A DNA stretch of 64,000 nt from Henricia sp. BOLD:AAB3569 (lineage: Eukaryota > Echinodermata > Asteroidea > Spinulosida > Echinasteridae): the NCBI GenBank assembly GCA_037783545.1, contig JBBELK010001254.1:1-64000 (forward strand), given 5' to 3'. Below, in pieces: positions 1 to 64,000 of this stretch. The notes beneath the pieces were generated by a model, which worked only from the letters and a program-made list of their open reading frames with translations, did no database searches and was not told the origin of the DNA. Each line of letters begins with the position of its first letter. Position 1 is the first letter of the stretch. A program made the translations under genes and the position numbers.

Positions 1-3000
1 AGTGTGTCCCAAATGCCGGCAAATTTGGAAAATCAAGGAATTTTCCAACTCAACTTCAAATTTTGCATGCTCCAAACTGTATATATTCCGCACTTGTCAT
101 GCAAAATTGACAGATATTTTCGCTGGGAAATGACGGAGAAATTTCAGAGTTTAGGGAAAACGGAGCTCGCTGCGTGTTATTCCCCTAACCGTGGCTGTTG
201 GGACACCCTGCGCATGCCGCTGGTGTACATTTCTACGGCCGTTGACTCACCCCAGATTGTGACGGGAATTAGGTCAAAGTGTGTCCCAAATGCCGGCAAA
301 TTTGGAAATCAAGGAATTTTCCAACCAACTTCAAATTTTGCATGCTCCAAACTGTATATATTCCGCACTTGTCATGCAAAATTGACAGATTTTCGCTGGG
401 AAATGACGGAGAAATTTCAGAGTTTAGGGAAAAACGGAGCTCGGCTGCGTGGTTATTCCCCTAACCGTGGCTGTTGGGACACCCTGCGCATCGCGCTGGT
501 GTACATTTCTACGGCCGTTGACTCACCCCAGATTGTGACGGGAATTAGGTCAAAGTGTGTCCCAAATGCCGGCAAATTTGAAATCAAGGAATTTTCCAAC
601 AACTTCAAATTTTGCATGCTCCAAACTGTATATATTCCGCACTTGTCATGCAAAATTGACAGATTTTCGCTGGGAAATGACGGAGAAATTTCAGAGTTTA
701 GGGAAAACGGAGCTCGGCTGCGTGGTTATTCCCCTAACCGTGGCTGTTGGGACACCCTGCGCATGCGCCGCGCTGGTGTACATTTCTACGGCCGTTGACT
801 CACCCCAGATTGTGACGGGAATTAGGTCAAAGTGTGTCCCAAATGCCGGCAAATTTGGAAATCAAGGAATTTTCCAACCAACTTCAAATTTTGCATGCTC
901 CAAACTGTATATATTCCGCACTTGTCATGCAAAATTGACAGATTTTCGCTGGGAAATGACGGAGAAATTTCAGAGTTTAGGGAAAACGGAGCTCGGCTGC
1001 GTGGTTATTCCCCTAACCGTGGCTGTTGGGACACCCTGCGCATCGCGCTGGTGTACATTTCTACGGCCGTTGACTCACCCCAGATTGTGACGGGAATTAG
1101 GTCAAAGTGTGTCCCAAATGCCGGCAAATTTGGAAATCAAGGAATTTTCCAACCAACTTCAAATTTTGCATGCTCCAAACTGTATATATTCCGCACTTGT
1201 CATGCAAAATTGACAGATTTTCGCTGGGAAATGACGGAGAAATTTCAGAGTTTAGGGAAAACGGAGCTCGGCTGCGTGGTTATTCCCCTAACCGTGGCTG
1301 TTGGGACACCCTGCGCATGCGCGCTGGTGTACATTTCTACGGCCGTTGACTCACCCCAGATTGTGACGGGAATTAGGTCAAAGTGTGTCCCAAATGCCGG
1401 CAAATTTGGAAATCAAGGAATTTTCCAACCAACTTCAAATTTTGCATGCTCCAAACTGTATATATTCCGCACTTGTCATGCAAAATTGACAGATTTTCGC
1501 TGGGAAATGACGGAGAAATTTCAGAGTTTAGGAAAACGGAGCTCGGCTGCGTGGTTATTCCCCTAACCGTGGCTGTTGGGACACCCTGCGCATGCGCTGG
1601 TGTACATTTCTACGGCCGTTGACTCACCCCAGATTGTGACGGGAATTAGGTCAAAGTGTGTCCCAAATGCCGGCAAATTTGGAAATCAAGGAATTTTCCA
1701 ACCAACTTCAAATTTTGCATGCTCCAAAACTGTATATATTCCGCACTTGTCATGCAAAATTGACAGATTTTCGCTGGGAAATGACGGAGAAATTTCAGAG
1801 TTTAGGGAAAACGGAGCTCGGCTGCGTGGTTATTCCCCTAACCGTGGCTGTTGGGACACCCTGCGCATGCGCTGGTGTACATTTCTACGGCCGTTGACTC
1901 ACCCCAGATTGTGACGGGAATTAGGTCAAAGTGTGTCCCAAATGCCGGCAAATTTGGAAATCAAGGAATTTTCCAACCAACTTCAAATTTTGCATGCTCC
2001 AAACTGTATATATTCCGCACTTGTCATGCAAAATTGACAGATTTTCGCTGGGAAATGACGGAGAAATTTCAGAGTTTAGGGAAAACGGAGCTCGGCTGCG
2101 TGGTTATTCCCCTAACCGTGGCTGTTGGGACACCCTGCGCATGCGCTGGTGTACATTTCTACGGCCGTTGACTCACCCCAGATTGTGACGGGAATTAGGT
2201 CAAAGTGTGTCCCAAATGCCGGCAAATTTGAAATCAAGGAATTTCCAACCAACTTCAAATTTTGCATGCTCCAAACTGTATATATTCCGCACTTGTCATG
2301 CAAAATTGACAGATTTTCGCTGGGAAATGACGGAGAAATTTCAGAGTTTAGGGAAAACGGAGCTCGGCTGCGTGGTTATTCCCCTAACCGTGGCTGTTGG
2401 GACACCCTGCGCCGCGCTGGTGTACATTTCTACGGCCGTTGACTCACCCCAGATTGTGACGGGAATTAGGTCAAAGTGTGTCCCAAATGCCGGCAAATTT
2501 GGAAATCAAGGAATTTTCCAACCAACTTCAAATTTTGCATGCTCCAAACTGTATATATTCCGCACTTGTCATGCAAAATTGACAGATTTTCGCTGGGAAA
2601 TGACGGAGAAATTTCGGAGTTTAGGGAAAACGGAGCTCGGCTGCGTGGTTATTCCCCTAACCGTGGCTGTTGGGACACCCTGCGCATGCGCTGGTGTACA
2701 TTCCTACGGCCGTTGACTCACCCAGATTGTGACGGGAATTAGGTCAAAGTGTGTCCCAAATGCCGGCAAATTTGGAAATCAAGGAATTTTCCAACCAACT
2801 TCAAATTTTGCATGCTCCAAACTGTATATATTCCGCACTTGTCGTGCAAAATTGACAGATTTTCGCTGGGAAATGACGGAGAAATTTCAGAGTTTAGGGA
2901 AAACGGAGCTCGGCTGCGTGGTTATTCCCCTAACGTGGCTGTTGGGACACCCTGCGCCGCGCTGGTGTACATTTCTACGGCCGTTGACTCACCCCAGATT

Positions 3001-6000
3001 GTGACGGGAATTAGGTCAAAGTGTGTCCCAAATGCCGGCAAATTTGGAAATCAAGGAATTTTCCAACCAACTTCAAATTTTGCATGCTCCAAACTGTATA
3101 TATTCCGCACTTGTCATGCAAAATTGACAGATTTTCGCTGGGAAATGACGGAGAAATTTCAGAGTTTAGGGAAAACGGAGCTCGGCTGCGTGGTTATTCC
3201 CCTAACCGTGGCTGTTGGGACACCCTGCGCATGCGCTGGTGTACATTTCTACGGCCGTTGACTCACCCCAGATTGTGACGGGAATTAGGTCAAAGTGTGT
3301 CCCAAATGCCGGCAAATTTGAAATCAAGGAATTTTCCAACCAACTTCAAATTTTGCATGCTCCAAACTGTATATATTCCGCACTTGTCATGCAAAATTGA
3401 CAGATTTTCGCTGGGAAATGACGGAAAAATTTCAGAGTTTAGGGAAAACGGAGCTCGGCTGCGTGGTTATTCCCCTAACCGTGGCTGTTGGGACACCCTG
3501 CGCCGCGCTGGTGTACATTTCTACGGCCTTTGACTCACCCCAGATTGTGACGGGAATTAGGTCAAAGTGTGTCCCAAATGCCGGCAAATTTGGAAATCAG
3601 GGAATTTTCCAACCAACTTCAAATTTTGCATGCTCCAAACTGTATATATTCCGCACTTGTCATGCAAAATTGACAGATTTTCGCTGGGAAATGACGGAGA
3701 AATTTCAGAGTTTAGGGAAAACGGAGCTCGGCTGCGTGGTTATTCCCCTAACCGTGGCTGTTGGGACACCCTGCGCATGCGCCGCGCTGGTGTACATTTG
3801 TACGGCCGTTGACTCACCCCAGATTGTGACGGGAATTAGGTCAAAGTGTGTCCCAAATGCCGGCAAATTGGAAATCAAGGAATTTTCCAACCAACTTCAA
3901 ATTTTGCATGCTCCAAACTGTATATATTCCGCACTTGTCATGCAAAATTGACAGATTTTCGCTGGGAAATGACGGAGAAATTTCAGAGTTTAGGGAAAAC
4001 GGAGCTCGCTGCGTGGTTATTCCCCTAACCGTGGCTGTTGGGACACCCTGCGCATGCGCTGGTGTACATTTCTACGGCCGTTGACTCACCCCAGATTGTG
4101 ACGGGAATTAGGTCAAAGTGTGTCCCAAATGCCGGCAAATTTGAAATCAAGGAATTTTCCAACCAACTTCAAATTTTGCATGCTCCAAACTGTATATATT
4201 CCGCACTTGTCATGCAAAATTGACAGATTTTCGCTGGGAAATGACGGAGAAATTTCAGAGTTTAGGGAAAACGGAGCTCGGCTGCGTGGTTATTCCCCTA
4301 ACCGTGGCTGTTGGGACACCCTGCGCATGCGCCGCGCTGGTGTACATTTCTACGGCCGTTGACTCACCCCAGATTGTGACGGGAATTAGGTCAAAGTGTG
4401 TCCCAAATGCCGGCAAATTTGGAAATCAAGGAATTTTCCAACCAACTTCAAATTTTGCATGCTCCAAACTGTATATATTCCGCACTTGTCATGCAAAATT
4501 GACAGATTTTCGCTGGGAAATGACGGAGAAATTTCAGAGTTTAGGGAAAACGGAGCTCGGCTGCGTGGTTATTCCCCTTACCGTGGCTGTTGGGACACCC
4601 TGCGCATGCGCTGGTGTACATTCCTACGGCCGTTGACTCACCCCAGATTGTGACGGGAATTAGGTCAAAGTGTGTCCCAAATGCCGGCAAATTTGGAAAT
4701 CAAGGAATTTTCCAACCAACTTCAAATTTTGCATGCTCCAAACTGTATATATTCCGCACTTGTCGTGCAAAATTGACAGATTTTCGCTGGGAAATGACGG
4801 AGAAATTTCAGAGTTTAGGGAAAACGGAGCTCGGCTGCGTGGTTATTCCCCTAACCGTGGCTGTTGGGACACCCTGCGCCGCGCTGGTGTACATTTCTAC
4901 GGCCGTTGACTCACCCCAGATTGTGACGGGAATTAGGTCAAAGTGTGTCCCAAATGCCGGCAAATTTGGAAATCAAGGAATTTTCCAACCAACTTCAAAT
5001 TTTGCATGCTCCAAACTGTATATATTCCGCACTTGTCATGCAAAATTGACAGATTTTCGCTGGGAAATGACGGAGAAATTTCAGAGTTTAGGGAAAACGG
5101 AGCTCGGCTGCGTGGTTATTCCCCTAACCGTGGCTGTTGGGACACCCTGCGCCGCGCTGGTGTACATTTGTACGGCGTTGACTCACCCCAGATTGTGACG
5201 GGAATTAGGTCAAAGTGTGTCCCAAATGCCGGCAAATTTGGAAATCAAGGAATTTTCCAACCAACTTCAAATTTTGCATGCTCCAAACTGTATATATTCC
5301 GCACTTGTCATGCAAAATTGACAGATTTTCGCTGGGAAATGACGGAGAAATTTCGGAGTTTAGGGAAAACGGAGCTCGGCTGCGTGGTTATTCCCCTAAC
5401 CGTGGCTGTTGGGACACCCTGCGCATGCGCTGGTGTACATTCCTACGGCCGTTGACTCACCCCAGATTGTGACGGGAATTAGGTCAAAGTGTGTCCCAAA
5501 TGCCGGCAAATTTGGAAATCAAGGAATTTTCCAACCAACTTCAAATTTTGCATGCTCCAAACTGTATATATTCCGCACTTGTCGTGCAAAATTGACAGAT
5601 TTTCGCTGGGAAATGACGGAGAAATTTCAGAGTTTAGGGAAAACGGAGCTCGGCTGCGTGGTTATTCCCCTAACCGTGGCTGTTGGGACACCCTGCGCCG
5701 CGCTGGTGTACATTTTCTACGGCCGTTGACTCACCCCAGATTGTGACGGGAATTAGGTCAAAGTGTGTCCCAAATGCCGGCAAATTTGGAAATCAAGGAA
5801 TTTTCCAACCAACTTCAAATTTTGCATGCTCCAAACTGTATATATTCCGCACTTGTCATGCAAAATTGACAGATTTTCGCTGGGAAATGACGGAGAAATT
5901 TCAGAGTTTAGGGAAAACGGAGCTCGGCTGCGTGGTTATTCCCCTAACCGTGGCTGTTGGGACACCCTGCGCATGCGCTGGTGTACATTTCTACGGCCGT

Positions 6001-6308
6001 TGACTCACCCCAGATTGTGACGGGAATTAGGTCAAAGTGTGTCCCAAATGCCGGCAAATTTGAAATCAAGAAATTTTCCAACCAACTTCAAATTTTGCAT
6101 GCTCCAAACTGTATATATTCCGCACTTGTCATGCAAAATTGACAGATTTTCGCTGGGAAATGACGGAGAAATTTCAGAGTTTAGGGAAAACGGAGCTCGG
6201 CTGCGTGGTTATTCCCCTAACCGTGGCTGTTGGGACACCCTGCGCCGCGCTGGTGTACATTTCTACGGCCGTTGACTCACCCCAGATTGTGACGGGAATT
6301 AGGTCAAA

Positions 6309-9300
6309 GTGTGTCCCAAATGCCGGCAAATTTGGAAATCAAGGAATTTTCCAACCAACTTCAAATTTTGCATGCTCCAAACTGTATATATTCCGCACTT
6401 GTCATGCAAAATTGACAGATTTTCGCTGGGAAATGACGGAGAAATTTCGGAGTTTAGGGAAAACGGAGCTCGGCTGCGTGGTTATTCCCCTAACCGTGGC
6501 TGTTGGGACACCCTGCGCATGCGCTGGTGTACATTCCTACGGCCGTTGACTCACCCCAGATTGTGACGGGAATTAGGTCAAAGTGTGTCCCAAATTCTGG
6601 CACATTTGGAAATCAAGGAATTTTCCAACCAACTTCAAATTTTGCATGCTCCAAACTGTATATATTCCGCACTTGTCGTGCAAAATTGACAGATTTTCGC
6701 TGGGAAATGACGGAGAAATTTCAGAGTTTAGGGAAAACGGAGCTCGGCTGCGTGGTTATTCCCCTAACCGTGGCTGTTGGGACACCCTGCGCCGCGCTGG
6801 TGTACATTTGTACGGCCGTTGACTCACCCCAGATTGTGACGGGAATTAGGTCAAAGTGTGTCCCAAATGCCGGCAAATTTGGAAATCAAGGAATTTTCCA
6901 ACCAACTTCAAATTTTGCATGCTCCAAACTGTATATATTCCGCACTTGTCATGCAAAATTGACAGATTTTCGCTGGGAAATGACGGAGAAATTTCAGAGT
7001 TTAGGGAAAACGGAGCTCGGCTGCGTGGTTATTGCCCTAACCGTGGCTGTTGGGACACCCTGCGCCGCGCTGGTGTACATTTGTACGGCCGTTGACTCAC
7101 CCCAGATTGTGACGGGAATTAGGTCAAAGTGTGTCCCAAATGCCGGCAAATTTGGAAATCAAGGAATTTTCCAACCAACTTCAAATTTTGCATGCTCCAA
7201 ACTGTATATATTCCGCACTTGTCATGCAAAATTGACAGTATTTCGCTGGGAAATGACGGAGAAATTTCGGAGTTTAGGGAAAACGGAGCTCGGCTGCGTG
7301 GTTATTCCCCTAACCGTGGCTGTTGGGACACCCTGCGCATGCGCCGCGCTGGTGTACATTTGTACGGCCGTTGACTCACCCCAGATTGTGACGGGAATTA
7401 GGTCAAAGTGTGTCCCAAATGCCGGCAAATTTGGAAATCAAGGAATTTTCCAACCAACTTCAAATTTTGCATGCTCCAAACTGTATATATTCCGCACTTG
7501 TCATGCAAAATTGACAGATTTTTGCTGGGAAATGACGGAGAAATTTCAGAGTTTAGGGAAAACGGAGCTCGGCTGCGTGGTTATTCCCCTAACCGTGGCT
7601 GTTGGGACACCCTGCGCATGCGCTGGTGTACATTTCTACGGCCGTTGACTCACCACAGATTGTGACGGGAATTAGGTCAAAGTGTGTCCCAAATGCCGGC
7701 AAATTTGGAAATCAAGGAATTTTCCAACCAACTTCAAATTTTGCATGCTCCAAACTGATATATTCCGCACTTGTCATGCAAAAATTGACAGATTTTCGCT
7801 GGGAAATGACGGAGAAATTTCAGAGTTTAGGGAAAACGGAGCTCGGCTGCGTGGTTATTCCCCTAACCGTGGCTGTTGGGACACCCTGCGCATGCGCCGC
7901 GCTGTTGTACATTTGTACGGCCGTTGACTCACCCCAGATTGTGACGGGAATTAGGTCAAAGTGTGTCCCAAATGCCGGCAAATTTGGAAATCAAGGAATT
8001 TTCCAACCAACTTCAAATTTTGCATGCTCCAAACTGTATATATTCCGCACTTGTCATGCAAAATTGACAGATTTTCGCTGGGAAATGACGGAGAAATTTC
8101 AGAGTTTAGGGAAAACGGAGCTCGGCTGCATGGTTATTCCCATAACCGTGGCTGTTGGGACACCCTGCGCCGCGCTGGTGTACATTTGTACGGCCGTTGA
8201 CTCACCCCAGATTGTGACGGGAATTAGGTCAAAGTGTGTCCCAAATGCCGGCAAATTTGGAAATCAAGGAATTTTCCAAACAACTTCAAATTTTGCATGC
8301 TCCAAACTGTATATATTCCGCACTTGTCATGCAAAATTGACAGATTTTCGCTGGGAAATGACGGAGAAATTTCGGAGTTTAGGGAAAACGGAGCTCGGCT
8401 GCGTGGTTATTCCCCTAACCCGTGGCTGTTGGGACACCCTGCGCCGCGCTGGTGTACATTTGTACTGCCGTTGACTCACCCCAGATTGTGACGGAAATTA
8501 GGTCAAAGTGTGTCCCAAATGCCGGCAAATTTGGAAATCAAGGAATTTTCCAACCAACTTCAAATTTTGCATGCTCCAAACTGTATATATTCCGCACTTG
8601 TCATGCAAAATTGACAGATTTTCGCTGGGAAATGACGGAGAAATTTCAGAGTTTAGGGAAAACGGAGCTCGGCTGCGTGGTTATTCCCTAACCGTGGCTG
8701 TTGGGACACCCTGCGCATGCGCCGCGCTGGTGTACATTTGTACGGCCGTTGACTCACCCCAGATTGTGACGGGAATTAGGTCAAAGTGTGTCCCAAATGC
8801 CGGCAAATTTGGAAATCAAGGAATTTTCCAACCAACTTCAAATTTTGCATGCTCCAAACTGTATATATTCCGCACTTGTCATGCAAAATTGACAGATTTT
8901 GCTGGAAATGACGGAGAAATTTCAGAGTTTAGGGAAAACGGAGCTCGGCTGCGTGGTTATTCCCCTAACCGTGGCTGTTGGGACACCCTGCGCATGCGCT
9001 GGTGTACATTTCTACGGCCGTTGACTCACCCCAGATTGTGACGGGAATTAGGTCAAAGTGTGTCCCAAATGCCGGCAAATTTTGAAATCAAGGAATTTTC
9101 CAACCAACTTCAAATTTTGCATGCTCCAAACTGTATATATTCCGCACTTGTCATGCAAAATTGACAGATTTTCGCTGGGAAATGACGGAGAAATTTCAGA
9201 GTTTAGGGAAAACGGAGCTCGGCTGCGTGGTTATTCCCCTAACCGTGGCTGTTGGGACACCCTGCGCATGCGCCGCGCTGTTGTACATTTGTACGGCCGT

Positions 9301-12300
9301 TGACTCACCCCAGATTGTGACGGGAATTAGGTCAAAGTGTGTCCCAAATGCCGGCAAATTTGGAAATCAAGGAATTTTCCAACCAACTTCAAATTTTGCA
9401 TGCTCCAAACTGTATATATTCCGCACTTGTCATGCAAAATTGACAGATTTTCGCTGGGAAATGACGGAGAAATTTCAGAGTTTAGGGAAAACGGAGCTCG
9501 GCTGCGTGGTTATTCCCATAACCGTGGCTGTTGGGACACCCTGCGCCGCGCTGGTGTACATTTGTACGGCCGTTGACTCACCCCAGATTGTGACGGGAAT
9601 TAGGTCAAAGTGTGTCCCAAATGCCGGCAAATTTGGAAAGGAATTTTCCAACCAACTTCAAATTTTGCATGCTCCAAACTGTATATATTCCGCACTTGTC
9701 ATGCAAAATTGACAGATTTTCGCTGGGAAATGACGGAGAAATTTCAGAGTTTAGGGAAAACGGAGCTCGGCTGCGTGGTTATTCCCCTAACCGTGGCTGT
9801 TGGGACACCCTGCGCCGCGCTGGTGTACATTTGTACGGCCGTTGACTCACCACAGATTGTGACGGGAATTAGGTCAAAGTGTGTCCCAAATGCCGGCAAA
9901 TTTGGAAATCAAGGAATTTTCCAACCAACTTCAAATTTTGCATGCTCCAAACTGTATATATTCCGCACTTGTCATGCAAAAATTGACAGTATTTCGCTGG
10001 GAAATGACGGAGAAATTTCGGAGTTTAGGGAAAACGGAGCTCGGCTGCGTGGTTATTCCCCTAACCGTGGCTGTTGGGACACCCTGCGCATGCGCTGGTG
10101 TACATTTGTACGGCCGTTGACTCACCCCAGATTGTGACGGGAATTAGGTCAAAGTGTGTCCCAAATGCCGGCAAATTTGGAAATCAAGGAATTTTCCAAC
10201 CAACTTCAAATTTTGCATGCTCCAAACTGTATATATTCCGCACTTGTCATGCAAAATTGACAGATTTTCGCTGGGAAATGACGGAGAAATTTCAGAGTTT
10301 AGGGAAAACGGAGCTCGGCTGCGTGGTTATTCCCATAACCGTGGCTGTTGGGACACCCTGCGCCGCGCTGGTGTACATTTGTACGGCCGTTGACTCACCC
10401 CAGATTGTGACGGGAATTAGGTCAAAGTGTGTCCCAAATGCCGGCAAATTTGGAAATCAAGGAATTTTCCAACCAACTTCAAATTTTGCATGCTCCAAAC
10501 TGTATATATTCCGCACTTGTCATGCAAAATTGACAGTATTTCGCTGGGAAATGACGGAGAAATTTCGGAGTTTAGGGAAAACGGAGCTCGGCTGCGTGGT
10601 TATTCCCCTAACCGTGGCTGTTGGGACACCCTGCGCCGCGCTGGTGTACATTTGTACTGCCGTTGACTCACCCCAGATTGTGACGGAAATTAGGTCAAAG
10701 TGTGTCCCAAATGCCGGCAAATTTGGAAATCAAGGAATTTTCCAACCAACTTCAAATTTTGCATGCTCCAAACTGTATATATTCCGCACTTGTCATGCAA
10801 AATTGACAGATTTTCGCTGGGAAATGACGGAGAAATTTCAGAGTTTAGGGAAAACGGAGCTCGGCTGCGTGGTTATTCCCCTAACCGTGGCTGTTGGGAC
10901 ACCCTGCGCATGTGCTGGTGTACATTTCTACGGCCGTTGACTCACCCCAGATTGTGACGGGAATTAGGTCAAAGTGTGTCCCAAATGCCGGCAAATTTTG
11001 AAATCAAGGAATTTTCCAACCAACTTCAAATTTTGCATGCTCCAAACTGTATATATTCCGCACTTGTCATGCAAAATTGACATATTTTCGCTGGGAAATG
11101 ACGCAGAAATTTCAGAGTTTAGGGAAAACGGAGATCGGCTGCATGGTTATTCCCCTAACCGTGGCTGTTGGGACACCCTGCGCATGCGCCGCGCTGTTGT
11201 ACATTTGTACGGCCGTTGACTCACCCCAGATTGTGACGGGAATTAGGTCAAAGTGTGTCCCAAATGCCGGCAAATTTGGAAATCAAGGAATTTTCCAACC
11301 AACTTCAAATTTTGCATGCTCCAAACTGTATATATTCCGCACTTGTCATGCAAAATTGACAGATTTTCGCTGGGAAATGACGGAGAAATTTCAGAGTTTA
11401 GGGAAAACGGAGCTCGGCTGCGTGGTTATTCCCCTAACCGTGGCTGTTGGGACACCCTGCGCATGCGCCGCGCTGGTGTACATTTGTACGGCCGTTGACT
11501 CACCCCAGATTGTGACGGGAATTAGGTCAAAGTGTGTCCCAAATGCCGGCAAATTTGGAAATCAAGGAATTTTCCAACCAACTTCAAATTTTGCATGCTC
11601 CAAACTGTATATATTCCGCACTTGTCATGCAAAATTGTCAGATTTTCGCTGGGAAATGACGGAGAAATTTCAGAGTTTAGGGAAAACGGAGCTCGGCTGC
11701 GTGGTTATTCCCCTAACCGTGGCTGTTGGGACACCCTGCCCATGCGCTGGTGTACATTTATACGGCCGTTGACTCACCCCAGATTGTGACGGGAATTAGG
11801 TCAAAGTGTGTCCCAAATGCCGGCAAATTTTGAAATCAAGGAATTTTCCAACCAACTTCAAATTTTGCATGCTCCAAACTGTATATATTCCGCACTTGTC
11901 ATGCAAAATTGACAGATTTTCGCTGGGAAATGACGGAGAAATTTCAGAGTTTAGGGAAAACGGAGCTCGGCTGCGTGGTTATTCCCCTAACCGTGGCTGT
12001 TGGGACACCCTGCGCATGCGCCGCGCTGGTGTACATTTGTACGGCCGTTGACTCACCCCAGATTGTGACGGGAATTAGGTCAAAGTGTGTCCCAAATGCC
12101 GGCAAATTTGGAAATCAAGGAATTTTCCAACCAACTTCAAATTTTGCATGCTCCAAACTGTATATATTCCGCACTTGTCATGCAAAATTGTCAGATTTTC
12201 GCTGGGAAATGACGGAGAAATTTCAGAGTTTAGGGAAAACGGAGCTCGGCTGCGTGGTTATTCCCCTAACCGTGGCTGTTGGACACCCTGCCCATGCGCT

Positions 12301-15300
12301 GGTGTACATTTATACGGCCGTTGACTCACCCCAGATTGTGACGGGAATTAGGTCAAAGTGTGTCCCAAATGCCGGCAAATTTTGAAATCAAGGAATTTTC
12401 CAACCAACTTCAAATTTTGCATGCTCCAAACTGTATATATTCCGCACTTGTCATGCAAAATTGACAGATTTTCGCTGGGAAATGACGGAGAAATTTCAGA
12501 GTTTAGGGAAAACGGAGCTCGGCTGCGTGGTTATTCCCCTAACCGTGGCTGTTGGGACACCCTGCGCATGCGCCGCGCTGGTGTACATTTGTACGGCCGT
12601 TGACTCACCCCAGATTGTGACGGGAATTAGGTCAAAGTGTGTCCCAAATGCCGGCAAATTTGGAAATCATGGAATTTTCCAACCAACTTCAAATTTTGCA
12701 TGCTCCAAACTGTATATATTCCGCACTTGTCATGCAAAATTGACAGATTTTCGCTGGGAAATGACGGAGAAATTTCAGAGTTTAGGGAAAACGGAGTTCG
12801 GCTGCGTGGTTATTCCCCTAACCGTGGCTGTTGGGACACCCTGCGCCGCGCTGGTGTACATTTGTACGGCCGTTGACTCACCCCAGATTGTGACGGGAAT
12901 TAGGTCAAAGTGTGTCCCAAATGCCGGCAAATTTGGAAATCAAGGAATTTTCCAACCAACTTCAAATTTTGCATGCTCCAAACTGTATATATTCCGCACT
13001 TGTCATGCAAAATTGACAGATTTTCGCTTGGAAATGACGGATAAATTTCAGAGTTTAGGGAAAACGGAGCTCGGCTGCGTGGTTATTCCCCTAACCGTGG
13101 CTGTTGGGACACCCTGCGCATGCGCTGGTGTACATTTGTACGGCCGTTGACTCACCCCAGATTTTGACGGGAATTAGGTCAAAGTGTGTCCCAAATGCCG
13201 GCAAATTTGGAAATCAAGGAATTTTCCAACCAACTTCAAATTTTGCATGCTCCAAACTGTATATATTCCGCACTTGTCATGCAAAATTGACAGATTTTCG
13301 CTTGGAAATGACGGATAAATTTCAGAGTTTAGGGAAAACGGAGCTCGGCTGCGTGGTTATTCCCCTAACCGTGGCTGTTGGGACACCCTGCGCTTGCGCT
13401 GGTGTACATTTGTACGGCCGTTGACTCACCCCAGATTGTGACGGGAATTAGGTCAAAGTGTGTCCCAAATGCCGGCAAATTTGGAAATCAAGGAATTTTC
13501 CAACCAACTTCAAATTTTGTATGCTCCAAACTGTATATATTCCGCACTTGTCATGCAAAATTGACAGATTTTCGCTGGGAAATGACGGAGAAATTTCAGA
13601 GTTTAGGGAAAACGGAGCTCGGCTGCGTGGTTATTCCCCTAACCGTGGCTGTTGGGACACCCTGCGCATGCGCTGCGCTGTTGTACATTTGTACGGCCGT
13701 TGACTCACCCCAGATTGTGACGGGAATTAGGTCAAAGTGTGTCCCAAATGCCGGCAAATTTGGAAATCAAGGAATTTTCCAACCAACTTCAAATTTTGCA
13801 TGCTCCAAACTGTATATATTCCGCACTTGTCATGCAAAATTGACAGATTTTCGCTGGGAAATGACGGAGAAATTTCAGAGTTTAGGGAAAACGGAGCTCG
13901 GCTGCGTGGTTATTCCCATAACCGTGGCTGTTGGGACACCCTGCGCCGCGCTGGTGTACATTCGTACGGCCGTTGACTCACCCCAGATTGTGACGGGAAT
14001 TAGGTCAAAGTGTGTCCCAAATGCCGGAAAATTTGGAAATCAAGGAATTTTCCAACCAACTTCAAATTTTGCATGCTCCAAACTGTATATATTCCGCACT
14101 TGTCATGCAAAATTGTCAGATTTTCGCTTGGAAATGACGGAGAACTTTCAGAGTTTAGGGAAAACGGAGCTCGGCTGCGTGGTTATTCCCCTAACCGTGG
14201 CTGTTGGGACACCCTGCGCATGCGCTGGTGTACATTTCTACGGCCGTTGACTCACCCCAGATTGTGACGGGAATTAGGTCAAAGTGTGTCCCAAATGCCG
14301 GCAAATTTTGAAATCAAGGAATTTTCCAACCAACTTCAAATTTTGCATGCTCCAAACTGTATATATTCCGCACTTGTCATGCAAAATTGACAGATTTTCG
14401 CTGGGAAATGACGGAGAAATTTCAGAGTTTAGGGAAAACGGAGCTCGGCTGCGTGGTTATTCCCCTAACCGTGGCTGTTGGGACACCCTGCCCATGCGCT
14501 GGTGTACATTTATACGGCCGTTGACTCACCCCAGATTGTGACGGGAATTAGGTCAAAGTGTGTCCCAAATGCCGGCAAATTTTGAAATCAAGGAATTTTC
14601 CAACCAACTTCAAATTTTGCATGCTCCAAACTGTATATATTCCGCACTTGTCATGCAAAATTGACAGATTTTCGCTGGGAAATGACGGAGAAATTTCAGA
14701 GTTTAGGGAAAACGGAGCTCGGCTGCGTGGTTATTCCCCTAACCGTGGCTGTTGGGACACCCTGCGCATGCGCCGCGCTGGTGTACATTTGTACGGCCGT
14801 TGACTCACCCAGATTGTGACGGGAATTAGGTCAAAGTGTGTCCCAAATGCCGGCAAATTTGGAAATCAAGGAATTTTCCAACCAACTTCAAATTTTGCAT
14901 GCTCCAAACTGTATATATTCCGCACTTGTCATGCAAAATTGACAGATTTTCGCTGGGAAATGACGGAGAAATTTCAGAGTTTAGGGAAAACGGAGTTCGG
15001 CTGCGTGGTTATTCCCCTAACCGTGGCTGTTGGGACACCCTGCGCCGCGCTGGTGTACATTTGTACGGCCGTTGACTCACCCCAGATTGTGACGGGAATT
15101 AGGTCAAAGTGTGTCCCAAATGCCGGCAAATTTGGAAATCAAGGAATTTTCCAACCAACTTCAAATTTTGCATGCTCCAAACTGTATATATTCCGCACTT
15201 GTCATGCAAAATTGACAGATTTTCGCTTGGAATGACGGAGAAATTTCAGAGTTTAGGGAAAACGGAGCTCGGCTGCGTGGTTATTCCCCTAACCGTGGCT

Positions 15301-18300
15301 GTTGGGACACCCTGCGCATGCGCTGGTGTACATTTGTACGGCCGTTGACTCACCCCAGATTGTGACGGGAATTAGGTCAAAGTGTGTCCCAAATGCCGGC
15401 AAATTTGGAAATCAAGGAATTTTCCAACCAACTTCAAATTTTGCATGCTCCAAACTGTATATATTTCCGCACTTGTCATGCAAAATTGACAGATTTTCGC
15501 TGGGAAATGACGGAGAAATTTCAGAGTTTAGGGAAAACGGAGCTCGGCTGCGTGGTTATTCCCCTAACCGTGGCTGTTGGGACACCCTGCGCCGCGCTGG
15601 TGTACATTTCTACGGCCGTTGACTCACCCCAGATTGTGACGGGAATTAGGTCAAAGTGTGTCCCAAATGCCGGCAAATTTGGAAATCAAGGAATGTTCCA
15701 ACCAACTTCAAATTTTGCATGCTCCAAACTGTATATATTCGCACTTGTCATGCAAAATTGACAGATTTTCGCTGGGAAATGACGGAGAAATTTCAGAGTT
15801 TAGGGAAAACGGAGCTTGGCTGCGTGGTTATTCCCCTAACCGTGGCTGTTGGGACACCCTGCGCATGCGCCGCGCTGGTGTACATTTGTACGGCCGTTGA
15901 CTCACCCCAGATTGTGACGGGAATTAGGTCAAAGTGTGTCCCAAATGCCGGCAAATTTGGAAATCAAGGATTTTCCAACCAACTTCAAATTTTGCATGCT
16001 CCAAACTGTATATATTCCGCACTTGTCATGCAAAATTGACAGATTTCCGCTGGGAAATGACGGAGAAATTTCAGAGTTTAGGGAAAACGGAGCTCGGCTG
16101 CGTGGTTATTCCCCTAACCGTGGCTGTTGGGACACCCCTGCGCCGCGCTGGTGTACATTTGTACGGCCGTTGACTCACCCCAGATTGTGACGGGAATTAG
16201 GTCAAAGTGTGTCCCAAATGCCGGCAAATTTTGAAGTCAAGGAATTTTCCAACCAACTTCAAATTTTGCATGCTCCAAACTGTATATATTCCGCACTTGT
16301 CATGCAAAATTGACAGAATTTTCGCTGGGAAATGACGGAGAAATTTCAGAGTTTAGGGAAAACGGAGCTCGGCTGCGTGGTTATTCCCCTAACCGTGGCT
16401 GTTGGGACACCCTGCCCATGCGCTGGTGTACATTTATACGGCCGTTGACTCACCCCAGATTGTGACGGGAATTAGGTCAAAGTGTGTCCCAAATGCCGGC
16501 AAATTTTGAAATCAAGGAATTTTCCAACCAACTTCAAATTTTGCATGCTCCAAACTGTATATATTCCGCACTTGTCATGCAAAATTGACAGATTTTCGCT
16601 GGGAAATGACGGAGAAATTTCAGAGTTTAGCGAAAACGGAGCTCGGCTGCGTGGTTATTCCCTAACCGTGGCTGTTGGGACACCCTGCGCATGCGCCGCG
16701 CTGGTGTACATTTGTACGGCCGTTGACTCCCCCCAGATTGTGACGGGAATTAGGTCAAAGTGTGTCCCAAATGCCGGCAAATTTGGAAATCAAGGAATTT
16801 TCCAACCAACTTCAAATTTTGCATGCTCCAAACTGTATATATTCCGCACTTGTCATGCAAAATTGACAGATTTTCGCTGGGAAATGACGGAGAAATTTCA
16901 GAGTTTAGGGAAAACGGAGCTCGGCTGCGTGGTTATTCCCCTAACCGTGGCTGTTGGGACACCCTGCGCATGCGCCGCGCTGGTGTACATTTGTACGGCC
17001 GTTGACTCACCCCAGATTGTGACGGGAATTAGGTCAAAGTGTGTCCCAAATGCCGGCAAATTTGGAAATCAAGGAATTTTCCAACCAACTTCAAATTTTG
17101 CATGCTCCAAACTGTATATATTCCGCACTTGTCATGCAAAATTGACAGATTTTCGCTGGGAAATGACGGAGAAATTTCAGAGTTTAGGGAAAACGGAGCT
17201 CGGCTGCGTGGTTATTCCCCTAACCGTGGCTGTTGGGACACCCTGCGCATGCGCTGGTGTACATTTGTACGGCCGTTGACTCACCCCAGATTGTGACGGG
17301 AATTAGGTCAAAGTGTGTCCCAAATGCCGGCAAATTTGGAAATCAAGGAATTTTCCAACCAACTTCAAATTTTGCATGCTCCAAACTGTATATATTCCGC
17401 ACTTGTCATGCAAAATTGACAGATTTTCGCTGAGAAATGACGGAGAAATTTCAGAGTTTAGGGAAAACGGAGTTCGGCTGCGTGGTTATTCCCCTAACCG
17501 TGGCTGTTGGGACACCCTGCGCCGCGCTGGTGTACATTTGTACGGCCGTTGACTCACCCCAGATTGTGACGGGAATTAGGTCAAAGTGTGTCCCAAATGC
17601 CGGCAAATTTGGAAATCAAGGAATTTTCCAACCAACTTCAAATTTTGCATGCTCCAAACTGTATATATTCCGCACTTGTCATGCAAAATTGACAGATTTT
17701 CGCTTGGAAATGACGGAGAAATTTCAGAGTTTAGGGAAAACGGAGCTCGGCTGCGTGGTTATTCCCCTAACCGTGGCTGTTGGGACACCCTGCGCATGCG
17801 CTGGTGTACATTTGTACGGCCGTTGACTCACCCCAGATTGTGACGGGAATTAGGTCAAAGTGTGTCCCAAATGCCGGCAAATTTGGAAATCAAGGAATTT
17901 TCCAACCAACTTCAAATTTTGCATGCTCCAAACTGTATATATTCCGCACTTGTCATGCAAAATTGACAGATTTTCGCTGGGAAATGACGGAGAAATTTCA
18001 GAGTTTAGGGAAAACGGAGCTCGGCTGCGTGGTTATTCCCCTAACCGTGGCTGTTGGGACACCCTGCGCCGCGCTGGTGTACATTTCTACGGCCGTTGAC
18101 TCACCCCAGATTGTGACGGGAATTAGGTCAAAGTGTGTCCCAAATGCCGGCAAATTTGGAAATCAAGGAATTTTCCAACCAACTTCAAATTTTGCATGCT
18201 CCAAACTGTATATATTCCGCACTTGTCATGCAAAATTGACAGATTTTTCGCTGGGAAATGACGGAGAAATTTCAGAGTTTAGGGAAAACGGAGCTCGGCT

Positions 18301-18957
18301 GCGTGGTTATTCCCTAACCGTGGCTGTTGGGACACCCTGCGCCGCGCTGGTGTACATTTCTACGGCCGTTGACTCACCCCAGATTGTGACGGGAATTAGG
18401 TCAAAGTGTGTCCCAAATGCCGGCAAATTTGGAAATCAAGGAATGTTCCAACCAACTTCAAATTTTGCATGCTCCAAACTGTATATATTCCGCACTTGTC
18501 ATGCAAAATTGACAGATTTTCGCTGGGAAATGACGGAGAAATTTCAGAGTTTAGGGAAAACGGAGCTCGGCTGCGTGGTTATTCCCCTAACCGTGGCTGT
18601 TGGGACACCCTGCGCATGCACCGCGCTGGTGTACATTTGTACGGGCCGTTGACTCACCCCAGATTGTGACGGGAATTAGGTCAAGTGTGTCCCAAATGCC
18701 GGCAAATTTGGAAATCAAGGAATTTTCCAACCAACTTCAAATTTTGCATGCTCCAAACTGTATATATTCCGCACTTGTCATGCAAAATTGACAGATTTTC
18801 GCTGGGAAATGACGGAGAAATTTCAGAGTTTAGGGAAAACGGAGCTCGGCTGCGTGGTTATTCCCCTAACCGTGGCTGTTGGGACACCCTGCGCCGCGCT
18901 GGTGTACATTTGTACGGCCGTTGACTCACCCCAGATTGTGACGGGAATTAGGTCAAA
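6309..18957 (+). repeat. Large array block A (about 46 monomers), recurs at 27200-41227
   Basis: Shared rare variants occur in the same order in both blocks. Examples are GACAGTATTTCG (7129 and 28020 monomers), AAACTGATATATT (7682 and 28573), GACATATTTTCG with ACGCAG (10974 and 32969), the GAACTTTCAG variant (14010 and 35179), AGATTTCCGC (15934 and 38204), TTTTGAAGTC (16207 and 38477) and TTTAGCGAAA (16482 and 38751). The offset moves stepwise from 20,891 to 22,270 bp, because whole monomers have been gained or lost in one block since duplication. Confidence 0.9.
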
Positions 18958-21426
18958 GTGTGTCCCAAATGCCGGCAAATTTGAAATCAAGGAATTTTCC
19001 AACCAACTTCAAATTTTGCATGCTCCAAACTGTATATATTCCGCACTTGTCATGCAAAATTGACAGATTTTCGCTGGGAAATGACGGAGAAATTTCAGAG
19101 TTTAGGGAAAACGGAGCTCGGCTGCGTGGTTATTCACCTAACCGTGGCTGTTGGGACACCCTGCGCCGCGCTGGTGTACATTTATACGGCCGTTGACTCA
19201 CCCCAGATTGTGACGGGAATTAGGTCAAAGTGTGTCCCAAATGCCGGCAAATTTGGAAATCAAGGAATTTTCCAACCAACTTCAAATTTTGCATGCTCCA
19301 AACTGTATATATTCCGCACTTGTCATGCAAAATTGACAGATTTTCGTTGGGAAATGACGGAGAAATTTCAGAGTTTAGGGAAAACGGAGCTCGGCTGCGT
19401 GGTTATTCCCCTAACCGTGGCTGTTGGGACACCCTGCGCATGCGCCGCGCTGGTGTACATTTGTACGGCCGTTGACTCACCCCAGATTGTGACGGGAATT
19501 AGGTCAAAGTGTGTCCCCAAATGCCGGCAAATTTGGAAATCAAGGAATTTTCCAACCAACTTCAAATTTTGCATGCTCCAAACTGTATATATTCCGCACT
19601 TGTCATGCAAAATTGACAGATTTTCGCTGGGAAATGACGGAGAAATTTCGGAGTTTAGGGAAAACGGAGCTCGGCTGCGTGGTTATTCCCTAACCGTGGC
19701 TGTTGGGACACCCTGCGCATGCGCTGGTGTACATTCCTACGGCCGTTGACTCACCCCAGATTGTGACGGGAATTAGGTCAAAGTGTGTCCCAAATGCCGG
19801 CAAATTTGGAAATCAAGGAATTTTCCAACCAACTTCAAATTTTGCATGCTCCAAACTGTATATATTCCGCACTTGTCGTGCAAAATTGACAGATTTTCGC
19901 TGGGAAATGACGGAGAAATTTCAGAGTTTAGGGAAAACGGAGCTCGGCTGCGTGGTTATTCCCCTAACCGTGGCTGTTGGGACACCCTGCGCATGCGCTG
20001 GTGTACATTTCTACGGCCGTTGACTCACCCCAGATTGTGACGGGAATTAGGTCAAAGTGTGTCCCAAATGCCGGCAAATTTGGAAATCAAGGAATGTTCC
20101 AACCAACTTCAAATTTTGCATGCTCCAAACTGTATATATTCCGCACTTGTCATGCAAAATTGACAGATTTTCGCTGGGAAATGACGGAGAAATTTCAGAG
20201 TTTAGGGAAAACGGAGCTCGGCTGCGTGGTTATTCACCTAACCGTGGCTGTTGGGACACCCTGCGCCGCGCTGGTGTACATTTCTACGGCCGTTGACTCA
20301 CCCCAGATTGTGACGGGAATTAGGTCAAAGTGTGTCCCAAATGCCGGCAAATTTGGAAATCAAGGAATTTTCCAACCAACTTCAAATTTTGCATGCTCCA
20401 AACTGTATATATTCCGCACTTGTCATGCAAAATTGACAGATTTTCGTTGGGAAATGACGGAGAAATTTCAGAGTTTAGGGAAAACGGAGCTCGGCTGCGT
20501 GGTTATTCCCCTAACCGTGGCTGTTGGGACACCCTGCGCATGCGCCGCGCTGGTGTACATTTGTACGGCCGTTGACTCACCCCAGATTGTGACGGGAATT
20601 AGGTCAAAGTGTGTCCCAAATGCCGGCAAATTTGGAAATCAAGGAATTTTCCAACCAACTTCAAATTTTGCATGCTCCAAACTGTATATATTCCGCACTT
20701 GTCATGCAAAATTGACAGATTTTCGCTGGAAATGACGGAGAAATTTCGGAGTTTAGGGAAAACGGAGCTCGGCTGCGTGGTTATTCCCCTAACCGTGGCT
20801 GTTGGGACACCCTGCGCATGCGCTGGTGTACATTCCTACGGCCGTTGACTCACCCCAGATTGTGACGGGAATTAGGTCAAAGTGTGTCCCAAATGCCGGC
20901 AAATTTGGAAATCAAGGAATTTTCCAACCAACTTCAAATTTTGCATGCTCCAAACTGTATATATTCCGCACTTGTCGTGCAAAATTGACAGATTTTCGCT
21001 GGGAAATGACGGAGAAATTTCAGAGTTTAGGGAAAACGGAGCTCGGCTGCGTGGTTATTCCCCTAACCGTGGCTGTTGGGACACCCTGCGCCGCGCTGGT
21101 GTACATTTCTACGGCCGTTGACTCACCCCAGATTGTGACGGGAATTAGGTCAAAGTGTGTCCCAAATGCCGGCAAATTTGAAATCAAGAAATTTTCCAAC
21201 CAACTTCAAATTTTGCATGCTCCAAACTGTATATATTCCGCACTTGTCATGCAAAATTGACAGATTTTCGCTGGGAAATGACGGAGAAATTTCAGAGTTT
21301 AGGGAAAACGGAGCTCGGCTGCGTGGTTATTCCCCTAACCGTGGCTGTTGGGACACCCTGCGCCGCGCTGGTGTACATTTCTACGGCCGTTGACTCACCC
21401 CAGATTGTGACGGGAATTAGGTCAAA
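16760..21426 (+). repeat. 18-monomer higher-order unit, copy 1 (17 matching monomers)
   Basis: Monomers from 16760 to 21155 match those from 21705 to 26103 one for one at an offset of 4,945-4,948 bp. Ordered markers: a CGCTGAGAAA variant (17313 and 22259), GGAATGTTCC (18406 and 23351), TTTGAAATC with TTCACCTAAC (18958 and 23905), TTCGTTGGG (19230 and 24177), TTTCGGAG with TTCCTACGG (19509 and 24456), CTTGTCGTGC (19783 and 24730) and ATCAAGAAATTT (21155 and 26103). The first seven monomers also match 39030-40954. Confidence 0.88.
18958..21154 (+). repeat. Four-monomer sub-repeat of about 1.1 kb, two copies in tandem
   Basis: Monomers 18958, 19230, 19509 and 19783 are followed by 20057, 20330, 20609 and 20882 with the same marker order: TTCACCTAAC, then TTCGTTGGG (279 bp), then TTTCGGAG with TTCCTACGG (274 bp), then CTTGTCGTGC. 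The offset is 1,099-1,100 bp. The same pair of tetramers occurs at 23905 and 25004. The last two monomers also occur as a linked pair at 2476/2749, 4396/4670 (without TTTCGGAG), 5215/5489, 6309/6583 and 27200/27474. Confidence 0.87.
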
Positions 21427-21704
21427 GTGTGTCCAAATGCCGGCAAATTTGGAAATCAAGGAATTTTCCAACCAACTTCAAATTTTGCATGCTCCAAACT
21501 GTATATATTCCGCACTTGTCATGCAAAATTGACAGATTTTCGCTGGGAAATGACGGAGAAATTTCAGAGTTTAGGGAAAACGGAGCTCGGCTGCGTGGTT
21601 ATTCCCCTAACCGTGGCTGTTGGGACACCCTGCGCATGCGCCGCGCTGGTGTACATTTGTACGGCCGTTGACTCACCCCAGATTGTGACGGGAATTAGGT
21701 CAAA

Positions 21705-24700
21705 GTGTGTCCCAAATGCCGGCAAATTTGGAAAATCAAGGAATTTTCCAACCAACTTCAAATTTTGCATGCTCCAAACTGTATATATTCCGCACTTGTC
21801 ATGCAAAATTGACAGATTTTCGCTGGGAAATGACGGAGAAATTTCAGAGTTTAGGGAAAACGGAGCTCGGCTGCGTGGTTATTCCCTAACCGTGGCTGTT
21901 GGGACACCCTGCGCATGCGCCGCGCTGGTGTACATTTGTACGGCCGTTGACTCACCCCAGATTGTGACGGGAATTAGGTCAAAGTGTGTCCCAAATGCCG
22001 GCAAATTTGGAAATCAAGGAATTTTCCCAACCAACTTCAAATTTTGCATGCTCCAAACTGTATATATTCCGCACTTGTCATGCAAAATTGACAGATTTTC
22101 GCTGGGAAATGACGGAGAAATTTCAGAGTTTAGGGAAAACGGAGCTCGGCTGCGTGGTTATTCCCCTAACCGTGGCTGTTGGGACACCCTGCGCATGCGC
22201 TGGTGTACATTTGTACGGCCGTTGACTCACCCCAGATTGTGACGGGAATTAGGTCAAAGTGTGTCCCAAATGCCGGCAAATTTGGAAATCAAGGAATTTT
22301 CCAACCAACTTCAAATTTTGCATGCTCCAAACTGTATATATTCCGCACTTGTCATGCAAAATTGACAGATTTTCGCTGAGAAATGACGGAGAAATTTCAG
22401 AGTTTAGGGAAAACGGAGTTCGGCTGCGTGGTTATTCCCCTAACCGTGGCTGTTGGGACACCCTGCGCCGCGCTGGTGTACATTTGTACGGCCGTTGACT
22501 CACCCCAGATTGTGACGGGAATTAGGTCAAAGTGTGTCCCAAATGCCGGCAAATTTGGAAATCAAGGAATTTTCCAACCAACTTCAATTTTGCATGCTCC
22601 AAACTGTATATATTCCGCACTTGTCATGCAAAATTGACAGATTTTCGCTTGGAAATGACGGAGAAATTTCAGAGTTTAGGGAAAACGGAGCTCGGCTGCG
22701 TGGTTATTCCCCTAACCGTGGCTGTTGGGACACCCTGCGCATGCGCTGGTGTACATTTGTACGGCCGTTGACTCACCCCAGATTGTGACGGGAATTAGGT
22801 CAAAGTGTGTCCCAAATGCCGGCAAATTTGGAAATCAAGGAATTTTCCAACCAACTTCAAATTTTGCATGCTCCAAACTGTATATATTCCGCACTTGTCA
22901 TGCAAAATTGACAGATTTTCGCTGGGAAATGACGGAGAAATTTCAGAGTTTAGGGAAAACGGAGCTCGGCTGCGTGGTTATTCCCCTAACCGTGGCTGTT
23001 GGGACACCCTGCGCCGCGCTGGTGTACATTTCTACGGCCGTTGACTCACCCCAGATTGTGACGGGAATTAGGTCAAAGTGTGTCCCAAATGCCGGCAAAT
23101 TTGGAAATCAAGGAATTTTCCAACCAACTTCAAATTTTGCATGCTCCAAACTGTATATATTCCGCACTTGTCATGCAAAATTGACAGATTTTCGCTGGGA
23201 AATGACGGAGAAATTTCAGAGTTTAGGGAAAACGGAGCTCGGCTGCGTGGTTATTCCCCTAACCGTGGCTGTTGGGACACCCTGCGCCGCGCTGGTGTAC
23301 ATTTCTACGGCCGTTGACTCACCCCAGATTGTGACGGGAATTAGGTCAAAGTGTGTCCCAAATGCCGGCAAATTTGGAAATCAAGGAATGTTCCAACCAA
23401 CTTCAAATTTTGCATGCTCCAAAACTGTATATATTCCGCACTTGTCATGCAAAATTGACAGATTTTCGCTGGGAAATGACGGAGAAATTTCAGAGTTTAG
23501 GGAAAACGGAGCTCGGCTACGTGGTTATTCCCCTAACCGTGGCTGTTGGGACACCCTGCGCATGCACCGCGCTGGTGTACATTTGTACGGCCGTTGACTC
23601 ACCCCAGATTGTGACGGGAATTAGGTCAAAGTGTGTCCCAAATGCCGGCAAATTTGGAAATCAAGGAATTTTCCAACCAACTTCAAATTTTGCATGCTCC
23701 AAACTGTATATATTCCGGCACTTGTCATGCAAAATTGACAGATTTTCGCTGGGAAATGACGGAGAAATTTCAGAGTTTAGGGAAAACGGAGCTCGGCTGC
23801 GTGGTTATTCCCCTAACCGTGGCTGTTGGGACACCCTGCGCCGCGCTGGTGTACATTTGTACGGCCGTTGACTCACCCCAGATTGTGACGGGAATTAGGT
23901 CAAAGTGTGTCCCAAATGCCGGCAAATTTGAAATCAAGGAATTTTCCAACCAACTTCAAATTTTGCATGCTCCAAACTGTATATATTCCGCACTTGTCAT
24001 GCAAAATTGACAGATTTTCGCTGGGAAATGACGGAGAAATTTCAGAGTTTAGGGAAAACGGAGCTCGGCTGCGTGGTTATTCACCTAACCGTGGCTGTTG
24101 GGACACCCTGCGCCGCGCTGGTGTACATTTCTACGGCCGTTGACTCACCCCAGATTGTGACGGGAATTAGGTCAAAGTGTGTCCCAAATGCCGGCAAATT
24201 TGGAAATCAAGGAATTTTCCAACCAACTTCAAATTTTGCATGCTCCAAACTGTATATATTCCGCACTTGTCATGCAAAATTGACAGATTTTCGTTGGGAA
24301 ATGACGGAGAAATTTCAGAGTTTAGGGAAAACGGAGCTCGGCTGCGTGGTTATTCCCCTAACCGTGGCTGTTGGGACACCCTGCGCATGCGCCGCGCTGG
24401 TGTACATTTGTACGGCCGTTGACTCACCCCAGATTGTGACGGGAATTAGGTCAAAGTGTGTCCCAAATGCCGGCAAATTTGGAAATCAAGGAATTTTCCA
24501 ACCAACTTCAAATTTTGCATGCTCCAAACTGTATATATTCCGCACTTGTCATGCAAAATTGACAGATTTTCGCTGGGAAATGACGGAGAAATTTCGGAGT
24601 TTAGGGAAAACGGAGCTCGGCTGCGTGGTTATTCCCCTAACCGTGGCTGTTGGGACACCCTGCGCATGCGCTGGTGTACATTCCTACGGCCGTTGACTCA

Positions 24701-26374
24701 CCCCAGATTGTGACGGGAATTAGGTCAAAGTGTGTCCCAAATGCCGGCAAATTTGGAAATCAAGGAATTTTCCAACCAACTTCAAATTTTGCATGCTCCA
24801 AACTGTATATATTCCGCACTTGTCGTGCAAAATTGACAGATTTTCGCTGGGAAATGACGGAGAAATTTCAGAGTTTAGGGAAAACGGAGCTCGGCTGCGT
24901 GGTTATTCCCCTAACCGTGGCTGTTGGGACACCCTGCGCATGCGCTGGTGTACATTTCTACGGCCGTTGACTCACCCCAGATTGTGACGGGAATTAGGTC
25001 AAAGTGTGTCCCAAATGCCGGCAAATTTGGAAATCAAGGAATGTTCCAACCAACTTCAAATTTTGCATGCTCCAAACTGTATATATTCCGCACTTGTCAT
25101 GCAAAATTGACAGATTTTCGCTGGGAAATGACGGAGAAATTTCAGAGTTTAGGGAAAACGGAGCTCGGCTGCGTGGTTATTCACCTAACCGTGGCTGTTG
25201 GGACACCCTGCGCCGCGCTGGTGTACATTTCTACGGCCGTTGACTCACCCCAGATTGTGACGGGAATTAGGTCAAAGTGTGTCCCAAATGCCGGCAAATT
25301 TGGAAATCAAGGAATTTTCCAACCAACTTCAAATTTTGCATGCTCCAAACTGTATATATTCCGCACTTGTCATGCAAAATTGACAGATTTTCGTTGGGAA
25401 ATGACGGAGAAATTTCAGAGTTTAGGGAAAACGGAGCTCGGCTGCGTGGTTATTCCCCTAACCGTGGCTGTTGGGACACCCTGCGCATGCGCCGCGCTGG
25501 TGTACATTTGTACGGCCGTTGACTCACCCCAGATTGTGACGGGAATTAGGTCAAAGTGTGTCCCAAATGCCGGCAAATTTGGAAATCAAGGAATTTTCCA
25601 ACCAACTTCAAATTTTGCATGCTCCAAACTGTATATATTCCGCACTTGTCATGCAAAATTGACAGATTTTCGCTGGGAAATGACGGAGAAATTTCGGAGT
25701 TTAGGGAAAACGGAGCTCGGCTGCGTGGTTATTCCCCTAACCGTGGCTGTTGGGACACCCTGCGCATGCGCTGGTGTACATTCCTACGGCCGTTGACTCA
25801 CCCCAGATTGTGACGGGAATTAGGTCAAAGTGTGTCCCAAATGCCGGCAAATTTGGAAATCAAGGAATTTTCCAACCAACTTCAAATTTTGCATGCTCCA
25901 AACTGTATATATTCCGCACTTGTCGTGCAAAATTGACAGATTTTCGCTGGGAAATGACGGAGAAATTTCAGAGTTTAGGGAAAACGGAGCTCGGCTGCGT
26001 GGTTATTCCCCTAACCGTGGCTGTTGGGACACCCTGCGCCGCGCTGGTGTACATTTCTACGGCCGTTGACTCACCCCAGATTGTGACGGGAATTAGGTCA
26101 AAGTGTGTCCCAAATGCCGGCAAATTTGAAATCAAGAAATTTTCCAACCAACTTCAAATTTTGCATGCTCCAAACTGTATATATTCCGCACTTGTCATGC
26201 AAAATTGACAGATTTTCGCTGGGAAATGACGGAGAAATTTCAGAGTTTAGGGAAAACGGAGCTCGGCTGCGTGGTTATTCCCCTAACCGTGGCTGTTGGG
26301 ACACCCTGCGCCGCGCTGGTGTACATTTCTACGGCCGTTGACTCACCCCAGATTGTGACGGGAATTAGGTCAAA
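21705..26374 (+). repeat. 18-monomer higher-order unit, copy 2
   Basis: Second copy of the series beginning at 16760. Its first part (21705 to about 23.75 kb) carries several private one-base indels, such as those near 21732, 22026, 22586, 23423 and 23717. The rest is nearly free of them. The monomers at 26649, 26921, 27200 and 27474 restart the series from its middle (compare 23905, 24177, 24456 and 24730, offset about 2,744 bp). Confidence 0.86.
26103..26374 (+). repeat. 272 bp monomer variant with one G missing (AAATTTGAAATC)
   Basis: A single G is missing near monomer base 24. The same deletion occurs in monomers at 555, 2205, 3295, 4118, 6037, 18958, 21155, 23905 and 26649. It is therefore an inherited variant, unlike the private indels of the left region. 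The copies at 6037, 21155 and 26103 also share AAATCAAGAAATTT, so they descend from one variant monomer. Confidence 0.88.
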
Positions 26375-27199
26375 GTGTGTCCCAAATGCCGGCAAATTTG
26401 GAAATCAAGGAATTTTCCAACCAACTTCAAATTTTGCATGCTCCAAACTGTATATATTCCGCACTTGTCATGCAAAATTGACAGATTTTCGCTGGGAAAT
26501 GACGGAGAAATTTCAGAGTTTAGGGAAAACGGAGCTCGGCTGCGTGGTTATTCCCCTAACCGTGGCTGTTGGGACACCCTGCGCATGCGCTGGTGTACAT
26601 TTCTACGGCCGTTGACTCACCCCAGATTGTGACGGGAATTAGGTCAAAGTGTGTCCCAAATGCCGGCAAATTTGAAATCAAGGAATTTTCCAACCAACTT
26701 CAAATTTTGCATGCTCCAAACTGTATATATTCCGCACTTGTCATGCAAAATTGACAGATTTTCGCTGGGAAATGACGGAGAAATTTCAGAGTTTAGGGAA
26801 AACGGAGCTCGGCTGCGTGGTTATTCACCTAACCGTGGCTGTTGGGACACCCTGCGCCGCGCTGGTGTACATTTCTACGGCCGTTGACTCACCCCAGATT
26901 GTGACGGGAATTAGGTCAAAGTGTGTCCCAAATGCCGGCAAATTTGGAAATCAAGGAATTTTCCAACCAACTTCAAATTTTGCATGCTCCAAACTGTATA
27001 TATTCCGCACTTGTCATGCAAAATTGACAGATTTTCGCTGGGAAATGACGGAGAAATTTCAGAGTTTAGGGAAAACGGAGCTCGGCTGCGTGGTTATTCC
27101 CCTAACCGTGGCTGTTGGGACACCCTGCGCATGCGCCGCGCTGGTGTACATTTGTACGGCCGTTGACTCACCCCAGATTGTGACGGGAATTAGGTCAAA

Positions 27200-30100
27200 G
27201 TGTGTCCCAAATGCCGGCAAATTTGGAAATCAAGGAATTTTCCAACCAACTTCAAATTTTGCATGCTCCAAACTGTATATATTCCGCACTTGTCATGCAA
27301 AATTGACAGATTTTCGCTGGGAAATGACGGAGAAATTTCGGAGTTTAGGGAAAACGGAGCTCGGCTGCGTGGTTATTCCACTAACCGTGGCTGTTGGGAC
27401 ACCCTGCGCATGCGCTGGTGTACATTCCTACGGCCGTTGACTCACCCCAGATTGTGACGGGAATTAGGTCAAAGTGTGTCCCAAATGCCGGCAAATTTGG
27501 AAATCAAGGAATTTTCCAACCAACTTCAAATTTTGCATGCTCCAAACTGTATATATTCCGCACTTGTCGTGCAAAATTGACAGATTTTCGCTGGGAAATG
27601 ACGGAGAAATTTCAGAGTTTAGGGAAAACGGAGCTCGGCTGCGTGGTTATTCCCCTAACCGTGGCTGTTGGGACACCATGCGCCGCGCTGGTGTACATTT
27701 GTACGGCCGTTGACTCACCCCAGATTGTGACGGGAATTAGGTCAAAGTGTGTCCCAAATGCCGGCAAATTTGGAAATCAAGGAATTTTCCAACCAACTTC
27801 AAATTTTGCATGCTCCAAACTGTATATATTCCGCACTTGTCATGCAAAATTGACAGATTTTCGCTGGGAAATGACGGAGAAATTTCAGAGTTTAGGGAAA
27901 ACGGAGCTCGGCTGCGTGGTTATTCCCCTAACCGTGGCTGTTGGGACACCCTGCGCCGCGCTGGTGTACATTTGTACGGCCGTTGACTCACCCCAGATTG
28001 TGACGGGAATTAGGTCAAAGTGTGTCCCAAATGCCGGCAAATTTGGAAATCAAGGAATTTTCCAACCAACTTCAAATTTTGCATGCTCCAAACTGTATAT
28101 ATTCCGCACTTGTCATGCAAAATTGACAGTATTTCGCTGGGAAATGACGGAGAAATTTCGGAGTTTAGGGAAAACGGAGCTCGGCTGCGTGGTTATTCCC
28201 CTAACCGTGGCTGTTGGGACACCCTGCGCATGCGCCGCGCTGGTGTACATTTGTACGGCCGTTGACTCACCCCAGATTGTGACGGGAATTAGGTCAAAGT
28301 GTGTCCCAAATGCCGGCAAATTTGGAAATCAAGGAATTTTCCAACCAACTTCAAATTTCGCATGCTCCAAACTGTATATATTCCGCACTTGTCATGCAAA
28401 ATTGACAGATTTTTGCTGGGAAATGACGGAGAAATTTCAGAGTTTAGGGAAAACGGAGCTCGGCTGCGTGGTTATTCCCCTAACCGTGGCTGTTGGGACA
28501 CCCTGCGCATGCGCTGGTGTACATTTCTACGGCCGTTGACTCACCACAGATTGTGACGGGAATTAGGTCAAAGTGTGTCCCAAATGCCGGCAAATTTGGA
28601 AATCAAGGAATTTTCCAACCAACTTCAAATTTTGCATGCTCCAAACTGATATATTCCGCACTTGTCATGCAAAATTGACAGATTTTCGCTGGGAAATGAC
28701 GGAGAAATTTCAGAGTTTAGGGAAAACGGAGCTCGGCTGCGTGGTTATTCCCCTAACCGTGGCTGTTGGGACACCCTGCGCATGCGCCGCGCTGTTGTAC
28801 ATTTGTACGGCCGTTGACTCACCCCAGATTGTGACGGGAATTAGGTCAAAGTGTGTCCCAAATGCCGGCAAATTTGGAAATCAAGGAATTTTCCAACCAA
28901 CTTCAAATTTTGCATGCTCCAAACTGTATATATTCCGCACTTGTCATGCAAAATTGACAGATTTTCGCTGGGAAATGACGGAGAAATTTCAGAGTTTAGG
29001 GAAAACGGAGCTCGGCTGCATGGTTATTCCCATAACCGTGGCTGTTGGGACACCCTGCGCCGCGCTGGTGTACATTTGTACGGCCGTTGACTCACCCGAG
29101 ATTGTGACGGGAATTAGGTCAAAGTGTGTCCCAAATGCCGGCAAATTTGGAAATCAAGGAATTTTCCAAACAACTTCAAATTTTGCATGCTCCAAACTGT
29201 ATATATTCCGCACTTGTCATGCAAAATTGACAGATTTTCGCTGGGAAATGACGGAGAAATTTCGGAGTTTAGGGAAAACGGAGCTCGGCTGCGTGGTTAT
29301 TCCCCTAACCGTGGCTGTTGGGACACCCTGCGCCGCGCTGGTGTACATTTGTACTGCCGTTGACTCACCCCAGATTGTGACGGAAATTAGGTCAAAGTGT
29401 GTCCCAAATGCCGGCAAATTTGGAAATCAAGGAATTTTCCAACCAACTTCAAATTTTGCATGCTCCAAACTGTATATATTCCGCACTTGTCATGCAAAAT
29501 TGACAGATTTTCGCTGGGAAATGACGGAGAAATTTCAGAGTTTAGGGAAAACGGAGCTCGGCTGCGTGGTTATTCCCCTAACCGTGGCTGCTGGGACACC
29601 CTGCGCATGCGCCGCGCTGGTGTACATTTGTACGGCCGTTGACTCACCCCAGATTGTGACGGGAATTAGGTCAAAGTGTGTCCCAAATGCCGGCAAATTT
29701 GGAAATCAAGGAATTTTCCAACCAACTTCAAATTTTGCATGCTCCAAACTGTATATATTCCGCACTTGTCATGCAAAATTGACAGATTTTTGCTGGGAAA
29801 TGACGGAGAAATTTCAGAGTTTAGGGAAAACGGAGCTCGGCTGCGTGGTTATTCCCCTAACCGTGGCTGTTGGGACACCCTGCGCATGCGCTGGTGTACA
29901 TTTCTACGGCCGTTGACTCACCCCAGATTGTGACGGGAATTAGGTCAAAGTGTGTCCCAAATGCCGGCAAATTTTGAAATCAAGGAATTTTCCAACCAAC
30001 TTCAAATTTTGCATGCTCCAAACTGTATATATTCCGCACTTGTCATGCAAAATTGACAGATTTTCGCTGGGAAATGACGGAGAAATTTCAGAGTTTAGGG

Positions 30101-33100
30101 AAAACGGAGCTCGGCTGCGTGGTTATTCCCCTAACCGTGGCTGTTGGGACACCCTGCGCATGCGCCGCGCTGTTGTACATTTGTACGGCCGTTGACTCAC
30201 CCCAGATTGTGACGGGAATTAGGTCAAAGTGTGTCCCAAATGCCGGCAAATTTGGAAATCAAGGAATTTTCCAACCAACTTCAAATTTTGCATGCTCCAA
30301 ACTGTATATATTCCGCACTTGTCATGCAAAATTGACAGATTTTCGCTGGGAAATGACGGAGAAATTTCAGAGTTTAGGGAAAACGGAGCTCGGCTGCGTG
30401 GTTATTCCCATAACCGTGGCTGTTGGGACACCCTGCGCCGCGCTGGTGTACATTTGTACGGCCGTTGACTCACCCCAGATTGTGACGGGAATTAGGTCAA
30501 AGTGTGTCCCAAATGCCGGCAAATTTGGAAATCAAGCAATTTTCCAACCAACTTCAAATTTTGCATGCTCCAAACTGTATATATTCCGCACTTGTCATGC
30601 AAAATTGACAGATTTTCGCTGGGAAATGACGGAGAAATTTCAGAGTTTAGGGAAAACGGAGCTCGGCTGCGTGGTTATTCCCCTAACCGTGGCTGTTGGG
30701 ACACCCTGCGCCGCGCTGGTGTACATTTGTACGGCCGTTGACTCACCACAGATTGTGACGGGAATTAGGTCAAAGTGTGTCCCAAATGCCGGCAAATTTG
30801 GAAATCAAGGAATTTTCCAACCAACTTCAAATTTTGCATGCTCCAAACTGTATATATTCCGCACTTGTCATGCAAAATTGACAGATTTTTGCTGGGAAAT
30901 GACGGAGAAATTTCAGAGTTTAGGGAAAACGGAGCTCGGCTGCGTGGTTATTCCCCTAACCGTGGCTGTTGGGACACCCTGCGCATGCGCTGGTGTACAT
31001 TTCTACGGCCGTTGACTCACCCCAGATTGTGACGGGAATTAGGTCAAAGTGTGTCCCAAATGCCGGCAAATTTTGAAATCAAGGAATTTTCCAACCAACT
31101 TCAAATTTTGCATGCTCCAAACTGTATATATTCCGCACTTGTCATGCAAAATTGACAGATTTTCGCTGGGAAATGACGGAGAAATTTCAGAGTTTAGGGA
31201 AAACGGAGCTCGGCTGCGTGGTTATTCCCCTAACCGTGGCTGTTGGGACACCCTGCGCATGCGCCGCGCTGTTGTACATTTGTACGGCCGTTGACTCACC
31301 CCAGATTGTGACGGGAATTAGGTCAAAGTGTGTCCCAAATGCCGGCAAATTTGGAAATCAAGGAATTTTCCAACCAACTTCAAATTTTGCATGCTCCAAA
31401 CTGTATATATTCCGCACTTGTCATGCAAAATTGACAGATTTTCGCTGGGAAATGACGGAGAAATTTCAGAGTTTAGGGAAAACGGAGCTCGGCTGCGTGG
31501 TTATTCCCATAACCGTGGCTGTTGGGACACCCTGCGCCGCGCTGGTGTACATTTGTACGGCCGTTGACTCACCCCAGATTGTGACGGGAATTAGGTCAAA
31601 GTGTGTCCCAAATGCCGGCAAATTTGGAAATCAAGGAATTTTCCAACCAACTTCAAATTTTGCATGCTCCAAACTGTATATATTCCGCACTTGTCATGCA
31701 AAATTGACAGATTTTCGCTGGGAAATGACGGAGAAATTTCAGAGTTTAGGGAAAACGGAGCTCGGCTGCGTGGTTATTCCCCTAACCGTGGCTGTTGGGA
31801 CACCCTGCGCCGCGCTGGTGTACATTTGTACGGCCGTTGACTCACCACAGATTGTGACGGGAATTAGGTCAAAGTGTGTCCCAAATGCCGGCAAATTTGG
31901 AAATCAAGGAATTTTCCAACCAACTTCAAATTTTGCATGCTCCAAACTGTATATATTCCGCACTTGTCATGCAAAAATTGACAGTATTTCGCTGGGAAAT
32001 GACGGAGAAATTTCGGAGTTTAGGGAAAACGGAGCTCGGCTGCGTGGTTATTCCCCTAACCGTGGCTGTTGGGACACCCTGCGCATGCGCTGGTGTACAT
32101 TTGTACGGCCGTTGACTCACCCCAGATTGTGACGGGAATTAGGTCAAAGTGTGTCCCAAATGCCGGCAAATTTGGAAATCAAGGAATTTTCCAACCAACT
32201 TCAAATTTTGCATGCTCCAAACTGTATATATTCCGCACTTGTCATGCAAAATTGACAGATTTTCGCTGGGAAATGACGGAGAAATTTCAGAGTTTAGGGA
32301 AAACGGAGCTCGGCTGCGTGGTTATTCCCATAACCGTGGCTGTTGGGACACCCTGCGCCGCGCTGGTGTACATTTGTACGGCCGTTGACTCACCCCAGAT
32401 TGTGACGGGAATTAGGTCAAAGTGTGTCCCAAATGCCGGCAAATTTGGAAATCAAGGAATTTTCCAACCAACTTCAAATTTTGCATGCTCCAAACTGTAT
32501 ATATTCCGCACTTGTCATGCAAAATTGACAGTATTTCGCTGGGAAATGACGGAGAAATTTCGGAGTTTAGGGAAAACGGAGCTCGGCTGCGTGGTTATTC
32601 CCCTAACCGTGGCTGTTGGGACACCCTGCGCCGCGCTGGTGTACATTTGTACTGCCGTTGACTCACCCCAGATTGTGACGGAAATTAGGTCAAAGTGTGT
32701 CCCAAATGCCGGCAAATTTGGAAATCAAGGAATTTTCCAACCAACTTCAAATTTTGCATGCTCCAAACTGTATATATTCCGCACTTGTCATGCAAAATTG
32801 ACAGATTTTCGCTGGGAAATGACGGAGAAATTTCAGAGTTTAGGGAAAACGGAGCTCGGCTGCGTGGTTATTCCCCTAACCGTGGCTGTTGGGACACCCT
32901 GCGCATGTGCTGGTGTACATTTCTACGGCCGTTGACTCACCCCAGATTGTGACGGGAATTAGGTCAAAGTGTGTCCCAAATGCCGGCAAATTTTGAAATC
33001 AAGGAATTTTCCAACCAACTTCAAATTTTGCATGCTCCAAACTGTATATATTCCGCACTTGTCATGCAAAATTGACATATTTTCGCTGGGAAATGACGCA

Positions 33101-36100
33101 GAAATTTCAGAGTTTAGGGAAAACGGAGCTCGGCTGCGTGGTTATTCCCCTAACCGTGGCTGTTGGGACACCCTGCGCATGCGCCGCGCTGTTGTACATT
33201 TGTACGGCCGTTGACTCACCCCAGATTGTGACGGGAATTAGGTCAAAGTGTGTCCCAAATGCCGGCAAATTTGGAAATCAAGGAATTTTCCAACCAACTT
33301 CAAATTTTGCATGCTCCAAACTGTATATATTCCGCACTTGTCATGCAAAATTGTCAGATTTTCGCTGGGAAATGACGGAGAAATTTCAGAGTTTAGGGAA
33401 AACGGAGCTCGGCTGCATGGTTATTCCCCTAACCGTGGCTGTTGGGACACCCTGCCCATGCGCTGGTGTACATTTATACGGCCGTTGACTCACCCCAGAT
33501 TGTGACGGGAATTAGGTCAAAGTGTGTCCCAAATGCCGGCAAATTTTGAAATCAAGGAATTTTCCAACCAACTTCAAATTTTGCATGCTCCAAACTGTAT
33601 ATATTCCGCACTTGTCATGCAAAATTGACAGATTTTCGCTGGGAAATGACGGAGAAATTTCAGAGTTTAGGGAAAACGGAGCTCGGCTGCGTGGTTATTC
33701 CCCTAACCGTGGCTGTTGGGACACCCTGCGCATGCGCCGCGCTGGTGTACATTTGTACGGCCGTTGACTCACCCCAGATTGTGACGGGAATTAGGTCAAA
33801 GTGTGTCCCAAATGCCGGCAAATTTGGAAATCAAGGAATTTTCCAACCAACTTCAAATTTTGCATGCTCCAAACTGTATATATTCCGCACTTGTCATGCA
33901 AAATTGACAGATTTTCGCTGGGAAATGACGGAGAAATTTCAGAGTTTAGGGAAAACGGAGCTCGGCTGCGTGGTTATTCCCCTTACCGTGGCTGTTGGGA
34001 CACCCTGCGCATGCGCCGCGCTGGTGTACATTTGTACGGCCGTTGACTCACCCCAGATTGTGACGGGAATTAGGTCAAAGTGTGTCCCAAATGCCGGCAA
34101 ATTTGGAAATCAAGGAATTTTCCAACCAACTTCAAATTTTGCATGCTCCAAACTGTATATATTCCGCACTTGTCATGCAAAATTGACAGATTTTCGCTGG
34201 GAAATGACGGAGAAATTTCAGAGTTTAGGGAAAACGGAGTTCGGCTGCGTGGTTATTCCCCTAACCGTGGCTGTTGGGACACCCTGCGCCGCGCTGGTGT
34301 ACATTTGTACGGCCGTTGACTCACCCCAGATTGTGACGGGAATTAGGTCAAAGTGTGTCCCAAATGCCGGCAAATTTGGAAATCAAGGAATTTTCCAACC
34401 AACTTCAAATTTTGCATGCTCCAAACTGTATATATTCCGCACTTGTCATGCAAAATTGACAGATTTTCGCTTGGAAATGACGGATAAATTTCAGAGTTTA
34501 GGGAAAACGGAGCTCGGCTGCGTGGTTATTCCCCTAACCGTGGCTGTTGGGACACCCTGCGCATGCGCTGGTGTACATTTGTACGGCCGTTGACTCACCC
34601 CAGATTGTGACGGGAATTAGGTCAAAGTGTGTCCCAAATGCCGGCAAATTTGGAAATCAAGGAATTTTCCAACCAACTTCAAATTTTGCATGCTCCAAAC
34701 TGTATATATTCCGCAATTGTCATGCAAAATTGACAGATTTTCGCTGGGAAATGACGGAGAAATTTCAGAGTTTAGGGAAAACGGAGCTCGGCTGCGTGGT
34801 TATTCCCCTAACCGTGGCTGTTGGGACACCCTGCGCATGCGCTGCGCTGTTGTACATTTGTACGGCCGTTGACTCACCCCAGATTGTGACGGGAATTAGG
34901 TCAAAGTGTGTCCCAAATGCCGGAAAATTTGGAAATCAAGGAATTTTCCAACCAACTTCAAATTTTGCATGCTCCAAACTGTATATATTCCGCACTTGTC
35001 ATGCAAAATTGACAGATTTTCGCTGGGAAATGACGGAGAAATTTCAGAGTTTAGGGAAAACGGAGCTCGGCTGCGTGGTTATTCCCATAACCGTGGCTGT
35101 TGGGACACCCTGCGCCGCGCTGGTGTACATTCGTACGGCCGTTGACTCACCCCAGATTGTGACGGGAATTAGGTCAAAGTGTGTCCCAAATGCCGGCAAA
35201 TTTGGAAATCAAGGAATTTTCCAACCAACTTCAAATTTTGCATGCTCCAAACTGTATATATTCCGCACTTGTCATGCAAAATTTTCAGATTTTCGCTTGG
35301 AAATGACGGAGAACTTTCAGAGTTTAGGGAAAACGGAGCTCGGCTGCGTGGTTATTCCCCTAACCGTGGCTGTTGGGACACCCTGCGCATGCGCTGGTGT
35401 ACATTTCTACGGCCGTTGACTCACCCCAGATTGTGACGGGAATTAGGTCAAAGTGTGTCCCAAATGCCGGCAAATTTTGAAATCAAGGAATTTTCCAACC
35501 AACTTCAAATTTTGCATGCTCCAAACTGTATATATTCCGCACTTGTCATGCAAAATTGACAGATTTTCGCTGGGAAATGACGGAGAAATTTCAGAGTTTA
35601 GGGAAAACGGAGCTCGGCTGCGTGGTTATTCCCATAACCGTGGCTGTTGGGACACCCTGCGCCGCGCTGGTGTACATTCGTACGGCCGTTGACTCACCCC
35701 AGATTGTGACGGGAATTAGGTCAAAGTGTGTCCCAAATGCCGGCAAATTTGGAAATCAAGGAATTTTCCAACCAACTTCAAATTTTGCATGCTCCAAACT
35801 GTATATATTCCGCACTTGTCATGCAAAATTTTCAGATTTTCGCTTGGAAATGACGGAGAACTTTCAGAGTTTAGGGAAAACGGAGCTCGGCTGCGTGGTT
35901 ATTCCCCTAACCGTGGCTGTTGGGACACCCTGCGCATGCGCTGGTGTACATTTCTACGGCCGTTGACTCACCCCAGATTGTGACGGGAATTAGGTCAAAG
36001 TGTGTCCCAAATGCCGGCAAATTTTGAAATCAAGGAATTTTCCAACCAACTTCAAATTTTGCATGCTCCAAACTGTATATATTCCGCACTTGTCATGCAA

Positions 36101-39100
36101 AATTGACAGATTTTCGCTGGGAAATGACGGAGAAATTTCAGAGTTTAGGGAAAACGGAGCTCGGCTGCGTGGTTATTCCCCTAACCGTGGCTGTTGGGAC
36201 ACCCTGCCCATGCGCTGGTGTACATTTATACGGCCGTTGACTCACCCCAGATTGTGACGGGAATTAGGTCAAAGTGTGTCCCAAATGCCGGCAAATTTTG
36301 AAATCAAGGAATTTTCCAACCAACTTCAAATTTTGCATGCTCCAAACTGTATATATTCCGCACTTGTCATGCACAATTGACAGATTTTCGCTGGGAAATG
36401 ACGGAGAAATTTCAGAGTTTAGGGAAAACGGAGCTCGGCTGCGTGGTTATTCCCCTAACCGTGGCTGTTGGGACACCCTGCGCATGCGCCGCGCTGGTGT
36501 ACATTTGTACGGCCGTTGACTCACCCCAGATTGTGACGGGAATTAGGTCAAAGTGTGTCCCAAATGCCGGCAAATTTGGAAATCAAGGAATTTTCCAACC
36601 AACTTCAAATTTTGCATGCTCCAAACTGTATATATTCCGCACTTGTCATGCAAAATTGACAGATTTTCGCTGGGAAATGACGGAGAAATTTCAGAGTTTA
36701 GGGAAAACGGAGCTCGGCTGCGTGGTTATTCCCCTAACCGTGGCTGTTGGGACACCCTGCGCATGCGCCGCGCTGGTGTACATTTGTACGGCCGTTGACT
36801 CACCCCAGATTGTGACGGGAATTAGGTCAAAGTGTGTCCCAAATGCCGGCAAATTTGGAAATCAAGGAATTTTCCAACCAACTTCAAATTTTGCATGCTC
36901 CAAACTGTATATATTCCGCACTTGTCATGCAAAATTGACAGATTTTCGCTGGGAAATGACGGAGAAATTTCAGAGTTTAGGGAAAACGGAGTTCGGCTGC
37001 GTGGTTATTCCCCTAACCGTGGCTGTTGGGACACCCTGCGCCGCGCTGGTGTACATTTGTACGGCCGTTGACTCACCCCAGATTGTGACGGGAATTAGGT
37101 CAAAGTGTGTCCCAAATGCCGGCAAATTTGGAAATCAAGGAATTTTCCAACCAACTTCAAATTTTGCATGCTCCAAACTGTATATATTCCGCACTTGTCA
37201 TGCAAAATTGACAGATTTTCGCTTGGAAATGACGGAGAAATTTCAGAGTTTAGGGAAAACGGAGCTCGGTTGCGTGGTTATTCCCCTAACCGTGGCTGTT
37301 GGGACACCCTGCGCATGCGCTGGTGTACATTTGTACGGCCGTTGACTCACCCCAGATTGTGACGGGAATTAGGTCAAAGTGTGTCCCAAATGCCGGCAAA
37401 TTTGGAAATCAAGGAATTTTCCAACCAACTTCAAATTTTGCATGCTCCAAACTGTATATATTCCGCACTTGTCATGCAAAATTGACAGATTTTCGCTATG
37501 AAATGACGGAGAAATTTCAGAGTTTAGGGAAAACGGAGCTCGGCTGCGTGGTTATTCCCCTAACCGTGGCTGTTGGGACACCCTGCGCCGCGCTGGTGTA
37601 CATTTCTACGGCCGTTGACTCACCCCAGATTGTGACGGGAATTAGGTCAAAGTGTGTCCCAAATGCCGGCAAATTTGGAAATCAAGGAATTTTCCAACCA
37701 ACTTCAAATTTTGCATGCTCCAAACTGTATATATTCCGCACTTGTCATGCAAAATTGACAGATTTTCGCGGGGAAATGACGGAGAAATTTCAGAGTTTAG
37801 GGAAAACGGAGCTCGGCTGCGTGGTTATTCCCCTAACCGTGGCTGTTGGGACACCCTGCGCCGCGCTGGTGGACATTTCTACGGCCGTTGACTCACCCCA
37901 GATTGTGACGGGAATTAGGTCAAAGTGTGTCCCAAATGCCGGCAAATTTGGAAATCAAGGAATGTTCCAACCAACTTCAAATTTTGCATGCTCCAAACTG
38001 TATATATTCCGCACTTGTCATGCAAAATTGACAGATTTTCGCTGGGAAATGACGGAGAAATTTCAGAGTTTAGGGAAAACGGAGCTCGGCTGCGTGGTTA
38101 TTCCCCTAACCGTGGCTGTTGGGACACCCTGCGCATGCGCCGCGCTGGTGTACATTTGTACGGCCGTTGACTCACCCCAGATTGTGACGGGAATTAGGTC
38201 AAAGTGTGTCCCAAATGCCGGCAAATTTGGAAATCAAGGAATTTTCCAACCAACTTCAAATTTTGCATGCTCCAAACTGTATATATTCCGCACTTGTCAT
38301 GCAAAATTGACAGATTTCCGCTGGGAAATGACGGAGAAATTTCAGAGTTTAGGGAAAACGGAGCTCGGCTGCGTGGTTATTCCCCTAACCGTGGCTGTTG
38401 GGACACCCTGCGCCGCGCTGGTGTACATTTGTACGGCCGTTGACTCACCCCAGATTGTGACGGGAATTAGGTCAAAGTGTGTCCCAAATGCCGGCAAATT
38501 TTGAAGTCAAGGAATTTTCCAACCAACTTCAAATTTTGCATGCTCCAAACTGTATATATTCCGCACTTGTCATGCAAAATTGACAGATTTTCGCTGGGAA
38601 ATGACGGATAAATTTCAGAGTTTAGGGAAAACGGAGCTCGGCTGCGTGGTTATTCCCCTAACCGTGGCTGTTGGGACACCCTGCCCATGCGCTGGTGTAC
38701 ATTTATACGGCCGTTGACTCACCCCAGATTGTGACGGGAATTAGGTCAAAGTGTGTCCCAAATGCCGGCAAATTTTGAAATCAAGGAATTTTCCAACCAA
38801 CTTCAAATTTTGCATGCTCCAAACTGTATATATTCCGCACTTGTCATGCAAAATTGACAGATTTTCGCTGGGAAATGACGGAGAAATTTCAGAGTTTAGC
38901 GAAAACGGAGCTCGGCTGCGTGGTTATTCCCCTAACCGTGGCTGTTGGGACACCCTGCGCATGCGCCGCGCTGGTGTACATTTGTACGGCCGTTGACTCA
39001 CCCCAGATTGTGACGGGAATTAGGTCAAAGTGTGTCCCAAATGCCGGCAAATTTGGAAATCAAGGAATTTTCCAACCAACTTCAAATTTTGCATGCTCCA

Positions 39101-41227
39101 AACTGTATATATTCCGCACTTGTCATGCAAAATTGACAGATTTTCGCTGGGAAATGACGGAGAAATTTCAGAGTTTAGGGAAAACGGAGCTCGGCTGCGT
39201 GGTTATTCCCCTAACCGTGGCTGTTGGGACACCCTGCGCATGCGCCGCGCTGGTGTACATTTGTACGGCCGTTGACTCACCCCAGATTGTGACGGGAATT
39301 AGGTCAAAGTGTGTCCCAAATGCCGGCAAATTTGGAAATCAAGGAATTTTCCAACCAACTTCAAATTTTGCATGCTCCAAACTGTATATATTCCGCACTT
39401 GTCATGCAAAATTGACAGATTTTCGCTGGGAAATGACGGAGAAATTTCAGAGTTTAGGGAAAACGGAGCTCGGCTGCGTGGTTATTCCCCTAACCGTGGC
39501 TGTTGGGACACCCTGCGCATGCGCTGGTGTACATTTGTACGGCCGTTGACTCACCCCAGATTGTGACGGGAATTAGGTCAAAGTGTGTCCCAAATGCCGG
39601 CAAATTTGGAAATCAAGGAATTTTCCAACCAACTTCAAATTTTGCATGCTCCAAACTGTATATATTCCGCACTTGTCATGCAAAATTGACAGATTTTCGC
39701 TGAGAAATGACGGAGAAATTTCAGAGTTTAGGGAAAACGGAGTTCGGCTGCGTGGTTATTCCCCTAACCGTGGCTGTTGGGACACCCTGCGCCGCGCTGG
39801 TGTACATTTGTACGGCCGTTGACTCACCCCAGATTGTGACGGGAATTAGGTCAAAGTGTGTCCCAAATGCCGGCAAATTTGGAAATCAAGGAATTTTCCA
39901 ACCAACTTCAAATTTTGCATGCTCCAAACTGTATATATTCCGCACTTGTCATGCAAAATTGACAGATTTTCGCTTGGAAATGACGGAGAAATTTCAGAGT
40001 TTAGGGAAAACGGAGCTCGGCTGCGTGGTTATTCCCCTAACCGTGGCTGTTGGGACACCCTGCGCATGCGCTGGTGTACATTTGTACGGCCGTTGACTCA
40101 CCCCAGATTGTGACGGGAATTAGGTCAAAGTGTGTCCCAAATGCCGGCAAATTTGGAAATCAAGGAATTTTCCAACCAACTTCAAATTTTGCATGCTCCA
40201 AACTGTATATATTCCGCACTTGTCATGCAAAATTGACAGATTTTCGCTGGGAAATGACGGAGAAATTTCAGAGTTTAGGGAAAACGGAGCTCGGCTGCGT
40301 GGTTATTCCCCTAACCGTGGCTGTTGGGACACCCTGCGCCGCGCTGGTGTACATTTCTACGGCCGTTGACTCACCCCAGATTGTGACGGGAATTAGGTCA
40401 AAGTGTGTCCCAAATGCCGGCAAATTTGGAAATCAAGGAATTTTCCAACCAACTTCAAATTTTGCATGCTCCAAACTGTATATATTCCGCACTTGTCATG
40501 CAAAATTGACAGATTTTCGCTGGGAAATGACGGAGAAATTTCAGAGTTTAGGGAAAACGGAGCTCGGCTGCGTGGTTATTCCCCTAACCGTGGCTGTTGG
40601 GACACCCTGCGCCGCGCTGGTGTACATTTCTACGGCCGTTGACTCACCCCAGATTGTGACGGGAATTAGGTCAAAGTGTGTCCCAAATGCCGGCAAATTT
40701 GGAAATCAAGGAATGTTCCAACCAACTTCAAATTTTGCATGCTCCAAACTGTATATATTCCGCACTTGTCATGCAAAATTGACAGATTTTCGCTGGGAAA
40801 TGACGGAGAAATTTCAGAGTTTAGGGAAAACGGAGCTCGGCTGCGTGGTTATTCCCCTAACCGTGGCTGTTGGGACACCCTGCGCATGCGCCGCGCTGGT
40901 GTACATTTGTACGGCCGTTGACTCACCCCAGATTGTGACGGGAATTAGGTCAAAGTGTGTCCCAAATGCCGGCAAATTTGGAAATCAAGGAATTTTCCAA
41001 CCAACTTCAAATTTTGCATGCTCCAAACTGTATATATTCCGCACTTGTCATGCAAAATTGACAGATTTTCGCTGGGAAATGACGGAGAAATTTCAAAGTT
41101 TAGGGAAAACGGAGCTCGGCTGCGTGGTTATTCCCCTAACCGTGGCTGTTGGGACACCCTGCGCCGCGCTGGTGTACATTTGTACGGCCGTTGACTCACC
41201 CCAGATTGTGACGGGAATTAGGTCAAA
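27200..41227 (+). repeat. Large array block B (about 51 monomers), duplicate of 6309-18957
   Basis: Second copy of the block at 6309-18957, about five monomers longer. Extra local duplications include a four-monomer, 1,099 bp repeat (29950-31048 and 31049 onward) and a two-monomer repeat (34906-35452 and 35453-35999). Unlike the first copy it has almost no private single-base indels; its odd-length monomers, such as those starting at 28573 and 31874, largely share their changes with partners in the first block. Confidence 0.88.
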
Positions 41228-44200
41228 GTGTGTCCCAAATGCCGGCAAATTTGGAAATCAAGGAATTTTCCAACCAACTTCAAATTTTGCGTGCTCCAAA
41301 CTGTATATATTCCGCACTTGTCATGCAAAATTGACAGATTTTCGCTGGGAAATGACGGAGAAATGTCAGAGTTTAGGGAAAACGGAGCTCGGCTGCGTGG
41401 TTATTCCCCTAACCGTGGCTGTTGGGACACCCTGCGCCGCGCTGGTGTACATTTGTACGGCCGTTGACTCACCCCAGATTGTGACGGGAATTAAGTCAAA
41501 GTGTGTCCCAAATGCCGGCAAATTTGGAAATCAAGGAATTTTCCAACCAACTTCAAATTTTGCATGCTCCAAACTGTATATATTCCGCACTTGTCATGCA
41601 AAATTGACAGATTTTCGCTGGGAAATGACGGAGAAATTTCAGAGTTTAGGGAAAACGGAGCTCGGCTGCGTGGTTATTCCCCTAACCGTGGCTGTTGGGA
41701 CACCCTGCGCATGCGCCGCGCTGGTGTACATTTGTACGGCCGTTGACTCACCCCAGATTGTGACGGGAATTAGGTCAAAGTGTGTCCCAAATGCCGGCAA
41801 ATTTGGAAATCAAGGAATTTTCCAACCAACTTCAAATTTTGCATGCTCCAAACTGTATATATTCCGCACTTGTCATGCAAAATTGACAGATTTTCGCTGG
41901 GAAATGACGGAGAAATTTCAGAGTTTAGGGAAAACGGAGCTCGGCTGCGTGGTTATTCCCCTAACCGTGGCTGTTGGGACACCCTGCGCATGCGCCGCGC
42001 TGGTGTACATTTGTACGGCCGTTGACTCACCCCAGATTGTGACGGGAATTAGGTCAAAGTGTGTCCCAAATGCCGGCAAATTTGGAAATCAAGGAATTTT
42101 CCAACCAACTTCAAATTTTGCATGCTCCAAACTGTATATATTCCGCACTTGTCATGCAAAATTGACAGATTTTCGCTGGGAAATGACGGAGAAATTTCAG
42201 AGTTTAGGGAAAACGGAGCTCGGCTGCGTGGTTATTCCCCTAACCGTGGCTGTTGGGACACCCTGCGCATGCGCTGGTGTACATTTGTACGGCCGTTGAC
42301 TCACCCCAGATTGTGACGGGAATTAGGTCAAAGTGTGTCCCAAATGCCGGCAAATTTGGAAATCAAGGAATTTTCCAACCAACTTCAAATTTTGCATGCT
42401 CCAAACTGTATATATTCCGCACTTGTCATGCAAAATTGACAGATTTTCGCTGAGAAATGACGGAGAAATTTCAGAGTTTAGGGAAAACGGAGTTCGGCTG
42501 CGTGGTTATTCCCCTAACCGTGGCTGTTGGGACACCCTGCGCCGCGCTGGTGTACATTTGTACGGCCGTTGACTCACCCCAGATTGTGACGGGAATTAGG
42601 TCAAAGTGTGTCCTAAATGCCGGCAAATTTGGAAATCAAGGAATTTTCCAACCAACTTCAAATTTTGCATGCTCCAAACTGTATATATTCCGCACTTGTC
42701 ATGCAAAATTGACAGATTTTCGCTTGGAAATGACGGAGAAATTTCAGAGTTTAGGGAAAACGGAGCTCGGCTGCGTGGTTATTCCCCTAACCGTGGCTGT
42801 TGGGACACCCTGCGCATGCGCTGGTGTACATTTGTACGGCCGTTGACTCACCCCAGATTGTGACGGGAATTAGGTCAAAGTGTGTCCCAAATGCCGGCAA
42901 ATTTGGAAATCAAGGAATTTTCCAACCAACTTCAAATTTTGCATGCTCCAAACTGTATATATTCCGCACTTGTCATGCAAAATTGACAGATTTTCGCTGG
43001 GAAATGACGGAGAAATTTCAGAGTTTAGGGAAAACGGAGCTCGGCTGCGTGGTTATTCCCCTAACCGTGGCTGTTGGGACACCCTGCGCCGCGCTGGTGT
43101 ACATTTCTACGGCCGTTGACTCACCCCAGATTGTGACGGGAATTAGGTCAAAGTGTGTCCCAAATGCCGGCAAATTTGGAAATCAAGGAATGTTCCAACC
43201 AACTTCAAATTTTGCATGCTCCAAACTGTATATATTCCGCACTTGTCATGCAAAATTGACAGATTTTCGCTTGGAAATGACGGAGAAATTTCAGAGTTTA
43301 GGGAAAACGGAGCTCGGCTGCGTGGTTATTCCCCTAACCGTGGCTGTTGGGACACCCTGCGCATGCGCTGGTGTACATTTGTACGGCCGTTGACTCACCC
43401 CAGATTGTGACGGGAATTAGGTCAAAGTGTGTCCCAAATGCCGGCAAATTTGGAAATCAAGGAATTTTCCAACCAACTTCAAATTTTGCATGCTCCAAAC
43501 TGTATATATTCCGCACTTGTCATGCAAAATTGACAGATTTTCGCTGGGAAATGACGGAGAAATTTCAGAGTTTAGGGAAAACGGAGCTCGGCTGCGTGGT
43601 TATTCCCCTAACCGTGGCTGTTGGGACACCCTGCGCCGCGCTGGTGTACATTTCTACGGCCGTTGACTCACCCCAGATTGTGACGGGAATTAGGTCAAAG
43701 TGTGTCCCAAATGCCGGCAAATTTGGAAATCAAGGAATGTTCCAACCAACTTCAAATTTTGCATGCTCCAAACTGTATATATTCCGCACTTGTCATGCAA
43801 AATTGACAGATTTTCGCTGGGAAATGACGGAGAAATTTCAGAGTTTAGGGAAAACGGAGCTCGGCTGCGTGGTTATTCCCCTAACCGTGGCTGTTGGGAC
43901 ACCCTGCGCATGCGCCGCGCTGGTGTACATTTGTACGGCCGTTGACTCACCCCAGATTGTGACGGGAATTAGGTCAAAGTGTGTCCCAAATGCCGGCAAA
44001 TTTGGAAATCAAGGAATTTTCCAACCAACTTCAAATTTTGCATGCTCCAAACTGTATATATTCCGCACTTGTCATGCAAAATTGACAGATTTTCGCTGGG
44101 AAATGACGGAGAAATTTCAGAGTTTAGGGAAAACGGAGCTCGGCTGCGTGGTTATTCCCCTAACCGTGGCTGTTGGGACACCCTGCGCCGCGCTGGTGTA

Positions 44201-45082
44201 CATTTGTACGGCCGTTGACTCACCCCAGATTGTGACGGGAATTAGGTCAAAGTGTGTCCCAAATGCCGGCAAATTTGGAAATCAAGGAATTTTCCAACCA
44301 ACTTCAAATTTTGCGTGCTCCAAACTGTATATATTCCGCACTTGTCATGCAAAATTGACAGATTTTCGCTGGGAAATGACGGAGAAATGTCAGAGTTTAG
44401 GGAAAACGGAGCTCGGCTGCGTGGTTATTCCCCTAACCGTGGCTGTTGGGACACCCTGCGCCGCGCTGGTGTACATTTGTACGGCCGTTGACTCACCCCA
44501 GATTGTGACGGGAATTAAGTCAAAGTGTGTCCCAAATGCCGGCAAATTTGGAAATCAAGGAATTTTCCAACCAACTTCAAATTTTGCATGCTCCAAACTG
44601 TATATATTCCGCACTTGTCATGCAAAATTGACAGATTTTCGCTGGGAAATGACGGAGAAATTTCAGAGTTTAGGGAAAACGGAGCTCGGCTGCGTGGTTA
44701 TTCCCCTAACCGTGGCTGTTGGGACACCCTGCGCATGCGCCGCGCTGGTGTACATTTGTACGGCCGTTGAATCACCCCAGATTGTGACGGGAATTAGGTC
44801 AAAGTGTGTCCCAAATGCCGGCAAATTTGGAAATCAAGGAATTTTCCAACCAACTTCAAATTTTGCATGCTCCAAACTGTATATATTCCGCACTTGTCAT
44901 GCAAAATTGACAGATTTTCGCTGGGAAATGACGGAGAAATTTCAGAGTTTAGGGAAAACGGAGCTCGGCTGCGTGGTTATTCCCCTAACCGTGGCTGTTG
45001 GGACACCCTGCGCATGCGCCGCGCTGGTGTACATTTGTACGGCCGTTGACTCACCCCAGATTGTGACGGGAATTAGGTCAAA
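39583..45082 (+). repeat. Ten-monomer higher-order unit of 2,750 bp, two copies
   Basis: Monomers with CGCTGAGAAA begin at 39583, 42333 and 45083, exactly 2,750 bp apart each time. Units 39583-42332 and 42333-45082 share the markers GGAATGTTCC, GCGTGCTCC with AAATGTCAG, and ATTAAGTCAAAG. The second unit has gained one monomer (43153), which combines GGAATGTTCC with TTTTCGCTTGG, and has lost one near its end, so the internal register shifts although the period is unchanged. Confidence 0.88.
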
Positions 45083-48000
45083 GTGTGTCCCAAATGCCGG
45101 CAAATTTGGAAATCAAGGAATTTTCCAACCAACTTCAAATTTTGCATGCTCCAAACTGTATATATTCCGCACTTGTCATGCAAAATTGACAGATTTTCGC
45201 TGAGAAATGACGGAGAAATTTCAGAGTTTAGGGAAAACGGAGTTCGGCTTCGTGGTTATTCCCCTAACCGTGGCTGTTGGGACACCCTGCGCCGCGCTGG
45301 TGTACATTTGTACGGCCGTTGACTCACCCCAGATTGTGACGGGAATTAGGTCAAAGTGTGTCCCAAATGCCGGCAAATTTGGAAATCAAGGAATTTTCCA
45401 ACCAACTTCAAATTTTGCATGCTCCAAACTGTATATATTCCGCACTTGTCATGCAAAATTGACAGATTTTCGCTTGGAAATGACGGAGAAATTTCAGAGT
45501 TTAGGGAAAACGGAGCTCGGCTGCGTGGTTATTCCCCTAACCGTGGCTGTTGGGACACCCTGCGCATGCGCCGCGCTGGTGTACATTTGTACGGCCGTTG
45601 ACTCACCCCAGATTGTGACGGGAATTAGGTCAAAGTGTGTCCCAAATGCCGGCAAATTTGGAAATCAAGGAATTTTCCAACCAACTTCAAATTTTGCATG
45701 CTCCAAACTGTATATATTCCGCACTTGTCATGCAAAATTGACAGATTTTCGCTGGGAAATGACGGAGAAATTTCAGAGTTTAGGGAAAACGGAGCTCGGC
45801 TGCGTGGTTATTCCCCTAACCGTGGCTGTTGGGACACCCTGCGCCGCGCTGGTGTACATTTCTACGGCCGTTGACTCACCCCAGATTGTGACGGGAATTA
45901 GGTCAAAGTGTGTCCCAAATGCCGGCAAATTTGGAAATCAAGGAATGTTCCAACCAACTTCAAATTTTGCATGCTCCAAACTGTATATATTCCGCACTTG
46001 TCATGCAAAATTGACAGATTTTCGCTGGGAAATGACGGAGAAATTTCAGAGTTTAGGGAAAACGGAGCTCGGCTGCGTGGTTATTCCCCTAACCGTGGCT
46101 GTTGGGACACCCTGCGCATGCGCCGCGCTGGTGTACATTTGTACGGCCGTTGACTCACCCCAGATTGTGACGGGAATTAGGTCAAAGTGTGTCCCAAATG
46201 CCGGCAAATTTGGAAATCAAGGAATTTTCCAACCAACTTCAAATTTTGCATGCTCCAAACTGTATATATTCCGCACTTGTCATGCAAAATTGACAGATTT
46301 TCGCTGGGAAATGACGGAGAAATTTCAGAGTTTAGGGAAAACGGAGCTCGGCTGCGTGGTTATTCCCCTAACCGTGGCTGTTGGGACACCCTGCGCCGCG
46401 CTGGTGTACATTTGTACGGCCGTTGACTCACCCCAGATTGTGACGGGAATTAGGTCAAAGTGTGTCCCAAATGCCGGCAAATTTGGAAATCAAGGAATTT
46501 TCCAACCAACTTCAAATTTTGCGTGCTCCAAACTGTATATATTCCGCACTTGTCATGCAAAATTGACAGATTTTCGCTGGGAAATGACGGAGAAATGTCA
46601 GAATTTAGGGAAAACGGAGCTCGGCTGCGTGGTTATTCCCCTAACCGTGGCTGTTGGGACACCCTGCGCCGCGCTGGTGTACATTTGTACGGCCGTTGAC
46701 TCACCCCAGATTGTGACGGGAATTAAGTCAAAGTGTGTCCCAAATGCCGGCAAATTTGGAAATCAAGGAATTTTCCAACCAACTTCAAATTTTGCATGCT
46801 CCAAACTGTATATATTCCGCACTTGTCATGCAAAATTGACAGATTTTCGCTGGGAAATGACGGAGAAATTTCAGAGTTTAGGGAAAACGGAGCTCGGCTG
46901 CGTGGTTATTCCCCTAACCGTGGCTGTTGGGACACCCTGCGCATGCGCCGCGCTGGTGTACATTTGTACGGCCGTTGACTCACCCCAGATTGTGACGGGA
47001 ATTAGGTCAAAGTGTGTCCCAAATGCCGGCAAATTTGGAAATCAAGGAATTTTCCAACCAACTTCAAATTTTGCATGCTCCAAACTGTATATATTCCGCA
47101 CTTGTCATGCAAAATTGACAGATTTTCGCTGGGAAATGACGGAGAAATTTCAGAGTTTAGGGAAAACGGAGCTCGGCTGCGTGGTTATTCCCCTAACCGT
47201 GGCTGTTGGGACACCCTGCGCCGCGCTGGTGTACATTTGTACGGCCGTTGACTCACCCCAGATTGTGACGGGAATTAGGTCAATGTGTGTCCCAAATGCC
47301 GGCAAATTTGGAAATCAAGGAATTTTCCAACCAACTTCAAATTTTGCATGCTCCAAACTGTATATATTCCGCACTTGTCATCCAAAATTGACAGATTTTC
47401 GCTGGGAAATGACGGAGAAATTTCAGAGTTTAGGGAAAACGGAGCTCGGCTGCGTGGTTATTCCCATAACCGTGGCTGTTGGGACACCCTGCGCCGCGCT
47501 AGTGTACATTTGTACGGCCGTTGACTCACCCCAGATTGTGACGGGAATTAGGTCAAAGTGTGTCCCAAATGCCGGCAAATTTGGAAATCAAGGAATTTTC
47601 CAACCAACTTCAAATTTTGCATGCTCCAAACTGTATATATTCCGCACTTGTCATGCAAAATTGACAGATTTTCGCTGGGAAATGACGGAGAAATTTCAGA
47701 GTTTAGGGAAAACGGAGCTCGGCTGCGTGGTTATTCCCCTAACCGTGGCTGTTGGGACACCCTGCGCATGCGCTGGTGTACATTTCTACGGCCGTTGACT
47801 CACCCCAGATTGTGACGGGAATTAGGTCAAAGTGTGTCCCAAATGCCGGCAAATTTTGAAATCAAGGAATTTTCCAACCAACTTCAAATTTTGCATGCTC
47901 CAAACTGTATATATTCCGCACTTGTCATGCAAAATTGACAGATTTTCGCTGGGAAATGACGGAGAAATTTCAGAGTTTAGGGAAAACGGAGCTCGGCTGC

Positions 48001-50308
48001 GTGGTTATTCCCCTAACCGTGGCTGTTGGGACACCCTGCGCATGCGCTGGTGTACATTTATACGGCCGTTGACTCACCCCAGATTGTGACGGGAATTAGG
48101 TCAAAGTGTGTCCCAAATGCCGGCAAATTTTGAAATCAAGGAATTTTCCAACCAACTTCAAATTTTGCATGCTCCAAACTGTATATATTCCGCACTTGTC
48201 ATGCAAAATTGACAGATTTTGGCTGGGAAATGACGGAGAAATTTCAGAGTTTAGGGAAAACGGAGCTCGGCTGCGTGGTTATTCCCCCAACCGTGGCTGT
48301 TGGGACACCCTGCGCATGCGCCGCGCTGGTGTACATTTGTACGGCTGTTGACTCACCCCAGATTGTGACGGGAATTAGGTCAAAGTGTGTCCCAAATGCC
48401 GGCAAATTTGGAAATCAAGGAATTTTCCAACCAACTTCAAATTTTGCATGCTCCAAACTGTATATATTCCGCACTTGTCATGCAAAATTGACAGATTTTG
48501 GCTGGGAAATGACGGAGAAATTTCAGAGTTTAGGGAAAACGGAGCTCGGCTGCGTGGTTATTCCCCCAACCGTGGCTGTTGGGACACCCTGCGCATGCGC
48601 CGCGCTGGTGTACATTTGTACGGCTGTTGACTCACCCCAGATTGTGACGGGAATTAGGTCAAAGTGTGTCCCAAATGCCGGCAAATTTGGAAATCAAGGA
48701 ATTTTCCAACCAACTTCAAATTTTGCATGCTCCAAACTGTATATATTCCGCACTTGTCATGCAAAATTGACATATTTTCGCTGGGAAATGACGGAGAAAT
48801 TTCAGAGTTTAGGGAAAACGGAGCTCGGCTGCGTGGTTATTCCCCTAACCGTGGCTGTTGGGACACCCTGCGCCGCGCTGGTGTACATTTGTACGGCCGT
48901 TGACTCACCCCAGATTGTGACGGGAATTAGGTCAAAGTGTGTCCCAAATGCCGGCAAATTTGGAAATCAAGGAATTTTCCAACCAACTTCAAATTTTGCG
49001 TGCTCCAAACTGTATATATTCCGCACTTGTCATGCAAAATTGACAGATTTTCGCTGGGAAATGACGGAGAAATTTCAGAGTTTAGGGAAAACGGAGCTCG
49101 GCTGCGTGGTTATTCCCCTAACCGTGGCTGTTGGGACACCCTGCGCCGCGCTGGTGTACATTTGTACGGCCGTTGACTCACCCCAGATTGTGACGGGAAT
49201 TAAGTCAAAGTGTGTCCCAAATGCCGGCAAATTTGGAAATCAAGGAATTTTCCAACCAACTTCAAATTTTGCATGCTCCAAACTGTATATATTCCGCACT
49301 TGTCATGCAAAATTGACAGATTTTCGCTGGGAAATTACGGAGAAATTTCAGAGTTTAGGGAAAACGGAGCTCGGCTGCGTGGTTATTCCCCTAACCGTGG
49401 CTGTTGGGACACCCTGCGCATGCGCCGCGCTGGTGTACATTTGTACGGCCGTTGACTCACCCCAGATTGTGACGGGAATTAGGTCAAAGTGTGTCCCAAA
49501 TGCCGGCAAATTTGGAAATCAAGGAATTTTCCAACCAACTTCAAATTTTGCATGCTCCAAACTGTATATATTCCGCACTTGTCATGCAAAATTGACAGAT
49601 TTTCGCTGGGAAATGACGGAGAAATTTCAGAGTTTAGGGAAAACGGAGCTCGGCTGCGTGGTTATTCCCCTAACCGTGGCTGTTGGGACACCCTGCGCCG
49701 CGCTGGTGTACATTTGTACGGCCGTTGACTCACCCCAGATTGTGACGGGAATTAGGTCAAAGTGTGTCCCAAATGCCGGCAAATTTGGAAATCAAGGAAT
49801 TTTCCAACCAACTTCAAATTTTGCATGCTCCAAACTGTATATATTCCGCACTTGTCATCCAAAATTGACAGATTTTCGCTGGGAAATGACGGAGAAATTT
49901 CAGAGTTTAGGGAAAACGGAGCTCGGCTGCGTGGTTATTCCCATAACCGTGGCTGTTGGGACACCCTGCGCCGCGCTGGTGTACATTTGTACGGCCGTTG
50001 ACTCACCCCAGATTGTGACGGGAATTAGGTCAAAGTGTGTCCCAAATGCCGGCAAATTTGGAAATCAAGGAATTTTCCAACCAACTTCAAATTTTGCATG
50101 CTCCAAACTGTATATATTCCGCACTTGTCATGCAAAATTGACAGATTTTCGCTGGGAAATGACGGAGAAATTTCAGAGTTTAGGGAAAACGGAGCTCGGC
50201 TGCGTGGTTATTCCCCTAACCGTGGCTGTTGGGACACCCTGCGCATGCGCTGGTGTACATTTCTACGGCCGTTGACTCACCCCATATTGTGACGGGAATT
50301 AGGTCAAA
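45083..50308 (+). repeat. Continuation of the higher-order series with changed period
   Basis: The marker pair GCGTGCTCC then ATTAAGTCAAAG recurs at 46460/46733 and 48937/49210, with spacing of 2,208 bp from the previous pair and then 2,477 bp. The five monomers 46460-47831 match 48937-50308 (both 1,372 bp), including a TCATCCAAAA variant at 47285 and 49762. Two adjacent monomers at 48106 and 48385 share three rare changes (TTTTGGCTGG, TTCCCCCAAC, TACGGCTGTT), a recent single-monomer duplication. Confidence 0.85.
47558..47831 (+). repeat. Representative 274 bp monomer
   Basis: Here the variable tract reads GCGCATGCGCTGG. Relative to the 279 bp form it lacks five bases between GCGC repeats. 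The length is not a multiple of three, so each such monomer shifts the open satellite frame. Many are followed by a monomer with AAATTTTGAA instead of AAATTTGGAA (here at 47832), a linked marker also seen at 9058, 11806, 14284, 29950, 31049 and 36000. Confidence 0.93.
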
Positions 50309-51219
50309 GTGTGTCCCAAATGCCGGCAAATTTTGAAATCAAGGAATTTTCCAACCAACTTCAAATTTTGCATGCTCCAAACTGTATATATTCCGCACTT
50401 GTCATGCAAAATTGACAGATTTTCGCTGGGAAATGACGGAGAAATTTCAGAGTTTAGGGAAAACGGAGCTCGGCTGCGTGGTTATTCCCCTAACCGTGGC
50501 TGTTGGGACACCCTGCGCATGCGCCGCGCTGGTGTACATTTGTACGGCCGTTGACTCACCCCAGATTGTGACGGGAATTAGGTCAAAGTGTGTCCCAAAT
50601 GCCGGCAAATTTGGAAATCAAGGAATTTTCCAACCAACTTCAAATTTTGCATGCTCCAAACTGTATATATTCCGCACTTGTCATGCAAAATTGACAGATT
50701 TTCGCTGGGAAATGACGGAGAAATTTCAGAGTTTAGGGAAAACGGAGCTCGGCTGCGTGGTTATTCCCCTAACCGTGGCTGTTGGGACACCCTGCGCATG
50801 CGCCGCGCTGGTGTACATTTGAACGGCCGTTGACTCACCCCAGATTGTGACGGGAATTAGGTCAAAGTGTGTCCCAAATGCCGGCAAATTTGGAAATCAA
50901 GGAATTTTCCAACCAACTTCAAATTTTGCATGCTCCAAACCTGTATATATTCCGCACTTGTCATGCAAAATTGACAGATTTTCGCTGGGAAATGACGGAG
51001 AAATTTCAGAGTTTAGGGAAAACGGAGCTCGGCTGCGTGGTTATTCCCCTAACCGTGGCTGTTGGGACACCCTGCGCCGCGCTGGTGTACATTTGTACGG
51101 CCGTTGACTCACCCCAGATTGTGACGGGAATTAGGTCAAAGTGTGTCCCAAATGCCCGCAAATTTGGAAATCAAGGAATTTTCCAACCAACTTCACATTT
51201 GGCATGCTCCAAACTGTAT

Positions 51220-51226
51220 ATATTCC
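51220..51226 (+). repeat. Left target-site duplication (ATATTCC) of LINE copy 1
   Basis: Seven bases matching 51660-51666 on the other side of the insert. The same pair flanks the other copies: 53318-53324/53758-53764, 54856-54862/55296-55302, 56128-56134/56568-56574 and 57121-57127/57561-57567. The first A on the right could equally belong to the element's A-rich tail. Confidence 0.85.
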
Positions 51227-51659
51227 ATTCAATTTCAATGGGTATGAGGACAGCCTTCATATTTGTAAACTAGAATCCCTGGCCGATAGGAGATTAAGCC
51301 ATTGCATTAAATTTGCCAAAACACTTGGTAAAAACATTCGCACTTCTTCCTTGTTGCCTCCAACCAGATTTGAGAACCATGGAAGACGTCTTAGAAACAG
51401 TCACACAATTTCTCAGCTTTCTGTCAGAACCACACGGTTTAAGAAAAGTCCCATTCCCTTTTTTATTGATATTCTGAATAAGTAAATTTCAGCACTTTTA
51501 AACTTTGAATAGGGATTACCCTTGTCAGGTTATTATTATTATGTTAGGATGTGATGTGGTTATATGGTGTCTTATCTTCTGATGTATTATTTCTGTAACA
51601 TACATGTAATTTGGCCGTTTGGCCACGAGGTGTATGAAATAAAATACCAATACTAAACA
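51227..51659 (+). mobile_element. LINE 3' fragment, copy 1 (433 bp, 5'-truncated)
   Basis: This is non-satellite sequence inserted after monomer base 86. It encodes the C-terminal end of a LINE reverse-transcriptase polyprotein, then has a 174 bp 3' UTR with a short ATT run (about 51530-51542), an AATAAA at 51638-51643 and a short A-rich end. ATATTCC flanks it on both sides (51220-51226 and 51660-51666), a 7 bp target-site duplication typical of target-primed reverse transcription. A full element of this class is several kilobases, so only the 3' tip was inserted. No reverse-transcriptase catalytic motif remains. A Jockey/CR1-like clade is likely but not settled by so short a piece. Confidence 0.88.
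51228..51485 (+). pseudogene. C-terminal 85 residues of a LINE reverse-transcriptase polyprotein, copy 1
   Basis: The frame starts inside the inserted DNA and ends at TAA 51483-51485. Visible motifs are GYEDSLHICKLESLADRR near the start, then a conserved C..FAK stretch (CIKFAKTLGKN), RFENHGRRLR, and a basic, proline-bearing end (KKSPIPFFIDILNK). This L-ESL-DRR...C-FAK pattern is familiar from the extreme C-terminus of animal LINE ORF2 proteins, downstream of the polymerase domain. The endonuclease and polymerase domains are absent, so the fragment cannot act as an enzyme. By chance it is in frame with the satellite before it, giving a 114-codon open frame from a GTG at 51141. It has no start codon of its own. 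Confidence 0.82.
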
Positions 51660-51666
51660 ATATTCC
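51660..51666 (+). repeat. Right target-site duplication (ATATTCC) of LINE copy 1
   Basis: Directly follows the A-rich LINE end, after which the satellite resumes at the next base of the interrupted monomer. The 719 bp monomer equals a 279 bp monomer plus 433 bp of LINE and 7 bp of duplicated target. Confidence 0.85.
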
Positions 51667-53324
51667 GCACTTGTCATGCAAAATTGACAGATTTTCGCTG
51701 GGAAATGACGGAGAAATTTCAGAGTTTAGGGAAAACGGAGATCGGCTGCGTGGTTATTCCCCTAACCGTGGCTGTTGGGACACCCTGCGCATGCTCCGCG
51801 CTGGTGTACATTTGTACGGCCGTTGACTCACCCCAGATTGTGACGGGAATTAGGTCAAAGTGTGTCCCAAATGCCGGCAAATTTGGAAATCAAGGAATTT
51901 TCCAACCAACTTCAAATTTTGCATGCTCCAAACTGTATATATTCCGCACTTGTCATGCAAAATTGACAGATTTTCGCTGGGAAATGACGGAGAAATTTCA
52001 GAGATTAGGGAAAACGGAGCTCGGCTGCGTGGTTATTCCCCTAACCGTGGCTGTTGGGACACCCTGCGCCGCGCTGGTGTACATTTCTACGGCCGTTGAC
52101 TCACCCCAGATTGTGACGGGAATTAGGTCAAAGTGTGTCCCAAATGCCGGCAAATTTGGTAAATCAAGGAATTTTCCAACCAACTTCAAATTTTGCATGC
52201 TCCAAACTGTATATATTCCGCACTTGTCACGCAAAATTGACAGATTTTCGCTGGGAAATGACGGAGAAATTTCAGAGTTTAGGGAAAACGGAGCTCGGCT
52301 GCGTGGTTATTCCCCTAACCGTGGCTGTTGGGACACCCTGCGCCGCGCTGGTGTTCATTTGTACGGCCGTTGACTCACCCCAGATTGTGACGGGAATTAG
52401 GTCAAAGTGTGTCCCAAATGCCGGCAAATTTGGAAATCAAGGAATTTTCCAACCAACTTCAAATTTTGCATGCTCCAAACTGTATATATTCCGCACTTGT
52501 CATGCAAAATTGACAGATTTTCGCTGGGAAATGACGGAGAAATTTCAGAGTTTAGGGAAAACGGAGCTCGGCTGCGTGGTTATTCCCCTAACCGTAGCTG
52601 TTGGGACACCCTGCGCATGCGCCGCGCTGGTGTACATTTGTACGGCCGTTGACTCACCCCAGATTGTGACGGGAATTAGGTCAAAGTGTGTCCCAAATGC
52701 CGGCAAATTTGGAAATCAAGGAATTTTCCAACCAACTTCAAATTTTGCATGCTCCAAACTGTATATATTCCGCACTTGTCATGCAAAATTGACAGATTTT
52801 CGCTGGGAAATGACGGAGAAATTTCAGAGTTTAGGGAAAACGGAGCTCGGCTGCGTGGTTATTCCCCTAACCGTGGCTGTTGGGACACCCTGCGCATGCG
52901 CCGCGCTGGTGTACATTTGAACGGCCGTTGACTCACCCCAGATTGTGACGGGAATTAGGTCAAAGTGTGTCCCAAATGCCGGCAAATTTGGAAATCAAGG
53001 AATTTTCCAACCAACTTCAAATTTTGCATGCTCCAAACCTGTATATATTCCGCACTTGTCATGCAAAATTGACAGATTTTCGCTGGGAAATGACGGAGAA
53101 ATTTCAGAGTTTAGGGAAAACGGAGCTCGGCTGCGTGGTTATTCCCCTAACCGTGGCTGTTGGGACACCCTGCGCCGCGCTGGTGTACATTTGTACGGCC
53201 GTTGACTCACCCCAGATTGTGACGGGAATTAGGTCAAAGTGTGTCCCAAATGCCCGCAAATTTGGAAATCAAGGAATTTTCCAACCAACTTCACATTTGG
53301 CATGCTCCAAACTGTATATATTCC
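51660..53324 (+). repeat. Satellite array between LINE copies 1 and 2
   Basis: The right part of the split monomer, five whole monomers (starts 51860, 52133, 52407, 52686, 52965) and the left part of the next split one. The base after the GAGCTC position is altered to GAGATCGG at about 51738. This change also marks the right-hand half-monomer after every other LINE copy. Confidence 0.95.
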
Positions 53325-53757
53325 ATTCAATTTCAATGGGTATGAGGACAGCCTTCATATTTGTAAACTAGAATCCCTGGCCGATAGGAGATTAAGCCAT
53401 TGCATTAAATTTGCCAAAACACTTGGTAAAAACATTCGCACTTCTTCCTTGTTGCCTCCAACCAGATTTGAGAACCATGGAAGACGTCTTAGAAACAGTC
53501 ACACAATTTCTCAGCTTTCTGTCAGAACCACACGGTTTAAGAAAAGTCCCATTCCCTTTTTTATTGATATTCTGAATAAGTAAATTTCAGCACTTTTAAA
53601 CTTTGAATAGGGATTACCCTTGTCAGGTTATTATTATTATGTTAGGATGTGATGTGGTTATATGGTGTCTTATCTTCTGATGTATTATTTCTGTAACATA
53701 CATGTAATTTGGCCGTTTGGCCACGAGGTGTATGAAATAAAATACCAATACTAAACA
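53325..53757 (+). mobile_element. LINE 3' fragment, copy 2
   Basis: Read by eye it is identical to copy 1, including the end ACTAAACAA that separates copies 1 and 2 from copies 3 to 5 (ACTAAAAAA). Same target-site duplication and monomer phase. AATAAA at 53736-53741. Carried here by duplication of the 2,098 bp unit, not by a new insertion. Confidence 0.88.
53326..53583 (+). pseudogene. LINE reverse-transcriptase C-terminal remnant, copy 2
   Basis: 85 residues and a TAA stop, same protein as at 51228. No start codon or polymerase motifs. The upstream half-monomer carries ATGCCCGCAAA and TTCACATTTGG, the same two changes as in front of copy 1. Confidence 0.82.
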
Positions 53758-54862
53758 ATATTCCGCACTTGTCATGCAAAATTGACAGATTTTCGCTGGG
53801 AAATGACGGAGAAATTTCAGAGTTTAGGGAAAACGGAGATCGGCTGCGTGGTTATTCCCCTAACCGTGGCTGTTGGGACACCCTGCGCATGCTCCGCGCT
53901 GGTGTACATTTGTACGGCCGTTGACTCACCCCAGATTGTGACGGGAATTAGGTCAAAGTGTGTCCCAAATGCCGGCAAATTTGGAAATCAAGGAATTTTC
54001 CAACCAACTTCAAATTTTGCATGCTCCAAACTGTATATATTCCGCACTTGTCATGCAAAATTGACAGATTTTCGCTGGGAAATGACGGAGAAATTTCAGA
54101 GTTTAGGGAAAACGGAGCTCGGCTGCGTGGTTATTCCCCTAACCGTGGCTGTTGGGACACCCTGCGCCGCGCTGGTGTACATTTCTACGGCCGTTGACTC
54201 ACCCCAGATTGTGACGGGAATTAGGTCAAAGTGTGTCCCAAATGCCGGCAAATTTGGAAATCAAGGAATTTTCCAACCAACTTCAAATTTTGCATGCTCC
54301 AAACTGTATATATTCCGCACTTGTCACGCAAAATTGACAGATTTTCGCTGGGAAATGACGGAGAAATTTCAGAGTTTAGGGAAAACGGAGCTCGGCTGCG
54401 TGGTTATTCCCCTAACCGTGGCTGTTGGGACACCCTGCGCCGCGCTGGTGTTCATTTGTACGGCCGTTGACTCACCCCAGATTGTGACGGGAATTAGGTC
54501 AAAGTGTGTCCCAAATGCCGGCAAATTTGGAAATCAAGGAATTTTCCAACCAACTTCAAATTTTGCATGCTCCAAACTGTATATATTCCGCACTTGTCAT
54601 GCAAAATTGACAGATTTTCGCTGGGAAATGACGGAGAAATTTCAGAGTTTAGGGAAAACGGAGCTCGGCTGCGTGGTTATTCCCCTAACCGTGGCTGTTG
54701 GGACACCCTGCGCCGCGCTGGTGTACATTTCTACGGCCGTTGACTCACCCCAGATTGTGACGGGAATTAGGTCAAAGTGTGTCCCAAATGCCCGCAAATT
54801 TGGAAATCAAGGAATTTTCCAACCAACTTCACATTTTGCATGCTCCAAACTGTATATATTCC
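53758..54862 (+). repeat. Satellite array between LINE copies 2 and 3
   Basis: Half-monomer, three whole monomers (53958, 54231, 54504) and the left part of the next split monomer. The distance between LINE copies shortens from 2,098 to 1,538 bp, that is, by two monomers. Confidence 0.95.
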
Positions 54863-55295
54863 ATTCAATTTCAATGGGTATGAGGACAGCCTTCATATTT
54901 GTAAACTAGAATCCCTGGCCGATAGGAGATTAAGCCATTGCATTAAATTTGCCAAAACACTTGGTAAAAACATTCGCACTTCTTCCTTGTTGCCTCCAAC
55001 CAGATTTGAGAACCATGGAAGACGTCTTAGAAACAGTCACACAATTTCTCAGCTTTCTGTCAGAACCACACGGTTTAAGAAAAGTCCCATTCCCTTTTTT
55101 ATTGATATTCTGAATAAGTAAATTTCAGCACTTTTCAACTTTGAATAGGGATTACCCTTGTCAGGTTATTATTATTATGTTAGGATGTGATGTGGTTATA
55201 TGGTGTCTTATCTTCTGATGTATTATTTCTGTAACATACATGTAATTTGGTCGTTTGGCCACGAGGTGTATGAAATAAAATACCAATACTAAAAA
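54863..55295 (+). mobile_element. LINE 3' fragment, copy 3
   Basis: Differs from copy 1 at three visible bases: C for A at 55136 (shared with copy 5), GGTCG for GGCCG in the 3' UTR (private), and ACTAAAAAA at the end (shared with copies 4 and 5). AATAAA at 55274-55279. Same junctions and target-site duplication. Confidence 0.87.
54864..55121 (+). pseudogene. LINE reverse-transcriptase C-terminal remnant, copy 3
   Basis: Same 85 residues as copy 1. The upstream half-monomer has ATGCCCGCAAA and TTCACATTTTG, one base closer to the ordinary monomer than that before copies 1 and 2. Confidence 0.8.
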
Positions 55296-56134
55296 ATATT
55301 CCGCACTTGTCATGCAAAATTGACAGATTTTCGCTGGGAAATGACGGAGAAATTTCAGAGTTTAGGGAAAACGGAGATCGGCTGCGTGGTTATTCCCCTA
55401 ACCGTGGCTGTTGGGACACCCTGCGCATGCGCCGCGTTGGTGTACATTTGTACGGCCGTTGACTCACCCCAGATTGTGACGGGAATTAGGTCAAAGTGTG
55501 TCCCAAATGCCGGCAAATTTGGAAATCAAGGAATTTTCCAACTAACTTCAAATTTTGCATGCTCCAAACTGTATATATTCCGCACTTGTCATGCAAAATT
55601 GAAAGATTTTCGCTGGGAAATGACGGAGAAATTTCAGAGATTAGGGAAAACGGAGATCGGCTGCGTGGTTATTCCCCTAACCGTGGCTGTTGGGACACCC
55701 TGCGCATGCGCCGCGCTGGTGTACATTTCTACGGCCGTTGACTCACCCGAGATTGTGACGGGAATTAGGTCAAAGTGTGTCCCAAATGCCGGCAAATTTG
55801 GAAATCAAGGAATTTTCCAACCAACTTCAAATTTTGCATGCTCCAAACTGTATATATTCCGCACTTGTCATGCAAAATTGACAGATTTTCGCTGGGAAAT
55901 GACGGAGAAATTTCAGAGTTTAGGGAAAACGGAGCTCGGCTGCGTGGTTATTCCCCTAACCGTGGCTGTTGGGACACCCTGCGCATGCGCTGGTGTACAT
56001 TTCTACGGCCGTTGACTCACCCCAGATTGTGACGGGAATTAGGTCAAAGTGTGTCCCAAATGCCGGCAAATTTTGAAATCAAGGAATTGTCCAACCAACT
56101 TCAAATTTTGCATGCTCCAAACTGTATATATTCC
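55296..56134 (+). repeat. Satellite array between LINE copies 3 and 4
   Basis: Half-monomer, two whole monomers (55496, 55775) and the left part of the split monomer at 56049. The monomer at 55496 repeats GAGATCGG, otherwise seen mainly just after the LINE, so it may derive from a half-monomer of that type rebuilt without the LINE. Confidence 0.94.
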
Positions 56135-56567
56135 ATTCAATTTCAATGGGTATGAGGACTGCCTTCATATTTGTAAACTAGAATCCCTGGCCGATAGGAG
56201 ATTAAGCCATTGCATTAAATTTGCCAAAACACTTGGTAAAAACATTCGCACTTCTTCCTTGTTGCCTCCAACCAGATTTGAGAACCATGGAAGACGTCTT
56301 AGAAACAGTCACACAATTTCTCAGCTTTCTGTCAGAACCACACGGTTTAAGAAAAGTCCCATTCCCTTTTTTATTGATATTCTGAATAAGTAAATTTCAG
56401 CACTTTTAAACTTTGAATAGGGATTACCCTTGTCAGGTTATTATTATTATGTTATGATGTGATGTGGTTATATGGTGTCTTATCTTCTGATGTATTATTT
56501 CTGTAACATACATGTAATTTGGCCGTTTGGCCACGAGGTGTATGAAATAAAATACCAATACTAAAAA
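56135..56567 (+). mobile_element. LINE 3' fragment, copy 4
   Basis: Two private changes: GGACTGCC near the left end and GTTATGATG in the 3' UTR. Its end (ACTAAAAAA) groups with copies 3 and 5, but base 56408 is A as in copies 1 and 2. The satellite to its left differs in kind from that of all the other copies. AATAAA at 56546-56551. Confidence 0.87.
56136..56393 (+). pseudogene. LINE reverse-transcriptase C-terminal remnant, copy 4
   Basis: 85 residues with one replacement (GYEDCLHICK instead of GYEDSLHICK). Same stop as the other copies and no catalytic motifs. Confidence 0.8.
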
Positions 56568-57127
56568 ATATTCCGCACTTGTCATGCAAAATTGACAGAT
56601 TTTCGCTGGGAAATGACGGAGAAATTTCAGAGTTTAGGGAAAACGGAGATCGGCTGCGTGGTTATTCCCCTAACCGTGGCTGTTGGGACACCCTGCGCAT
56701 GCGCCGCGCTGGTGTACATTTCTACGGCCGTTGACTCACCCCAGATTGTGACGGGAATTAGGTCAAAGTGTGTCCCAAATGCCGGCAAATTTGGAAATCA
56801 AGGAATTTTCCAACCAACTTCAAATTTTTGCATGCTCCAAACTGTATATATTCCGCACTTGTCATGCAAAATTGACAGATTTTCGCTGGGAAATGACGGA
56901 GAAATTTCAGAGTTTAGGGAAAACGGAGCTCGGCTGCGTGGTTATTCCCCTAACCGTGGCTGTTGGGACACCCTGCGCCGCGCTGGTGTACATTTGTACG
57001 GCCGTTGACTCACCCCAGATTGTGACGGGAATTAGGTCAAAGTGTGTCCCAAATGCCCGCAAATTTGGAAATCAAGGAATTTTCCAACCAACTTCACATT
57101 TTGCATGCTCCAAACTGTATATATTCC
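56568..57127 (+). repeat. Satellite array between LINE copies 4 and 5
   Basis: The shortest spacing: half-monomer, one whole monomer (56768, with one extra T near 56826) and the left part of the split monomer at 57042. LINE copies 4 and 5 are only 993 bp apart. Confidence 0.94.
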
Positions 57128-57560
57128 ATTCAATTTCAATGGGTATGAGGACAGCCTTCATATTTGTAAACTAGAATCCCTGGCCGATAGGAGATTAAGC
57201 CATTGCATTAAATTTGCCAAAACACTTGGTAAAAACATTCGCACTTCTTCCTTGTTGCCTCCAACCAGATTTGAGAACCATGGAAGACGTCTTAGAAACA
57301 GTCACACAATTTCTCAGCTTTCTGTCAGAACCACACGGTTTAAGAAAAGTCCCATTCCCTTTTTTATTGATATTCTGAATAAGTAAATTTCAGCACTTTT
57401 CAACTTTGAATAGGGATTACCCTTGTCAGGTTATTATTATTATGTTAGGATGTGATGTGGTTATATGGTGTCTTATCTTCTGATGTATTATTTCTGTAAC
57501 ATACATGTAATTTGGCCGTTTGGCCACGAGGTGTATGAAATAAAATACCAATACTAAAAA
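57128..57560 (+). mobile_element. LINE 3' fragment, copy 5
   Basis: Matches copy 3 except for that copy's private 3' UTR change. It has C at 57401 and ends ACTAAAAAA. AATAAA at 57539-57544. It is the last LINE copy in the window; plain satellite follows to the end. Confidence 0.88.
57129..57386 (+). pseudogene. LINE reverse-transcriptase C-terminal remnant, copy 5
   Basis: Same 85-residue remnant and stop. Upstream marks ATGCCCGCAAA and TTCACATTTTG agree with copy 3. Confidence 0.8.
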
Positions 57561-60500
57561 ATATTCCGCACTTGTCATGCAAAATTGACAGATTTTCGCT
57601 GGGAAATGACGGAGAAATTTCAGAGTTTAGGGAAAACGGAGATCGGCTGCGTGGTTATTCCCCTAACCGTGGCTGTTGGGACACCCTGCGCATGCGCCGC
57701 GCTGGTGTACATTTGTACGGCCGTTGACTCACCCCAGATTGTGACGGGAATTAGGTCAAAGTGTGTCCCAAATGCCGGCAAATTTGGAAATCAAGGAATT
57801 TTCCAACCAACTTCAAATTTTGCATGCTCCAAACTGTATATATTCCGCACTTGTCATGCAAAATTGACAGATTTTCGCTGGGAAATGACGGAGAAATTTC
57901 AGAGTTTAGGGAAAACGGAGCTCGGCTGCGTGGTTATTCCCCTAACCGTGGCTGTTGGGACACCCTGCGCCGCACTGGTGTACATTTGTACGGCCGTTGA
58001 CTCAACCCAGATTGTGACGGGAATTAGGTCAAAGTGTGTCCCAAATGCCGGCAAATTTGGAAATCAAGGAATTTTCCAACCAACTTCAAATTTTGCATGC
58101 TCCAAACTGTATATATTCCGCACTTGTCATGCAAAATTGACAGATTTTCGCTGGGAAATGACGGAGAAATTTCAGAGTTTAGGGAAAACGGAGCTCGGCT
58201 GCGTGGTTATTCCCCTAACCGTGGCTGTTGGGACACCCTGCGCCGCGCTGGTGTACATTTGTACGGCCGTTGACTCAACCCAGATTGTGACGGGATTTAG
58301 GTCAAAGTGTGTCCCAAATGCCGGCAAATTTGGAAATCAAGGAATTTTCCAACCAACTTCAAATTTTGCATGCTCCAAACTGTATATATTCCGCACTTGT
58401 CATGCAAAATTGACAGATTTTCGCTGGGAAATTACGGAGAAATTTCAGAGTTTAGGGAAAACGGAGCTCGGCTGCGTGGTTATTCCCCTAACCGTGGCTG
58501 TTGGGACACCCTGCGCATGCGCCTCGCTGGTGTACATTTGTACGGCCGTTGACTCACCCCAGATTGTGACGGGAATTAGGTCAAAGTGTGTCCCAAATGC
58601 TGGCAAATTTGGAAATCAAGGAATTTTCCAACCAACTTCAAATTGTGCATGCTCCAAACTGTATATATTCCGCACTTGTCATGCAAAATTGACAGATTTT
58701 CGCTGGGAAATGACGGAGAAATTTCAGAGTTTAGGGAAAACGGAGCTCGGCTGCGTGGTTATTCCCCTAACCGTGGCTGTTGGGACACCCTGCGCCGCGC
58801 TGGTGTACATTTGTACGGCCGTTGACTCACCCCAGATTGTGACGGGAATTAGGTCAAAGTGTGTCCCAAATGCCGGCAAATTTGGAAATCAAGGAATTTT
58901 CCAACCAACTTCAAATTTTGCATGCTCCAAACTGTATATATTCCGCACTTGTCATGCAAAATTGACAGATTTTCGCTGGGAAATGACGGAGAAATTTCAG
59001 AGTTTAGGGAAAACGGAGCTCGGCTGCGTGGTTATTCCCCTAACCGTGGCTGTTGGGACACCCTGCGCCGCGCTGGTGTACATTTGTACGGCCGTTGACT
59101 CACCCCAGATTGTGACGGGAATTAGGTCAAAGTGTGTCCCAAATGCCGGCAAATTTGGAAATCAAGGAATTTTCCAACCAACTTCAAATTTTGCATGCTC
59201 CAAACTGTATATATTCCGCACTTGTCATGCAAAATTGACAGATTTCCGCTGGGAAATGACGGAGAAATTTCAGAGTTTAGGGAAAACGGAGCTCGGCTGC
59301 GTGGTTATTCCCCTAACCGTGGCTGTTGGGACACCCTGCGCATGCGCCGCGCTGGTGTACATTTGTACGGCCGTTGACTCACCCCAGATTGTGACGGGAA
59401 TTAGGTCAAAGTGTGTCCCAAATGCCGGCAAATTTGGAAATCAAGAAATTTTCCAACCAACTTCAAATTTTGCATGCTCCAAACTGTATATATTCCGCAC
59501 TTGTCATGCAAAATTGACAGATTTTCGCTGGGAAATGACGGAGAAATTTCAGAGTTTAGGGAAAACGGAGCTCGGCTGCGTGGTTATTCCCCTAACCGTG
59601 GCTGTTGGGACACCCTGCGCCGCGCTGGTGTACATTTGTACGGCCGTTGACTCACCCCAGATTGTGACGGGAATTAGGTCAAAGTGTGTCCCAAATGCCG
59701 GCAAATTTGGAAATCAAGGAATTTTCCAACCAACTTCAAATTTTGCATGCTCCAAACTGTATATATTCCGCACTTGTCATGCAAAATTGACAGATTTTCG
59801 CTGGGAAATGACGGAGAAATTTCAGAGTTTAGGGAAAACGGAGCTCGGCTGCGTGGTTATTCCCCTAACCGTGGCTGTTGGGACACCCTGCGCATGCGCC
59901 TCGCTGGTGTACATTTGTACGGCCGTTGACTCACCCCAGATTGTGACGGGAATTAGGTCAAAGTGTGTCCCAAATGCTGGCAAATTTGGAAATCAAGGAA
60001 TTTTCCAACCAACTTCAAATTGTGCATGCTCCAAACTGTATATATTCCGCACTTGTCATGCAAAATTGACAGATTTTCGCTGGGAAATGACGGAGAAATT
60101 TCAGAGTTTAGGGAAAACGGAGCTCGGCTGCGTGGTTATTCCCCTAACCGTGGCTGTTGGGACACCCTGCGCCGCGCTGGTGTACATTTGTACGGCCGTT
60201 GACTCATCCCAGATTGTGACGGGAATTAGGTCAAAGTGTGTCCCAAATGCCGGCAAATTTGGAAATCAAGGAATTTTCCAACCAACTTCAAATTTTGCAT
60301 GCTCCAAACTGTATATATTCCGCACTTGTCATGCAAAATTGACAGATTTTCGCTGGGAAATGACGGAGAAATTTCAGAGTTTAGGGAAAACGGAGCTCGG
60401 CTGCGTGGTTATTCCCCTAACCGTGGCTGTTGGGACACCCTGCGCATGCGCCGCGCTGGTGTACATTTGTACGGCCGTTGACTCACCCCAGATTGTGACG

Positions 60501-62169
60501 GGAATTAGGTCAAAGTGTGTCCCAAATGCCGGCAAATTTGGAAATCAAGGAATTTTCCAACCAACTTCAAATTTTGCATGCTCCAAACTGTATATATTCC
60601 GCACTTGTCATGCAAAATTGACAGATTTTCGCTGAGAAATGACGGAGAAATTTCAGAGTTTAGGGAAAACGGAGCTCGGCTGCGTGGTTATTCCCCTAAC
60701 CGTGGCTGTTGGGACACCCTGCGCATGCGCCGCGCTGGTGTACATTTGTACGGCCGTTGACTCACCCCAGATTGTGACGGGAATTAGGTCAAAGTGTGTC
60801 CCAAATGCCGGCAAATTTGGAAATCAAGAAATTTTCCAACCAACTTCAAATTTTGCATGCTCCAAACTGTATATATTCCGCACTTGTCATGCAAAATTGA
60901 CAGGTTTCGCTGGGAAATGACGGAGAAATTTCAGAGTTTAGGGAAAACGGAGCTCGGCTGCGTGGTTATTCCCCTAACCGTGGCTGTTGGGACACCCTGC
61001 GCATGCGCCGCGCTGGTGTACATTTGTACGGCCGTTGACTCACCCCAGATTGTGACGGGAATTAGGTCAAAGTGTGTCCCAAATGCCGGCAAATTTGGAA
61101 ATCAAGAAATTTTCCAACCAACTTCAAATTTTGCATGCTCCAAACTGTATATATTCCGCACTTGTCATGCAAAATTGACAGATTTTCGCTGGGAAATGAC
61201 GGAGAAATTTCAGAGTTTAGGGAAAACGGAGCTCGGCTGCGTGGTTATTCCCCTAACCGTGGCTGTTGGGACACCCTGCGCCGCGCTGGTGTACATTTGT
61301 ACGGCCGTTGACTCACCCCAGATTGTGACGGGAATTAGGTCAAAGTGTGTCCCAAATGCTGGCAAATTTGGAAATCAAGGAATTTTCCAACCAACTTCAA
61401 ATTGTGCATGCTCCAAACTGTATATATTCCGCACTTGTCATGCAAAATTGACAGATTTTCGCTGGGAAATGACGGAGAAATTTCAGAGTTTAGGGAAAAC
61501 GGAGCTCGGCTGCGTGGTTATTCCCCTAACCGTGGCTGTTGGGACACCCTGCGCCGCGCTGGTGTACATTTGTACGGCCGTTGACTCATCCCAGATTGTG
61601 ACGGGAATTAGGTCAAAGTGTGTCCCAAATGCCGGCAAATTTGGAAATCAAGGAATTTTCCAACCAACTTCAAATTTTGCATGCTCCAAACTGTATATAT
61701 TCCGCACTTGTCATGCAAAATTGACAGATTTTCGCTGGGAAATGACGGAGAAATTTCAGAGTTTAGGGAAAACGGAGCTCGGCTGCGTGGTTATTCCCCT
61801 AACCGTGGCTGTTGGGACACCCTGCGCCGCGCTGGTGTACATTTGTACGGCCGTTGACTCACCCCAGATTGTGACGGGAATTAGGTCAAAGTGTGTCCCA
61901 AATGCCGGCAAATTTGGAAATCAAGGAATTTTCCAACCAACTTCAAATTTTGCATGCTCCAAACTGTATATATTCCGCACTTGTCATGCAAAATTGACAG
62001 ATTTTCGCTGGGAAATGACGGAGAAATTTCAGAGTTTAGGGAAAACGGAGCTCGGCTGCGTGGTTATTCCCCTAACCGTGGCTGTTGGGACACCCTGCGC
62101 ATGCGCCGCGCTGGTGTACATTTGTACGGCCGTTGACTCACCCCAGATTGTGACGGGAATTAGGTCAAA

Positions 62170-62448
62170 GTGTGTCCCAAATGCCGGCAAATTTGGAAAT
62201 CAAGGAATTTTCCAACCAACTTCAAATTTTGCATGCTCCAAACTGTATATATTCCGCACTTGTCATGCAAAATTGACAGATTTTCGCTGGGAAATGACGG
62301 AGAAATTTCAGAGTTTAGGGAAAACGGAGCTCGGCTGCGTGGTTATTCCCCTAACCGTGGCTGTTGGGACACCCTGCGCATGCGCCGCGCTGGTGTACAT
62401 TTGTACGGCCGTTGACTCACCCCAGATTGTGACGGGAATTAGGTCAAA
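62170..62448 (+). repeat. Representative 279 bp monomer
   Basis: The longest common class. Its tract TGCGCATGCGCCGCGC starts at 62375, and the first 11 bases alternate strictly between pyrimidine and purine. Removing six bases (ATGCGC) gives the 273 bp class. Removing five (CCGCG or an equivalent register) gives the 274 bp class. Both changes are flanked by GCGC, so slippage or microhomology deletion from this longer form is the simplest reading. Confidence 0.92.
62375..62390 (+). other. Alternating GC tract, the monomer length hotspot (example)
   Basis: TGCGCATGCGCCGCGC, present in every 279 bp monomer. It includes the 10-base palindrome GCGCATGCGC and an 11-base alternating pyrimidine-purine run, a sequence type known to favour left-handed Z-DNA. 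The regular length differences between monomers fall here. Structure in the cell is not shown by the sequence. Confidence 0.7.
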
Positions 62449-63546
62449 GTGTGTCCCAAATGCCGGCAAATTTGGAAATCAAGGAATTTTCCAACCAACT
62501 TCAAATGTTGCATGCTCCAAACTGTATATATTCCGCACTTGTCATGCAAAACTGACAGATTTTCGCTGGGAAATGACGGAGAAATTTCAGAGTTTAGGGA
62601 AAACGGAGCTCGGCTGCGTGGTTATTCCCCTAACCGTGGCTGTTGGGACACCCTGCGCCGCGCTGGTGTACATTTGTACGGCCGTTGACTCACCCCAGAT
62701 TGTGACGGGAATTAGGTCAAAGTGTGTCCCAAATGCCGGCAAATTTGGAAATCAAGGAATTTTCCAACCAACTTCAAATTTTGCATGCTCCAAACTGTAT
62801 ATATTCCGCACTTGTCATGCAAAATTGACAGATTTTCGCTGGGAAATGACGGAGAAATTTCAGAGTTTAGGGAAAACGGAGCTCGGCTGCGTGGTTATTC
62901 CCCTAACCGTGGCTGTTGGGACACCCTGCGCCGCGCTGGTGTACATTTGTACGGCCGTTGACTCACCCCCGATTGTGACGGGAATTAGGTCAAAGTGTGT
63001 CCCAAATGCCGGCAAATTTGGAAATCAAGGAATTTTCCAACCAATTTCAAATTGTGCATGCTCCAAACTGTATATATTCCGCACTTGTCATGCAAAATTG
63101 ACAGATTTTCGCTGGGAAATGACGGAGAAATTTCAGAGTTTAGGGAAAACGGAGCTCGGCTGCGTGGTTATTCCCCTAACCGTGGCTGTTGGGACACCCT
63201 GCGCATGCGCCTCGCTGGTGTACATTTGTACGGCCGTTGACTCACCCCAGATTGTGACGGGAATTAGGTCAAAGTGTGTCCCAAATGCTGGCAAATTTGG
63301 AAATCAAGGAATTTTCCAACCAACTTCAAATTGTGCATGCTCCAAACTGTATATATTCCGCACTTGTCATGCAAAATTGACAGATTTTCGCTGGGAAATG
63401 ACGGAGAAATTTCAGAGTTTAGGGAAAACGGAGCTCGGCTGCGTGGTTATTCCCCTAACCGTGGCTGTTGGGACACCCTGCGCCGCGCTGGTGTACATTT
63501 GTACGGCCGTTGACTCACCCCAGATTGTGACGGGAATTAGGTCAAA

Positions 63547-63819
63547 GTGTGTCCCAAATGCCGGCAAATTTGGAAATCAAGGAATTTTCCAACCAACTTC
63601 AAATTTTGCATGCTCCAAACTGTATATATTCCGCACTTGTCATGCAAAATTGACAGATTTTCGCTGGGAAATGACGGAGAAATTTCAGAGTTTAGGGAAA
63701 ACGGAGCTCGGCTGCGTGGTTATTCCCCTAACCGTGGCTGTTGGGACACCCTGCGCCGCGCTGGTGTACATTTGTACGGCCGTTGACTCACCCCAGATTG
63801 TGACGGGAATTAGGTCAAA
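63547..63819 (+). repeat. Representative 273 bp monomer
   Basis: A clean example of the commonest length class. The variable tract reads TGCGCCGCGC (63752-63761). Hand count: 129 G+C of 273 and 14 CpG. It carries GGAATTTTCC at 63581-63590, GCATGC at 63608-63613, an inverted repeat TGTCA/TGACA at 63638-63655, GAGCTC at 63704-63709, a single TTAGGG at 63692-63697, TGACTCA at 63784-63790 and AGGTCA at 63812-63817. Because 273 is a multiple of three and one forward frame has no stop, arrays of this form stay open across monomers. Confidence 0.95.
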
Positions 63820-64000
63820 GTGTGTCCCAAATGCCGGCAAATTTGGAAATCAAGGAATTTTCCAACCAACTTCAAATTTTGCATGCTCCAAACTGTATAT
63901 ATTCCGCACTTGTCATGCAAAATTGACAGATTTTCGCTGGGAAATGACGGAGAAATTTCAGAGTTTAGGGAAAACGGAGCTCGGCTGCGTGGTTATTCCC

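Follow-up and report, generated by a model that had tools for sequence, protein, structure and literature searches.

Probable copying of a single LINE-like insertion together with its flanks in a Henricia satellite array

Introduction

When the same fragment of a transposable element is found several times at one position of a satellite monomer, did it insert repeatedly, or was one insertion copied along with the array? A 64,000-nt stretch of the Henricia sp. genome (contig JBBELK010001254.1, positions 1 to 64,000; referred to here as the window) raises this question, as its 273/279-bp satellite carries five near-identical inserts. The answer that we consider very likely is that a 5′-truncated tail of a non-LTR retrotransposon inserted a single time and was then copied with its satellite flanks by homologous exchange.

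Copying of transposable elements with a satellite is a known process, and the present locus is a well-resolved new example of it. In Arabidopsis centromeres, ATHILA elements lie within the 178-bp satellite and have been duplicated with the arrays. The likeness is that one insertion and its target duplication are copied through array turnover; the difference is that ATHILA are LTR elements in a 178-bp satellite, whereas here a 433-bp 5′-truncated non-LTR-like tail sits in a 273/279-bp satellite. In rye, the subtelomeric tandem repeats pSc200 and pSc250 and the transposable elements joined to them have been proposed to have expanded together with the involvement of recombination, but there several element families are concerned and solo-LTRs are enriched beside the arrays, while here there is one insertion inside the array (PMC4857426). 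A review describes transposable elements as contributors of sequence to tandem repeats and mentions that such elements insert into satellite arrays and may hit a single target site repeatedly (PMC12628747); in contrast to such TE-derived satellites, the Henricia satellite is not built from the element, which is present in five of 224 monomers. No direct precedent was found in the available parts of three further articles (PMC7004042, PMC11062924, PMC11620609).

Such a case is valuable because the insert, which probably has a single origin, tags a near-identical array. In plain satellite, separate duplications and exchanges are hard to read, and five tagged copies make them readable. The principle is already established; a resolved case helps to date and measure array turnover.

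Five inserts in one satellite array

The satellite occupies the entire window, reaching both ends:

1 to 64000, + strand: 273/279-bp satellite array (repeat finder and monomer split)

Splitting the window gave 224 monomers; 82 bases at its start and 102 at its end were excluded. The 279-bp type carries an additional 6-bp TGCGCA, and the 274-bp type carries TGCGCA together with a 5-bp loss. The three types are intermixed along the array in no regular order (for example 51660-51938 and 50114-50387). Divergence averages 1.36% across all pairs of monomers. By both repeat finder and monomer split, the only breaks within the 64,000 nt that exceed a monomer variant are the inserts:

51227 to 51659, + strand: insert copy 1, 433 bp, 5′-truncated non-LTR-like tail (boundaries and alignment)
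53325 to 53757, + strand: insert copy 2, identical to copy 1 (boundaries and alignment)
54863 to 55295, + strand: insert copy 3 (boundaries and alignment)
56135 to 56567, + strand: insert copy 4, whose left flank is another monomer type (boundaries, alignment and flank comparison)
57128 to 57560, + strand: insert copy 5 (boundaries and alignment)
51220 to 51226, + strand: left ATATTCC of the target duplication of copy 1, likewise present in the other four copies
51660 to 51666, + strand: right ATATTCC of the target duplication of copy 1, likewise present in the other four copies

All five are exactly 433 bp long, lie at the identical monomer base between ...TATATATTCC and ATATTCCGCAC, begin at the same 5′ end and have the target-site duplication ATATTCC on each side. 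The initial annotation had described them in these terms, and had put the differences among them at no more than about four bases and their start-to-start spacing at 2098, 1538, 1272 and 993 bp; the first description is borne out to the base, the pairwise differences are indeed 0 to 4, and the spacings are exactly as given. The ten pairwise comparisons yield 0, 3, 3, 2, 3, 3, 2, 4, 1 and 3 differences (mean 0.55%), confined to five of 433 columns (26, 274, 321, 389 and 432). These sites pair copy 1 with copy 2 and copy 3 with copy 5, set copy 4 apart, and leave the tree unrooted. The steps between inserts equal 6, 4, 3 and 2 monomers plus 440 bp (insert and target duplication), which fits exchange in monomer register. 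In the phase of the initial annotation the enlarged unit measures 719 bp in four copies and 720 bp in copy 4; in our own phase there are five enlarged monomer intervals, of 713-714 bp, and no others.

Flank variants and the origin of the inserts

The satellite bases next to the inserts bear directly on their origin. In copy 1 the host monomers are:

50947 to 51219, + strand: host monomer on the left side of copy 1; carries two variants present in 4 of the 224 monomers
51660 to 51938, + strand: host monomer on the right side of copy 1; carries GGAGATCGGC (A at 51741), a variant present in 7 of the 224 monomers

The two left variants, ATGCCCGC and TTCACATTT, occur in exactly the four monomers that lie left of copies 1, 2, 3 and 5. 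The GGAGATCGGC variant, an A located 82 bp to the right of the insert, occurs in the right neighbours of all five inserts and in two further monomers with no insert immediately before them, 55575 within the cluster and the distant 11053. The copies thus have both element ends and flanking satellite variants in common, as duplication after insertion predicts, with the exception that copy 4 lacks the left ones; the rare variants have hitchhiked with the insert. Taken together, the common truncation point, the rare flank variants and the tandem duplication described below that contains copies 1 and 2 support the earlier proposal of one insertion followed by copying.

The inserts differ from one another by 0.55% on average, their right monomers by 0.65% and their left monomers by 1.17%, against 1.36% for array pairs. 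The low values for the inserts and right flanks indicate that these are younger than an average pair of array monomers. For the left flanks taken together this is not clear, probably on account of copy 4.

The monomer at 55575-55853 is free of an insert, lies within the cluster and bears GGAGATCGGC; it may be an exchange product that lost the insert.

Tandem duplication and the mosaic copy

The history that we propose begins with the entry of the truncated tail into one monomer, once, at ATATTCC, which could have occurred through target-primed reverse transcription. Homologous exchange in monomer register would then have copied the insert together with flank of varying length until there were five. 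The clearest step is a tandem duplication with a period of about 2.1 kb that yielded copies 1 and 2:

50335 to 54708, + strand: tandem duplication, period about 2.1 kb, with copies 1 and 2 inside (uncut alignment and exact repeats)

When aligned uncut, 50335-52611 and 52433-54708 differ by three substitutions and one single-base gap; their exact core is 1505 bp, and outside the two blocks the differences turn dense on both sides. The two blocks overlap, each exceeding the 2098-bp lag in length, just as a tandem duplication predicts. The monomer at 54310, which directly precedes the left monomer of copy 3, is identical to that at 52213.

Copy 4 differs from the others on its left side:

55854 to 56127, + strand: monomer to the left of copy 4, of the 274-bp type, with one difference from the insert-free monomer 47637

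It lacks both ATGCCCGC and TTCACATTT, and, counting leftward from the insert, it differs from copy 5 at bases 31, 46, 61 and 70; its bases at 31, 61 and 70 are those of monomer 47637. Copy 4 is a mosaic: from base 31 onward its left flank belongs to another monomer type. Either an exchange or conversion tract ended close to the insert, by which its left flank would have been swapped for that of another monomer type, or copy 4 would have retained the original, older flank and the other copies would be derived.

The insert might instead have spread by gene conversion with short flanks. This is rather doubtful, though it retains some weight: the left match of copy 4 is short (the first difference is at base 31) and on the right it shares a single rare variant, 82 bp away, but copies 1 and 2 lie within the tandem duplication of about 2.1 kb and rare variants are common to the copies across several monomers. 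The initial annotation held that an enlarged 719-bp monomer had been copied by unequal crossover. The insert was indeed copied with satellite flanks, but the unit was not copied intact five times, the left flank of copy 4 being of another monomer type. The tandem duplication supports unequal crossover for copies 1 and 2, while for copies 3, 4 and 5 crossover and gene conversion are indistinguishable. Within copying by homologous exchange, we infer unequal crossover in preference to break-induced replication or conversion.

Nature of the insert

The features of the insert that could speak to its source are, in copy 1:

51228 to 51485, + strand: open coding remnant, 85 codons plus TAA (open reading frame; 84 aa kept as P0001)
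51638 to 51643, + strand: AATAAA, present once in each insert on the + strand and nowhere else on it

Starting at base 2 of the insert, the frame runs open for 85 codons to TAA, after which 174 bp remain. Among mononucleotide shuffles of the insert, 323 of 5000 have an open run of at least 84 codons in some frame, so the length of the frame is by itself weak evidence. AATAAA begins 22 bases ahead of the insert end, and the tail is very short (AAACA or AAAAA); where a LINE insertion is expected to end in a polyadenylation signal or an A-rich tail, it is the signal that is found. G+C is 0.356 in insert copy 1 and 0.470 in the window's first 50 kb, and CpG observed/expected is 0.44 and 0.92, respectively, which suggests that the origin of the insert differs from that of the satellite. 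Judged by its anatomy, the insert is likely a LINE: it is flanked by a target duplication, has AATAAA near its 3′ end, and carries a reading frame that is already open at the truncated 5′ end. We also take the 84-aa remnant to be reminiscent of the C-terminus of a CR1/L2/Jockey-type protein.

A processed host-gene transcript would have left a similar trace, and the later copying would be unchanged. The open frame, the 3′ untranslated part and the AATAAA 22 bases from the end all fit a polyadenylated mRNA, and database searches returned no LINE match: the 84-aa remnant had no match in Pfam or PDB, no relative among plasmids and phages, and no confirmed match among viral contigs (0 of 21 pattern matches) or prokaryote genomes (0 of 133), and its peptide motifs had no match in the literature. 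Against this stand the presumed CR1/L2/Jockey resemblance and an insert end of AAACA or AAAAA in place of a long poly(A). We therefore regard a host transcript as unlikely and continue to treat the insert as a probable LINE tail.

As the initial annotation noted, AATAAA and the coding remnant were carried along with the copies, with one + strand AATAAA per insert. The five AATAAA and five ATTAAA on the + strand and the five AATAAA on the − strand all lie inside inserts; in the satellite outside them, across 64 kb, there is no AATAAA on either strand and no ATTAAA on the + strand. With the insertion the array did gain AATAAA as a side effect. One could go further and view the 719-bp composite monomer as an incipient satellite repeat in five copies, whose AATAAA, the only ones in an array that is in part open over long stretches, could change the ends of satellite transcripts and thereby local packaging; we consider this very improbable.

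Assembly error and repeated insertion

The main open risk to the single-insertion reading is a fault in the assembly, above all for copies 1 and 2. In a near-identical array, mis-joined reads or merged haplotypes could multiply one or two true inserts, and the identity of inserts 1 and 2 and the mere four differences across their duplication are what such an error would produce. Copies 3, 4 and 5, on the other hand, differ from the others both inside the insert and in the flanks, and the four spacings are all different, which makes an artefact quite improbable.

Site-specific non-LTR elements exist, and a site-selective LINE that inserted several times independently at one monomer base could account for five of five inserts at the identical base and for the differing left flank of copy 4, but the identical 5′ end in all five, the rare variants common to four of five left and all five right flanks, the absence of any exact insert 20-mer outside the inserts on both strands of the whole window, and the tight clustering (five insert-bearing monomers within 16 of 224, as tight in 12 of 200,000 random draws) leave independent insertions hardly plausible. 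A single insertion that was later copied remains our preferred reading.

Array turnover and higher-order structure

Copying in this array extends beyond the inserts. Exact repeats of up to 1517 bp are found elsewhere in it at many lags. One of 1517 bp (16731-18247 and 39001-40517) and one of 1496 bp (9638-11133 and 31633-33128) each join places about 22 kb apart, which shows long-range copying inside the array. For a number of monomers the closest match is about 74-90 monomers away (the commonest lag is −74, in 8 of 215 insert-free monomers), so that here, too, long-range copying is evident.

The initial annotation had proposed that the transposon was absorbed into a higher-order satellite unit. 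The array lends this no support: among the 215 insert-free monomers, mean identity stays at 0.974-0.978 across lags 1 to 40 with no period, the inserts are irregularly spaced at 6, 4, 3 and 2 monomers in place of a regular multi-monomer period, and five of the 224 monomers carry one. Within the window, the composite unit is a variant of low copy number confined to one region and no established satellite module.

Searches for other features in and around the cluster gave little. No tRNA was detected in the 64-kb window, and Rfam returned for 50000-58500 a single match, far under its curated score. A 27-base satellite word had no match in viral contigs, satellite 20- to 21-mers had none in full-text literature, and no report of a fitting 273/279-bp satellite was found in the literature as judged by titles and the openings of abstracts.

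Satellite reading frame and a CENP-B-like motif

Long stop-free frames run through the satellite, 1025 codons in 57558-60632 and 1071 codons in 60788-64000. Since 273 and 279 are multiples of three, one satellite frame stays open from monomer to monomer. A coding satellite was considered and rejected: of 5000 shuffled 273-mers, 196 have one or more of their six frames open; variants follow a pattern without selection (24 of 104 distinct variants synonymous, 0.231 against 0.236 expected, with the 6-bp indel columns excluded); and the 274-bp monomers break the frame. The open frame looks like chance. Translation of three monomers produced seven Pfam matches with E no higher than 1. A single one of them, the Med14 domain PF25065, scores above its cut-off (23.5 bits versus 22; E 5.7e-5), with no single stretch passing; we take it as probable chance summed across repeated monomers.

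A CENP-B box was likewise rejected, what we take to be its essential pattern having no match on either strand. The word TTTTCGCTGGGAAATGACGGAG is conserved and loosely CENP-B box-like, with 175 exact copies in the window (one within 51660-51938), and a looser CENP-B-like pattern, devised after viewing the sequence, has 193 matches.
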